From Oegoconia quadripuncta (taxonomy: Eukaryota > Arthropoda > Insecta > Lepidoptera > Autostichidae): 64,000 nucleotides of DNA. A program made the translations under genes and the position numbers. The notes under the pieces are model-generated. The model was not told the origin of the DNA. It did no database searches and worked only from the letters and a program-made list of their open reading frames with translations. Positions 1 through 64,000 of this stretch are shown here, one piece after another. The stretch covers positions 3,785,001 to 3,849,000 of the forward strand of contig OX438748.1 in the NCBI GenBank assembly GCA_949316235.1, read 5' to 3'. Position 1 is the first letter of the stretch, and each line of letters starts with the position of its first letter.

Positions 1-559
1 GATCTCATCGGATTCTTCCAAGTGTCGGTGATAATGGTAACAGTCACTCACGGTAGTTGATCTATTCAGTGGTGGTTCAACTCCTTTGAAGGCTGGTAGC
101 AAAGTCAATATCATTTTCGATGTGCAGACCTAACATTACTGTTAACGTCGTCACCGCGTCATTTTCGTCGATACCAGCGCCACCAGATTTCCTTCCCACA
201 ACTAACCGCGTATTATGATAGTCATTTGACCGGTCGAATAATGAATTCCATCGCTAATTAATCGCTATCTACGACATATATATTTAATTGATAAATCATA
301 AAGTTGGCAGGGTCTAATGTAAGTAAGGTAAAGTAATGGGCCGGCTCGATCGGGGAAGTACCACCCTCTCGCAGAAGACCGACGTCTGAGTACTGGCATT
401 TTGCCATTGCGCTTCGTCCGGTGAGCGAGGACGCCGGAGGCCCACCTTCCAGTCTCTCTCCAGAATGGTAGCGGTATTTAAAGAGTTAGTACCCCAGGAG
501 GGTACCAGCACTGCTGGAGAATCCCTCATCGCTCAGGCTGCCCTACTTATTCTGGGGTG
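1..559. other. Host intergenic, nothing certain
   Basis: No gene or recognised element before the LINE tail. The GC-richer part from about 335 probably belongs to the same LINE family. Confidence 0.4.
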
Positions 560-662
560 GACACCTTCCTCAAAGGCCGGCAACGCTTCTGTACCCCTTT
601 CGGTGATTGCTTTCCATCAGGTGACCCGCATGCTCGTTTGCCGCCCTCTCATATAAAAAAAA
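560..662 (+). repeat. LINE 3' tail (CR1/Jockey-like)
   Basis: AAAGGCCGGCAACGCTTCTG ... CATCAGGTGACCCGCATGC and CCCTCTCATATAAAAAA. Matches the tails at 46447, 52268 and 58930 in the opposite strand. Confidence 0.65.
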
Positions 663-1211
663 GAAAGTGTTATAAAGTTCACGGTGGACAACTTTAATTT
701 AGTATAGTAGGTTTTATAACCAAATACCTATATGCGATACCTAGAGCGGGCTTCAAAATGGTTGGAAAATACTTTCAATCTAATACTATGGGTAGGTAGG
801 TACTCTATTCTTCTACAGAAAATCTGAGATTATAGGAAGTTACATCACAAAAATTACGTATTTTGACTCTGCTATAATTAGATAATTTGACTGCATATAA
901 AACATAAAGAATAGTTCTATAAAAATGTAGACTTATGCATTCAAAATGGCATTACTTTATAGGTGTGTAAACAAGAATTTATTTGTATTATGTACGTACT
1001 ATATATTATGTAATAACGTTTGGATTTACTATATTACTATTTGATGTATGTAGATGCATGTATATTATTTTTGAGACTGTACTGTGCAATATTCAACAAA
1101 AATAAGCTCACACTTTATGGGATTCGAATGTTTATGGCGTTCGGGTCTCAAAACCTGGTAATCAATATCACATTTTCTTCTCCCCTGCAATGCCTAAAGG
1201 TATAGGTATAT

Positions 1212-1246
<35 letters not shown>

Positions 1247-1805
1247 TTATAATATAGGTAACGCATTTTGTTTGGAAATGCTTAGTTATGTAAGTAGTTA
1301 ATAAGTGAAACTATAAATCCATAAGTAACAAACTATTGTACACAAAATTTGTTTGTTTCTTAGGTATACAAATAAATAAATAAAAAATAAGTGATAACAA
1401 TATATAGTTCACAGATGTCAGTAGATACAGGTCTTAAAGTTGTCGTTTAGAATCCCCTAGTATTTATCTCACGTATACTTTCCCCATTCAAAACGTAGCT
1501 GAACCACTGAAAAAACATTCGAAAAAACATTGTTTTTTATTACAGCCATAAATGAGAGGTCAAAATGCAGGGAAATACAATTTTATCGCAATGTAACGGT
1601 GGTCCCCTTAAGTAGGTAAAGCGCAAAATCACTGCCGAAATGATTTTCTGGGGCCGTAATGAGGGAAAGATTTCTCAAAAATATTACGTGATACTCGAGT
1701 GTAATTTATCGAATCCATTTCCCCCTAAAACCAACGCTTGGGTGTGGAAATGCCGAAACTTTTTGACGTTTTTTTTTTCTCGTTTTATCGGTTTTGTAGT
1801 CTGCT
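663..1805. other. Host intergenic, nothing recognised
   Basis: A/T-rich, only a TTTA microsatellite and short accidental frames. Confidence 0.5.
1209..1249. repeat. TTTA microsatellite
   Basis: About ten TTTA units. Confidence 0.9.
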
Positions 1806-2068
1806 GCTCAACCGCCTCCGTTGCTTAATGTAAACAACATTGGGCTTACGATTCGGAGGTCGCGGGTTCGATCCCTCGGTTAGGTTGGTGGTAGAGCATT
1901 TTAAATGTCCTCCTGGCTAGCTACCACCATCTAAATCTGCCAGTTAATAGCATTGTTGTGTTATGTGTTGGGGTATCCGGGTCAGTACGCTTCCACCTTC
2001 GACCTCATCTTCACTTAACATCAGGTCTGATTGAAGTCAAGTACGAACCCGTTGTGCATAAAAAAAAA
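1806..2068 (+). repeat. tRNA-headed SINE family A
   Basis: Head ACCGCCTCCGTTGCTTAATG, T-arm-like box TCGCGGGTTCGATCC, body, and tail GTTGTGCATAAAAAAAA. Confidence 0.8.
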
Positions 2069-2714
2069 TGCTCGATTAATAGCTGATGTTGCCGATCGAT
2101 TATTACTTTTGAAAATTAGTTTATGAGATAAGTACATGAGTAAATAAAATAATATATGAAATGGAAATGCACTTTTTTGGACATTTTTGTACTTATTTTT
2201 ACAAAGTCAAAGTCTTCATTTTGTAGGTACACAGAATACACTTAAAATAATCAATTTTACATTTTTTTAAGCTACTGCTTGTTCAAAATGCTATTTTCCC
2301 CTGAGAATAACAAGAAGAAACTCGAGGGGTTGCTCTTTAAAAAATGGTTTTTATCGTTCATAATTGTGAAATAGCCTGGCATGCGAACGAGCTGATTATA
2401 TTCATATTTATTTATTCGTGAATATAGGTATATACAATGATCGAATATTCATTCATTCATGTCCAGGATGTTTATCATGTAAATAGTCTGATACTCTTTA
2501 AATTTATTGAAAGGAAGATTTTTCTAAATAACGCTTTGAATAAATTACTGACTTTGCGGAGGCGACTTATGTGACCTGCAAGTTTATCTTTATTTCTTGT
2601 ATCGACATCATTTTTATCACTATTTCTCTTAAATGATTTCACCGTTTTTCTTGAATCATTTTCTCAGTTTAATGGAATATACTCAAGTAACACTATATAT
2701 CATTTAACGCCTTG

Positions 2715-2990
2715 TATTTAAGGTAAGTAAATAAATAATAAATAAATAAATATCCTTGGACGTACACACAATGCCATCTAGTTCCACGTTAAGCAACTAT
2801 ATGCTTGTGTTGTGGATACCAGATGGTTGATATCCTACATAAATACATTTTTTTTTGTAAATAAATACTTATCATAAATGAAAAACATCCATAACTCGGG
2901 TACACGTGTCCGTATTCATCACACAAACATATGCCCCTAGCGGGATTCGAATCCGCCACCTTTTGGTATAGTCGCTTAATACGTATCGCT
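2715..2990 (-). repeat. tRNA-headed SINE family B, reverse
   Basis: Contains the reverse T-arm-like box CCCCTAGCGGGATTCGAATC, the body CATCTAGTTCCACGTTAAGC and an AAATAAATA tail on the left. Confidence 0.75.
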
Positions 2991-3297
2991 TATTATTAGT
3001 ACATTAGACTGCACAAGAATTTAAAAATATATTCGTTACATTCAAAGCCAAGAGTGGGTATGCTCATTTAGAGCCTATTGTAACATGGATTATGAGGTCG
3101 ATGTTCCACTGCAAACTGATCTGATGTTGGAACAATGGTGGGAACTTACCAACCGTCCAACCCTGCCTAATGAGTGGTATAAATTAGTTTAGGACAAGTC
3201 TCGGGGGCTGGTGATGCCGTATAAACATATACAGTGAGTGTAGTAATACTACCACCAGACATTTTATAATTTGAAAATGTAAAAAACTGAAACACTA

Positions 3298-3603
3298 AGG
3301 CCCGTATTAATTAACCAATCTCGATACAAGTCTTTAGGTTGTATCACCCGAGATGCGTCTTAAGAAGTTGACGCTATCTCCAGCTCCGTACTAATTTATA
3401 AACCAATCTTGAGGTTTACTCAGCTGAGATCACTTCTGAAGTATATGCCTCAACGGCCTCAACCCCCTCAACCTCTCAAGTGAGTACTGCTTGAGTGTGC
3501 ACGTGCTTGTCAGGTCTCAAGTTAGGTTTATTAATCAACACGTTTACTTGAGACCAGTCACAAGACTGTTCTCAATCTTGAAAATGGTTTATTAATAGGG
3601 TCC
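3298..3603. mobile_element. Possible MITE with imperfect terminal inverted repeats
   Basis: The left end GGCCCGTATTAATTAACCA matches the reverse complement of the right end GGACCCTATTAATAAACCA with a few differences. The middle contains another related ACTAATTTATAAACCAATCT block. No transposase, and target duplication is unclear. Confidence 0.45.
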
Positions 3604-4002
3604 TAGGATATCATGAAAATACAGCAAAGAACGGTGTTAAAGCTAATCTTCGAAATGTGTTAACCGATTTACTTTAAACATGGTTAATAACCTTTCCCCT
3701 CGCTTTTCAAATTTATTTATTTTGCCAGAATATAGGTACACAAGGGTGTTTTAATATTTAAAAAAAGACCCATTACATTCTGCATTTTGAGCATGCAAAA
3801 TTTGACGAATATTTAATTATATCTAATTATAATTACCTATTATTAATTAATTATACAATTTTAAATAACCCAACTTGTAAGGAATGTTCAAAAATTGTCA
3901 ACACTAATGTTGAAGTTCTTCAATATAAAAAAAACCGCCCTCAAATAGGACCACGCATTACTGAGACACATCCGGACAAAGACTAGATACATACATATAC
4001 AT

Positions 4003-4035
4003 ACACACACACACACACACACACATACACACACA
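4003..4035. repeat. CA microsatellite
   Basis: Nearly pure AC run with one interruption. Confidence 0.9.
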
Positions 4036-4144
4036 AAGCCATCAAATGCAACACCCATTGTTTAAACAGCATAGTAGATGTAGTATTGTAAATAAAAATT
4101 CCCTGTTTCCAAATTATATAATATAGTATTTTATAATATCGTGC

Positions 4145-4332
4145 ATATATTTAAATATATAGAAATGCACACGAGATGGTGGGGAATACATCGCCGTTAA
4201 AACGTGGAAGTCTATAGATGTTTATTTTGATGCGAAGTCTCTTAGTCGCCTTTTACGACACCTACGGGAAGAAAGGCATTTGTTCTGTTCTTTTTACGTG
4301 CCAAAACTACAACATGTATATTTGTTCGTTAT
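4145..4332 (+). repeat. Dispersed repeat, LINE 3' region, copy a
   Basis: TTTAAATATATAGAAATGCAC ... GTCGCCTTTTACGACACCTA. About 90% like 56663-56852. Confidence 0.6.
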
Positions 4333-4729
4333 ATATTCGGAAATAAAAGTCCATATTCAACACTTAAACCTAATAAAGATTATAATTGGTTCCTATTTTC
4401 CGACCTACCTAAGTGACAATTTTATAGATTGACGCGTCTGTATCCGTGCGTATACTGTGCCGATACGACCTTGGAGAAAAGTCCCACGAAGTCCCATTAG
4501 GGTTTCGTCATCTCAGGAAATTAACTCTGAAATATAATAGGCTAAGACTCATATTATCCTGGGGGTCCGCGAAACTTGAGATCCAGTGGAAAATTGAGTT
4601 AACCGTCGATTAGGGAAGGGTACTGGATGGTACCGGATAACCGTGAGGTCAGATTACCGACATACCGACATAAAGACGGAAAGATATAGTTTGTATCTCG
4701 CAGTCGACATCAAAATTTACTTACTATTT

Positions 4730-5000
4730 AATAAATAAATAAATAAAATATCCTTAGACATACACACAGCGCCATCTAGTTCCACAGTAAGCAACTATAG
4801 GCTTGTGTTGTGGATACCAGATGGTTGATATACTATAAATACTTTTTTTTTTTGGAAATAAATACTTATTATTAATGAAAACATCCATAACTCAGGTACA
4901 AATGTCCGTATTCATCACACAAACATATGCCTCTAGAGGGATTCGAACCCGCAACCTTTTAGTATAGTGGCCAGAGTTGCTAACCACCACACCAAACAGG
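4730..5000 (-). repeat. SINE family B, reverse
   Basis: Same order of blocks as at 2715-2990. A short CGTCGT-rich stretch follows on the right. Confidence 0.75.
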
Positions 5001-5503
5001 TCGTCTTCGTCGTCGTCGACACACAAACGTCGTCGTCAACAAACCACACCAAACAACAGGTTTTAACCATAGATTATTTGCATTCATAGGCCCCCTACAT
5101 TATAATTGACTAAATAAAGTATTGTACAATCGGCAAAACAATTAGGATAGCAGGACAAAATACTTTGTGGTACCAGGCTTAACTTTGATGATATTGTTTG
5201 GAGGGTCTTGGTTGGATTTTGTTATATTTTCCTATACAGCTTGATCGGTGTATATCATTTGATAGATAAATTTCAGTTACACTTAAATAACATATAAGAG
5301 TATAACGTCATTCAGATCAGATTGTTTCATTTCTGTATGTAAGAGCCAGCAGGCCTGAAGAACCAGCTAAAACGCTGCTACTTTTGCTTGCTTGAAAGTT
5401 GTCATGACAGTATTTCGAAAAATTGACATGCGCGGTCTTCCAGCGCCGCTCGAGGCCAAAAAGGACAACATCAAGGCTGCAATCCAGCCGCCAGACCGCC
5501 TAA

Positions 5504-5862
5504 AGGTCTTAGCATACGTGACGTGTTTATTCTTGTGCCGGACGGAACGGGACGATTTTTTGACATCGTTGCATTTGAAAACATAGCAATAAAATACACG
5601 TGGCGAGAAACACGGGCGGAACGGGACGGCAATAGAAAAAACATCGTTATGGCATCTTCTTCATCTAATGCTACGGCAACCATTGCTAGTTCTTCAAAAG
5701 TAAAATCGAACATTTTGTGCTGAAATATGGTTGCAGCACTAGCACGACTATCGTTGAACACCGTCACTGTACGTATGTTTTAAAACCACTTTCACGTTAG
5801 GAACTATACCCGTCCCGTCTCCGTTCCGTCCGAGAAATTACCCGTCACGTATGCTAAGACCT
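5504..5862. mobile_element. MITE with terminal inverted repeats (Harbinger-like)
   Basis: Perfect 20-bp inverted ends starting AGGTCTTAGCATACGTGACG on each side, with weaker inverted homology extending to about 40 bp. Flanked by TAA on both sides, the 3-bp TWA duplication typical of PIF/Harbinger elements. Inside are repeated GGAACGGGAC-type boxes near each end in inverted orientation. The short frames inside are not genes. Confidence 0.7.
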
Positions 5863-5895
5863 TAACTCTTTGGGAATTGCAATCGTTTATGACGT

Positions 5896-5954
5896 CAATG
5901 CACTCTTCGTCCTTGTCATGTCGTAACACAAAGACAAGGACGGACAGTGCATTG
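5896..5954. repeat. Hairpin-forming inverted repeat
   Basis: Arms of 22 bp (5896-5917 and 5933-5954), both including CAATGCACT/AGTGCATTG and GTCCTTGTC/GACAAGGAC. A loop of 15 bases separates them. It may be the core of another small DNA element next to the MITE. Confidence 0.6.
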
Positions 5955-5959
5955 CTATC

Positions 5960-7600
5960 GCTATAGCTATAGCTATATCACAAAATTAGTAAAGCGTTAA
6001 AGATAAGGCAGATATCGAACACATTATGTCATGCACGAAATGGCAAAGACTGCTATTTCCATTATACGAATGCAGGTGCAGCTCCCACGAATATATACGA
6101 ATAGCAATACCTAACTGCAATGAGTTTTTTATAATATTTTTTTAATTCTACAAAAATAGGTAGTCACTTAAACATTAAGTAAGCTCTAAAAATTCAATTA
6201 ACAAACAACCGTAACAAAAGGGATTTGGGAAAAATTGGAAACACGAAAATTAGTTCGAGCAAAAAAGTCAAATGAAAAGATTTCACGAAAACGAAACTCA
6301 AACAGAGGTCCGATTGTTTTTTACTCGTGAAAGGGTTTTGGTGTGTAGTATAAGTGATAGCGGGAAGCGGATCTTTAGCTCGAGGCATCTGTAGTTGCCG
6401 ACTCAGACAAAACTAAAGGAATGTGGTCTTATTACTGCATCTAGTTTATTATGTCGTCATCACATGAACATATTAAACAAGCAATAGACTTATTGAAGAA
6501 TAAATCTATTGCTGGACATCAATTTGCATTGCTTTCGACGTGAAAATTTTCCTTAATGGCCACACTAAACGTGGCTGCAACGTTCGGCGCGTTCAGTTCT
6601 TAGATGGCCAATAGTGACAATTTTATCTCAATATCTCCATGCTTTGGAACTTAAAAATATTTACATAATGAACACTAATATAGTGTCCTACACTAATCCC
6701 CCTACCCGCACTAAATTACGTAACAAGTCAGGGATGCTTTCTTGTTTTCTCCAACAGGTATCATGATCCTATTTACTTGAGAAAACATAAGGTTCACTTC
6801 GAAAAGTTAAACTTCTCTTATTGGCACAAATAAGTACAGTCGCTCGAAGCGTCATCTAAGGTATCATTATGAAGTGTCACTGGTCATGGCACTTTAACAA
6901 AGACTTACTTTAGGTGTTACAGCCCTCTGCATGGCAGTAGAAGGCCGGCTATCCATATGATTTTGAAATCGCTCGCAGCATCTCTCCCCGAAGCCATCAG
7001 CAACTTCATGGGTGTGCTGGTGGAGCTTGATTGGCCAGAGTGAGGCCACAATTAGACTAACACCTATGAATTTTCCGCAATTTTAAAAATAATATTTCTA
7101 GTCGGAGTATCACAAAAGACCGCTACACACTCGCTCCTTGGACCATGGCCTCGCGGAGAAACGAGATGTATATTTTTCGCCAGGCCCGGGAGCTTAGTCG
7201 AATCATTTGCCCGTCCCGGGAGAGAACAAGTGGAAATTAACTTTATTTTTTGTACTTCTTAAATCTGATATCAATATCACTTTGAATTTAGAAGCTCCGA
7301 GTAATTCTTGAGACTTAACGGGCAGAGTACAACTCGCAGTTGTGATCGCGGATAAGTTCTTTGTTTAACCGTGAGTACGATAACATGGGATCATGGGATG
7401 GGAAAATTCAAATATTGAAATCACTAAGTAAATGTCAAATGACCAAAATCCCAAATATTTAACCTCGATGCTAAGCACAGAGTACTTTTGTATATACGGA
7501 TGCTAAGGCACCTCTTTCCCATGCAATATTACTATCAGCATATTTACAATTACATGAATTGCCTGAATTATAACAAAATTTGGACACTATGTGACTTACG
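5960..7600. other. Host intergenic, nothing recognised
   Basis: Mixed composition with no convincing frame, splice structure or repeat that I can name. A somewhat GC-richer part at 6930-7230 may be a decayed LINE. Confidence 0.45.
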
Positions 7601-7617
7601 CATCGTGACTATTCTAT

Positions 7618-7712
7618 TTTTAACCGACTTCAAAGAGGATGACGTTATCAATTTGGTTCCGAATGGAACCAATTATTTTTTTATGTTTTTTACCTTAGAA
7701 CTCAGTCATTTA
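7618..7712 (+). repeat. Dispersed lepidopteran repeat end
   Basis: TTAACCGACTTCAAAGAGGA followed by TATGTTTTTTACC, a common short interspersed block in moth and butterfly genomes. Confidence 0.45.
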
Positions 7713-8295
7713 TAAACCGATTCGGAAAATTTTCTTTATTTATTTAATAGGACATACTTCCAGGGTGGTTCTATATTCATCATAATCCTGTTTTGATGAT
7801 GGGATCTATGAGGAATTGAGGGAAATCCTCACATAGTATTTACACTAACGAGTCAAGTAACTAAGTAAATTATTTGTAAAAACACATTGGTAAATGGCCT
7901 GCCTGGGGATCGAACCCGGACCTGCTAAATTGGGACACCGCGTCTTAACCGCTGAGCCACGGACGCTCGCAACTCCATCAAACACATAACACCCGTTGTT
8001 TATCGTCGGGGGTTAATAAATGATTAAGAGAAATCGTGTGACATGCGTCACAGATGACACATGAATTTGTATCATTTCACGCTACGTGCACATCAAACCA
8101 ATATTCATGTCAATCATGTGACACTAGGTAGGTGTACGGTACTATAATATGCGTAGTGAGGAATTTAGATAATGGCTTTCCAGTAAATTCCCTCTGATTC
8201 CCGATTTACAATCAATTTAAGATTAATATTTAGGCTGTAGTACATACTTTATCAAATTGATAGGAAATTTAGAAAGCCCCCGTGAAAACACATGT

Positions 8296-8319
8296 TTATA
8301 TATATATATATATATATAT
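8296..8319. repeat. TA microsatellite
   Basis: About twelve TA units. Confidence 0.85.
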
Positions 8320-8486
8320 CATCTTCGAAATGGCTTAACAGCTTTTCATCAAGCATTATCTAATAACCTTTCCTTCGTAGTCTTTAATATAAAAACAAAC
8401 GGACCTCAAGTCGAACCACGCATTACTGCGATTCATCCTGATATAGGCTGGATACGTACATATATGAACAACGCCACCCAACATAT

Positions 8487-8703
8487 AACAAAACTAGCAT
8501 TCTGCCCGCGACTTCGTCCGCGTGGAAGATTTCACCAAAGTCGGTTCAGCAAAAAAATTAACCTACATATTAATCCAGGTCCTAATCTATCTCCCAACCA
8601 AATTTGGTCGAAATCCGTCCAGCAGTCCAGGCGTGGAGAGGTAACAAACATACATACATACACACACACAAACTTTCACATTTATAACATTAGTTGGGAT
8701 TAA
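8487..8703 (+). repeat. RTE-type LINE 3' end
   Basis: Contains CTGCCCGCGACTTCGTCCGC and GTCGAAATCCGTCCAGCAGT, then a CATACATACACACACAC microsatellite tail and ATTAGTTGGGAT, a familiar lepidopteran LINE terminus. The 148-codon frame across this area is accidental. Confidence 0.6.
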
Positions 8704-9297
8704 TAAATGACCAATCATGAAAGTAACTGTAACTGGACATGTCAGGCTTTAGGCCTGAAAATGAACATAAAAAAAAAAATATTCCTAAAAAATCATAACT
8801 AAGTAATTATATATTGATTGGTTTGCAGTAAAATATTTTACTGCACTCCACCGCATTGAAACCGATTGAATCGCTCGTGAAAAATATATGGTTTCACGCG
8901 AACAAGAATTTTATTGGTTTGCCATAAAACGTATGGAGACTTAACATTAAGTATTACAAAGTGACAGACCAATGAATATCTGCCCCGTAGCATGACATCG
9001 TTTGTCGCGCGCGATGCGACGTGAGAGTGGGATAGTTGTATATTTGGTCCAAGCGAATGAGTAGTACAATAAATGTTATCTCACGCGACATAAACTGGCA
9101 CATACTGGCACATACTGGTGCAGTGCGTTAAAGGTTAGTAAAACATAAATCGAGGAATAACTTTAAAAGAATTTATGAGAATTAGAGAATGTTCAGAGTG
9201 GCTCGATAGATGGCGCTGACAGTTATATATTTTACTCTTCATTCTACACCGTCCATGGTGTAATTAAAAAAAAAATAGCGATTCGAATAACACTATC

Positions 9298-9510
9298 CTA
9301 CCGCCTGGCTAGCTACCACCATCTAATCTAAATCTGCCGCCAAACAGCAATGTTAATAGCATTGTTGTGTTCCGGTTGTCAGAGATAAGATAGCCAGTTC
9401 CCCAAATATTTGGGTTTCCGGGTCAGCATGCTTCCACCTTCGGCCTCATCTTCACTTAACATCAGGTGTGATTGAGGTCAAGTGCTAACCCGTTGTGCAT
9501 AAAAAAAAAC
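9298..9510 (+). repeat. SINE family A, 5'-truncated
   Basis: Starts at the CCGCCTGGCTAGCTACCACC body block and ends GTTGTGCATAAAAAAAA. The tRNA-like head is missing. Confidence 0.75.
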
Positions 9511-9514
9511 ACTT

Positions 9515-10955
9515 ATGCTTTCTTTGGCGGCAGTAACAGTAGTCAAATAAATGACTAACGTACTCAAAATAGTCACTTGCAGTCAACCATTAACCAACGA
9601 GCGTGTATGAAGCATTTGATGAGAGTGGAAAATGCAACATTAGTACCTATATCAAGATTTGTAACCGACAACTTACGAATATTGCAAATTTTTTGAATTT
9701 TCAAAAAATTTGAAAATATAAATCTACATTAATCTTCTTCTTCTTCACTGTGATGTCGCTTGGGCAGAAACAAAATAAGTAAATAGATAATTAATTACTT
9801 AAATAAATAAACAAGTGAATAAACAAAGATCACCGTATATATTTCCTTCTTTCTTGTTTGTAAATGTGTGTTTACAAATATGTACAACTTTAATAAATTC
9901 TAAATTGCTGTCATCTACACTATGCTGTCATCAACTATTTCTACATATTATATTCCTTATATTTAAACTGTAGCTTCTTCGACCACATCTGATACTACTT
10001 CATGTATATGACAGGCAGATTGCGTTGTTTATTTTAGTTTAGTTATTCCCTTAGTTTTGTACTTAGTACTGAGTTGTTAGTAATTTGTGGATAATGCTGC
10101 TGGTTTTGCAATCATCTATACTCGTTTCTTACTAATCTCGTAAGTTATACATATTGTAAAACTGTTTATTGTCCCTAATAAATAAAAAAAAAATAACAAA
10201 TTTAATTTGGTTCAGTAAAATATATTTCTCAGCAACTTAACTCACAATCTCTAATTCGATAATGGACGCACATAAGGCGGCATAGTCCAGTGCAGATTAG
10301 TGGTGTGCATTGACCTGGCTTAGATAACTCGCCTTAAGAGCATTGGTAGCCCGTTGGAATGTGCGGATTGCCACAAAAGTAGTGAAATAGTTTTTATGAA
10401 GACTAAATTAACTTGCGATAGTCAATGTGAATATAAATCATCACACTACCGCATGCGATCCGCGCAAGTCCATCGTTAGAAATTTTCAAGAAAAGAGTAA
10501 AAGAGCATTATTTGTCTTTATGATTTCTCCTCAGTATTATAGTAATTATTTAATTATTTATCATAATATGAGTATTGATAAGTAGATTTAGTTATGTGGT
10601 ATATTTATTTATATATATTATTATTTTTTTATTAAATAATTTTCAATTGTTTTGTACACTATTATCTGCCCAATCTAATAAACACTATGTATCTCTAAGG
10701 TTTGCTGGTAGAAAACTCTATCGGAGTTAAGCTCGCCTTTGTACATTTTATATATACAATGCATATTTCTGTAACAATTTTGTGTACAATAAAGATATTA
10801 AGATATTAAGATCATCATCATATCAACTATACAACGTCCACTGATAATCATACTCTCACCCACAGTTTCCAGTGCGGCCAGTTACATACGGCCTATATCC
10901 AGGCGATTTCGCCGGACCGTCATTATAACCCAGGGAAAATACGGTAAAAAATTAG
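9515..10955. other. Host intergenic, A/T-rich
   Basis: No gene seen. 10805-10930 contains a CATCATCATATCA...CGTCCACTG block of a dispersed lepidopteran repeat. Confidence 0.45.
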
Positions 10956-10959
10956 CTTA

Positions 10960-11295
10960 GCTAGACCTAATTCAGAACCGGAGACTGCGACTTCGGAGGT
11001 GGCGGGCGCGGCCGCTGCGGGTGCCGAAATAAAAAAATCACGTAAATACCAGGATTTACAGGAAGGTTACGTGTTCGTACCGATTGGGGTCGAGACGATG
11101 GGACCTTGGGGCCCTCAGACAAAACGCCTGGTCCAAGACCTGTCGGCGCGTCTCATCGAGGTTTCTGGTGACCACAGAGCGGGCGGCTTCCTGGCTCAGA
11201 GAATAAGTCTCGCTATTCAGCGCGGGAACGCCGCTTGCCTGTTGGGCACAATGCCGCCTCGAGGAGATGCGCTAGATGGAATTTTTTACCTGTGA
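10960..11295 (+). pseudogene. C-terminal fragment of a retroelement-like protein
   Basis: About 110 codons open to a TGA at 11293-11295, with YVFVPIGVETMGPWGPQ then LAQRISLAIQRGNAACLLGT. I have seen this ending at the C terminus of non-LTR retroelement polyproteins in invertebrates. No start codon fits and a stop lies just upstream, so it is a 5'-truncated copy or an isolated exon. It is clearly more GC-rich than its surroundings. Confidence 0.5.
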
Positions 11296-11374
11296 TTGAA
11301 TTGTTATTATTATTTATTTGAGAAATTTATTGACATTTAATTTATAAGGATGAAAGTAATATAAACAATTTAAA

Positions 11375-11458
11375 AAAATACATAAATAAATAAATATTTC
11401 GGACGCTTACACCAATCATCTAGTCCCAAACTAAGCAAAGCTTGTACTATTCAGAACC
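11375..11458 (-). repeat. SINE-like repeat interrupted by Polinton copy 1
   Basis: AAATAAATAAATATTTCGGACGC followed by CATCTAGTCCCAAACTAAGC and AAGCTTGTACTAT, a dispersed lepidopteran repeat. It stops at the Polinton boundary. The sequence right of copy 2 (TACTTATATAATT) would be a plausible continuation. Confidence 0.5.
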
Positions 11459-11464
11459 TACTTA
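11459..11464 (+). repeat. Target site duplication TACTTA, left side
   Basis: Six bases TACTTA immediately precede the AGTAGG terminus of copy 1. The same six follow the right terminus of copy 2. Six-base duplications are the Polinton norm. The pairing of copy 1 left with copy 2 right says these two ends belong to one insertion. Confidence 0.85.
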
Positions 11465-11728
11465 AGTAGGATATTATTGGGCATTCTAGACCACCATCCG
11501 TTCAGTCGGCTACGCACCTGCTTCGCCTCCTTCACTTCTGGTGTCCTAGAATGCCCAATAATATCGTTCGATCTATTGTGCATTCTATCCCACCATTAGT
11601 TTACGAGGTGAATGATCGTTCGCTCTCACTCTGTGCAATTCTAATTTAAAGAATTGTTGTTATATCAACGCTCCATCACAATTCCTATATAAATCACCTG
11701 TAGTTGTAAATGATCTGTCGTGGAAACA
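11465..11728 (+). repeat. Left terminal inverted repeat, copy 1
   Basis: Identical to the left terminal repeat of copy 2. Self-complementary arms lie at about 11470-11496 and 11537-11565. Confidence 0.85.
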
Positions 11729-11789
11729 TTGAACAGTTTGTTGGTCCTGAAAGGACCTTTTTATAATGTATGAACCTTAAAATAACCTT

Positions 11790-12062
11790 TTAATATTCAT
11801 GAAGCTTATTAGTTGCAGCCATACGAGTGCGAATATCTAAATCTTCCAAGTATTTAATACATGCCGTATCAGGACACAATTTAAACAAACACCAGAAACA
11901 TGATCGGAACCCGTACATTGTATAGTAACCGTGTTTGGTGATTAAGGCCTCTTGTATTTCACATATTTCACATATTTTCTCAACTTCTACATAAGTTTCT
12001 ATAGACCGCTTTATGACGTCCATTTCGAATGAAATCTCTCCCAAATCTAAACCACATCGCAA
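11790..12062 (-). CDS. Cysteine-rich subterminal protein, 90 aa, copy 1
   Basis: Identical to the protein at 28402-28674. Function is unknown; it is probably a small zinc-binding protein of the element. Confidence 0.55.
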   Translation of the reverse strand: MRCGLDLGEISFEMDVIKRSIETYVEVEKICEICEIQEALITKHGYYTMYGFRSCFWCLFKLCPDTACIKYLEDLDIRTRMAATNKLHEY

Positions 12063-12189
12063 ATATTTAATTACTTAAATAAATAAATGAACAAATCCGG
12101 TGCTATACACACTAGATAATGGATAAAAATATATTAATGTAAATATGTAAACATCGTTAGACACTTAATGTTTGTATTTATCTGACAAA

Positions 12190-12535
12190 TATTTGCCCCT
12201 AGCGAGAATCGAACCCGCAGTATTTTGGTTTCAAACCAGGACACTACCAGTCGGTCGTCAAAGTCTCACCCCAATAAGCCAAATCATAAGAACTATATGA
12301 ATTAACCATCGTTTAAAATTTACCCCTAGCGGGAATCGAACCCGCATCGGCTCGTTTCTTAAACAGTATAGTACTCACTACGCAAGCCGTCGTTAATATC
12401 ACCTTTCAATAAACCAAATCATGAGAATTAATAGGTACATATCCTTTGATTAATATTTTCTCCTGCCAGGAATTGAACCCATAACCGTTGATTAAGGGTA
12501 TTGAATATACCTTAAGTACTATAGACCGTATTATT
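12190..12535 (-). repeat. Three tandem tRNA-like units, copy 1
   Basis: Three consecutive segments (about 12190-12290, 12322-12410, 12465-12535) each show, on the minus strand, a T-arm-like GGGTTCGATTC (GGGTTCAATTC in the third) followed by CxxGxxAGGGG-like acceptor complement. The spacers between them (xxAACCAAATCATxAGAA) are related. They look like degenerate tandem tRNA-derived sequences carried by the element, not functional tRNA genes. Confidence 0.55.
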
Positions 12536-12773
12536 TAATACATAAATCTTGAATTGTTATACTATAATCGAAAGCAGAACCGTTTTAACAAAAGCGTGGG
12601 AAAAGAGGAAAGCCATGCACCTGACAACACTGCTGCTGTTATAATAAGTTTGCAACCTGACGCTTGCTCATGTTTCGCTATGTTGCTGGTTAAATCAAAA
12701 TACGTGCATGCCTTAGCGTCAAATGTTATAATGTCTAGGTAGGTACAAAGATAGATCGCAAAGTACACCACCC

Positions 12774-13159
12774 ATTTTTAGGGTTCCGTACCCAAAGGGT
12801 AAAACGGGACCCTATTACTAAGACTCTGTTGTATCTCATGAACAGTGATAGACAGTTGAAATTTTCACAGATGATGTATTTCTAGTGTCGCTATAACAAC
12901 AAATACTAAACAAACAGAATAAATAAAGTGATTGTTTTGCTCGTTTTTGGTCGATATTGTATATGTCGATAACGGCAACAGGTAGACGCTTGAAATATTC
13001 ACAAAATATTTAGTTCTATATTCACTTTAAAAATAAATAATTAAAATAAAACAAATATTTAAGGGGCTTCCCATACAACAAGCGTGATTTTTTGCCGTTT
13101 TATAGATAATGGTAGAGAACCCTTAGTGTGCGAGTCCGACTCGCACTTGGCCGGTTTTT
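12774..13159 (+). repeat. Dispersed lepidopteran repeat nested in copy 1
   Basis: Begins TAGGGTTCCGTACCC and ends GACTCGCACTTGGCCGGTTTTT-like. I recognise this as a very common non-autonomous dispersed element of Lepidoptera. It sits in the gene-free left part of the Polinton. Confidence 0.6.
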
Positions 13160-13295
13160 ATTATTTCTCGAGTTCGGTCTTGCGATGAAAATGAGAATGC
13201 GAGTCGCCTCACCTTTATCATTTACATATCGTATATCTTCTTAAGTCTGTAAACGTTTATAGCTTATGTTAATAAATTGAAATATTTATAAATAG

Positions 13296-13296
<1 letters not shown>

Positions 13297-13327
<31 letters not shown>
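13297..13327. repeat. TA microsatellite in copy 1
   Basis: About 15 TA units. The equal length at 29909-29939 in copy 2 is notable, because such tracts normally diverge quickly. Confidence 0.9.
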
Positions 13328-13332
<5 letters not shown>

Positions 13333-13717
13333 AATATTTGTAACCACCCCATTTGGGATAAGAGTCGTGAATGTATATATGTATTTGCTTGTGAATTGTA
13401 CTATTGAATTAACATTAGTGAGACACCTTTTATCTAGATAATATACGAATTGACGCAAATTAAAGTTTTAATGCAGCTTGAATTATGCACAGTTGACAAA
13501 AGACCGATAAGTGGAATTGCTAGCTATAGTGTCACCTCCCGAGTTACTTGTATTTTAATGAAAATTATTTATTTCTTCACTAGCTATCAGCCGTGACTTT
13601 ATCTGATTTTGAAAGTGCTGAAAATACACAAAACATGTTCGATAAAAATAATCGACCTATGATTATGATATTAAGGTATTTTGTCTGATAATTAATTATA
13701 ACTCTTGATATTTGAAC

Positions 13718-13970
13718 ATATGGGCTCAGTGATTGAAATGCGGGTCCTTTGGGAGATTCGGGTTCGATTCCCCTACCTATGTGCGAATGAGTTTTTAATT
13801 GAACTTAGGTAAGTGTGTTTATCTGATTGCTCGTAAACTCTTAATTCTCTAGAAATAATCGAAGTTACTATGAAGTACCCAACTCGCACTGGATCAGCGT
13901 GGTGGACTATGGTCCATACTCTCCTCCATCCCCTTACAGTGGGATGTTTAGGAACGGATGATGATAACAT
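13718..13970 (+). repeat. tRNA-derived SINE nested in copy 1
   Basis: A CGGGTTCGATTCCCC T-arm-like box at about 13757-13772 is followed by a SINE body with ACCCAACTCGCACTGG and GTGGACTATGGTCC, ending GATGATGATAACAT. I recognise the body as a widespread lepidopteran SINE. Its nesting shows that the Polinton lineage carried it before the two copies separated. Confidence 0.6.
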
Positions 13971-14669
13971 ATTGAAGTACTCCCGAACTAAGCAATGATA
14001 CAGCAGTGTAAATTTAAGTATACACTCCGCGTAACTATCTTCGTTTGGTTTTATACGAATTAGTGATATCTCATTTGTTAAATTCGGTTAAAATGTTTTA
14101 GAATAACATACGAGTACATACAACTTGTGAAACACATTACCTTTCGTTTGACTTCGTCGTAGTTGATAATACAATCGCTTAGTCAGGTTTCATTTTACAA
14201 ATACGGTGGAAACTGCAGCGCGTTGCGCGAAACAAATACACTCATATATTTATTTTCCTATAAAAATAACTGCAACTAAGCAAATCATCGTGGGACAGTT
14301 GAGGCGATCAAGTGACTCGGTACAATAGGTCGTAAGTGCTTTTACTTAGCTGTTATTAAAATTTCTTCCTGCGTAGGAATTAAGTTTGATTTGATAATGA
14401 ATCAATAATGTAGTTAGGTATGTAGCAGTTTTGTATTGTTGATACCCATAAATACACAATATTTGAGTAAAATTTATTCATTCTACAATTGTTTCTGTGA
14501 CGATACCTATCATCTGCAACTGTGGCACCATCTTCGCTCCAATTAAAAAAAAATGTTAGTAAGTATATTTGAATATAAAACATAATCATAAATAATTCTT
14601 GAATTATGGTCTAATATTTGATATATTTTATTTAAAATGTTATTATAATAATTTTGTTTCTATTTTCAG

Positions 14670-15603
14670 GTCGGACGTTGAATATAATACTTTCATCGAG
14701 TCGGACAGCTCTGACTCGCCGCCCTCACCGCCTGCGAAAGCGGTGCTGAAGAAGGCCCCGAAGAAGAAGGCACCCGCAGCGGTGAAAAGAAACGCGCCTG
14801 CCGAGCTATCAGCATCAAATAGGTAAAAATTAGACCTACACATTTCCACTCATACATATTTCAACATTGTGTGTTTATGGTTAAACTTTACTTTACAGTT
14901 CCAACAAAAAGAAGTCTTGCCGTGGTCGCGACACAACCGCCGGCGACGCTACCGAGACCTCGACTTCGACATTGACAAGGTAAGGAAAACTTACACTTTC
15001 TCTATCAAATTTAAAAAATAGCCAATGTATTTAACTCAACGGGCCACATCAGACCACTGTCCGACATCGATAGCAGGGTTTGAATTCAATCATAAAATAC
15101 TGCTGCCCATTTCTATGTCTGCGGACGTAGTAAATATTCTACCTCAATCATTAGTCTGATTATAACACCTTACTTGTGATGGGTTGGTGCGCTATTCTAC
15201 TCTGAGCCACCACGCGGACATATTTGATGTTTATTTACCTATATAATATTGTTTCAGTTCCGGAGGGCTATTTGGCCTGGAGCCCGAGGCGTCGAAGCCG
15301 AAGTCTTCCACGGCGAAGCAGGTACTTCAGACTTACTTAACGACCCGAGTCCCTGGCGGGAGGGTGCGCCGGGAAGCTTTTCACCAAAGCGGTGAATATT
15401 TCCTGGAAGTGCGTGTATACAACACGGAGGAGGCGACCTCTGCAGTCCCGGATCAGAGGTGGAAACACGCGGAGGTGACGTTAAAGGTCAAATTAAATAG
15501 GGGGACTCCGCAGTGGGAAAAGCTGCAAGCTTTTATGAAGCGGAGTCACGAGCTATTTAATGACTGCGAGCCCGTATTTTTTAGTGAAAAGATTTTTAAA
15601 TAG
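14670..15603 (+). CDS. Spliced Lys/Ser-rich element protein, 3' exons, copy 1
   Basis: Exons 14670-14822, 14899-14979 and 15258-15603, identical to the gene at 31282-32215. The 5' exon is unresolved here too. Confidence 0.6.
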
Positions 15604-15792
15604 GTACCTACATTATCATGAGGGTTAACCACCATTTTCAAATACATATATAATATAGGTATCTATTTAAAAACATTTTCATTTGTCACTGTGCCGCTTC
15701 TCTATTCAACTTAATTAATTAATTAATACTAGATTCATAATATTATTTAGTACCAGATAACTTACACGTTAGTAATAGCATCTACTTATAAA

Positions 15793-18700
15793 ATGCCATT
15801 TTGTACCGTTTGTAAAATCGCCGTTGATCGTGATCATTGGGCAGGTCATTTGCGAAGCATTAACCACAAAAACAAAAATATTTCCCCTTTTAGCGAAGGT
15901 ATTGAAATTATAAAGACCGCATTTCGCAACCGGATAGCTTCATATAGAATAATTGCGTCAGATTCTTTGGATTCAACTTCCGTGGAAAGGTTTTTTGACG
16001 ACATACAAAACAAAACTAAAACATTAATTGATTTGTCTTTAAAGCAAAATTACTGTGTTAAGATCAATTTTGAATTTTTCGCTCTCTTTCTTTTGGTTAA
16101 AAATGATTCCCAAGAGATGAAATCATTTAACACGAAAAACTATACTATTCATCAAAATTACGATCATGATACATTAATGTGTGAAGTTAAAGATTATTTA
16201 ATGAAAAAAATAAGTGAATTTCAACAGCGCGACAGTGGTTTTACATTTTTACATAATTCTCATTTAGAGGTTAACATTAATAAATACCAGCCCTTGCGCG
16301 GTTCAAGTTTCATCGAGCTGCCTGCTGCGATCAAGTCCAAAAAAGCGTGTGTAAACATAAAGAATCGTGACGATTTTTGCTTTTTATGGTCAGTAACAGC
16401 TGCTTTGTATCCGGCTAAGCGTCACCCTGACAGAGTATCATCTTATCCCAAATTCGAAGACGTGTTGAACGTGAACGATTTAAAGTTTCCAATGAGTTTT
16501 TCGGATATCGCTCGGTTTGAAGTCAACAACCCGCAGTTATGTATTTTTGTTTACGGTTTACAAGATAAAAAAATAGTTGTTGGGCCGCTTTACAAATCAG
16601 AACCATTGAACAAAAAAGTAATTCATATACTTTATCTAGAAGAAGGCGATATTTCACATTACTGTTTGATTAAAGATTTGTCACGCCTCGTTGGAAACCA
16701 AATTTCTAAACATCATAAAAAATTGCACTTTTGTGAACACTGTCTCCTATTTTTCGATTCAAATGGTCTGTTAAATTCTCATAGTTGTGGAGGTGTGGCT
16801 ACCGTGTTACCGCCGAAAGGTTCTTTTATAGAGTTTGAAAATTATAACAGAAAGCAAAATATCCCTTTTGTTGTTTATGCAGACTTTGAAGCCATGCTTG
16901 AACGATACGACACATGCGAACCCGATCCTCTTAAGTCGAGCACGATAACTCAACAGCGACACGTACCAATTGCTTTTGCTTATCACATTGTTTGTACTGT
17001 AGATGAACGGTACAATCATATATCTTTATATCGAGGTAGAGATTGCGTACAAAAGTTTATTGAATCAATTTACGACGATGCAAAGAGAATTGACACAATA
17101 TTAAATCAGAGTGTGTCCATGGTTTTCACAGAGTGTGACGCTCGCAACTATGAAAATGCCGAAACGTGTCACATATGCGATCGTCTTCTAGTATTAGATA
17201 AAGTGAGAGACCATTGTCACATGACTGGTAGATACCGTGGTGCAGCTCACAGCCGTTGTAATTTGCAATTTAAAGCGCCAAAGTTTTTGCCTGTATTCTT
17301 CCATAATCTCACGGGATATGATTGTCATCTTTTCATAAAAGAATTAGGTAAAGCTCCTGGACCTATCAAAGTCATACCTAAAACAAAAGAAAATTATATT
17401 TCTTTCACAAAATTTATTCCGATTACTGCGGAAAAGCACTTCCAAATACGATTTGTAGATTCTTTTAAGTTTTTAGGCACTAGTTTAGAAAAGTTAGCTT
17501 CAACAATGAAGAAGGATGATTTTAGATATTTGCGATCTTACTATCCTGATGAAAAGCTCTTCAATCTGCTTACTCGGAAGGGCGTATATCCATATGATTA
17601 CATGTGCAATTGGGAACGGTATAACGACACGTGTTTACCTTCAAAAGATAGTTTTTATAATTCGCTAACCAATGATCCGATCACGGATGGTGATTACGAG
17701 CATGCTCAGGCGGTATGGTCAGAATTTTCTTTGATAAATATGGGTGAATACACCGATTTGTATCTTGAGACAGACGTTCTTTTGTTGACAGATATCTATG
17801 AAAACTATAGATTAACATGCAAACAGTATTACCAACTCGATCCTGCATTTTATCTTACTGCACCGAGTCTTTCATTTGATGCAATGCTTCTGAAAACCCG
17901 CGTTCGTTTAGAACTTATAAGCGATATAGAAATTTTCCGAATGATACAACAAGGTATTCGAGGTGGTGTGTGCATGTGTTCTAAACGGCACGCTAAAGCA
18001 AACCATAGATATTTGGAAACCTTTGACCCAACTGAACCAAGTTCTTATATTGTTTATTTAGATTGTAATAATTTGTATGGATACAGTATGTGTCACACAT
18101 TACCTTATTCAAACTTTAGATTTTTAAATAACTCTGAGATAATATCTTTGGAGGCAAATATTACAAACGTTGCGGACGATGCGGAAAATGGTTTCATTCT
18201 TGAAGTAGATTTATCTTATCCTTCCAATTTACACAGCGAACATAACGATTTTCCATTCTGTCCGGATAAAATCGTGTCACCTAAAGGAAAAACTAAAAAA
18301 CTAATACCTAACTTGTATGATAAATACCACTATGTAATACATTACGTACACTTAAAAAAATGTTTGGAACATGGTTTGTTGTTGAAAAAAATTCATAGAG
18401 CTGTCACGTTTAAGCAAAGCAATTTTCTGAAAAAGTACATAGATCTCAACACAGAGCTACGTCAAAAAGCTAAATCTACTTTTGAACAAGATTTTTTCAA
18501 ATTGTTAAACAACAGCATATTTGGAAAAACCTTGGAAAATACAGAACAACGGGTGGATGTAAGATTGGTCAATATGTGGTCAGACACGAATAATCAGACT
18601 AAAAAATGTACTGGTGCAGAAAAGTTGATAGCTAGTCCAAATTTCCATAGTGTTTCAATACTTTCTGATGATCTAGTAGCCATACAAATGAAACGTTCGC

Positions 18701-19314
18701 GGATTGTGCTTGATAAGCCAATCTACATTGGATTTGCTGTACTGGAATTGTCAAAAAGTCACATGTACGATTTCCACTACTCTATAATGAAGCCATTTTA
18801 TGAAAATCGGATTGAGTTATGCTATACGGATACCGATAGCTTTGTATACACTGTACAAACTGATGATTTTTACGAAGATTGTAAAGTAAATTTTTTGAAA
18901 TATTTTGACACTAGCAACTACGATCCGAGCAATGAGTTTGGTTTACCTATCATAAATAAAAAGATACCTGGACTATTCAAGGATGAAATGGGTGGTAAGA
19001 TTATTAAAGAATTTGTAGGACTCAGGTCAAAACTTTACTGTGTTAAGACCTTAGATAGAACGATAAAAAAGGCAAAAGGTACAAAAAGAAATGTAATTAA
19101 AGGTTTAAGTCTTTCAGACTATAAACATGTGTTGTACCATTGTGATGTTATTCGTAAAAAGAATGTACTTTTCAAAACAATAAAACATGAAATTTTTACT
19201 CAGACTGTAAATAAAATAGCCCTTTCGAGCAACGACGATAAGCGATTGTTGGAATCCAACAAAGTGTCTACAATTGCTTGGGGTCATAAAGATATTTTTG
19301 GTTGTACAGCCTAA
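15793..19314 (+). CDS. PolB: Protein-primed family B DNA polymerase, copy 1
   Basis: Identical 1173-residue product to 32405-35926, with all exonuclease and polymerase motifs intact. Confidence 0.96.
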   Translation: MPFCTVCKIAVDRDHWAGHLRSINHKNKNISPFSEGIEIIKTAFRNRIASYRIIASDSLDSTSVERFFDDIQNKTKTLIDLSLKQNYCVKINFEFFALFLLVKNDSQEMKSFNTKNYTIHQNYDHDTLMCEVKDYLMKKISEFQQRDSGFTFLHNSHLEVNINKYQPLRGSSFIELPAAIKSKKACVNIKNRDDFCFLWSVTAALYPAKRHPDRVSSYPKFEDVLNVNDLKFPMSFSDIARFEVNNPQLCIFVYGLQDKKIVVGPLYKSEPLNKKVIHILYLEEGDISHYCLIKDLSRLVGNQISKHHKKLHFCEHCLLFFDSNGLLNSHSCGGVATVLPPKGSFIEFENYNRKQNIPFVVYADFEAMLERYDTCEPDPLKSSTITQQRHVPIAFAYHIVCTVDERYNHISLYRGRDCVQKFIESIYDDAKRIDTILNQSVSMVFTECDARNYENAETCHICDRLLVLDKVRDHCHMTGRYRGAAHSRCNLQFKAPKFLPVFFHNLTGYDCHLFIKELGKAPGPIKVIPKTKENYISFTKFIPITAEKHFQIRFVDSFKFLGTSLEKLASTMKKDDFRYLRSYYPDEKLFNLLTRKGVYPYDYMCNWERYNDTCLPSKDSFYNSLTNDPITDGDYEHAQAVWSEFSLINMGEYTDLYLETDVLLLTDIYENYRLTCKQYYQLDPAFYLTAPSLSFDAMLLKTRVRLELISDIEIFRMIQQGIRGGVCMCSKRHAKANHRYLETFDPTEPSSYIVYLDCNNLYGYSMCHTLPYSNFRFLNNSEIISLEANITNVADDAENGFILEVDLSYPSNLHSEHNDFPFCPDKIVSPKGKTKKLIPNLYDKYHYVIHYVHLKKCLEHGLLLKKIHRAVTFKQSNFLKKYIDLNTELRQKAKSTFEQDFFKLLNNSIFGKTLENTEQRVDVRLVNMWSDTNNQTKKCTGAEKLIASPNFHSVSILSDDLVAIQMKRSRIVLDKPIYIGFAVLELSKSHMYDFHYSIMKPFYENRIELCYTDTDSFVYTVQTDDFYEDCKVNFLKYFDTSNYDPSNEFGLPIINKKIPGLFKDEMGGKIIKEFVGLRSKLYCVKTLDRTIKKAKGTKRNVIKGLSLSDYKHVLYHCDVIRKKNVLFKTIKHEIFTQTVNKIALSSNDDKRLLESNKVSTIAWGHKDIFGCTA

Positions 19315-19328
19315 AAGTATGATTTATG

Positions 19329-19700
19329 GAACTATTAGGATTTAGTTTAAATTTACTATAATATTGATATAAATAAATGTATTCAAAATATTAACGAAAT
19401 TGTTATTCGGACTGTAAGTAAATAATTTCTTATGATGCATCTACACATAAGTATTATATAAATAACTGTAGCATGATATTTGAAAATGTTTTAAGTATTT
19501 AGAAGATAAACATTGCTGTATCTAACTATATTCCGAACTATTAAGATTAAATAAATGTATTCAAAATATTAATACACGAAATTGTTACTCGGACTGTGAG
19601 TGAACAAATTATTATATCGTAACACATAATATTGTATATATAACAATAGTTAACGTGCCATTTGAAAATGTTTTTAATATTTAGAAAATAAAAAATCGTA
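19329..19700 (+). repeat. Diverged tandem repeat downstream of PolB, copy 1
   Basis: Same two-unit structure as at 35941-36312. Units start at 19329 and 19535. Confidence 0.65.
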
Positions 19701-20041
19701 TATATTCTAAACCAAGTTTCATTTAATTAATCCAAGGTATCCTGTATGTTTTGAAATGGTTATGACAAGTTTAAACATGTTGCAAATAGCTATTGCGCAA
19801 TTTGTACTTGTACAAAAATGCTGGGTGCGAATGGAACAGGTGTAAACTTGCGGTGGTAAAAGCGGGAGAGCTAAGTATGTGATCTACGTGCTCGGGCGCG
19901 CAGCGCAGGGGTACGAGGTGAGGGAGCGGTTCATTGTATCACGCATACACCTCTTCCAATCGTCACTCATCATTAGTTTGTACAACGCTACAGACAATTT
20001 GCATCTTCCTGCTTTTGAAATAAATTATCACCTAATTTACA

Positions 20042-20602
20042 ATGGTAAGTTAAATTAAATATTTCTTTTATTGTATACCTATACCAATTGTGTTATTTTC
20101 TTTCCAATAATGAAATTTCTTGTTACAGAATAACATTCGAGACGCCGATGTTACTGCTGTACCAGTTGACGCCGAACCTAGAGAGCTGTCATACTCTCCC
20201 GTGTTTCTATACGGACATCACCAAGATCTGTTGGATGGATTTTCTGAAGACTTTCCGAACGTGCAGTGCTCAACTCAAAATTCAGCACACAAAAATAGAA
20301 CACAAAAGAAGACAAAACCAAGCAAAAAGGGGGCTAGCAGTTCGAACGTCACAAAGAAATCTCGTCGAGAGACTTCGTTTGTCCTCACCAGAGAACCGAG
20401 CAAAGGAATAAGGCTTATTAAGATTAAAATATTGGACTTGCAAAACTCAAGTGAAAGTGATAGTGAGAGTGAAAATGAAAAAAATATTTTATTATGTGCA
20501 CATTATGTTGTAAAAGATGTGTGTGATGACGTTATGGACCAAACGGAACGTCTAGTTAGCAATATTTCAAAAAAATTGTGCAATAGCTACTACAGTTTTT
20601 AA
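20042..20602 (+). CDS. Spliced acidic-tailed element protein, copy 1
   Basis: Exons 20042-20044 and 20129-20602, identical to the gene at 36654-37214. Confidence 0.6.
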
Positions 20603-20842
20603 ACCATAATCCTGGTTTGTACCTTAAATTTATTATTGTAATACTTTTTATTTCAATAATTTTAAATATTTATTTTATAAGTAGTTTTAATTTAAATTTA
20701 AATTTTGTTTAAATTATTTTTAAATAAATTACTCATTTAACTAAAACAGAATAACTTTGTTTCTTTTTACTATTACTGTAGCTTTCTTGAAGAGTGTGTG
20801 TAGTTAAAAAAATAATAAAAGATTTTATTATGTAGTCACAAA

Positions 20843-21343
20843 TCATTTATTTAAATTAAAAAGATACATGTTGTTTTCGTAAAACCATTTCCGAATACAG
20901 ATTACATTTTTTAAAGCACACGCTTTTTTATGAAAACTACAATTTAGAGATTTACCTTTACAATATTTTTCATGCAATGTAAAAAAATTAGGACAACCTT
21001 TTTCTCCAATATCTACTACACTACACTTATTGCATAGTTCGTTTATCCACTTAACTTTTTCTAATCCTTTCACAAATATATTTTTGTTTTCTAAAAGTTC
21101 TTCAGCAATTCGTTTAAATTCTCTGTAATCGATAAATCCTTGATTCCAATATATACCTCTATTTCGTTCAATCCAAGAAACTTGTTTACGTTCATTATTT
21201 GATAAACTGGAATATGTATAAGGAGGTTTAATTAGAAACACCTCACTAGAATCTGCATTTGCCAAACTCAATTCCTTAATGATGAAGTCATTATTCATGT
21301 CCTTAAAACCTTGAACATCAACGAATATATCATTTGCATTCAT
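20843..21343 (-). CDS. Cys/His-rich protein with possible exonuclease-like N terminus, copy 1
   Basis: Identical to the product of 37455-37955, with the same ATGA overlap with the capsid gene. Confidence 0.6.
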   Translation of the reverse strand: MNANDIFVDVQGFKDMNNDFIIKELSLANADSSEVFLIKPPYTYSSLSNNERKQVSWIERNRGIYWNQGFIDYREFKRIAEELLENKNIFVKGLEKVKWINELCNKCSVVDIGEKGCPNFFTLHEKYCKGKSLNCSFHKKACALKNVICIRKWFYENNMYLFNLNK

Positions 21344-22551
21344 GATATTTTCTTTACAATACTAGTCAAGGGCTTGTATTCAAAAATGCAGTCGTTTAAT
21401 ATCAAACAGTAGGCAGACGTTTGGTCAGGAATTAATGTATCAGTTTCTAATTCAATTCGAACATCCACGGGACCGCCTGACTTCAAGTTTTCCACTTGGC
21501 GAGAGCAATCTATCACAAATAGAGGTGCTTTAATTTTAAAATCTTCAAAGTTTAACAACGGGTCTGGACGACGTCCATGGTAAGACTGTTGAAATTTTGT
21601 ATACTGTTCATATAATAAAGAATAATTATTATTATCAAAACTCAAATTGAAATTTTCATAGGGAAAATAAGTAGAATTAAGAAACACTTTAATATTTCTC
21701 AAATTACAATGATCGAATTGCGTCATATTTCTATTGACATGATTCTTACGATCAGTTTGGAGTCCTAAAATGACATATCTTGGTTTTTCTATCTGAGAGG
21801 ATGTTTTTATAGACCATGTATGCTTTGAAGTTTTAGGAAGTATTGGGTACTCATATAGATCCCAGTTCCTAAAAATAAGATTTAATGAACGATCTTTTTC
21901 TAAATGACGGAGTAAGTTAACTCTTTCTCGATCGTTGACTTTAATGTGAGGTACACGCCACACAATTTTACTGATTTCAACTTTTTCAATGAATTCTTGA
22001 GGTGCGAGTTTAACCGCATTTACATTTGTATTGCTTCGAAGTAGAATAAGTTCATGTTTAGAGTTTATTATAATTTTGTTATAATCTTCTGCAAAGCCAA
22101 ACATTTTGTTGAGTGGTATGGAACCTGAAAAATATCCTCCATTGTTTTTTGTCCCATCGATATTCCATCCCCAGCTTTGAGACATTTTCGAATCGCCTTC
22201 ATTCATAGATAAGAGAGATTTCATAGTCGTTGTAATACCTGCATTTTTAATTTTATCAATTTCTACTCCGTTAAGTTCATAGCGAATGTCTTGAAATAAA
22301 TATAAAATCGGATTATTGGTAAAATAAAACTCAGATGCTTGAGCTTTAGTTTCCCTATTAATAATCTTAACATAACCTTCTATGTATAGCGAACTAGCTG
22401 ACGGTAAAACGTACAGGTCTTGTTGATTAATTGGTATACGTATCTCATCATTTAGACCAAAACTTGTCACATAAGGTTTGTAGGAATGAAACTCATAGCT
22501 TTCTATGGAATTATCATAGATGGGAGCATCTGTTACGTTAAGAATACTCAT
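21340..22551 (-). CDS. MCP: Major capsid protein (probable), copy 1
   Basis: Identical 403-residue product to 37952-39163. Confidence 0.72.
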   Translation of the reverse strand: MSILNVTDAPIYDNSIESYEFHSYKPYVTSFGLNDEIRIPINQQDLYVLPSASSLYIEGYVKIINRETKAQASEFYFTNNPILYLFQDIRYELNGVEIDKIKNAGITTTMKSLLSMNEGDSKMSQSWGWNIDGTKNNGGYFSGSIPLNKMFGFAEDYNKIIINSKHELILLRSNTNVNAVKLAPQEFIEKVEISKIVWRVPHIKVNDRERVNLLRHLEKDRSLNLIFRNWDLYEYPILPKTSKHTWSIKTSSQIEKPRYVILGLQTDRKNHVNRNMTQFDHCNLRNIKVFLNSTYFPYENFNLSFDNNNYSLLYEQYTKFQQSYHGRRPDPLLNFEDFKIKAPLFVIDCSRQVENLKSGGPVDVRIELETDTLIPDQTSAYCLILNDCIFEYKPLTSIVKKIS

Positions 22552-22718
22552 TTTAACAGCCCGATGATCTTGAGGAAATCCTTATTTTCTTTTGTCAATT
22601 TTTTCGTGCTTTTCTTCTTTTGTTTCTTAAGTAGTTTGCAAGATGTTGTTTCTTTGATGGTGAGTTTAGTACTAGTACTGCGACATATCGGTGTAGGATA
22701 TTTATTAAAATCTATCAT
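22548..22718 (-). CDS. Small basic protein, 56 aa, copy 1
   Basis: Identical to 39160-39330, with the same ATGA overlaps on both sides. Confidence 0.65.
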   Translation of the reverse strand: MIDFNKYPTPICRSTSTKLTIKETTSCKLLKKQKKKSTKKLTKENKDFLKIIGLLK

Positions 22719-23386
22719 TTTTTCTTAAGATGTAAATAAAGTTGTATTTCTTCTTCTCGCAAATTAACCAAATTATTATTTACATCCAACACCCGTATAT
22801 TAATTGAGTTTATACTATTTTGATTTACAGGAAAATAAATAATGTTTTTTGGGATTTCTATGATTCTATAACCTGGTGGTACATTAGGTGCAAACTCATG
22901 AATTATATGGCTAGGCTTTCCGTTTACAAAAGATCCTCTAACAATATCACATTCGATCCTTAGCACTGTTGTAGATAGAATGTTGATAGGATAACGAGAT
23001 TCATGTAATATATTAGCTTTCAAGGTTTCCTTTCCGAAGCCTAAAATTTTGCCAATTGAATCACTTTTCATGAAATGCATATCTTTGGAACATAGAATTG
23101 TGGTTTTCAAAGTATTGTTGTTGCATGATAGTTTAAATGTACAATTGTTTACTCTACTTTTCAAAAAGTCACTAATATCTTGAAGTTCGTACGATCCTTC
23201 TGGTATTTCAATCACATAATTTTCACCGTAGTAGAATTTATTGTTTCTGTTGTCTACGTTTGGTATAGAATTAAATGTAGAAAAATACAACAGACCACAT
23301 TCATATTCTCCATCTAATTGTAAAGCAGGTGAGTAGTGTGTTGTCAAAGTTGACTTTATGTCAGATATTGACAGTGTGAAGGACAT
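22715..23386 (-). CDS. mCP: Minor capsid (penton-like) protein, copy 1
   Basis: Identical to 39327-39998. Confidence 0.75.
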   Translation of the reverse strand: MSFTLSISDIKSTLTTHYSPALQLDGEYECGLLYFSTFNSIPNVDNRNNKFYYGENYVIEIPEGSYELQDISDFLKSRVNNCTFKLSCNNNTLKTTILCSKDMHFMKSDSIGKILGFGKETLKANILHESRYPINILSTTVLRIECDIVRGSFVNGKPSHIIHEFAPNVPPGYRIIEIPKNIIYFPVNQNSINSINIRVLDVNNNLVNLREEEIQLYLHLKKK

Positions 23387-23403
23387 GTTGATAATGATGT
23401 CAT

Positions 23404-23796
23404 TTAATAGATATGATTTGTTATAAATGATCTCCAAAAATTTTTTAAGAACTTTAAACATAAGTGACCACAATTTACAGAATTGAAACTTTGATAGTTA
23501 AGATAATTATAAAATATATTTTTATTATTCAAGTATTTAGACAGCTCTAAAGGAGGCTTTAAATCTCCAAAACTATCGAAATACTCGCAATATTCATTTA
23601 ATTTAACATAGGCTACCCAATGTGTGCCTTCGTTTTTGTAACTGTCTAAATTGACAATAGCACATTCAATTAGTCTTGATTTTTTTGGCAATTTATCTCT
23701 CATAAAAACACCTCTAAAGTAAGGTATTTCTATAGCTTTAGCATATTTAATAATATCTAAATTAGTTAGAGCTCGTCTGGGTAGCCTAAAGCTTAG
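23404..23796 (-). CDS. PRO: Adenain-like cysteine protease, copy 1
   Basis: Identical to 40016-40408, with the internal ATG at 23701-23703 and the frameshift signal at 23796-23802. Confidence 0.85.
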   Translation of the reverse strand, partial: LSFRLPRRALTNLDIIKYAKAIEIPYFRGVFMRDKLPKKSRLIECAIVNLDSYKNEGTHWVAYVKLNEYCEYFDSFGDLKPPLELSKYLNNKNIFYNYLNYQSFNSVNCGHLCLKFLKNFWRSFITNHIY

Positions 23797-24521
23797 TTTT
23801 TTGAAGGAGAAAAAAATAAACCAGCTCCTTTTTTGTAGGGTTTGATGTATAACCCTTTCCCTAGCGCAATCGACTCCATAGCCTGATTGTGACGCTTGGA
23901 TTCTAGTAAATTCTTTTGAGCCGATTTATATTCATTAACTGTTTTTGCAATACCTGCTGCTCCACCAGCTAATGCACCCAGGGCTGATAGTCCAGCAAAA
24001 ATTGGTATTAATGGCAAAATGCCTCCGCTTTTTGGAATCGGAATTACGCGAGGTAAACGAATATTTGAGTTTTTAGGAAGCAACTTATTTGCTGCGAACA
24101 AAGCAAATTTAATAGCTGCTTTATTATTCTTTGGTTTATATTTCTTTAATTGAGCGCGAATCTTAGAAACAATTGATTTTAATCCTTTAATACCCGCACC
24201 AGCCTTTAACTTGGCTTTCATAACCTTGCTCACTAACCACGATGCCATTTTTTCACCCGTGCCCGCATTTTTCGAACGAACTCTTCTTTTAGCCATTTTT
24301 AATAATTTTGAATCTGCTTTATGACGATCTTCCAAATTTTTGAATTTCGAATAAGCAATATCGTGACTCTTACAAGCGTTGTCCAAAGGATTTATACCTT
24401 TGTCGCCTCGTAATAAGCGTTCATTTAGTTTAGTGCCAGGACCGCAGTAATTGTACCCTGGTATGTGTAATTCAAATGGTAAGTTATTTATTGCACTGTT
24501 GAGGAGTCCTCTTCCTCGCAT
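23793..24521 (-). CDS. Phospholipase A2 / pX-like virion protein, copy 1
   Basis: Identical to 40405-41133. Confidence 0.82.
   Translation of the reverse strand: MRGRGLLNSAINNLPFELHIPGYNYCGPGTKLNERLLRGDKGINPLDNACKSHDIAYSKFKNLEDRHKADSKLLKMAKRRVRSKNAGTGEKMASWLVSKVMKAKLKAGAGIKGLKSIVSKIRAQLKKYKPKNNKAAIKFALFAANKLLPKNSNIRLPRVIPIPKSGGILPLIPIFAGLSALGALAGGAAGIAKTVNEYKSAQKNLLESKRHNQAMESIALGKGLYIKPYKKGAGLFFSPSKN
23796..23802 (-). promoter_or_regulatory. Candidate -1 ribosomal frameshift site, copy 1
   Basis: Same heptamer and same following stop codon as at 40408-40414. Confidence 0.7.
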
Positions 24522-24613
24522 AACTGTGCAACTAATGTGATTCCAATGTAAACCCTTGAATTATATATAACATGTGATTGGTTTTGTAATACCATGAAGA
24601 AACTTAATAGTTT

Positions 24614-25543
24614 TCATACAACCGCTCTTTTATCGATCCAGCTATTTTCGCTTTTACTTAGTCCTAACCATTTAACAAATAATTTGTTGCCTTTTCTTTT
24701 CAAAACTTTTTCAACTAAATATACATCAGGATACTTTGACTTCTGGAGTTCCTGCTCATAAAAAGACCCTAGTATTATTTGATTTCGTTGATCTTTGATT
24801 TGATATGTAACTGGATTAGTTTTATTTACTTTTGTAATAGTAAATATTTCAGTCGACCAATTAGGAGTATACCCTTTTTGGAAACTTCCTTTGTATTTGC
24901 TAATTCGAACAGAATCTCCAATACTAAATTTAATTTGTGTTAGTAACGGAATATTTGAAGAATTTGCTATATTCCACAATACTGTAGACTGATTCCTTAG
25001 ATTTACGTCTTTTGGTTTGTATTTAGTAATTCTATGAACACTATTGTTGTAAGAATCAACAATATTACTCAAGGGTTTACCTACCCATTTATAGTTTCCT
25101 ATAAAACTAAAATATTTATATAATTTGCTTTTAAGAGTCTTGATAACTCTTTCAACAATGGATGCCTTCTTGGTAGAATAAGTGGAATAATGATTTACTT
25201 TATATGAAGTAATTAAGGTACGGAAACAATCGTTATAAAATTCTTTGCCTAAATCTGTTTGCAAATTAATAGGAGTACGTTTAGAATTAACAAGGACTTT
25301 TTTGAATGAATTACTTACTTCAACCTTGGATTTTGATTTAATAGGCATAACCCATACAAATTTAGAAAAGGCATCTATAATAACCAAAATATACTTGTAA
25401 CCACTGTTAACTTTTGCAACACTTTGCATGTCAATTAAATCGGCTTGCCACAAATCATCAATGCCTTTTAATATGACAGATCGTCGAACAAAATTTCTTC
25501 GTGCTGCTTTATGAATTTCATCAACAATTTGTTGTTTAATCAT
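24614..25543 (-). CDS. INT: Retrovirus-type integrase with chromodomain, copy 1
   Basis: Identical to 41226-42155. Confidence 0.92.
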   Translation of the reverse strand: MIKQQIVDEIHKAARRNFVRRSVILKGIDDLWQADLIDMQSVAKVNSGYKYILVIIDAFSKFVWVMPIKSKSKVEVSNSFKKVLVNSKRTPINLQTDLGKEFYNDCFRTLITSYKVNHYSTYSTKKASIVERVIKTLKSKLYKYFSFIGNYKWVGKPLSNIVDSYNNSVHRITKYKPKDVNLRNQSTVLWNIANSSNIPLLTQIKFSIGDSVRISKYKGSFQKGYTPNWSTEIFTITKVNKTNPVTYQIKDQRNQIILGSFYEQELQKSKYPDVYLVEKVLKRKGNKLFVKWLGLSKSENSWIDKRAVV

Positions 25544-26024
25544 TTTTTATTGATTGCAGCATGGCATTTACTTCAGATTTAGTATAATATTTTTCTAAGA
25601 GCTTCGATAATAACGAAGATATACCAGCTCTGAAATCGTTAAACTTTATTGTTAATTGTTGTTCTGTGCAAAAGTTATCGACTATATTATCAACATACTG
25701 CTTATTCACTGCATCGTTTGCAGAAGAAGGATATTTCAGTCCCGTCAATCTTGCTGAATGTAAATAAAATTCCCCCTCTTCAGATTTGATCAAGGTTTTT
25801 GAAAAGTCGATTGATTCTGTTTCTTGCTTTTGATTAATCAAGTTGTCTATATATTCCTTATTTACAGCATCATCTGCAGTTAAAGGGGATTTTACACCTT
25901 TCAACCTCGCGAAATGCAAATCGAATTCTCCTTTTTCGGACTTTACCAACACCTTATCAAAATCAAAAGACTCAGACCTTCGTAGACGCTTATGAACGTG
26001 ATGCCCAAATTTATCAAGGTTCAT
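25536..26024 (-). CDS. Phage tail-fibre-like protein, copy 1
   Basis: Identical to 42148-42636. Confidence 0.6.
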   Translation of the reverse strand: MNLDKFGHHVHKRLRRSESFDFDKVLVKSEKGEFDLHFARLKGVKSPLTADDAVNKEYIDNLINQKQETESIDFSKTLIKSEEGEFYLHSARLTGLKYPSSANDAVNKQYVDNIVDNFCTEQQLTIKFNDFRAGISSLLSKLLEKYYTKSEVNAMLQSIKND

Positions 26025-26094
26025 TTCCTAGAGTACTGTTGTAATCAAAGTCTAAGATGAAACTGTAAAGAATTATTATTAACTTTGTTTATAT

Positions 26095-26957
26095 TTAATT
26101 TACGATACCATTTTCTTTCAATTCCTCTATTATGGATATTATTTCATTATCCATTCCAGTATTTCCAGCATCACGCGAAGCCCATAGAAGTTTCAATCGA
26201 TCAATTAATTCATTTGGATTATCCCAATAAACGTAATCAACATTTTTTTTTAGTATTTTTTTATTCGGTAACCCTGATCCTTGAGTTAAGTCGTCCATAC
26301 TTTCAGAATCTTTATGACATAACTTCATGAATAATGGTCTAATTATTTGTGTATATTTAAGACCCTTATTACTTTTAATAGGTTTTGAAGTATCATAATC
26401 TCGCCGATGTGCGTTAGTATCTATTAACATAATTTTGTAATTTCGTTTATCATCTTCAGTTAGAAGTTTTAAGTTAGGTGTTTTCTTAAATAATAAATCC
26501 ATTAATCCTGGTGTTTTCGTATAAGTTCGTTCAGCAACTGAAATTTTGCTGTCGGTTACAGTCACACGAGATTTTCCCATCATTAGCTTTCCTCGTTCTT
26601 TTCTTACACCGAACGGGATATTATCAAACATTTCAGAAGACATAGACCAAGAAGTGTGAGAACTAACATTCTCAGGCGTTCCAAAAGACAGTCCGCTAGT
26701 ATCAGACCTATCAGACTGATTATCAGATGTATTATTTTCTAAATATTCTGTTTCATTTGCACCCACATCACTTTCGTCATCATCATCTAGATATTCATTA
26801 TGCGAATCACTGGGGCTAAATTTAAGTTTTTTAACAGTTGCTGCTGGAGTATATCTATAATTAAACTTTCGTTTTTTGGTCTTAGTAGTTTCTGGCGGAG
26901 TTCTATCTTTCTTATCGTTATTCACAGGAAACCTTTTGTTAACCATTTTTTTCAGAG
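26095..26957 (-). CDS. DUF8207-like conserved Polinton protein, copy 1, 5' end lost in gap
   Basis: The C-terminal part is identical to 42707-43569. The first 45 or so codons fall in the 200-N gap, so an ATG at 26946 is internal and not the true start. Confidence 0.75.
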
Positions 26958-27157
26958 NNNNNNNNNNNNNNNNNNNNNNNNNNNNNNNNNNNNNNNNNNN
27001 NNNNNNNNNNNNNNNNNNNNNNNNNNNNNNNNNNNNNNNNNNNNNNNNNNNNNNNNNNNNNNNNNNNNNNNNNNNNNNNNNNNNNNNNNNNNNNNNNNNN
27101 NNNNNNNNNNNNNNNNNNNNNNNNNNNNNNNNNNNNNNNNNNNNNNNNNNNNNNNNN
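26958..27157. other. Assembly gap of exactly 200 N
   Basis: A round 200-base run of N, the kind of placeholder used for a gap of unknown size. It cuts the DUF8207-like gene of copy 1 and joins to flank unrelated to the element, so the real distance and even the linkage across it are unproven. Confidence 0.97.
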
Positions 27158-27807
27158 TAACAACGTCAAAAGAAAAGCTATGTTTGCTTTTACGAATTAA
27201 TAAGTAAATACTCGAAAAACTTATTAAATGTAATTTCCGTTGAATATAATTTAACAAACAACAAAATGCCCTCTTTTCGAAGAGGATGTCTGCATATTGT
27301 CTAGGGCAAGTGCTGAACCTGACATTGCACGTGCCCGGCACGCACTTGACGGGTTCTTTGTTTTCGAATCGCGTTGTGGCGTTTTTAATAAATCGTTCTT
27401 ATTCTTTAAGAACCGTGGTATTTGACATGAGAAGACGTTGTGATGTCAGTTGATTTAGTATATCTAATAGGTGTATACCGAATGTATTACCATTCTCCTT
27501 CTTGCATAGTTGTACGATAACAATGATATTACTACGTTCACTCTAATTCGTATGTCTCACGTTGGGTCGTGTCCCATTAATTTTGGCACCAATGTTTGTT
27601 TAATATTGATACTCTATTATCGCATTTTTTGGGGAAACAAACCTTTGGTATTCAGCCATATGAAACGTGATGGTTTACATTTCTATACAGGATGTAAATT
27701 TAAGTACTTTGAAGTATTACACCACTTATAGTGTGACTTGAGTACATTTCATTAAATCGGAAATTGTTTCTGAAGGTTTTTATGTACAAAAACGTAATTT
27801 TCGAGTG
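27158..27807. other. Unique flank right of the gap
   Basis: A/T-rich sequence with no recognisable gene or element. It is not part of the Polinton and is not found elsewhere in the window. It appears to be the left flank of the second Polinton insertion. Confidence 0.6.
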
Positions 27808-28076
27808 AGGTTTAACCGCCTCTGTGGCTCAATGTAAACTACATTGGGTTTACGATTCGGAGGTCGCGGGTTCGATCCCCAGCGGGGTACATGTTTAAGT
27901 ACTCGGTTTGGTTGGTGGTAGGGCATTTTAAAATTATCGCCTGGCTAGCTACCTAATCTATCTAAATCTGCCGCCAAGCAGCAATGTTAATAGCATTGTT
28001 GTGTTCCGGTTGTCAGAATAAGATAGCCAAATCCTTCAAATGTGTTGGGGTTTCCGGGTTAGTACGCTTCCACCTT
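27808..28076 (+). repeat. tRNA-headed SINE (family A) interrupted by Polinton copy 2
   Basis: Starts with the CCGCCTCTGTGGCTCAATG head and TCGCGGGTTCGATCC T-arm-like box, and runs through CGCCTGGCTAGCTACC to GTACGCTTCCACCTT, where the Polinton begins. Other copies continue CGGCCTCATCTTCACTTAAC and end in GTTGTGCATAAAAAA. That missing 3' part does not follow the Polinton at 45287. Confidence 0.85.
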
Positions 28077-28340
28077 AGTAGGATATTATTGGGCATTCTA
28101 GACCACCATCCGTTCAGTCGGCTACGCACCTGCTTCGCCTCCTTCACTTCTGGTGTCCTAGAATGCCCAATAATATCGTTCGATCTATTGTGCATTCTAT
28201 CCCACCATTAGTTTACGAGGTGAATGATCGTTCGCTCTCACTCTGTGCAATTCTAATTTAAAGAATTGTTGTTATATCAACGCTCCATCACAATTCCTAT
28301 ATAAATCACCTGTAGTTGTAAATGATCTGTCGTGGAAACA
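28077..28340 (+). repeat. Left terminal inverted repeat, copy 2 (same at 11465 in copy 1)
   Basis: Inverted match to the right end of the element. Roughly the outer 200 bp align closely, with a 9-bp indel near 28181; homology then becomes patchy, including a shared stretch around GGTCCTGAAAGGACC. The outer 100 bp can fold on themselves: arms at 28082-28108 and 28149-28177 share ATATTATTGGGCATTCTAG and its complement. A third, diverged copy of the motif (GTGCATTCTATCCCACCA) follows about 100 bp inward. Confidence 0.85.
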
Positions 28341-28401
28341 TTGAACAGTTTGTTGGTCCTGAAAGGACCTTTTTATAATGTATGAACCTTAAAATAACCT
28401 T

Positions 28402-28674
28402 TTAATATTCATGAAGCTTATTAGTTGCAGCCATACGAGTGCGAATATCTAAATCTTCCAAGTATTTAATACATGCCGTATCAGGACACAATTTAAACAA
28501 ACACCAGAAACATGATCGGAACCCGTACATTGTATAGTAACCGTGTTTGGTGATTAAGGCCTCTTGTATTTCACATATTTCACATATTTTCTCAACTTCT
28601 ACATAAGTTTCTATAGACCGCTTTATGACGTCCATTTCGAATGAAATCTCTCCCAAATCTAAACCACATCGCAA
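28402..28674 (-). CDS. Cysteine-rich subterminal protein, 90 aa, copy 2
   Basis: Small protein of unknown function encoded just inside the left terminal repeat and read toward the end of the element. It has cysteines near residues 3, 31, 34, 55, 58, 63 and 68 in CxxC-like spacing, a pattern suggesting a small zinc-binding fold. I do not recognise the family. Support for it being real is a diverged counterpart in mirror position at the right end (44675-44800), which keeps the CEIxEALITxHGY and YGxRxCFxC residue patterns. Conservation at protein level between the two ends argues for past coding function. It stands alone, more than 2.5 kb from the plus-strand block. Confidence 0.55.
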   Translation of the reverse strand: MRCGLDLGEISFEMDVIKRSIETYVEVEKICEICEIQEALITKHGYYTMYGFRSCFWCLFKLCPDTACIKYLEDLDIRTRMAATNKLHEY

Positions 28675-28801
28675 ATATTTAATTACTTAAATAAATAAAT
28701 GAACAAATCCGGTGCTATACACACTAGATAATGGATAAAAATATATTAATGTAAATATGTAAACATCGTTAGACACTTAATGTTTGTATTTATCTGACAA
28801 A

Positions 28802-29147
28802 TATTTGCCCCTAGCGAGAATCGAACCCGCAGTATTTTGGTTTCAAACCAGGACACTACCAGTCGGTCGTCAAAGTCTCACCCCAATAAGCCAAATCATA
28901 AGAACTATATGAATTAACCATCGTTTAAAATTTACCCCTAGCGGGAATCGAACCCGCATCGGCTCGTTTCTTAAACAGTATAGTACTCACTACGCAAGCC
29001 GTCGTTAATATCACCTTTCAATAAACCAAATCATGAGAATTAATAGGTACATATCCTTTGATTAATATTTTCTCCTGCCAGGAATTGAACCCATAACCGT
29101 TGATTAAGGGTATTGAATATACCTTAAGTACTATAGACCGTATTATT
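28802..29147 (-). repeat. Three tandem tRNA-like units, copy 2
   Basis: Identical to the array at 12190-12535, including the related spacers. Part of the non-coding left region of the element. Confidence 0.55.
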
Positions 29148-29385
29148 TAATACATAAATCTTGAATTGTTATACTATAATCGAAAGCAGAACCGTTTTAA
29201 CAAAAGCGTGGGAAAAGAGGAAAGCCATGCACCTGACAACACTGCTGCTGTTATAATAAGTTTGCAACCTGACGCTTGCTCATGTTTCGCTATGTTGCTG
29301 GTTAAATCAAAATACGTGCATGCCTTAGCGTCAAATGTTATAATGTCTAGGTAGGTACAAAGATAGATCGCAAAGTACACCACCC

Positions 29386-29771
29386 ATTTTTAGGGTTCCG
29401 TACCCAAAGGGTAAAACGGGACCCTATTACTAAGACTCTGTTGTATCTCATGAACAGTGATAGACAGTTGAAATTTTCACAGATGATGTATTTCTAGTGT
29501 CGCTATAACAACAAATACTAAACAAACAGAATAAATAAAGTGATTGTTTTGCTCGTTTTTGGTCGATATTGTATATGTCGATAACGGCAACAGGTAGACG
29601 CTTGAAATATTCACAAAATATTTAGTTCTATATTCACTTTAAAAATAAATAATTAAAATAAAACAAATATTTAAGGGGCTTCCCATACAACAAGCGTGAT
29701 TTTTTGCCGTTTTATAGATAATGGTAGAGAACCCTTAGTGTGCGAGTCCGACTCGCACTTGGCCGGTTTTT
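29386..29771 (+). repeat. Dispersed lepidopteran repeat nested in copy 2
   Basis: Same nested repeat as at 12774-13159, at the identical internal position. Confidence 0.6.
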
Positions 29772-29907
29772 ATTATTTCTCGAGTTCGGTCTTGCGATGA
29801 AAATGAGAATGCGAGTCGCCTCACCTTTATCATTTACATATCGTATATCTTCTTAAGTCTGTAAACGTTTATAGCTTATGTTAATAAATTGAAATATTTA
29901 TAAATAG

Positions 29908-29908
<1 letters not shown>

Positions 29909-29939
<31 letters not shown>
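29909..29939. repeat. TA microsatellite in copy 2
   Basis: Same tract and same length as at 13297-13327. Confidence 0.9.
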
Positions 29940-29944
<5 letters not shown>

Positions 29945-30329
29945 AATATTTGTAACCACCCCATTTGGGATAAGAGTCGTGAATGTATATATGTATTTGC
30001 TTGTGAATTGTACTATTGAATTAACATTAGTGAGACACCTTTTATCTAGATAATATACGAATTGACGCAAATTAAAGTTTTAATGCAGCTTGAATTATGC
30101 ACAGTTGACAAAAGACCGATAAGTGGAATTGCTAGCTATAGTGTCACCTCCCGAGTTACTTGTATTTTAATGAAAATTATTTATTTCTTCACTAGCTATC
30201 AGCCGTGACTTTATCTGATTTTGAAAGTGCTGAAAATACACAAAACATGTTCGATAAAAATAATCGACCTATGATTATGATATTAAGGTATTTTGTCTGA
30301 TAATTAATTATAACTCTTGATATTTGAAC

Positions 30330-30582
30330 ATATGGGCTCAGTGATTGAAATGCGGGTCCTTTGGGAGATTCGGGTTCGATTCCCCTACCTATGTGCGAAT
30401 GAGTTTTTAATTGAACTTAGGTAAGTGTGTTTATCTGATTGCTCGTAAACTCTTAATTCTCTAGAAATAATCGAAGTTACTATGAAGTACCCAACTCGCA
30501 CTGGATCAGCGTGGTGGACTATGGTCCATACTCTCCTCCATCCCCTTACAGTGGGATGTTTAGGAACGGATGATGATAACAT
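30330..30582 (+). repeat. tRNA-derived SINE nested in copy 2
   Basis: Identical to the SINE at 13718-13970. Confidence 0.6.
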
Positions 30583-31281
30583 ATTGAAGTACTCCCGAAC
30601 TAAGCAATGATACAGCAGTGTAAATTTAAGTATACACTCCGCGTAACTATCTTCGTTTGGTTTTATACGAATTAGTGATATCTCATTTGTTAAATTCGGT
30701 TAAAATGTTTTAGAATAACATACGAGTACATACAACTTGTGAAACACATTACCTTTCGTTTGACTTCGTCGTAGTTGATAATACAATCGCTTAGTCAGGT
30801 TTCATTTTACAAATACGGTGGAAACTGCAGCGCGTTGCGCGAAACAAATACACTCATATATTTATTTTCCTATAAAAATAACTGCAACTAAGCAAATCAT
30901 CGTGGGACAGTTGAGGCGATCAAGTGACTCGGTACAATAGGTCGTAAGTGCTTTTACTTAGCTGTTATTAAAATTTCTTCCTGCGTAGGAATTAAGTTTG
31001 ATTTGATAATGAATCAATAATGTAGTTAGGTATGTAGCAGTTTTGTATTGTTGATACCCATAAATACACAATATTTGAGTAAAATTTATTCATTCTACAA
31101 TTGTTTCTGTGACGATACCTATCATCTGCAACTGTGGCACCATCTTCGCTCCAATTAAAAAAAAATGTTAGTAAGTATATTTGAATATAAAACATAATCA
31201 TAAATAATTCTTGAATTATGGTCTAATATTTGATATATTTTATTTAAAATGTTATTATAATAATTTTGTTTCTATTTTCAG

Positions 31282-32215
31282 GTCGGACGTTGAATATAAT
31301 ACTTTCATCGAGTCGGACAGCTCTGACTCGCCGCCCTCACCGCCTGCGAAAGCGGTGCTGAAGAAGGCCCCGAAGAAGAAGGCACCCGCAGCGGTGAAAA
31401 GAAACGCGCCTGCCGAGCTATCAGCATCAAATAGGTAAAAATTAGACCTACACATTTCCACTCATACATATTTCAACATTGTGTGTTTATGGTTAAACTT
31501 TACTTTACAGTTCCAACAAAAAGAAGTCTTGCCGTGGTCGCGACACAACCGCCGGCGACGCTACCGAGACCTCGACTTCGACATTGACAAGGTAAGGAAA
31601 ACTTACACTTTCTCTATCAAATTTAAAAAATAGCCAATGTATTTAACTCAACGGGCCACATCAGACCACTGTCCGACATCGATAGCAGGGTTTGAATTCA
31701 ATCATAAAATACTGCTGCCCATTTCTATGTCTGCGGACGTAGTAAATATTCTACCTCAATCATTAGTCTGATTATAACACCTTACTTGTGATGGGTTGGT
31801 GCGCTATTCTACTCTGAGCCACCACGCGGACATATTTGATGTTTATTTACCTATATAATATTGTTTCAGTTCCGGAGGGCTATTTGGCCTGGAGCCCGAG
31901 GCGTCGAAGCCGAAGTCTTCCACGGCGAAGCAGGTACTTCAGACTTACTTAACGACCCGAGTCCCTGGCGGGAGGGTGCGCCGGGAAGCTTTTCACCAAA
32001 GCGGTGAATATTTCCTGGAAGTGCGTGTATACAACACGGAGGAGGCGACCTCTGCAGTCCCGGATCAGAGGTGGAAACACGCGGAGGTGACGTTAAAGGT
32101 CAAATTAAATAGGGGGACTCCGCAGTGGGAAAAGCTGCAAGCTTTTATGAAGCGGAGTCACGAGCTATTTAATGACTGCGAGCCCGTATTTTTTAGTGAA
32201 AAGATTTTTAAATAG
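31282..32215 (+). CDS. Spliced Lys/Ser-rich element protein, 3' exons, copy 2
   Basis: Three exons can be defined by consensus splice sites: 31282-31434 (acceptor TTTTCAG, donor GTAAAA), 31511-31591 (acceptor TTTACAG, donor GTAAGG) and 31870-32215 (acceptor TTTCAG, stop TAG). All three junctions are phase 2, so the exons stay in frame. A 5' exon holding the start codon must lie upstream and I could not place it. The first exon encodes an acidic-serine then proline/lysine/alanine-rich stretch. The second is lysine/threonine-rich. The last is a compact roughly 115-residue domain with many Trp, Phe and basic residues. I do not recognise the family. Position directly before PolB and the basic tail-like composition would suit a DNA-binding or replication accessory role, but that is inference. 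Confidence 0.6.
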
Positions 32216-32404
32216 GTACCTACATTATCATGAGGGTTAACCACCATTTTCAAATACATATATAATATAGGTATCTATTTAAAAACATTTTCATTTGTCA
32301 CTGTGCCGCTTCTCTATTCAACTTAATTAATTAATTAATACTAGATTCATAATATTATTTAGTACCAGATAACTTACACGTTAGTAATAGCATCTACTTA
32401 TAAA

Positions 32405-35400
32405 ATGCCATTTTGTACCGTTTGTAAAATCGCCGTTGATCGTGATCATTGGGCAGGTCATTTGCGAAGCATTAACCACAAAAACAAAAATATTTCCCCT
32501 TTTAGCGAAGGTATTGAAATTATAAAGACCGCATTTCGCAACCGGATAGCTTCATATAGAATAATTGCGTCAGATTCTTTGGATTCAACTTCCGTGGAAA
32601 GGTTTTTTGACGACATACAAAACAAAACTAAAACATTAATTGATTTGTCTTTAAAGCAAAATTACTGTGTTAAGATCAATTTTGAATTTTTCGCTCTCTT
32701 TCTTTTGGTTAAAAATGATTCCCAAGAGATGAAATCATTTAACACGAAAAACTATACTATTCATCAAAATTACGATCATGATACATTAATGTGTGAAGTT
32801 AAAGATTATTTAATGAAAAAAATAAGTGAATTTCAACAGCGCGACAGTGGTTTTACATTTTTACATAATTCTCATTTAGAGGTTAACATTAATAAATACC
32901 AGCCCTTGCGCGGTTCAAGTTTCATCGAGCTGCCTGCTGCGATCAAGTCCAAAAAAGCGTGTGTAAACATAAAGAATCGTGACGATTTTTGCTTTTTATG
33001 GTCAGTAACAGCTGCTTTGTATCCGGCTAAGCGTCACCCTGACAGAGTATCATCTTATCCCAAATTCGAAGACGTGTTGAACGTGAACGATTTAAAGTTT
33101 CCAATGAGTTTTTCGGATATCGCTCGGTTTGAAGTCAACAACCCGCAGTTATGTATTTTTGTTTACGGTTTACAAGATAAAAAAATAGTTGTTGGGCCGC
33201 TTTACAAATCAGAACCATTGAACAAAAAAGTAATTCATATACTTTATCTAGAAGAAGGCGATATTTCACATTACTGTTTGATTAAAGATTTGTCACGCCT
33301 CGTTGGAAACCAAATTTCTAAACATCATAAAAAATTGCACTTTTGTGAACACTGTCTCCTATTTTTCGATTCAAATGGTCTGTTAAATTCTCATAGTTGT
33401 GGAGGTGTGGCTACCGTGTTACCGCCGAAAGGTTCTTTTATAGAGTTTGAAAATTATAACAGAAAGCAAAATATCCCTTTTGTTGTTTATGCAGACTTTG
33501 AAGCCATGCTTGAACGATACGACACATGCGAACCCGATCCTCTTAAGTCGAGCACGATAACTCAACAGCGACACGTACCAATTGCTTTTGCTTATCACAT
33601 TGTTTGTACTGTAGATGAACGGTACAATCATATATCTTTATATCGAGGTAGAGATTGCGTACAAAAGTTTATTGAATCAATTTACGACGATGCAAAGAGA
33701 ATTGACACAATATTAAATCAGAGTGTGTCCATGGTTTTCACAGAGTGTGACGCTCGCAACTATGAAAATGCCGAAACGTGTCACATATGCGATCGTCTTC
33801 TAGTATTAGATAAAGTGAGAGACCATTGTCACATGACTGGTAGATACCGTGGTGCAGCTCACAGCCGTTGTAATTTGCAATTTAAAGCGCCAAAGTTTTT
33901 GCCTGTATTCTTCCATAATCTCACGGGATATGATTGTCATCTTTTCATAAAAGAATTAGGTAAAGCTCCTGGACCTATCAAAGTCATACCTAAAACAAAA
34001 GAAAATTATATTTCTTTCACAAAATTTATTCCGATTACTGCGGAAAAGCACTTCCAAATACGATTTGTAGATTCTTTTAAGTTTTTAGGCACTAGTTTAG
34101 AAAAGTTAGCTTCAACAATGAAGAAGGATGATTTTAGATATTTGCGATCTTACTATCCTGATGAAAAGCTCTTCAATCTGCTTACTCGGAAGGGCGTATA
34201 TCCATATGATTACATGTGCAATTGGGAACGGTATAACGACACGTGTTTACCTTCAAAAGATAGTTTTTATAATTCGCTAACCAATGATCCGATCACGGAT
34301 GGTGATTACGAGCATGCTCAGGCGGTATGGTCAGAATTTTCTTTGATAAATATGGGTGAATACACCGATTTGTATCTTGAGACAGACGTTCTTTTGTTGA
34401 CAGATATCTATGAAAACTATAGATTAACATGCAAACAGTATTACCAACTCGATCCTGCATTTTATCTTACTGCACCGAGTCTTTCATTTGATGCAATGCT
34501 TCTGAAAACCCGCGTTCGTTTAGAACTTATAAGCGATATAGAAATTTTCCGAATGATACAACAAGGTATTCGAGGTGGTGTGTGCATGTGTTCTAAACGG
34601 CACGCTAAAGCAAACCATAGATATTTGGAAACCTTTGACCCAACTGAACCAAGTTCTTATATTGTTTATTTAGATTGTAATAATTTGTATGGATACAGTA
34701 TGTGTCACACATTACCTTATTCAAACTTTAGATTTTTAAATAACTCTGAGATAATATCTTTGGAGGCAAATATTACAAACGTTGCGGACGATGCGGAAAA
34801 TGGTTTCATTCTTGAAGTAGATTTATCTTATCCTTCCAATTTACACAGCGAACATAACGATTTTCCATTCTGTCCGGATAAAATCGTGTCACCTAAAGGA
34901 AAAACTAAAAAACTAATACCTAACTTGTATGATAAATACCACTATGTAATACATTACGTACACTTAAAAAAATGTTTGGAACATGGTTTGTTGTTGAAAA
35001 AAATTCATAGAGCTGTCACGTTTAAGCAAAGCAATTTTCTGAAAAAGTACATAGATCTCAACACAGAGCTACGTCAAAAAGCTAAATCTACTTTTGAACA
35101 AGATTTTTTCAAATTGTTAAACAACAGCATATTTGGAAAAACCTTGGAAAATACAGAACAACGGGTGGATGTAAGATTGGTCAATATGTGGTCAGACACG
35201 AATAATCAGACTAAAAAATGTACTGGTGCAGAAAAGTTGATAGCTAGTCCAAATTTCCATAGTGTTTCAATACTTTCTGATGATCTAGTAGCCATACAAA
35301 TGAAACGTTCGCGGATTGTGCTTGATAAGCCAATCTACATTGGATTTGCTGTACTGGAATTGTCAAAAAGTCACATGTACGATTTCCACTACTCTATAAT

Positions 35401-35926
35401 GAAGCCATTTTATGAAAATCGGATTGAGTTATGCTATACGGATACCGATAGCTTTGTATACACTGTACAAACTGATGATTTTTACGAAGATTGTAAAGTA
35501 AATTTTTTGAAATATTTTGACACTAGCAACTACGATCCGAGCAATGAGTTTGGTTTACCTATCATAAATAAAAAGATACCTGGACTATTCAAGGATGAAA
35601 TGGGTGGTAAGATTATTAAAGAATTTGTAGGACTCAGGTCAAAACTTTACTGTGTTAAGACCTTAGATAGAACGATAAAAAAGGCAAAAGGTACAAAAAG
35701 AAATGTAATTAAAGGTTTAAGTCTTTCAGACTATAAACATGTGTTGTACCATTGTGATGTTATTCGTAAAAAGAATGTACTTTTCAAAACAATAAAACAT
35801 GAAATTTTTACTCAGACTGTAAATAAAATAGCCCTTTCGAGCAACGACGATAAGCGATTGTTGGAATCCAACAAAGTGTCTACAATTGCTTGGGGTCATA
35901 AAGATATTTTTGGTTGTACAGCCTAA
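32405..35926 (+). CDS. PolB: Protein-primed family B DNA polymerase, copy 2
   Basis: Replicative polymerase of the element, 1173 aa, expected to copy the genome from a terminal-protein primer. Order of motifs: a C2H2-like zinc finger at residues 4-25; a second Cys/His cluster near 312-335; exonuclease motif I (YADFEA, about 360-365); an endonuclease-VII-like Cys/His segment (CHICD...HCHMTG...RCN, about 458-493); exonuclease motif II (LTGYD, about 506-510); exonuclease motif III region (about 653-672); polymerase motif A (DCNNLYGYSM, from about 757); motif B (LLNNSIFGK, about 903-911); and motif C (YTDTDS, about 1011-1016). All key acidic residues are present, so it should be active. The length suits Polinton polymerases. 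The ATG follows an A/T-rich leader, and two diverged direct repeats follow the stop. The frame is uninterrupted. Confidence 0.96.
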   Translation: MPFCTVCKIAVDRDHWAGHLRSINHKNKNISPFSEGIEIIKTAFRNRIASYRIIASDSLDSTSVERFFDDIQNKTKTLIDLSLKQNYCVKINFEFFALFLLVKNDSQEMKSFNTKNYTIHQNYDHDTLMCEVKDYLMKKISEFQQRDSGFTFLHNSHLEVNINKYQPLRGSSFIELPAAIKSKKACVNIKNRDDFCFLWSVTAALYPAKRHPDRVSSYPKFEDVLNVNDLKFPMSFSDIARFEVNNPQLCIFVYGLQDKKIVVGPLYKSEPLNKKVIHILYLEEGDISHYCLIKDLSRLVGNQISKHHKKLHFCEHCLLFFDSNGLLNSHSCGGVATVLPPKGSFIEFENYNRKQNIPFVVYADFEAMLERYDTCEPDPLKSSTITQQRHVPIAFAYHIVCTVDERYNHISLYRGRDCVQKFIESIYDDAKRIDTILNQSVSMVFTECDARNYENAETCHICDRLLVLDKVRDHCHMTGRYRGAAHSRCNLQFKAPKFLPVFFHNLTGYDCHLFIKELGKAPGPIKVIPKTKENYISFTKFIPITAEKHFQIRFVDSFKFLGTSLEKLASTMKKDDFRYLRSYYPDEKLFNLLTRKGVYPYDYMCNWERYNDTCLPSKDSFYNSLTNDPITDGDYEHAQAVWSEFSLINMGEYTDLYLETDVLLLTDIYENYRLTCKQYYQLDPAFYLTAPSLSFDAMLLKTRVRLELISDIEIFRMIQQGIRGGVCMCSKRHAKANHRYLETFDPTEPSSYIVYLDCNNLYGYSMCHTLPYSNFRFLNNSEIISLEANITNVADDAENGFILEVDLSYPSNLHSEHNDFPFCPDKIVSPKGKTKKLIPNLYDKYHYVIHYVHLKKCLEHGLLLKKIHRAVTFKQSNFLKKYIDLNTELRQKAKSTFEQDFFKLLNNSIFGKTLENTEQRVDVRLVNMWSDTNNQTKKCTGAEKLIASPNFHSVSILSDDLVAIQMKRSRIVLDKPIYIGFAVLELSKSHMYDFHYSIMKPFYENRIELCYTDTDSFVYTVQTDDFYEDCKVNFLKYFDTSNYDPSNEFGLPIINKKIPGLFKDEMGGKIIKEFVGLRSKLYCVKTLDRTIKKAKGTKRNVIKGLSLSDYKHVLYHCDVIRKKNVLFKTIKHEIFTQTVNKIALSSNDDKRLLESNKVSTIAWGHKDIFGCTA

Positions 35927-35940
35927 AAGTATGATTTATG

Positions 35941-36312
35941 GAACTATTAGGATTTAGTTTAAATTTACTATAATATTGATATAAATAAATGTATTCAAAA
36001 TATTAACGAAATTGTTATTCGGACTGTAAGTAAATAATTTCTTATGATGCATCTACACATAAGTATTATATAAATAACTGTAGCATGATATTTGAAAATG
36101 TTTTAAGTATTTAGAAGATAAACATTGCTGTATCTAACTATATTCCGAACTATTAAGATTAAATAAATGTATTCAAAATATTAATACACGAAATTGTTAC
36201 TCGGACTGTGAGTGAACAAATTATTATATCGTAACACATAATATTGTATATATAACAATAGTTAACGTGCCATTTGAAAATGTTTTTAATATTTAGAAAA
36301 TAAAAAATCGTA
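35941..36312 (+). repeat. Diverged tandem repeat downstream of PolB, copy 2
   Basis: Two units of roughly 206 and 165 bp, starting GAACTATTA at 35941 and 36147. They share AAATAAATGTATTCAAAATATTAA, CGAAATTGTTA, TCGGACTGTGAG-like and TTTGAAAATGTTTT blocks. Each carries AATAAA-type poly(A) signals, so the duplication may provide repeated 3'-end signals for the polymerase transcript. Confidence 0.65.
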
Positions 36313-36489
36313 TATATTCTAAACCAAGTTTCATTTAATTAATCCAAGGTATCCTGTATGTTTTGAAATGGTTATGACAAGTTTAAACATGTTGCAAATA
36401 GCTATTGCGCAATTTGTACTTGTACAAAAATGCTGGGTGCGAATGGAACAGGTGTAAACTTGCGGTGGTAAAAGCGGGAGAGCTAAGTA

Positions 36490-36653
36490 TGTGATCTACG
36501 TGCTCGGGCGCGCAGCGCAGGGGTACGAGGTGAGGGAGCGGTTCATTGTATCACGCATACACCTCTTCCAATCGTCACTCATCATTAGTTTGTACAACGC
36601 TACAGACAATTTGCATCTTCCTGCTTTTGAAATAAATTATCACCTAATTTACA
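36490..36653 (+). promoter_or_regulatory. Putative promoter and 5' leader of the spliced acidic-tailed gene, copy 2
   Basis: A locally GC-rich stretch (GCTCGGGCGCGCAGCGCAGG) in otherwise A/T-rich DNA lies about 130-160 bp before the start codon. It is followed by an arthropod-initiator-like TCATTAGT. No TATA box is evident. This is inference from composition and position only. The same sequence is at 19878-20041 in copy 1. Confidence 0.3.
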
Positions 36654-37214
36654 ATGGTAAGTTAAATTAAATATTTCTTTTATTGTATACCTATACCAAT
36701 TGTGTTATTTTCTTTCCAATAATGAAATTTCTTGTTACAGAATAACATTCGAGACGCCGATGTTACTGCTGTACCAGTTGACGCCGAACCTAGAGAGCTG
36801 TCATACTCTCCCGTGTTTCTATACGGACATCACCAAGATCTGTTGGATGGATTTTCTGAAGACTTTCCGAACGTGCAGTGCTCAACTCAAAATTCAGCAC
36901 ACAAAAATAGAACACAAAAGAAGACAAAACCAAGCAAAAAGGGGGCTAGCAGTTCGAACGTCACAAAGAAATCTCGTCGAGAGACTTCGTTTGTCCTCAC
37001 CAGAGAACCGAGCAAAGGAATAAGGCTTATTAAGATTAAAATATTGGACTTGCAAAACTCAAGTGAAAGTGATAGTGAGAGTGAAAATGAAAAAAATATT
37101 TTATTATGTGCACATTATGTTGTAAAAGATGTGTGTGATGACGTTATGGACCAAACGGAACGTCTAGTTAGCAATATTTCAAAAAAATTGTGCAATAGCT
37201 ACTACAGTTTTTAA
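36654..37214 (+). CDS. Spliced acidic-tailed element protein (start codon is its own exon), copy 2
   Basis: Coding exons are 36654-36656 (just ATG, followed by donor GTAAGT) and 36741-37214 (acceptor TTGTTACAG), giving 158 aa. The second exon has no in-frame ATG near its start, and the ATG|GTAAGT junction supplies one in the right frame, so this structure is well supported. The protein has a basic patch (residues about 50-80, many Lys/Arg/Ser), an acidic run (SSESDSESENE, about 115) and a short C-terminal helix-like tail with two Cys. I do not recognise it. The charge pattern suggests a nuclear or nucleic-acid-binding accessory protein. It is the last gene of the plus-strand block and converges on the minus-strand block. 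Confidence 0.6.
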
Positions 37215-37454
37215 ACCATAATCCTGGTTTGTACCTTAAATTTATTATTGTAATACTTTTTATTTCAATAATTTTAAATATTTATTTTATAAGTAGTTTT
37301 AATTTAAATTTAAATTTTGTTTAAATTATTTTTAAATAAATTACTCATTTAACTAAAACAGAATAACTTTGTTTCTTTTTACTATTACTGTAGCTTTCTT
37401 GAAGAGTGTGTGTAGTTAAAAAAATAATAAAAGATTTTATTATGTAGTCACAAA

Positions 37455-37955
37455 TCATTTATTTAAATTAAAAAGATACATGTTGTTTTCGTAAAACCAT
37501 TTCCGAATACAGATTACATTTTTTAAAGCACACGCTTTTTTATGAAAACTACAATTTAGAGATTTACCTTTACAATATTTTTCATGCAATGTAAAAAAAT
37601 TAGGACAACCTTTTTCTCCAATATCTACTACACTACACTTATTGCATAGTTCGTTTATCCACTTAACTTTTTCTAATCCTTTCACAAATATATTTTTGTT
37701 TTCTAAAAGTTCTTCAGCAATTCGTTTAAATTCTCTGTAATCGATAAATCCTTGATTCCAATATATACCTCTATTTCGTTCAATCCAAGAAACTTGTTTA
37801 CGTTCATTATTTGATAAACTGGAATATGTATAAGGAGGTTTAATTAGAAACACCTCACTAGAATCTGCATTTGCCAAACTCAATTCCTTAATGATGAAGT
37901 CATTATTCATGTCCTTAAAACCTTGAACATCAACGAATATATCATTTGCATTCAT
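37455..37955 (-). CDS. Cys/His-rich protein with possible exonuclease-like N terminus, copy 2
   Basis: 166 aa, last gene of the minus-strand block. The N terminus (FVDVQGF, then a KEL acidic position about 15 residues later) resembles the first motif of RNase-H-fold DEDD exonucleases, with Gln in place of the usual Glu. The C-terminal half is rich in Cys and His (CNKC...C...H...C...C...H...C), suggesting zinc binding, and ends in an H..AC..N...I..WF pattern reminiscent of the last exonuclease motif. Assignment to that fold is inference; the catalytic set is incomplete as far as I can see. Its ATG overlaps the stop of the major capsid gene in ATGA, so it is probably co-transcribed and translationally coupled. 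Confidence 0.6.
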   Translation of the reverse strand: MNANDIFVDVQGFKDMNNDFIIKELSLANADSSEVFLIKPPYTYSSLSNNERKQVSWIERNRGIYWNQGFIDYREFKRIAEELLENKNIFVKGLEKVKWINELCNKCSVVDIGEKGCPNFFTLHEKYCKGKSLNCSFHKKACALKNVICIRKWFYENNMYLFNLNK

Positions 37956-39163
37956 GATATTTTCTTTACAATACTAGTCAAGGGCTTGTATTCAAAAATG
38001 CAGTCGTTTAATATCAAACAGTAGGCAGACGTTTGGTCAGGAATTAATGTATCAGTTTCTAATTCAATTCGAACATCCACGGGACCGCCTGACTTCAAGT
38101 TTTCCACTTGGCGAGAGCAATCTATCACAAATAGAGGTGCTTTAATTTTAAAATCTTCAAAGTTTAACAACGGGTCTGGACGACGTCCATGGTAAGACTG
38201 TTGAAATTTTGTATACTGTTCATATAATAAAGAATAATTATTATTATCAAAACTCAAATTGAAATTTTCATAGGGAAAATAAGTAGAATTAAGAAACACT
38301 TTAATATTTCTCAAATTACAATGATCGAATTGCGTCATATTTCTATTGACATGATTCTTACGATCAGTTTGGAGTCCTAAAATGACATATCTTGGTTTTT
38401 CTATCTGAGAGGATGTTTTTATAGACCATGTATGCTTTGAAGTTTTAGGAAGTATTGGGTACTCATATAGATCCCAGTTCCTAAAAATAAGATTTAATGA
38501 ACGATCTTTTTCTAAATGACGGAGTAAGTTAACTCTTTCTCGATCGTTGACTTTAATGTGAGGTACACGCCACACAATTTTACTGATTTCAACTTTTTCA
38601 ATGAATTCTTGAGGTGCGAGTTTAACCGCATTTACATTTGTATTGCTTCGAAGTAGAATAAGTTCATGTTTAGAGTTTATTATAATTTTGTTATAATCTT
38701 CTGCAAAGCCAAACATTTTGTTGAGTGGTATGGAACCTGAAAAATATCCTCCATTGTTTTTTGTCCCATCGATATTCCATCCCCAGCTTTGAGACATTTT
38801 CGAATCGCCTTCATTCATAGATAAGAGAGATTTCATAGTCGTTGTAATACCTGCATTTTTAATTTTATCAATTTCTACTCCGTTAAGTTCATAGCGAATG
38901 TCTTGAAATAAATATAAAATCGGATTATTGGTAAAATAAAACTCAGATGCTTGAGCTTTAGTTTCCCTATTAATAATCTTAACATAACCTTCTATGTATA
39001 GCGAACTAGCTGACGGTAAAACGTACAGGTCTTGTTGATTAATTGGTATACGTATCTCATCATTTAGACCAAAACTTGTCACATAAGGTTTGTAGGAATG
39101 AAACTCATAGCTTTCTATGGAATTATCATAGATGGGAGCATCTGTTACGTTAAGAATACTCAT
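37952..39163 (-). CDS. MCP: Major capsid protein, double-jelly-roll type (probable), copy 2
   Basis: 403 aa, rich in beta-prone and aromatic residues, with no membrane segment. I assign it as the hexon-like major capsid protein from its overall pattern: an N-terminal half with YLFQDIRYELNG and IPLNKMFGF elements, a second half with repeated strand-like segments, and an acidic C-terminal DLIPDQT-like segment (ETDTLIPDQT) before the last strand. Its position next to the penton-like minor capsid gene also fits. It is shorter than many Polinton capsid proteins (often 500-650 aa). The start is ATG 39161-39163, overlapping the previous stop as ATGA. The end overlaps the next ATG in the same way. 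The fold is not proven by motif alone. Confidence 0.72.
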   Translation of the reverse strand: MSILNVTDAPIYDNSIESYEFHSYKPYVTSFGLNDEIRIPINQQDLYVLPSASSLYIEGYVKIINRETKAQASEFYFTNNPILYLFQDIRYELNGVEIDKIKNAGITTTMKSLLSMNEGDSKMSQSWGWNIDGTKNNGGYFSGSIPLNKMFGFAEDYNKIIINSKHELILLRSNTNVNAVKLAPQEFIEKVEISKIVWRVPHIKVNDRERVNLLRHLEKDRSLNLIFRNWDLYEYPILPKTSKHTWSIKTSSQIEKPRYVILGLQTDRKNHVNRNMTQFDHCNLRNIKVFLNSTYFPYENFNLSFDNNNYSLLYEQYTKFQQSYHGRRPDPLLNFEDFKIKAPLFVIDCSRQVENLKSGGPVDVRIELETDTLIPDQTSAYCLILNDCIFEYKPLTSIVKKIS

Positions 39164-39330
39164 TTTAACAGCCCGATGATCTTGAGGAAATCCTTATTTT
39201 CTTTTGTCAATTTTTTCGTGCTTTTCTTCTTTTGTTTCTTAAGTAGTTTGCAAGATGTTGTTTCTTTGATGGTGAGTTTAGTACTAGTACTGCGACATAT
39301 CGGTGTAGGATATTTATTAAAATCTATCAT
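39160..39330 (-). CDS. Small basic protein, 56 aa, copy 2
   Basis: A 56-codon frame that exactly fills the space between the minor and major capsid genes. Its ATG (39328-39330) overlaps the minor capsid stop, and its TGA (39160-39162) overlaps the major capsid ATG, both as ATGA. The central part is strongly basic (residues about 28-46, mostly Lys with Gln and Ser). The fit to both junctions argues that it is a real gene. It could be a core or cement protein, but I do not recognise a family. Confidence 0.65.
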   Translation of the reverse strand: MIDFNKYPTPICRSTSTKLTIKETTSCKLLKKQKKKSTKKLTKENKDFLKIIGLLK

Positions 39331-39998
39331 TTTTTCTTAAGATGTAAATAAAGTTGTATTTCTTCTTCTCGCAAATTAACCAAATTATTATTTACATCCA
39401 ACACCCGTATATTAATTGAGTTTATACTATTTTGATTTACAGGAAAATAAATAATGTTTTTTGGGATTTCTATGATTCTATAACCTGGTGGTACATTAGG
39501 TGCAAACTCATGAATTATATGGCTAGGCTTTCCGTTTACAAAAGATCCTCTAACAATATCACATTCGATCCTTAGCACTGTTGTAGATAGAATGTTGATA
39601 GGATAACGAGATTCATGTAATATATTAGCTTTCAAGGTTTCCTTTCCGAAGCCTAAAATTTTGCCAATTGAATCACTTTTCATGAAATGCATATCTTTGG
39701 AACATAGAATTGTGGTTTTCAAAGTATTGTTGTTGCATGATAGTTTAAATGTACAATTGTTTACTCTACTTTTCAAAAAGTCACTAATATCTTGAAGTTC
39801 GTACGATCCTTCTGGTATTTCAATCACATAATTTTCACCGTAGTAGAATTTATTGTTTCTGTTGTCTACGTTTGGTATAGAATTAAATGTAGAAAAATAC
39901 AACAGACCACATTCATATTCTCCATCTAATTGTAAAGCAGGTGAGTAGTGTGTTGTCAAAGTTGACTTTATGTCAGATATTGACAGTGTGAAGGACAT
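39327..39998 (-). CDS. mCP: Minor capsid (penton-like) protein, copy 2
   Basis: Predicted vertex protein of the capsid, probably a single jelly roll. I chose the ATG at 39996-39998 (223 aa, starting MSFTLSISDIKS) because it comes 17 bases after the protease stop. A longer frame from 40085 is possible but its first 29 residues overlap the protease and look unlike a protein start. Motifs I recognise from Polinton minor capsid proteins are FNSIPNV, an aromatic YYGENY strand, and IPEGSYELQDIS, the last at about residues 65-80. It lies immediately upstream of the 56-aa gene and the major capsid gene, as expected for a structural cassette. Confidence 0.75.
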   Translation of the reverse strand: MSFTLSISDIKSTLTTHYSPALQLDGEYECGLLYFSTFNSIPNVDNRNNKFYYGENYVIEIPEGSYELQDISDFLKSRVNNCTFKLSCNNNTLKTTILCSKDMHFMKSDSIGKILGFGKETLKANILHESRYPINILSTTVLRIECDIVRGSFVNGKPSHIIHEFAPNVPPGYRIIEIPKNIIYFPVNQNSINSINIRVLDVNNNLVNLREEEIQLYLHLKKK

Positions 39999-40015
39999 GT
40001 TGATAATGATGTCAT

Positions 40016-40408
40016 TTAATAGATATGATTTGTTATAAATGATCTCCAAAAATTTTTTAAGAACTTTAAACATAAGTGACCACAATTTACAGAATTGAAA
40101 CTTTGATAGTTAAGATAATTATAAAATATATTTTTATTATTCAAGTATTTAGACAGCTCTAAAGGAGGCTTTAAATCTCCAAAACTATCGAAATACTCGC
40201 AATATTCATTTAATTTAACATAGGCTACCCAATGTGTGCCTTCGTTTTTGTAACTGTCTAAATTGACAATAGCACATTCAATTAGTCTTGATTTTTTTGG
40301 CAATTTATCTCTCATAAAAACACCTCTAAAGTAAGGTATTTCTATAGCTTTAGCATATTTAATAATATCTAAATTAGTTAGAGCTCGTCTGGGTAGCCTA
40401 AAGCTTAG
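40016..40408 (-). CDS. PRO: Adenain-like cysteine protease, probably made by -1 frameshift, copy 2
   Basis: Maturation protease of the adenovirus C5 type. Counting from the internal ATG (40313-40315): His28 (GTHWVAY), Asp43 (YFDSFG), Gln71 and Cys78 (NCGHLC). The Gln-Cys spacing of 7 equals that of adenain, so the catalytic set is complete. The conserved N-terminal part (IPYFRGVF and the helix before it) lies upstream of that ATG in a frame with no start codon of its own. That frame is open for 31 codons back to the A AAA AAC site at the end of the PLA2/pX gene. I therefore give the frameshifted extent, 130 aa after the shift. A short form from the ATG (99 aa) is possible but would lack the conserved N terminus. 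Confidence 0.85.
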   Translation of the reverse strand, partial: LSFRLPRRALTNLDIIKYAKAIEIPYFRGVFMRDKLPKKSRLIECAIVNLDSYKNEGTHWVAYVKLNEYCEYFDSFGDLKPPLELSKYLNNKNIFYNYLNYQSFNSVNCGHLCLKFLKNFWRSFITNHIY

Positions 40409-41133
40409 TTTTTTGAAGGAGAAAAAAATAAACCAGCTCCTTTTTTGTAGGGTTTGATGTATAACCCTTTCCCTAGCGCAATCGACTCCATAGCCTGATT
40501 GTGACGCTTGGATTCTAGTAAATTCTTTTGAGCCGATTTATATTCATTAACTGTTTTTGCAATACCTGCTGCTCCACCAGCTAATGCACCCAGGGCTGAT
40601 AGTCCAGCAAAAATTGGTATTAATGGCAAAATGCCTCCGCTTTTTGGAATCGGAATTACGCGAGGTAAACGAATATTTGAGTTTTTAGGAAGCAACTTAT
40701 TTGCTGCGAACAAAGCAAATTTAATAGCTGCTTTATTATTCTTTGGTTTATATTTCTTTAATTGAGCGCGAATCTTAGAAACAATTGATTTTAATCCTTT
40801 AATACCCGCACCAGCCTTTAACTTGGCTTTCATAACCTTGCTCACTAACCACGATGCCATTTTTTCACCCGTGCCCGCATTTTTCGAACGAACTCTTCTT
40901 TTAGCCATTTTTAATAATTTTGAATCTGCTTTATGACGATCTTCCAAATTTTTGAATTTCGAATAAGCAATATCGTGACTCTTACAAGCGTTGTCCAAAG
41001 GATTTATACCTTTGTCGCCTCGTAATAAGCGTTCATTTAGTTTAGTGCCAGGACCGCAGTAATTGTACCCTGGTATGTGTAATTCAAATGGTAAGTTATT
41101 TATTGCACTGTTGAGGAGTCCTCTTCCTCGCAT
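40405..41133 (-). CDS. Phospholipase A2 / pX-like virion protein, copy 2
   Basis: 242 aa. The N-terminal part is a parvovirus-VP1-type phospholipase A2 domain: calcium loop YCGPGT (25-30), then LDNACKSHDIAY (46-57) with catalytic His53-Asp54. Such domains help particles breach endosomal membranes. A Lys/Arg-rich middle (about 60-160) would suit DNA or core contact. The C-terminal part has a Gly/Ala hydrophobic segment (IPKSGGILPLIPIFAGLSA, about 162-180, running on to 192) like adenovirus pX/mu-type core proteins. Candidate adenain-type cleavage sites are MRGR|G (1-5) and LAGG|A (184-188). The gene follows the integrase gene and ends at a frameshift heptamer leading into the protease, so a fusion product is likely. 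Confidence 0.82.
   Translation of the reverse strand: MRGRGLLNSAINNLPFELHIPGYNYCGPGTKLNERLLRGDKGINPLDNACKSHDIAYSKFKNLEDRHKADSKLLKMAKRRVRSKNAGTGEKMASWLVSKVMKAKLKAGAGIKGLKSIVSKIRAQLKKYKPKNNKAAIKFALFAANKLLPKNSNIRLPRVIPIPKSGGILPLIPIFAGLSALGALAGGAAGIAKTVNEYKSAQKNLLESKRHNQAMESIALGKGLYIKPYKKGAGLFFSPSKN
40408..40414 (-). promoter_or_regulatory. Candidate -1 ribosomal frameshift site A AAA AAC, copy 2
   Basis: The last three codons of the PLA2/pX gene read TCA AAA AAC and are followed at once by TAA. A AAA AAC is a classical X XXY YYZ slippery heptamer (the type used by mouse mammary tumour virus gag-pro). A -1 slip enters the protease frame, which stays open. An 8-base complementarity (40398-40405 with 40346-40353, loop 44) could form a stem, though its spacer of 2 bases is shorter than usual. 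Confidence 0.7.
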
Positions 41134-41225
41134 AACTGTGCAACTAATGTGATTCCAATGTAAACCCTTGAATTATATATAACATGTGATTGGTTTTGTA
41201 ATACCATGAAGAAACTTAATAGTTT

Positions 41226-42155
41226 TCATACAACCGCTCTTTTATCGATCCAGCTATTTTCGCTTTTACTTAGTCCTAACCATTTAACAAATAATTTGTT
41301 GCCTTTTCTTTTCAAAACTTTTTCAACTAAATATACATCAGGATACTTTGACTTCTGGAGTTCCTGCTCATAAAAAGACCCTAGTATTATTTGATTTCGT
41401 TGATCTTTGATTTGATATGTAACTGGATTAGTTTTATTTACTTTTGTAATAGTAAATATTTCAGTCGACCAATTAGGAGTATACCCTTTTTGGAAACTTC
41501 CTTTGTATTTGCTAATTCGAACAGAATCTCCAATACTAAATTTAATTTGTGTTAGTAACGGAATATTTGAAGAATTTGCTATATTCCACAATACTGTAGA
41601 CTGATTCCTTAGATTTACGTCTTTTGGTTTGTATTTAGTAATTCTATGAACACTATTGTTGTAAGAATCAACAATATTACTCAAGGGTTTACCTACCCAT
41701 TTATAGTTTCCTATAAAACTAAAATATTTATATAATTTGCTTTTAAGAGTCTTGATAACTCTTTCAACAATGGATGCCTTCTTGGTAGAATAAGTGGAAT
41801 AATGATTTACTTTATATGAAGTAATTAAGGTACGGAAACAATCGTTATAAAATTCTTTGCCTAAATCTGTTTGCAAATTAATAGGAGTACGTTTAGAATT
41901 AACAAGGACTTTTTTGAATGAATTACTTACTTCAACCTTGGATTTTGATTTAATAGGCATAACCCATACAAATTTAGAAAAGGCATCTATAATAACCAAA
42001 ATATACTTGTAACCACTGTTAACTTTTGCAACACTTTGCATGTCAATTAAATCGGCTTGCCACAAATCATCAATGCCTTTTAATATGACAGATCGTCGAA
42101 CAAAATTTCTTCGTGCTGCTTTATGAATTTCATCAACAATTTGTTGTTTAATCAT
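41226..42155 (-). CDS. INT: Retrovirus-type integrase with chromodomain, copy 2
   Basis: 309 aa DDE integrase that would insert the element and create the 6-bp duplications. Catalytic residues are Asp35 (WQADLID), Asp97 (TDLGKEF) and Glu131 (SIVERVIKTLK); 33 residues separate the last two by my count. An SH3-like region follows (about 200-265). The C terminus is a chromodomain (YLVEKVLKRKGNKLFVKW, then WLGLS...NSWI, about 275-304), which in related elements directs insertion to certain chromatin. The usual N-terminal HHCC zinc finger is not evident. Its start overlaps the fibre-like gene by 8 bases. There is no reverse transcriptase or gag nearby, so this is not a retrotransposon. Confidence 0.92.
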   Translation of the reverse strand: MIKQQIVDEIHKAARRNFVRRSVILKGIDDLWQADLIDMQSVAKVNSGYKYILVIIDAFSKFVWVMPIKSKSKVEVSNSFKKVLVNSKRTPINLQTDLGKEFYNDCFRTLITSYKVNHYSTYSTKKASIVERVIKTLKSKLYKYFSFIGNYKWVGKPLSNIVDSYNNSVHRITKYKPKDVNLRNQSTVLWNIANSSNIPLLTQIKFSIGDSVRISKYKGSFQKGYTPNWSTEIFTITKVNKTNPVTYQIKDQRNQIILGSFYEQELQKSKYPDVYLVEKVLKRKGNKLFVKWLGLSKSENSWIDKRAVV

Positions 42156-42636
42156 TTTTTATTGATTGCAGCATGGCATTTACTTCAGATTTAGTATAAT
42201 ATTTTTCTAAGAGCTTCGATAATAACGAAGATATACCAGCTCTGAAATCGTTAAACTTTATTGTTAATTGTTGTTCTGTGCAAAAGTTATCGACTATATT
42301 ATCAACATACTGCTTATTCACTGCATCGTTTGCAGAAGAAGGATATTTCAGTCCCGTCAATCTTGCTGAATGTAAATAAAATTCCCCCTCTTCAGATTTG
42401 ATCAAGGTTTTTGAAAAGTCGATTGATTCTGTTTCTTGCTTTTGATTAATCAAGTTGTCTATATATTCCTTATTTACAGCATCATCTGCAGTTAAAGGGG
42501 ATTTTACACCTTTCAACCTCGCGAAATGCAAATCGAATTCTCCTTTTTCGGACTTTACCAACACCTTATCAAAATCAAAAGACTCAGACCTTCGTAGACG
42601 CTTATGAACGTGATGCCCAAATTTATCAAGGTTCAT
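42148..42636 (-). CDS. Phage tail-fibre-like protein, copy 2
   Basis: 162 aa built from two tandem repeats (residues 19-63 and 71-115, about 60% alike). Each ends in a DAVNKxYxDN segment preceded by an LHxARLxGxK strand-like stretch. This pattern, and the C-terminal YTKSEVNAML, are typical of bacteriophage tail-fibre and tail-collar proteins, where such units trimerise. A trimeric fibre or spike on the virion is a reasonable guess. It lies between the DUF8207-like gene and the integrase, overlapping the latter by 8 bases. No signal peptide or membrane segment. Assignment rests on repeat pattern only. Confidence 0.6.
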   Translation of the reverse strand: MNLDKFGHHVHKRLRRSESFDFDKVLVKSEKGEFDLHFARLKGVKSPLTADDAVNKEYIDNLINQKQETESIDFSKTLIKSEEGEFYLHSARLTGLKYPSSANDAVNKQYVDNIVDNFCTEQQLTIKFNDFRAGISSLLSKLLEKYYTKSEVNAMLQSIKND

Positions 42637-42706
42637 TTCCTAGAGTACTGTTGTAATCAAAGTCTAAGATGAAACTGTAAAGAATTATTATTAACTTTGT
42701 TTATAT

Positions 42707-43705
42707 TTAATTTACGATACCATTTTCTTTCAATTCCTCTATTATGGATATTATTTCATTATCCATTCCAGTATTTCCAGCATCACGCGAAGCCCATAGA
42801 AGTTTCAATCGATCAATTAATTCATTTGGATTATCCCAATAAACGTAATCAACATTTTTTTTTAGTATTTTTTTATTCGGTAACCCTGATCCTTGAGTTA
42901 AGTCGTCCATACTTTCAGAATCTTTATGACATAACTTCATGAATAATGGTCTAATTATTTGTGTATATTTAAGACCCTTATTACTTTTAATAGGTTTTGA
43001 AGTATCATAATCTCGCCGATGTGCGTTAGTATCTATTAACATAATTTTGTAATTTCGTTTATCATCTTCAGTTAGAAGTTTTAAGTTAGGTGTTTTCTTA
43101 AATAATAAATCCATTAATCCTGGTGTTTTCGTATAAGTTCGTTCAGCAACTGAAATTTTGCTGTCGGTTACAGTCACACGAGATTTTCCCATCATTAGCT
43201 TTCCTCGTTCTTTTCTTACACCGAACGGGATATTATCAAACATTTCAGAAGACATAGACCAAGAAGTGTGAGAACTAACATTCTCAGGCGTTCCAAAAGA
43301 CAGTCCGCTAGTATCAGACCTATCAGACTGATTATCAGATGTATTATTTTCTAAATATTCTGTTTCATTTGCACCCACATCACTTTCGTCATCATCATCT
43401 AGATATTCATTATGCGAATCACTGGGGCTAAATTTAAGTTTTTTAACAGTTGCTGCTGGAGTATATCTATAATTAAACTTTCGTTTTTTGGTCTTAGTAG
43501 TTTCTGGCGGAGTTCTATCTTTCTTATCGTTATTCACAGGAAACCTTTTGTTAACCATTTTTTTCAGAGGTTCTGTTATTGGTTTGAGAACAGATTCAAT
43601 GACCATGTCGTTGTTGGATCTAATATCCCGCATCATTTTAACTTTTTTTTTAACAGATTCTGCAGATTTTATTATTTGATTTTTTAATTTTTGTTCATTA
43701 TCCAT
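42707..43705 (-). CDS. DUF8207-like conserved Polinton protein, copy 2
   Basis: 332 aa. The N-terminal region is basic and helix-prone (1-50), followed by a Lys-rich low-complexity part, an acidic run (DDDDESD, about 100) and Ser/Thr-rich sequence. The C-terminal 170 residues are the conserved part, ending with DYVYWDNPNELIDRLKLL and NTGMDNEIISIIEELKENG. I recognise this ending from many invertebrate Polintons (assigned to DUF8207); its function is unknown. The gene sits between the ATPase and fibre-like genes on the same strand, so a structural or packaging role is possible. Confidence 0.75.
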   Translation of the reverse strand: MDNEQKLKNQIIKSAESVKKKVKMMRDIRSNNDMVIESVLKPITEPLKKMVNKRFPVNNDKKDRTPPETTKTKKRKFNYRYTPAATVKKLKFSPSDSHNEYLDDDDESDVGANETEYLENNTSDNQSDRSDTSGLSFGTPENVSSHTSWSMSSEMFDNIPFGVRKERGKLMMGKSRVTVTDSKISVAERTYTKTPGLMDLLFKKTPNLKLLTEDDKRNYKIMLIDTNAHRRDYDTSKPIKSNKGLKYTQIIRPLFMKLCHKDSESMDDLTQGSGLPNKKILKKNVDYVYWDNPNELIDRLKLLWASRDAGNTGMDNEIISIIEELKENGIVN

Positions 43706-43777
43706 ATTCGCAGTACCTTACTTACCAAGTTCAGAGCACAAAATGAAAATAAAAACTTGATCGTTGTATTTAAATCA

Positions 43778-44464
43778 CTAATCAAACATTATAAATGTAT
43801 CAAATTTCATTCTGTAGCAACCCTTATTTTTTTCACAGTCTTTATTTATTACTAAATAACTATAAGGTGTGATCCATACATTTGCACACATGTCTCGAAA
43901 CTGTAACCAATTCATATCACTATTAACATGTTCGTCATAAACGTGACGCAAATTGATATCATCTTGCTTGAACAGTATAATGAGGTTAGCATTATCACGT
44001 ATTAATTGCTTTGGGATTTTGCTATATGTTTGATTTAAATAAAAACAGTCAACATTTTTGTGCCTACCCATTGCAAAATAATCACGTATATTATTCTGAT
44101 TCCCGGTGGCAACGTCATCAAAAATTATGATGGAATTAGGAGCAGCTTCCGCGGGACTAAGAATTTCTTCGTTTTCATGATATTTCGTAAAAGATACATT
44201 TGGAACCATTTGGAAAACTTTTTGTAGAAATATGAACTTGGGTTGGAAGAGAGTCTTAGAATAAAGGTAAACATTTTGATATCGCAAACCATTTTCATGC
44301 AACAGCAAACCTATCATTAAATTTGTTTTACCGCAATTAGAGGGTCCAGAAATAATACAACGTATTGTATTTGGTAAAAGTTTTCCGTGACGTGAGATTG
44401 TCTTCCGTGGATCAGCGCAAATTTTTTCTAAATTTAATGAATGTGGTTGCTTTACAAACTTCAT
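43778..44464 (-). CDS. A32-like genome-packaging ATPase
   Basis: 228 aa FtsK/HerA-type motor expected to pump DNA into the capsid. Walker A is GPSNCGKT (40-47) and Walker B is IIIFDDV (112-118), followed by a QTYSKIPKQLIRDN arginine/polar segment that is characteristic of this family. The length is normal for Polinton ATPases. It is the first gene of the minus-strand block, so its promoter should lie in 44465-44670. The homologous region of copy 1 is missing beyond the gap. Confidence 0.92.
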   Translation of the reverse strand: MKFVKQPHSLNLEKICADPRKTISRHGKLLPNTIRCIISGPSNCGKTNLMIGLLLHENGLRYQNVYLYSKTLFQPKFIFLQKVFQMVPNVSFTKYHENEEILSPAEAAPNSIIIFDDVATGNQNNIRDYFAMGRHKNVDCFYLNQTYSKIPKQLIRDNANLIILFKQDDINLRHVYDEHVNSDMNWLQFRDMCANVWITPYSYLVINKDCEKNKGCYRMKFDTFIMFD

Positions 44465-44674
44465 GTTTCAGGAACAGCAACCTATTCAATCTGCATCGGG
44501 CAGGCGTTCAAATGAAAGTGAAATATTTTTTATGTATACATGAACTTTATGAACCATGTGTTCATATTATTAAATAATGTTATGCTATCATAAAGGAGGG
44601 GGTAAGCAATTCGACTATTAAAACAATAAGGTAGATCGGTAGGTAGGTTAATTACCACAGGCCTTCCAGTCAAG
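44465..44674. other. Intergenic leader of the minus-strand block
   Basis: Non-coding space between the ATPase start and the mirror-gene relic. It must hold the promoter of the late-type block if it is polycistronic. I see no clear TATA or initiator consensus. Confidence 0.35.
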
Positions 44675-44800
44675 ATGAACGTCAGGGATCAGTCTTTAGA
44701 AATGTGTGAAATTAATGAAGCTTTGATTACGAATCATGGTTATGCTATATTTTATGGACTGCGCACATGTTTCCATTGCATGCATGATGTACATAGATGA
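44675..44800 (+). pseudogene. Mirror-image relic of the cysteine-rich subterminal gene
   Basis: An ATG-started frame of 41 codons on the plus strand near the right end, read outward. It keeps the CEIxEALITxHGY and YGxRxCFxC patterns of the 90-residue protein at the left end. It stops early at TGA (44798-44800). The next frame continues the similarity (YxDDxxIRL) before ending near 44835, so a frameshift has broken it. Together with the weak outer homology this suggests that the terminal repeats once extended over this gene. Absent from copy 1 because of the gap. Confidence 0.6.
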
Positions 44801-45039
44801 TTCAAATATACGTCTTCATAATGTTCATACATAACCTTCAGATATAATCAACAGCTATTAAAAGGTCCTTTCAGGACCAAAAATTGTTCTATATGTTTCA
44901 ATATCGATTGCATGAAACGCAAAAAACTTTGCAATGAACGCAGAAATATTTAAAAGCGATCGAACGATATCTCACTACTAATGAATGTAGGTAACCCCGG
45001 AGTACAGAGTAAGGTAACCGGTCTACGTTGTAGCACAAA

Positions 45040-45287
45040 ATGATATTCTTACAACTACAGGTGATTTATATAGGTATCGTGATGGAGGGTTGAAATAACA
45101 GCGCCAATTCTTTAAATGACATATTGCACAGAGTGAGACGTACGATCATTCACCTCGTAAACTGATGGTGGGATAGAATGCACAACGATATTATTGGGCA
45201 TTCTAGAACACCAGAAGTGAAGGAGGCGAAGCAGGTGCGTAGCCGACTGAACGGATGGTGGTCTAGAATGCCCAATAATATCCTACT
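45040..45287 (-). repeat. Right terminal inverted repeat, copy 2
   Basis: Reverse complement closely matches the left end for about 180-200 bp, including the self-complementary outer arms, the GTGCATTCTATCCCACCA sub-repeat and the AATGATCG segment. More distant homology continues inward to about 44700, where it includes a relic of the left-end cysteine-rich gene. Confidence 0.85.
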
Positions 45288-45293
45288 TACTTA
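45288..45293 (+). repeat. Target site duplication TACTTA, right side
   Basis: Follows the CCTACT terminus directly and matches 11459-11464. It does not match CACCTT, the six bases left of copy 2. Confidence 0.85.
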
Positions 45294-46146
45294 TATAATT
45301 GCTATCTTATAGAGGTATATTAGAGATGTAATTTTGAATAATTAAGCCTAAAAAAACGAGCGCCTAGTCTAGATTTTTTTAGAAAACCCTATTTTTAAAT
45401 TGTATCTTAATAACAATAAATACTAACTGATATTTAATTAGGTAGACTTTTGTTAAACACAGTTAACTTATTAACGGATAAAAAACTAAGCTTGTTATAG
45501 TTAGGCATGCATGTGTCTTAGCTGAAAATGTCGTCGAGCTGCATTGCTTAAGAAATAAAAATCAGAACTAATGTTTTTGTAACGATAATTTACCTAAATG
45601 TTTTGAATTTAAAGAAATACCCAGCATTGAGCATTGTGTTTTAAAAGAAACACATTTTTCAACTTTGGCTTATTTAGTTACTTACTTAGTACTTGCCTTT
45701 CTTACAAATGCTTAATTTTTAGCAATTGTTACTATATTTACAACACCTTATTACATGTTTCAAGAAAATCGCGGTTATTCGTTTTTCCAAGGTCAAACCG
45801 TATTTTCTCTGGGCTATTGGGTGTCGTCCGATCACCATGTGGGTGACGTCCCGCGCCGCGCTTACTTGGTGCGTGATCTCTTATTTAGAACTTGAATAGT
45901 AGAAAATCCTCAAGAGTTATCTCTCGAAAAGAAAATGTCATCCACAAACCGACTTTGTTAAAAAGTAAATACCATCGACTCAGCTAAACCGATTTTCATC
46001 AACCAAAAAACTGTTTTAAAATCGTTTCAGCAGTTTCAACGTTACAAATCAACAAGCACACAAACAGACATATGCTTCAAACTTATAACACCCCTCTTTT
46101 GACGTTGAGAGTTACAAAGCAAAAAGCAATAGTACAAAAGTAATAG
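45294..46146. other. Right flank of the Polinton insertion
   Basis: A/T-rich, no recognisable gene. It should be contiguous with the sequence left of 11459 in an allele without the element. Confidence 0.5.
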
Positions 46147-46149
46147 CTA

Positions 46150-46340
46150 GACTGACATAGCCCAGCGATTTGGTAAGTTGAAGTGGCAGTAGGCAGGGCA
46201 TATAGCTCGAAGAACTGTTGGCCGGTGGAGCATTAAAGTTCTCGAGTGCTCAGGCAAGTGCTCAAAGTGACGGACAACCTGATGAAGGTCGTGGAAAGTC
46301 GCTGGATGGAGGCCGCTTTGACCTTTTGACTTTGACATAA
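46150..46340 (+). pseudogene. RTE-like LINE fragment
   Basis: Plus-strand reading with stops: AGHIARRT-GRW, KVLE, then VAGWRPL-like, a degraded endonuclease-reverse transcriptase C terminus of the RTE type. Confidence 0.55.
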
Positions 46341-46446
46341 AACAATGTAGAAATGCATTGAAGAAGTACTTTATAGATGGAACTATGTAGGAAGTGCCTT
46401 TCCAACAAATTTTATTTCGATAGAGAGATACACGTCTACTTGCTGT

Positions 46447-46682
46447 TTTTTTTTTTTTATATGAGAGGGCGGCAAACGAGCATGCGGGTCACCTGATGGA
46501 AAGCCATCACCGCCCTCCATGCACACCCGCAACACCAAAAGGGTCACAGATGCGTTGCCGGCCTTTGAGGAAGGTGTAGGCTCGTTTCTTGAAGGTTCCA
46601 ATGTCGTACTCGTTCGGGAATACCGCTGCCGGAAGTCCGTTCCACAGGGTGGTTGTACGTGGTAAGAAGTTTCTTGAGAAAT
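46447..46682 (-). repeat. LINE 3' end, 5'-truncated, reverse
   Basis: Oligo(T) plus ATATGAGAGGGCGGCAAACG, then the reverse of the last reverse-transcriptase codons seen at 58994-59410. Confidence 0.7.
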
Positions 46683-46684
46683 CT

Positions 46685-46918
46685 CGCCATCTAGTTCCAC
46701 AGTAAGCAACTATAGGCTTGTGTTGTGGATATCAGATGGTTGACAAACTACATGCATACATTTTTTTTGTAAATAAATACTTATTATAAATGAAAACATC
46801 CATAACTCGGGTACACATGTCCGTATTCATCACACAAACATTATGCCCCTAGCGGGAACTAGATGGCGCTGCTCTGTGTATTTCCAAGGATATTTATTTA
46901 TTTATTATTATTATTTAT
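46685..46918. repeat. SINE family B, two copies fused in opposite orientation
   Basis: A reverse copy runs to CCCCTAGCGGGA and switches directly to the forward end ACTAGATGGCGCTG...TATTTATTTATT. This looks like a recombination or nested-insertion junction. Confidence 0.55.
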
Positions 46919-46929
46919 TATTAAAACTA

Positions 46930-48640
46930 GGACAAATTAAGATGAATGGGTAGGGACTCAGCAACGCTGCTGATTTTCAATCCCCCCCAGAGCAAATGCT
47001 GCCACTAAAGAATGTATTTGTGGCAGTACAATAATAGGTAAAATGTTATAATTAATGTTAATAAGTATTTTTAATGCAAGTACTTAAAATAAAACTTATT
47101 CCAGTAAGACGGTTTTTATTGTGGCGCTGAATGTGGTAAGTTATTATCTTATAAAGAAAAGAAACCAGAGAGTTTGATAACAATCTCACCAAATGGGAAG
47201 TAACGACGCGTTCTAAAATAAAATACCCCACCTTATTGAATGCCTATTCACCCTGTTCTTAAGAACGCCAGATTTTAGGATTTCTGAAAAACTGATGCCG
47301 GAAATTTGGTTTGAATTAATATGCCTTAGTTATGCGCATTATAAATTCTGCGTGATTGTTTGCTTATGTTGTTGATGTGGTGTAATCCCGTAAACAGGTC
47401 TCTGCTAAATTGGAGTACTCTTTAAAGGCTGATGCAAAGCAACGAATGGCTTGGATGGCAAACTAGCCATTGCCTTTGCTATGTATTGTAATCACAGACT
47501 ATAATTAAGGATAACCTCACGTGGAGACTGTTCAATACCTACTATCAGGGATTAAAATTTCCATTAGCCTCTTTGCTAAAGACCTAATCCATACCTACCC
47601 CTACTCCTTATTACGGTGGTACGCCAGAGAGCTTTGTTTTTATTAATTTTTAATATTGAACAGCCGTCAAAGTGGAGCAAATTATCGTTTCACAACGCTT
47701 CTAATTAGGCATTTAATCACGTTTAGTTCTAACGTAGGTACTTCCATTAAGACTAAATTGGTTTTCGGTCCGCAATGAATGGTTTTAATGGTATTTATCG
47801 ACCGCTTTCCTTTAGATTGAGTTAATATTTCAACTTTGATTAAACTATCTGACTTTTTATCGTACAGATATATGACTGAAAAGTAGATATAGATGTTGTG
47901 GATAGATGAGCTGTGCCTATCTCAAAATTGACTCAGAAGGCAGTAGACAAAATTTAAAGACGTTTTTGGACTCGCAATTTTTTTACAAAGTTGACATCCA
48001 TTGCCTAACCATAAAGCTTTATACTGTACTAAGGAGTATTATGTACAACGAGTAGCCTAGCCCTCCAAATCAATCGAATCAAGGTCAACGTCTAAAATTT
48101 ATTATTCATACATTGGCTGGCAACGTTTATAGTTTAACGTTTAACGTTTATAGATACTCTTCTACTGGGTGTATTTGTAATCTGTGAAAAGCTATAGCTA
48201 CGGGAATATATTATCTATGGATATAATGAATGAACACTACTACAGCTATAATACAAAAAATCAGAAAAATGTTACGAGTTGTAATATGTAGGTATACCTA
48301 TATCCACGATATAATTGGTATTTTTACGGAAAGTACAGATTTATTTCATGTTTTTCTTAAAAAACGGGTAATTCAATAAATTGTTATGAGAATTGGAAGC
48401 TCTATGGCCAGGTTCCTAAGCCTGTTCTAATAAAAAACAGTAGTTGGAATTCTATGCCTATACTCCCACCCAAAGAGAAAAAAAATATTTTCGCAAATAC
48501 AGACTAAATATCATAGCTAACATGACATGGCGCACATTATTGGATGCGGAATTTAATAGAGAACAAGTTCAAACACAGTCCAAAGGAATTGGAACTCTAT
48601 AATCATTACAATTGAGAGTTGAAAGTCGGGTGTACCGCCG
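46930..48640. other. Host intergenic, nothing recognised
   Basis: 1.7 kb without a supported gene or named repeat; possibly unique sequence. Confidence 0.45.
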
Positions 48641-48700
48641 ACACCGATCGGTGTTCGCGAGTGTTGAAGGTATAAAAGTATTTTGGACACCGATCGGTGT
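48641..48700. promoter_or_regulatory. Pair of 14-bp palindromes flanking a TATA-like box
   Basis: ACACCGATCGGTGT occurs at 48641-48654 and 48687-48700, each inside GACACCGATCGGTGTTCGCG. TATAAAAG (48671-48678) lies midway. No gene follows within reach, so a regulatory role is only a possibility. Confidence 0.35.
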
Positions 48701-48887
48701 TCGCGTCCGCCTAAAGGTTAATAATAGTGACAATTATTTACACAACTAACTAATACGCAGCTAAAACTAATGGAATAATAAATGTTAATATGTTTAACTA
48801 AAAAGCTAACCTAAAGAATATTATATCACCTCATCACTTAGTTTCCAATTAGCTGAAGAAAGAGGCCACAAGCAATTGATAGCAATA

Positions 48888-49217
48888 TTTTTTTTTATGC
48901 ACAACTGCTTAGCACTTGACCTCAATCACACCTGATGTTAAGTGAAAATGAGGCCGAAGGTGGAAGCGTACTGACCCGGAAACCCAAATATTTGGGGAAC
49001 TGGCTATCTTATCTCGGACAACCGGAACATAACAATGCTATTACCATTGCTGTTTGGCGGCAGATTTAGATAAGATAGTGGTAGCTAGCCAGGCGGACAT
49101 TTAAAACGCCCTACCACCAACCAAACCGAGTAACAAACATGTACCCCGCTGGGGATCGAACCCGCGACCTTTGATTCATAAACCCTATGTTGTTTACGTT
49201 GAGCCACGGAGGCGGTT
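48888..49217 (-). repeat. SINE family A, full-length, reverse
   Basis: Oligo(T)-ATGCACAAC start and GAGCCACGGAGGCGGTTA end, the mirror of the forward copies. Confidence 0.8.
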
Positions 49218-49801
49218 AAAATGAAGGCGTTTAATGAAGGTAGCATATTGATAGAAATTTTTGAATAAATTCAATGTTAAATGCCATGCTCGTTGCATTA
49301 TCTCGCTGGATGGGAATATTTGTTGTTTAAGCATGGTAAGGACGTCGACAAGTCTCGTCGTCGGGTCACAATAGCCCAGTAGCCATTAGAACTCCGGAGC
49401 TCCAAAGATCAAAAATCTCAACTCAAAGTGCAAATAAAATTATAAAGATTTGAATATGCCTTTTTTAATGGCGATTCCTCAACACATTACAAGAGTCTCT
49501 AAACACACAAAAGATTTATATTTCAACTTTAATATTGAACGTAACACACTACCGATGAAAATGAAATATTCTGTAACATTCTCTGGCGCCTCTGTGCCAT
49601 GTGAAATGATAGTTCCAAAGTTCGAACGGCACTACAAAATTCAATAACTGTCATCCATCGAATGCCGGTCAGGCTGTACCTGCGTTCTTCTACGAATTTG
49701 TTCCGTTTTTAAATTGTTAAGGTACTTAGGGTTGCCAGATGCGAAAACCGAAATATCTGGACAAATTTTCGAAATGTCGGATTTTGGATTGACGAAGAAC
49801 T

Positions 49802-50205
49802 AACGCCTCCGTGGCTCAATGTAAACAACATTGGGTTTACGATTCGGAGGTCGCGGGTTCGATCCCCAGCGGGATACATGTTTAAGTACTCGGTTTAGTA
49901 GGTGGTAGGGCATTTTAAACGTCCGCCTGGCTAGCTACCACCATCTTATCTAAATCTGCCGCCAAGCATCAAAGTTAATGACATTGTCCGGTTGTCAGAG
50001 ATAAGATAGCCAGTCCCCCAATTATGAAAATGAAAATGAAAATGAAATGATTTATTGCGTAACAATAATTCACGACAGTAATTAGTTGTTGAGGACCCCT
50101 ATTAAGTAAAGAAATACCTGTACCAGGAGTCCCCAAAATTATGTTTGGGTTTTCCGTGCGGGGCGTGATTGAGGTCAAGTACGACCCCGTCGTGCATAAA
50201 AAAAA
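49802..50205 (+). repeat. SINE family A with a nested insertion
   Basis: Head at about 49803 and tail CGTCGTGCATAAAAAAA at about 50200. About 110 bp with GAAAATGAAAATGAAATGATTT is inserted near 50022-50150. Confidence 0.75.
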
Positions 50206-50382
50206 CGCATTATTCGATAATATTTCGCATTTATCATTATCATAAATTACTTATTTAAAAAGAGCAACCCTGGAGTTTCTTGCTCGTTCTTCTCTGGGGA
50301 GACTGCCTAGTGAATGAGCGATAACTGTATGTCATGACGATTTCAAATGTTATTCTTATAACTTACGAAATAAAAATATTTT

Positions 50383-50406
50383 TGATTTGATTTGATTTGA
50401 TTTGAT
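50383..50406. repeat. GATTT microsatellite
   Basis: Nearly five GATTT units, probably a LINE tail. Confidence 0.85.
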
Positions 50407-50689
50407 TCATATCAGCTGAAAGACGTCCACTGCTGGCCAAAGCCCATCAGCCCATGGCGTTCGATAGAAAATGATACATTTGAAGAATACAGTTTTTGCA
50501 ACTAAGCGTACTTAATTTAAATTATTTTTAACATGCGGCGCTCACTAAGGTTTTACATTGAACGAAAATGTTACAGGCCACCGATGTTACTGGCCACGAA
50601 AATGTTACAGGTTGCTACAGGCCACCGATCCATTTTTAGATACGCAATAATTGAATTCTTCTGAATTGCCACCGAAATGAAATAACTCT

Positions 50690-51126
50690 TCTTTTTATAT
50701 GCAGAATTGGTTAGCACTTGACCTCAATCACATCTGACGTTAAGTGAAGGTGAGGCTGAAGGAGGAAGCGTACTGACCCGGAAACTCCATCTTATTTGAG
50801 GAACGGGCTATCTTATCTCTGACAACCGGAACACAACAATGCTATTAACAATGCTGTTTGGTGGCAGCCTTTAGATAATATGGTGGTAACTAGCCAGGTG
50901 GACTTTTAACTGCCGTACCACCAACTAACCCGAGTTCTAAATGTGTACCCCGCTGGGAATCGAACCCGTGACCTCTCCGGTTCGTATCAGAATCAGTATC
51001 AGAATAATTTATTCTCAAGAAACTGGTACAATAGATATTATATTAAAGTTGGCTCACAGTTTTACCATATCAGGCATACTATACGTAAACCCGATGTTGT
51101 TTACAGTTAGCCACGGAAGCGGTTAT
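50690..51126 (-). repeat. SINE family A, reverse, with a nested insertion
   Basis: The tail end is at about 50693 and the head TAGCCACGGAAGCGGTTA at about 51109-51126. About 100 bp beginning AATCAGTATCAGAATAATTT interrupts the head. Confidence 0.75.
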
Positions 51127-51129
51127 CTC

Positions 51130-51640
51130 GGCGGTATATTTTTTTTTCTCGCGGGGAAACGCATTACGCGTACCGCTCGCCTGGAGGACGGCGAGACGGT
51201 TATGTGGGACTCCCCTCCCTATCGGGAGGGATACCCACTAAAACCCCGCGGCAACCTTCTTCGGCAGTAGGGAGGACCTGGGAACGCATAAGCGGCTCCA
51301 GGCCCCCCCTACCACGCCCCCTCCTCATAAGGGGAGGCCCATTCCCGGAGGGTGTCTAGCGCACCCTCCACAGGGGGTCTGGTCGGACGCGGAGTGGTGG
51401 CATTGTGCCTTCTCCTCTCGTCCGATTCGACTCAGTTACTCACCGAAGCACCCGTGTCCTGTGAATATCTGAGTCATCCTGTAGGTGACGCAGCCTTTCC
51501 TCCCCATCCATGCTTCGAAGTTCGGCAGAACGGCTCCAACGGCGCGTTGGCGGGCGCAGCCTTGTATCACAAGGCGCTCCCAGCCAGAGCGTCAGCGCCC
51601 GTCGGTGTGCGCGGCGGCATACTCTAAAGTCGCATCTCAG
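51130..51640. repeat. GC-rich LINE-derived region
   Basis: Strong GC island (TCGCGGGGAAACGCATTACG, AAAACCCCGCGGCAACC, GGGTGTCTAGCGCACCC) between A/T-rich flanks. It resembles untranslated regions of lepidopteran R1-type LINEs. The 91-codon frame inside is probably not a gene. Confidence 0.4.
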
Positions 51641-52267
51641 CTATTTTCCTTGACATAATCAACGCAACAATGCGTTTTCCTCATGATTACAATATCATGA
51701 AATTAGGATAGAATTAATAGATCAATATGTAGTTGTTAAGATAATCACCTTTTTTAGTGTTTGTGAGAGACAAACAGCTACGGAATCCTACTCAAGGATT
51801 CTTTCACCTTCTTGGGGATCGATTGATTTTTTTTTGTGATGAACTGGAGACGAGTATGCACACAATCACACCTGCTGGAAAGTGGTGATATACGAGATAG
51901 CTTGTATATACTATCAACACGGAAAGAAATCTAGAAGTGTGACTGTAATCAAACTCAACTCTAGTAATTCAAGGGTGAAAAATTTACGAAAGTAAGCGTG
52001 GATTCTAAAAATATTGGTAACTAGGCATAAAAATGTTTTATTATACGTAAAGAACGCCACACTTCCACAGGAAAACCAGAGGGCAGCAAAAAGGCTAATT
52101 TAACAGCCGATTGCAATAAAACGGTCGATATCGTGACGAGGGTACGCGACTATTGGATGCTGGAACGTTTTATAGCCTTTCCCATTCTATAGCAGTAAAT
52201 AATTCTTCAATAGCTGTCTTTTATTTACCTATTCAACGGCCAATGACAACAGAATATCGCAATCATT

Positions 52268-52496
52268 TTTTTTTATATGAGAGGGCGGCAATCGAGCATG
52301 CGGGTCCCCTGATGGAAAGCAATCACCGCCGCCCATGGACACCCGCAACACCAAAAGGGTCACAGATGCGTTGCCGGCCTTTGAGGAAGGTGTAGGCTCG
52401 TTTCTTGAAGGATCCAATGTCGTACTCGTTCGGGAATACCGCTGCAGGAAGTGCGTTCCACAGGGTGGTCGTACGTGGTAAGGAGTTTCTCAATTT
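52268..52496 (-). repeat. LINE 3' end, 5'-truncated, reverse
   Basis: Same tail and last codons as at 46447-46682, with minor differences. Confidence 0.7.
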
Positions 52497-52509
52497 GCTC
52501 AAAAGATTA

Positions 52510-52757
52510 AAATATTTTTTGCACTGGCGATTGAGCGCTTGACCTCATTTACAACTGATGATATGTGAAGATGAGACCGAAGATGCAAGTGCACTTACCG
52601 GGAACTGGACTTATTTGGCCTACCACCACCTACCACAACAATGCTGTCAACATTGCAGCCGCAGAAATACCAACCAATGAGTACTAAAAACGAATCGAAC
52701 CCTTCGTAACGAACGTCTTGTAAACCTTCTGTTGTTTTCATCCCGAAGCAGTTTAAA
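52510..52757 (-). repeat. SINE family A, old degenerate copy
   Basis: Recognisable by GCGCTTGACCTCATTTACA, ACAACAATGCTGTCAACATTG and the AATCGAACC box, in the right order but much diverged. Confidence 0.5.
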
Positions 52758-52759
52758 AT

Positions 52760-53410
52760 TATCTCTAATTATTATCACTGAAAATCGTTTTTAGTGTTAA
52801 GTACCAAAATCAAGTCGGTATCTGTTCATTTTTATCCGACAGCGCCAAAAAGAACAGTTACATTTTTGGAGTGTATGTACCTAAATTTCTATGTTACCTC
52901 AAGAAAGCCTAAACAGCTCCAGCGATTTTAAAGTGCAAGGTGTCGTTCGATTCGTCTTGAACCCTAGAGTGTCATAGGATACATTTTATGGTAAAAAAAT
53001 TTACATGGTGCCTGCAAAATACGAAATAATATGTTGCCGGTTTTTTTCGGTATTTATACTTAAATAGTTATAACTGACATTTATTTCAGAATCCAGACAC
53101 AGACAGAAATTTAAATTTCGTATAGGTTTCCTTTTGGTATAGTTACTTTACTATATTACTTTGCTATAGGTATATAACACTAAATAAATAGTGCGCGTGA
53201 AGTGAGTCAAACCAGGTAAAATTAAGATTTGCTTGCTTAATGGATGCGCGTGGAGTGGAGTTACATGTCCATGGACATTTGTATTTGTGTCAGAGGATTA
53301 CTTTATTGTCAGTCCGGCGTAGGCAAGGAACCCTATTTCTCGGAAACAGCTAAAGGTATCAAAGTGAAATTAAAACCGTTCATCCCTTTCACCGTGATTA
53401 AATAAACGAA
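52760..53410. other. Host intergenic, nothing recognised
   Basis: No supported gene. 53411-53465 and 53690-53790 carry short ATAAATGCGAAAGTTTGGAT-type LINE tail pieces, also seen at about 56200-56290. Confidence 0.45.
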
Positions 53411-53466
53411 CATCCAAACTTTCGCATCTAACTAATAAAATAAATGCGAAAGTTTGGATGTTGGTT

Positions 53467-53690
53467 TATTTGTTCGAATCCCGCTAGGGGCTTATGTTTG
53501 TATGATGAATACAGACATGTGTTCCCGAGTTATGGATGTTTTTCATTTATATATGTATTTATTTACAAAAAAAATGTATTTGTGTAGTTTATCAACCATC
53601 TGGTATCCATAACACAAGCCTAGATGCTTACTGTGGAGCTAGATGGTGCTGTGTGTATGCGTAAAGATATTTTATTTATTTATTTGTTTG
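53467..53690 (+). repeat. SINE family B, forward
   Basis: TCGAATCCCGCTAGGGG box through the CTGGTATCC and TGCTTACTGTGGA blocks to a TTTATTTATT tail. Confidence 0.75.
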
Positions 53691-53726
53691 TTGCTCAATC
53701 ACTTCGAAACGGCTGAACGGTCTACC

Positions 53727-53750
53727 TATATATATATATATATATATATA
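53727..53750. repeat. TA microsatellite
   Basis: About twelve TA units between LINE/SINE fragments. Confidence 0.85.
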
Positions 53751-53851
53751 CCAAATTTCACCCAAATCCGTTCTATTCTATTCTAATATACCCAGTTCTT
53801 AAATGAAATAGAATTAAAGTGTAGTAGTGTTAGGGTATATTGACGACCTGT

Positions 53852-54125
53852 GTCAGTAGTAGGGTGTAGTAGTTAGAAACCCTGACCATTATACCAACAG
53901 ATCGCGGCTTCGAATCCCGCTAGGGCCATATGTTTTTGTGATGAATACGGACATGTGTATGTCGTTGTGTATATGTTTTTATTTATAATAAGTATTTATT
54001 TACAAAAAAAAAATGTATTTATGTAGTATGTCAACTATCTGGTATCCACAACACAAGCCTATAATTGCTTACTGTGGAACTAGATGGCGCTGTGTGTATG
54101 TCCAAGGATATTTATTTATTTATAT
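53852..54125 (+). repeat. SINE family B, forward
   Basis: Has a recognisable tRNA-like head (GTGTAGTAGTTAGAAACCC), T-arm box and complete body with T-rich tail. Confidence 0.78.
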
Positions 54126-54241
54126 TCTAATATACCCTGGCTTAAGACATGGAATACTTTTCATCCCGATAAATTGAGTAGTCGCGGAATAAACAAGTTA
54201 AACATATCCACGATATAACTAATCCACTAATATTTCCATTT

Positions 54242-54279
54242 CACACGCACACACGCACACACGCACGCACACACACAAG
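54242..54279. repeat. CA/CG-CA microsatellite
   Basis: CACACGCACACACG-type run. Confidence 0.85.
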
Positions 54280-55001
54280 CACAATCACCAACGCATAGAA
54301 AACTTAAAATGAGTATTTTTCTTTTCTTTATGTTTAAATTTTTGTTTTTTATTAGAGTTTTATTTTTCTAAGCTCCGCCAATTATGTTCGGGGAACGAGC
54401 GAGTCAACCCCAACACGAGTATTATATTTTACTCTCTGGGGATGCCTCAATACTGTTATATACTATTACAGGAGAAATAAAAGTAAAAAAAAAAAAAAAA
54501 AATATTAATTAAATTATTATTTGTCGGTTCGGATCTATCTATCAATGAAAACTCATTTATTTATTTAAATATAGACCAAAATAGTAATCATATTATGAAT
54601 TAAAATCTCAACATTCGTCAAACGAAATCTGCCTTGGAAGGTGGTTGACGTCACAAAGCGCAGGGCGGAGGTCTAGCCCCGAATTACACGGGTCGCATGC
54701 ATTCGCGGACGAATTGACATTAACGAGGGTTCAAAGTAGGCCCGGCACTCACATGAATGAATCGTGCGTGACTTGTGAGATCATGTGATAGCGATAAGCT
54801 TTATAATAGATCTTTAAGGGTAATTGTGAAAAGGAGTTAACAAAATCCTGTATACTTGTAATATACTTTAAGTTCTCTGAATTAGCAAAGTTTAGCAACG
54901 TCTGGTGGAAACAACCCTTGAATTAGTATGAGTTTTTTACTGTAAGGAGAAAGGGCATATTAGGTAAGTGAAATAGAAGGTATTGGCATAGGTAGTTTAT
55001 T

Positions 55002-55031
55002 TATTATTATTATTATTATTATATTATTATA
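55002..55031. repeat. ATT microsatellite
   Basis: About nine TTA/ATT units just left of a LINE fragment. Confidence 0.85.
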
Positions 55032-55117
55032 GACGAGCAGCATTACTGCTGGTATGTCTATGTCACAGTGTTGGAAGAGTTCACATTGATCATTATGTAT
55101 TCAGTCAATATTTAAGT

Positions 55118-55510
55118 CATTACTAGTTTTTTTTTTTTAATTTATCCAATCTATTCTTGAACGAATTCACTGATTGGGCGGAGACAACCTCTTCCGGCAG
55201 CTTATTCCAGGCCTGAACAACACGGTTGCTCAGAAAGTGATGGGCGACATTGATGTCAGCGTGAGTGCGGCTTATTCGCAGAGCGTGTCCTCGTAACGGT
55301 CGTATGTCTTTCATCCTGAATATGTCGTGCAAGTGAGGCAGGTTGTATTTATAGGTGAGAATTTTGAATGTCTCGATGAGGTCACCTCGCAAGCGGCGCT
55401 CTTCAAGGGTTGTAAGATTCAGAATCTTCAGTCTTTCCTCATAGGGTTTCCGCCGCAGATTTCTTTTTGCTTTTCAAACCGTCATCGACTAAGACGTTTT
55501 GTCATTAAAG
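55118..55510 (-). pseudogene. LINE reverse-transcriptase C terminus, 5'-truncated
   Basis: Open frame with LTTLEERRLRGDLIETFKIL and FLSNRVVQAWNKLPEEVV, then SVNSFKNRLDKL, a typical C terminus of CR1/L2-type non-LTR polymerases. It lies between A/T-rich sequences, with an oligo(A) tail on the minus strand. Confidence 0.75.
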
Positions 55511-55789
55511 GGCCCCGTTTGTAATCATTAGATTTAATTTAAAAAACTAAATTTCGCAGGAATGAATGATTGGAACCCGACGCATCCCGCCAGTCGCATA
55601 TGAATCTACGGCCGGCGCGTGCGTCAATGATAGTTTTGGAAAAAAAAACTACCAATAGGTACCAATAACTTCTATTTAATTTACCCAATATGTATTTCTT
55701 TCCTTACGGTGAAAAACTCATCCGAAATAATAAATAAACTCGCGACTTTTACGCAAAGAGTGTGGTGAGAGATATCCCAAACAAAAGCG

Positions 55790-56180
55790 TTTGAGTGTTC
55801 AAGATTGCTGCTTGAAACAACATCCACGGGCACCTTCGAAATATAATCGGGGAGTGTGCGTTGGAATTACATAATCTTATTCCACCGTCACCCTTCCATC
55901 TTCGGACCACTAGGCGTTGGGAGGGATTCCACCCGTATATAGTTAATATACCGAACATTCGCACTAAGAAGTTCGATTCTTCATTCATCATCCGAACAGC
56001 CAAGGCATGGAACCGCCGGAAGGCCGGCGTCAGTCTTTCCTGAATCCTACAACCTTGGGATCTTCAAGAGCAGACTGAATAGACATTTACTGCGATCGCG
56101 TGCTTCATCTCCGACCACATCGTCACTTTCCATCAGGTGAGATTGTGGTCAAACGCGAATCCAGTCAATCATAAAAAAAA
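55790..56180 (+). pseudogene. LINE reverse-transcriptase C terminus, frameshifted
   Basis: Plus-strand pieces TTRRWEGFHPYIVNIPNIRT and FIIRTAKAWNR, followed after a frameshift near 56020 by sequence for a LGIFKSRLNRHLL-like end and an oligo(A) tail near 56172. A Jockey/CR1-like LINE remnant. Confidence 0.65.
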
Positions 56181-56315
56181 AATTGTTTTACAATCTAACT
56201 AATATTATAAATGCGAAAGTTTGAATGTTTGTTTGTTGCTCAATCACAGCGTAACGGCTGAACGGATTTGGATGGAATTCGGTATATAGGTAGAATATAC
56301 CATGGATTAAGACAT

Positions 56316-56587
56316 AACGACTGTTTGGTGTAGTGGTTACAAACTCTGACCACTATACCAAAAATCATCGCGGAATCCCGCTAGGGGCATAGTTTGTATG
56401 ATGAATACAGATATGTGTTCTCGAGTTATGGATGTTTTTCATTTAGATATGTATTTATTTACAAAAAAGAAGTAGGTATTTGTGTAGTATATCAACCATC
56501 TGGTATCCTTAACACAAGCCTAGATGCTTACTGTGGACCTAGATGGTGCTGTGTGGATGTGCAAAGATATTTATTATTTATTTTTTA
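56316..56587 (+). repeat. SINE family B, forward
   Basis: Head GTTTGGTGTAGTGGTTAC, an AATCCCGCTAGGGGC box slightly damaged, and body to TATTTATTATTTATT. Confidence 0.75.
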
Positions 56588-56662
56588 TAGGATATTTTTT
56601 ATCACGATAAAGTGAGTTGTTCCCGCGGGATAAACAAATTGTATGTGAATGTAAATAAATCT

Positions 56663-56852
56663 GTTTAAATATATAGAAATGCACACGGGACAGTGGGTGA
56701 ACACATCGCCGTTAAAACGTGGAAGTCTAAAGATGTTTATTTTGATGCGAAGTCTCTTAGTCGCCTTTTACGACAACTACGAGAAGAAACGCATTTGTTC
56801 TATTCTTTTTACGTGCCAAAACCACAACATGTATATTTGTTCGTTATCTTTA
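56663..56852 (+). repeat. Dispersed repeat, LINE 3' region, copy b
   Basis: Pairs with 4145-4332. A short frame runs through it (VKTWKSKDVYFDAKSLSRLL) but the other copy does not keep it open, so I do not call a gene. Confidence 0.6.
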
Positions 56853-57254
56853 TTTGCCTCGTTATTATCATCGTACAGGGTTTGCCTATTTTGTTACTAG
56901 ATAATTAGTGAAAATATCAAAAATATTAGTTATTTATTTATTTCTCACTACATTACCGATGGATCAATCTACATTACAAAGGTCAAAGGGGTTTTCGTAA
57001 AAAAAAAAAAACAGAAATAAAAAAGCCTCATTATCATACGAAGTAATACAAGCTGGCACGTTATTCCCCAGCTTTCGTATGAGCCATAATATATCTGGAA
57101 CGTAAACGAAATTACTGGCACTTTCGTGTTTTTATTTAGGTTATATTAGATTTTGCTTTTCACTGGAATATTTAGTAAAATAGGTAATGTATATGACTGG
57201 GAGTGAGACAGATATACTTTATAGTTTTCATTCAGTTAGCCTTACGTCGGGTTA

Positions 57255-57352
57255 CGTTGGGTTTCCGGGTCAGTACGCTTCCATCTTCGGCCTCATCTTC
57301 ACTTAACATCTGAGGTCAAGTGCTAACCCGTAGTGCTTAAAAAAAAAAAAAC
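57255..57352 (+). repeat. SINE family A, 3' fragment
   Basis: GGGTTTCCGGGTCAGTACGC to the GTAGTGCTTAAAAAA tail. Confidence 0.7.
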
Positions 57353-57757
57353 GTCCCTACGACCCAGCTTCCTATCACTGGGCAGGGTAAACTTTCAAAC
57401 TTCAAGCATTTATTTCAACTTAAGATAGATAGATAAACGTTTATTTGTTTCTCCAGCCACACACATACATTAAATGATATTTATAATTAATTAATACACA
57501 TAATTTAGACTACTGTACAGTTCAATAAAAACAGAACATACAAAAGTACACGCAAAATATAGGGATAAAAAAAGTATATGTGTGCTGCATGATATCATTT
57601 GTTGAATGTCAATTTAAATCTGCTGGAAATAAAAAAAGGTTTATTGCATTTATCTGTCAGTCGGTATGTCCAAGCTACTACCACTTCGGAAAGGGAAATC
57701 ATATGTGGGAAAAGAAGCGGCGCAAGAAACCCACAGGATCATTGTTGTCCTTTTTTT

Positions 57758-58085
57758 TTAATAAAGTATATAATTACTACAATTTTTTGGGGGGCTGGTC
57801 GAAGTACACCAAGCGTGTTTGTCATTCAGGTAGTCACTAATTTTATAATTACCTTTTTTTGCTAATGTTATTTTGACATGATCTTTAATTTTTTTCTCAG
57901 TTAGATTAATGATATTCTCAGGTATAAGGTTATAAAAGCGTATACAGTGTCCCACAAATGATGTATTAACTTTGCTTAGTCTAAACATAGGGATAGCCAA
58001 TTTGTTCTTATATCTCAAATTTAAATTATGCTTGTCATTATTTTTCGGGAACGCAGAAATATTTTTTTGAACGTACCATAATCCT
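57758..58085 (-). pseudogene. LINE reverse-transcriptase C terminus
   Basis: Frame with NLRYKNKLAIPMFRLSKVNTS, FVGHCIRFYNLIPENI and ISDYLNDKHAW, a C-terminal pattern common in lepidopteran non-LTR elements. The first codons of the longer frame run into a SINE head at 58090 and are not part of it. Confidence 0.65.
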
Positions 58086-58089
58086 CCAC

Positions 58090-58172
58090 GCGGGTTTACC
58101 CCTTGCGGGATTCGAACCCGCAACCGTTGGTTTCGCTGACAGGGTCACTATCCGCTACACCAATCGGTCGTC
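58090..58172 (-). repeat. tRNA-like SINE head, reverse
   Basis: Reverse complement reads as a nearly complete tRNA-like sequence (GACCGATTGGTGTAGCGG, then GCGGGTTCGAATCCCGC). Similar heads recur across the window, so I treat it as SINE-derived, not a working tRNA gene. Confidence 0.55.
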
Positions 58173-58541
58173 AAACTATTTCCCAACGTAAGACTAATTA
58201 CTTTTGCTTTATCGTCATTATTAAATAAAATATTTATTCACTAGAATATGGTATTTTTTTTTTTTTTTTTTTGCTTTTTAAGCATATCTGTTACTTAGTT
58301 TACCTTTATTTTTTGTTAATATGCTGAAGCCTGTAATAGCTGTACATCATGTATCTTCTTAATGTTTCTGTTATGAACAATAAATTGCATATGGTATTTG
58401 TATTTATTTATTTATCTAAAATGTTACAAAGATATATTTATAGATGTCACAAAAACATATATAGGTTTATCCGAACACCGTACTTATGTCATGCATGACA
58501 CTCATGCATGACATAGACATAGTCATTTCTATTTAGTCGAT

Positions 58542-58620
58542 TGGTGTTATTGGTGTAGTGGTTAGGAACTCTGACCACTATACAAAAAGGTCGCGGGTTC
58601 GAATGCCGCAAAGTGCACAG
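58542..58620 (+). repeat. tRNA-like SINE head, forward
   Basis: TTGGTGTAGTGGTTAGGAAC and GCGGGTTCGAATGCCGC, without the SINE body. Confidence 0.5.
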
Positions 58621-58929
58621 TGGTAATTTTAATCTAATAGTCTATGTTTTATTATTAAATACCTATACTATATCTAAAGCAAGCCACCGATTTGTTTGAA
58701 AACATTTTTTTTTCTTTCACTGACATGTACTCTATCCATGTGCAAAAAATCACGGCCTTTAAAATTATAGGAAGTTACAAGTATATCATTACTGGACTAT
58801 TTACCACCGACTTGGCTTAACGACTACCTCGAATTGAAAAAAAACCGAGACCGACTAATCCACTAGTGGTCACCCATCCAAGGAGTGACTGCGTCAGGCA
58901 TTGCTTATCTTCGCTAATTGAAAACGAAT

Positions 58930-59410
58930 TTTTTTTTTTTTTTTTATATGAGAGAGCGGCAAACGAGCATGCGGGTCACCTGATGGAAAGTAATCACCGC
59001 CGCCCATGGACACCCGCAACACCAAAAGGGTCACAGATGCGTTGCCGGCCTTTGAGGAAGGTGTAGGCTCGTTTCTTGAAGGTTCCAATGTCGTACTCCT
59101 TCGGGAATACCGCTGCCGGAAGTCCGTTCCACAGGGTGGTCGTACGTGGTAAGAAGTTTCTTGAGAAACGTACAGTGGTAGACTTCCACTCATCCAGGTG
59201 ATGTGGATGGAAATTTAATTTTCTCCGAGAAGTGTATCGGTTAAATTGAGCAGCGGGTATTAGCTCGAACAGTTCTTCAGAACACTCCCCATGAAATATG
59301 CGATAGAGAATGCAGAGGGACGCGACGTCTCTTCGCAACGCCAGGGGATCCAGTCGGTCGGTGAGACTCTCTTGGCCGACAATTCGGACTGCGCGGAATA
59401 GCGAATACAA
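58930..59410 (-). pseudogene. LINE ORF2 C terminus and 3' tail (CR1/Jockey-like)
   Basis: A 138-codon open frame (58994-59410) encodes the C-terminal end of a non-LTR retrotransposon reverse transcriptase. Landmarks are [34 protein letters not shown] and [14 protein letters not shown]. It starts within the protein, so the copy is 5'-truncated. It ends with an oligo(A) tail read on the minus strand. Longest of the four copies of this family here. Confidence 0.8.
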
Positions 59411-59772
59411 ATAATACTATGAATACAAATAGGTTACATAGAGAAATCGTAAATGTGATTTTATGTTTTATGGTTTAATGTAAGAAGGTTATTGGTTTAC
59501 CTGTATACCCGACCGTCATACAGGTCACAGGTGAAGTCGTAAACAATAAGATTGATATATGGATTTTACTGAAATTTGTTTTCGAGGTTGCTGTCCTGAC
59601 AACAAACAGTCTTCACATATTTTCACATAGCTGGTCACATTCTCGGGTATGTGTTCCCGATTTTATCATTTATTATCATTATCCGACTGCGACGGTGCCC
59701 AAAAGGAAGGTAATGTATTTGGCCTTTATATATGTAAATCTATGTTTTATATAGGCTATTATGACGTGAGCG

Positions 59773-60040
59773 AAAAATAAATATAGTCGCATTTTAGGTA
59801 ATTAGGTACGATTATTTTCGATTAATTAAAATTATTGATAAAAGCGGGCACTATTTTTATAATCGTAAATTCTGGAAAGCTTATTTAATATAAGCTATTT
59901 AATATAAAAAATAAATATAGTCGCATTTTAGGTAATTAGGTACGATTATTTTCGATTAATTAAAATTATTGATAAAAGCGGGCACTATTTTTATAATCGT
60001 AAATTCTGGAAAGCTTATATTAAAGCTATTTAGGTGTAAT
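59773..60040. repeat. 134-bp tandem duplication
   Basis: Two adjacent units starting at 59773 and 59907, identical over at least 115 bp (AAATATAGTCGCATTTTAGG to TCTGGAAAGCTTAT). The near-perfect match marks a recent event. Confidence 0.85.
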
Positions 60041-61339
60041 TTATAATTAGCTTTTAGGCTACTCGAGTGCAGGTCAGAGCGATTTTATGATTAATTCTGT
60101 ATTTAAAAAGAATTCTTAATGCATTCAATGACAGCGCGACTACTCTACTAACTTTCTAGATCTATGTACGTGCTTTATGCAAACAAAGTTTCATTAGAAG
60201 CGGTGTATTCATTTCGAAAAATTTGGGTTTCTCTTAAGGGTCTAAACTAATGTTAATTAAACATATCAAGTGATTTAGGCCGAAGGGGATCGCGCACGAA
60301 AAATTACCAATTGATAGTGCCTACGAACTACGCCGAACCGCACGGAGGCCTCCGACGCCGACCTAAATTAGTTGACTCATTTCGTCTTGTTTACGATTGT
60401 TAACTTGCAATAATCGTATGTAAGTTGTCTATTTCCATATTTTTTTTTAATTTATAAAATTTTCAAACCATTTTTCAACATCTAGCTGGTATCAAAATGA
60501 AGTAATGACAAGTCTGATTAGCATATTTAATGTTAGTTCGGTGACAATGCAATATCATGGTACCATCGAGATTCCCTTAAATTATGTAACTGCATCGGTA
60601 TCGTCATCGATTACGTTGACCAATAAGAAACCGGCAAATTGTCGAGCGAGCAATGAGCCAACCAATCACATGTCAGAACGAAACTGATGACGCTAACCAT
60701 GAAGTTATGTAATAGAACCCCTGATCTGATAATGGAGATGGGATGTAGCAACTGGAACTCCGTGATGGCAAATGCCAAGATAGTGGAATTTGGGCTATTT
60801 TGTTTTTTTTTTTTTTTTTTTTTTTAAACGTTTCACAAAACTGGACACAATTCACAATATTTTTTGTCTTACCCAACATTACGACATAATTAATTGAATG
60901 TATCCTACTTGATGTGAACACAGCATGCACACATGTTTTGTTGCCATAAGCACGAGGGTCTGAAGAGAGAGCCATGATGGACTTAATATTACTCGTCTTT
61001 GTACTTTATTCAGTATTAAAAGCTTGTTCTTTAAAGTATTTTTAATGTAAAACGTATTTATAGATAGGTATTTATATCCGTAGCCGGGTTTTTGTAATTT
61101 CTTTTTGATATTGAGATAGAAACACTGTAATTAAGTTTTCAAAGTTGGGGACACTGGTTGACACTATTCCGAGCGTCCCGTTTAAAAATAAATTCTTATG
61201 CTTAATGCGCTCCTTTCGCCGTTCTTTCAATACTTCGCTGGCTATTGAATAGTTGGTTCCGACATTATCATCATCTTATACATAGCACTATTATAGTATC
61301 CATTCAATCTCTTTGAGACAAGATAGTTTATAATGTTTG
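60041..61339. other. Host intergenic, nothing recognised
   Basis: No supported gene. Contains a long oligo(T) run near 60801-60826 that may mark a retroposed insertion. Confidence 0.4.
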
Positions 61340-61734
61340 TGTGTATTGCCAGTGATAATTTATGGTACTGAAACGTGAAATATTTGTAGGGGTACATACC
61401 TACTCCGAATGCCTCGCATATCGGGAGGGAACGGCGTTCGCCAGTCGTCTTCCGCTCGCCCCACAGATCGCACGCGCACCGCGCTATTTCATATTAGCCT
61501 ATAATATTCGTTCGTAGCCTAGGTTCGTGTACCTAGCTATAGAGACCCTTGTGTTACAGACAATATAAGCGAAACCTTCGTGAACTGAATACCGTATTTA
61601 CTTTGACCACCCTCTTTCTGGTAGCATGCCAATACACACATTTGGAGTCAGACACATATGTTGGACACTACGGACATATTGTTTGTGAAAGCTCCTCTAA
61701 ATGATGTATTATCACAGACTTGATATGAGCATCT

Positions 61735-61885
61735 TCCCTTTTGAGTACCTCTGTTATTAATCAATGTATTACCAGTGATGACTGATGGTACTGAAACGTG
61801 GTCTCTCACAATGAGCCTCATAAGAAAGCTCAAGGTCACACAACGAGCTGTGGAGAGGGCGATGCTCAGCCTTTCACTATATACG
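61735..61885 (+). pseudogene. RTE-like LINE fragment interrupted by a SINE
   Basis: Reads VLPVMTDGTETWSLT-like then RKLKVTQRAVERAML, a known reverse-transcriptase segment. It stops at the SINE at 61886. A shorter piece of the same region is at about 61340-61378. Confidence 0.6.
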
Positions 61886-62224
61886 TTTTTTTTTATGCAC
61901 GACGTGTTCGTACTTGACCTCAATCACACCTGATGTTAAGTGAAGATGAGGTCGAAGGTGGAAGCGTTCTGACCCGGAAACCCAAATGTATGGACATTTG
62001 GGGGACTGACTATCTTATCTCTGACAACCGGAACACAACAATGCTATTAACATTGCTGCTTGGCAGCAGATTTAGATAAGATGGTGGTAGCTAGCCAGGC
62101 GGACATTTAAAATGCCCTACCACCAACCAAACCGAGTACTTAAACATGTACCCCGCTGGGGATCGAACCCGCGACCTCCGAATCGTAAACCCAATGTTGT
62201 TTTCATTGAGCCACGGAGGCGGTT
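61886..62224 (-). repeat. SINE family A, full-length, reverse
   Basis: Oligo(T)-ATGCACGACG start and GAGCCACGGAGGCGGTTA end. It is inserted in an RTE-like LINE fragment. Confidence 0.8.
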
Positions 62225-62225
62225 A

Positions 62226-63177
62226 GAATGATGATGATGTTATAAATATATTTATTAGAAGATATACTTGTTATTATTGGCTATCACTGGAACTAACTCA
62301 ATATATTTTAGGTCCCCAAAAAGCTAACAAAACTTGACTTCTTTTCACGACAAGTTGCACGCGCAATGTCCACAGCCCAAAATTGGATAATAAATTTCGC
62401 CCCCAGCATCTGTTTTATATAAAGCTAAAAGGGTACGAAAAAAACAAAGTTATTAGAGATAATCCAAAAGGAAAAGACAATTTGTAGTGGCGGTTCATTT
62501 GTACTGTCGCTTTCGTAAATGTGACGAAATAACCTCAAATATGACGATTTTCTTTTAAGAATCTTTAGGTCTATAATCTGAAATGTGAACCACTCTAAAT
62601 TGAACTCATAACAGCGCCACCTATGGAGCGTAAATTTACTAAAAAGCCAACCAAATACACTTAACTAACCTTAAAATGTAACTTTAATTATGAGACACAA
62701 ATTCTACACCGTTGTCTTTTAAAATTACATGTTATTTGCTACTTACTATACCGATGTACTTCTCGTAATATTTAAATTATGACCCAAAAAGATAATTATA
62801 TTCATTCTTTTGATCATTTCCGGCGATCATAGCAGAGATGTTAGGGAATGAAAGCCAGGAGAATTACAGGTTAATTGTGTTTTTACATCAAATTAGGATC
62901 GTGTATTCCGTTGTTAATTTTACTTTTCAAAGAGCGGGAACATTGTTAGGATTTATAATAATGATCATTAATCTCATGTTGTTATGATTTTATCCAATGT
63001 TCCTGTTCTCATTAAAAAAATTCAATGTGAAATGCGTTTGTTTCGTTTCACGTAATTAATTACAAATTTCGGAGATATTATGTATCCTAATATCCTTGTT
63101 GTCGCCAGAGGCTTTTCTTAAAGAAAATTATAGGGAGATTTGACGACCCTACGAGGTGCGATGGTCGATATGAAACT
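62226..63177. other. Host intergenic, nothing recognised
   Basis: No frame, splice pattern or repeat that I can support. Confidence 0.45.
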
Positions 63178-63240
63178 TTTTTTTTTATGCACGACGGGTT
63201 CCTACTTATCCTCAATCACACCTGATGTTAAGTGAAGTTG
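63178..63240 (-). repeat. SINE family A, 3' fragment, reverse
   Basis: Oligo(T)-ATGCACGACGGGTT then CTCAATCACACCTGATGTTA, then broken off. Confidence 0.7.
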
Positions 63241-64000
63241 GTCCTGGTCGTTATGTTAATTGCTATTGTTTTGTACTATGTAATATAAAATGTAATATTA
63301 TTTTAAAGATGGAAACCAATTGAAAAGATGTGTTGTTGCGGAGTTTCTTGTCGCTTCTTCTCCCTAACCATAACACCTTGTGAAGCGTGTAGTTTAAAAA
63401 AAAAATAACATAACTACTGTTCTGGAGTGGTCCCGTCGCATCGTACTGTTCCAGGGAGAAAGAGACAGTACTACTTTAATGGTTTCAGTTTAGTTTAGTT
63501 GGTGTACATCCGAATCGACACCAATATTAGTTAAATGTAACTAAAATTTAAACAATATTTATTAATCAATTTGCTAACAAATGTTATATAAAAAATACCT
63601 AAACATTTTATATTATGATGATGTATTTTGATTTTTTTAACACGCTTTTATTAGCTCACCTGTGACTAACAAATTTATTTTTTTCTTTCAATATGTGGAT
63701 GATTAATGGAGCAAGAAATCACAGCTAGCTACAAGAAAAAAGGACGAACTATCCTAACCGTTTCCGATAAACGTGGAAATTGCAATTAAGCCGATAGTCC
63801 ATGAGTTAAATTGCACTTACTGCCCGCGCCCACAGTGTAGACTAAAGCCGTGTCCCCACTAGGGAACATTTCTCGAGCGACGAGTCCGAGTCCCGGATAT
63901 ATCGGACGACGTTGCCAGACTTCGCCAGTAGCCCAGAGAAAATAAGATTTGACCTCGGAAAAACGAATAACCACGATTGTCTTGAAACATTTAATAAAGT

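Follow-up and report, generated by a model that had tools for sequence, protein, structure and literature searches.

The junction between the gene of the PLA2-domain capsid protein (pX, or CAP) and that of the adenain-like protease in an insect Polinton is very probably a programmed -1 ribosomal frameshift signal, which would yield a pX-protease fusion in a manner resembling retroviral gag-pro. The junction lies in the 64,000-nucleotide stretch of Oegoconia quadripuncta DNA that was analysed here as a whole (the window). The original prediction had proposed such a fusion by frameshifting, and the sequence comparison argues in its favour, since the heptamer A AAA AAC and the -1 relation are kept in ten Polinton families and a Lys-Asn (KN) pair stands at or near the C terminus of pX in 120/120 near and 80/91 distant listed homologues.

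By gene content and terminal inverted repeats, the element at 28077..45287 is a Polinton/Maverick (adintovirus). It is a full copy, bounded by 104-bp terminal inverted repeats (28077-28180 and 45184-45287), and encodes a packaging ATPase (Pox_A32 match, E 2e-6), an integrase (rve match, E 3.6e-10, together with a chromodomain match below cut-off) and a DJR capsid protein (DJR-like match, E 2e-109). The 1173-aa ORF at 32405-35926 is judged, by position and inspection only, to be a putative PolB. A 162-aa protein with an internal repeat, encoded on the minus strand at 42148-42636, has weak PHROGs matches to head-decoration and tail-fibre phage families (best E 3e-6) and may be a Polinton fibre or spike. 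A second, truncated copy at 11465-26957 (15,493 bp) is identical to the full copy, and a gap of 1.1 kb separates its end from the full Polinton. Elsewhere in the genome, too, copies of this family lie close together in pairs (for example on C11, C12, C1, C20 and C42); paired copies represent either tandem insertion or an assembly artefact. Among 30 loci (L002-L031), 26 equal the reference copy over 3,366 bp, the reference itself being counted, two carry a one-base difference and two diverge. The window's Polinton family is a very young amplification and, with 26 of 30 copies identical, its junction is therefore read from recent, little-decayed copies.

The junction lies on the minus strand throughout. 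pX (40405..41133, 242 aa, PF08398 at E 4.8e-16) ends in S-K-N and a stop, and its last codons read TCA AAA AAC TAA, just as originally described: the slippery heptamer A AAA AAC occupies 40408..40414, and the zero-frame stop TAA stands immediately 3' of it at 40405..40407. This heptamer is used in retroviral gag-pro frameshifting. The adenain-like protease, whose fold matches adenovirus proteinase, lies in the -1 frame (40016..40408), and its first codon, CTA, takes the last base of the heptamer. The further claim that this frame is open for 31 codons without an ATG also holds; the ATG-less N-terminal extension spans 40316..40408 and contains the conserved LPRRALTNLDI...IPYFRGVF, and the protease then continues to 40016. 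A zero-frame heptamer of the form X XXY YYZ is thus found inside the pX/protease overlap, and from the heptamer onward the -1 frame is open and conserved as protein. The same signal had been reported at 23796..23802, and an identical heptamer is indeed located there on the minus strand, in the truncated second copy.

Given that the window is AT-rich and AAAAAAC is common in it (45 observed versus 42.0 expected, the frequency of chance), a single slippery site is weak evidence, and the case rests on comparison. AAAAAACTAA is observed six times in the window versus 1.1 expected, and two of the six are the repeated junction signal. What raises the heptamer above chance is its conservation across families and homologues.

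The assembly from which the window comes (45 contigs, 622.6 Mb) was searched for the protease. We scored 150 of 317 candidates, all 150 of which were matches, and read the junction at 86 of the 150 loci. Of these 86, 70 carry both AAAAAAC with its stop and a protease in the -1 frame. The 16 loci without the signal consist of two fragments without pX (L067 and L069), three members of family K (L070-L072) and 11 others (L073-L083). These last 11 loci belong to other groups and showed no pX within the sequence that was read; eight of them have a Met near the start of the protease frame (MNT or MDT). Family K keeps the -1 relation and has an A7 run, with AACAAAAAAATTTTG in place of A AAA AAC. A G GGT TTG site is seen further upstream in this family.

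Ten families, A to J, were grouped by sequence and are represented by one member each, with protease identities of 52-100%. The comparison of homologous Polintons that the original prediction had called for shows both the heptamer and the relative frames to be conserved: in 10/10 families A AAA AAC directly precedes the stop of pX and the protease follows in -1, the stop being TAA in families A-I and TGA in J. Eight of the ten (A-C and F-J) have no protease-frame ATG between the upstream stop and the FRG motif; in D and E such an ATG stands two codons before AAA AAA. In family H, a stop immediately 5' of AAA AAA closes the protease frame ahead of the A run, so that the conserved N terminus can be entered only at the heptamer. 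The run is exactly six A in families A-G, always followed by C, and comes to eight in H, seven in J and 10 or 13 in I, where the heptamer is the end of the run. Inspection of the family junctions reveals no conservation of the -1 frame upstream of the heptamer. One locus of family G, L057, counted among the 70, carries seven extra bases before the heptamer that shift pX into the protease frame; pX and protease form a single open frame of 381 codons there, a natural in-frame fusion.

Codon usage at the site is also unlike that of the rest of the gene. AAC accounts for 36 of 144 Asn codons (25%) elsewhere in pX of the ten families versus 10/10 at the heptamer, and AAA for 244 of 326 Lys codons elsewhere. 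Treating the families as independent and conditioning on the amino acids, one obtains a joint probability of about 10^-11.3 for xxA AAA AAC in all ten, a figure that overstates the case since the families are related. Furthermore, between the heptamer and FRGVF, the -1 frame differs at 22, 15 and 52% of first, second and third codon positions, respectively (1288 pairwise codon comparisons), and this third-position bias argues that the extension is translated and constrained.

The same signal leaves a trace in pX homologues at the protein level. Among the 120 matches listed of 2583 homologues, KN forms the last two residues in 115, and is followed by one residue in three and by two in another two. 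A further search, started from the pX of family I, gave 1715 matches, of which 120 were listed and 91 of those were new and more distant; KN is terminal in 38 of the 91, followed by one residue in 26, by two in 14, by five in one and by eight in one. KN is thus no more than eight residues from the C terminus in 80/91, and 11/91 are without it. The pX stop can thus shift by one or two codons among homologues with KN retained. The residue before KN is always one that has an NNA codon, with zero exceptions among the 120 near and zero among the 80 distant homologues; the next residue upstream has no such codon in 21/120 and 36/80, respectively. The probabilities of this pattern are 9e-11 and 2e-21, values that are blind to phylogeny and overstate the significance since the homologues are related. 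KN with an NNA-capable residue before it is, on this comparison of proteins, the footprint of A AAA AAC. Sources of the homologues include the beetles Aromia, Molorchus and Aquatica, the hoverfly Episyrphus, the moth Dendrolimus (without KN) and also Spodoptera frugiperda, whose CAP (P0207) is 69% identical to pX and ends in P-K-N. No fused pX-protease protein was found among the 120 listed of 2583 (longest 273 aa) or among the 91 new sequences listed by the search with family I (longest 313 aa).

For the protease, 120 matches were listed of 1883 homologues. Thirty of the 120 start only after FRGVF, as expected where a usable start is absent, and 17 more lack LP before FRGVF. The other 73 include the LP motif and have their first M at differing positions, and in some of the more distant homologues the sequence opens with an M close to LPxRAL; such an M may stand for a predicted GTG or TTG start and is not proof of an ATG. 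In an AlphaFold2 model from a 34-row alignment (mean pLDDT 87.9), residues 10-19 form a helix and 25-30 a strand, and the first Met is residue 30. A form of 99 residues started at that ATG had been called truncated, and according to the model it would indeed lose the helix and retain no more than the end of the strand; the 31-codon extension is thus predicted to supply the first helix and strand of the adenain fold. The six best PDB matches found with Foldseek are all adenovirus proteinases (1nln, E 1.5e-6). The PF00770 score of the protease, 19.1 bits, lies below the gathering cut-off of 21.3, and PF00770 is carried by 5 of the 120 listed homologues. As for the His, Asp, Gln and Cys named in the original prediction, H57 and Q100 are invariant and D72 and C107 nearly so across 34 sequences; we take these four to be the catalytic residues. 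pX itself starts with M-x-G-x-G, as do 98 of its 120 near homologues, and the motif is near the start in only 8 of the 91 distant ones. It resembles what we take to be the adenain cleavage consensus, and by this analogy pX may be a substrate of the protease.

Outside the genome, one IMG/VR contig (L001) carries a related arrangement. Its protease is 43% identical and in -1, with no Met before FRGVFM, and the junction reads ACT AAA AAA AAA AAC CCA GAG TTT TAA, with an 11-A run; its upstream ORF has no significant match to pX. Transcriptional slippage is possible there, given the length of the run. The other IMG/VR scans returned only this contig (L088 is the same contig), and the GTDB contigs returned none. 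A pattern scan of IMG/VR for the heptamer plus both arms of the helix described below gave three matches, none with a significant pX or protease match, and these were taken as chance; one of them, L089, is phage-like by inspection.

A frameshift signal of this type is expected to be followed by RNA structure. The original prediction had drawn an 8-bp stem with a 2-nt spacer; the stem can be drawn, but it is absent from the predicted 197-nt fold and has no counterpart by eye in the other families. Instead, folding predicts a long-range helix. Its 5' arm, UAGGCUACCCAG, lies at 40389..40400 on the minus strand, 7 nt past the heptamer, and its 3' arm, UUGGGUAGCCUA, at 40221..40232 on the same strand, inside the codons of the HWVAY motif. 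A search for arms near the site found a common pairing in nine families, 5' (UAGG)CUACCCA(A/G) with UUGGGUAG(CCUA), of 8-14 bp. In these 9/10 families the 5' arm of the predicted helix starts 5-10 nt past the heptamer and its partner lies about 170 nt downstream; the helix is absent in family I. A 3' structure at a spacer of about 5-9 nt is thus present by prediction only (7 nt in the window).

Part of the 5' arm is formed by the Leu-Pro codons CTA CCC. These are kept in 9/10 families despite their rarity: with the site itself left out, CTA makes up 56 of 403 Leu codons and CCC 13 of 158 Pro codons. When codons are permuted with the protein preserved, the observed helix is attained in 0-12 of 300 trials for eight families, in 40/300 for C and in 215/300 for I. 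Codon sampling at the exact register and observed helix length gives P of 0.003-0.035 for eight families, 0.18 for C and 0.39 for I, and the 8-bp core alone, in the same register, P of 0.11-0.18 per family. In the thermodynamic ensemble, the core pair probability is 1.00 in families A-H; it is also 1.00 in J, with the second of two duplicated 3' arms. One family J locus, L068, shows a tandem duplication of the HWVAS segment by which the 3' arm is doubled. RNAalifold on the ten junctions returns the same long-range helix as the main helix.

Folding energies vary among the families. Against dinucleotide shuffles, the MFE z values are -4.5, -2.8, -1.5, -1.0 and -1.7 for A to E and -2.1, -7.0, -5.0, +0.8 and -3.5 for F to J, which makes the signal weak in C, D and E; against codon permutation, those of D (-0.03) and F (-0.39) are at chance. 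Folds of 100 nt show no common structure, with z below -2 in 2/10 families, and are uninformative for this helix because it spans about 170 nt. Pair counting shows no significant excess of covariation (shuffles reach the observed score in 147/500), as follows from a helix core that hardly varies, and arms taken from one family pair only modestly better than arms exchanged among families (P 0.025 by score and 0.044 by base pairs). For the predicted helix, support from covariation is weak. The fold of L070, from family K, contains a different, 9-bp long-range helix.

Could the frames be expressed by other means? The protease might be a gene of its own that overlaps pX, with initiation at an ATG or a near-cognate codon within the end of pX or by re-initiation past its stop, and with the heptamer reflecting a dual constraint on SKN in pX and FKKL in the protease. 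The original prediction had regarded separate ATGs before the protease N terminus, or a missing slippery site, as evidence against itself, and such cases do exist in a minority: the ATG two codons before AAA AAA in families D and E, M starts in distant homologues, and family K, which is without the heptamer. Many homologous predicted proteases likewise begin with M around the junction. However, these called starts are scattered and 30/120 of the listed homologues start only after FRGVF, in 8/10 families the stretch from the -1 stop to FRG contains no ATG (it may hold a non-ATG start), the -1 frame of family H is closed just before the heptamer, and by inspection that frame is not conserved 5' of the heptamer. 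Nor does a separate gene need a third-base A before AAA AAC or a downstream helix, and we consider this reading unlikely. A simpler variant, in which the heptamer is merely the codons of a conserved protease FKKL whose ATG was lost, was dropped because the upstream -1 frame is unconserved on inspection, family H is closed, and KN with its NNA-capable neighbour is kept in pX.

Alternatively, the polymerase might slip on the A run and add one A to some mRNAs, thereby joining the frames. The longer runs of families H (8), J (7) and I (10 or 13) and of L001 (11) would suit such a process, as would family K with seven A and no canonical heptamer; yet families A-G have exactly six A, always followed by C, and a conserved downstream helix at ribosomal spacing would be unexpected, which makes polymerase slippage quite improbable. 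Splicing could also join the frames or supply a start, but it does not require the heptamer, and no splice-site-like sequence stands at a constant place in the junction alignment (judged by eye, unscored); we regard it as very improbable indeed.

Under programmed frameshifting, most ribosomes would stop after A AAA AAC and release pX. A minority, stalled by the long-range RNA helix, would slip back by one base and enter the protease, so that slippage yields the pX-protease fusion and the dose of protease is a fixed minority. The protease would thereby be tethered to a virion component, carried into the particle and mature there, as in retroviral Gag-Pro. Slippage and its efficiency are inferred here, as are the packaging of the fusion and the role of pX as a protease substrate. 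Tentatively, a broader proposal may be made: that a gag-pro-like frameshift is the general route by which insect Polintons and distant relatives (L001) make their maturation protease, with the enzyme covalently joined to the C terminus of a membrane-active capsid protein. This would be the adenovirus cofactor arrangement in cis, a long-range RNA structure would govern dose and packaging, and dsDNA viruses would have invented retrovirus-style protease dosing independently. If true, frameshifting would explain how Polintons control their virion protease, and it bears on whether they form maturing particles. It would also mean that simple ORF calling truncates the protease (to the 99-aa form) and splits two parts of one product. 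The putative recoding signal sits in a class of element from which many eukaryotic DNA viruses have been proposed to descend, and a long-range stimulator embedded in an enzyme's HWVAY codons, as predicted here, would be unusual.

-1 frameshifting is known as a mechanism; as far as the open-access literature was searched, the capsid-protease setting is new, and no description of a PLA2-capsid/protease frameshift was found there. The accessible parts of PMC4028283, PMC12567637 and PMC11089739 make no mention of one. In Spodoptera frugiperda, the CAP and PRO of Sf Maverick 1 and 2 are described as separate ORFs (PMC5803895, in part), and the available part of that description mentions no frameshift. 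These elements resemble the present Polinton in their adjoining CAP (PLA2) and PRO, similar gene order (ATP, ORF2, INT, CAP, PRO) and chromodomain integrase. For adintoviruses, slippery sequences were predicted with KnotInFrame; penton ORFs may carry -1 frameshift sites, and a similar relation was hypothesized for a potential Hexon-Adenain fusion (PMC11071296, in part). Unlike the Polinton junction, that candidate has hexon or penton as its partner and is a one-sentence hypothesis; the adintovirus section, as far as accessible, contains neither a PLA2-capsid/protease junction nor a conservation test.

Adenovirus adenain, which shares its fold with the Polinton protease, is activated in trans by a cleaved pVI-derived peptide (PMC8537868, in part). 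Both systems connect the protease with the C-terminal end of a minor core or capsid protein, which serves as activator there and would be fused to the enzyme here, although the link in the Polinton would be covalent. By analogy, we speculate that the pX end might act as a cofactor of the protease. A 3' stimulator formed with distant sequence has a counterpart in barley yellow dwarf virus, where, for the polymerase, a stem-loop that follows the site by 6 nt base-pairs with a loop at a distance of 4 kb (PMC5009743, in part); unlike the Polinton, this is a plus-strand RNA virus. The same source, in its accessible part, places A_AAA_AAC among the shiftiest sites, discusses the gag-pro pseudoknots of MMTV and SRV-1, and gives 5-9 nt as the much-studied spacer.

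A close parallel is retroviral gag-pro, in which a structural gene likewise precedes a -1 protease and the signal combines a heptamer with a 3' structure. In contrast to a retrovirus, the Polinton is a dsDNA self-synthesising element with an adenain-fold cysteine protease; in place of Gag and an aspartic protease it would join a PLA2 capsid protein to that enzyme, and the stimulator predicted for it is no compact pseudoknot but a helix that extends over about 170 nt. The Polinton junction would work like gag-pro without being a member of gag-pro.
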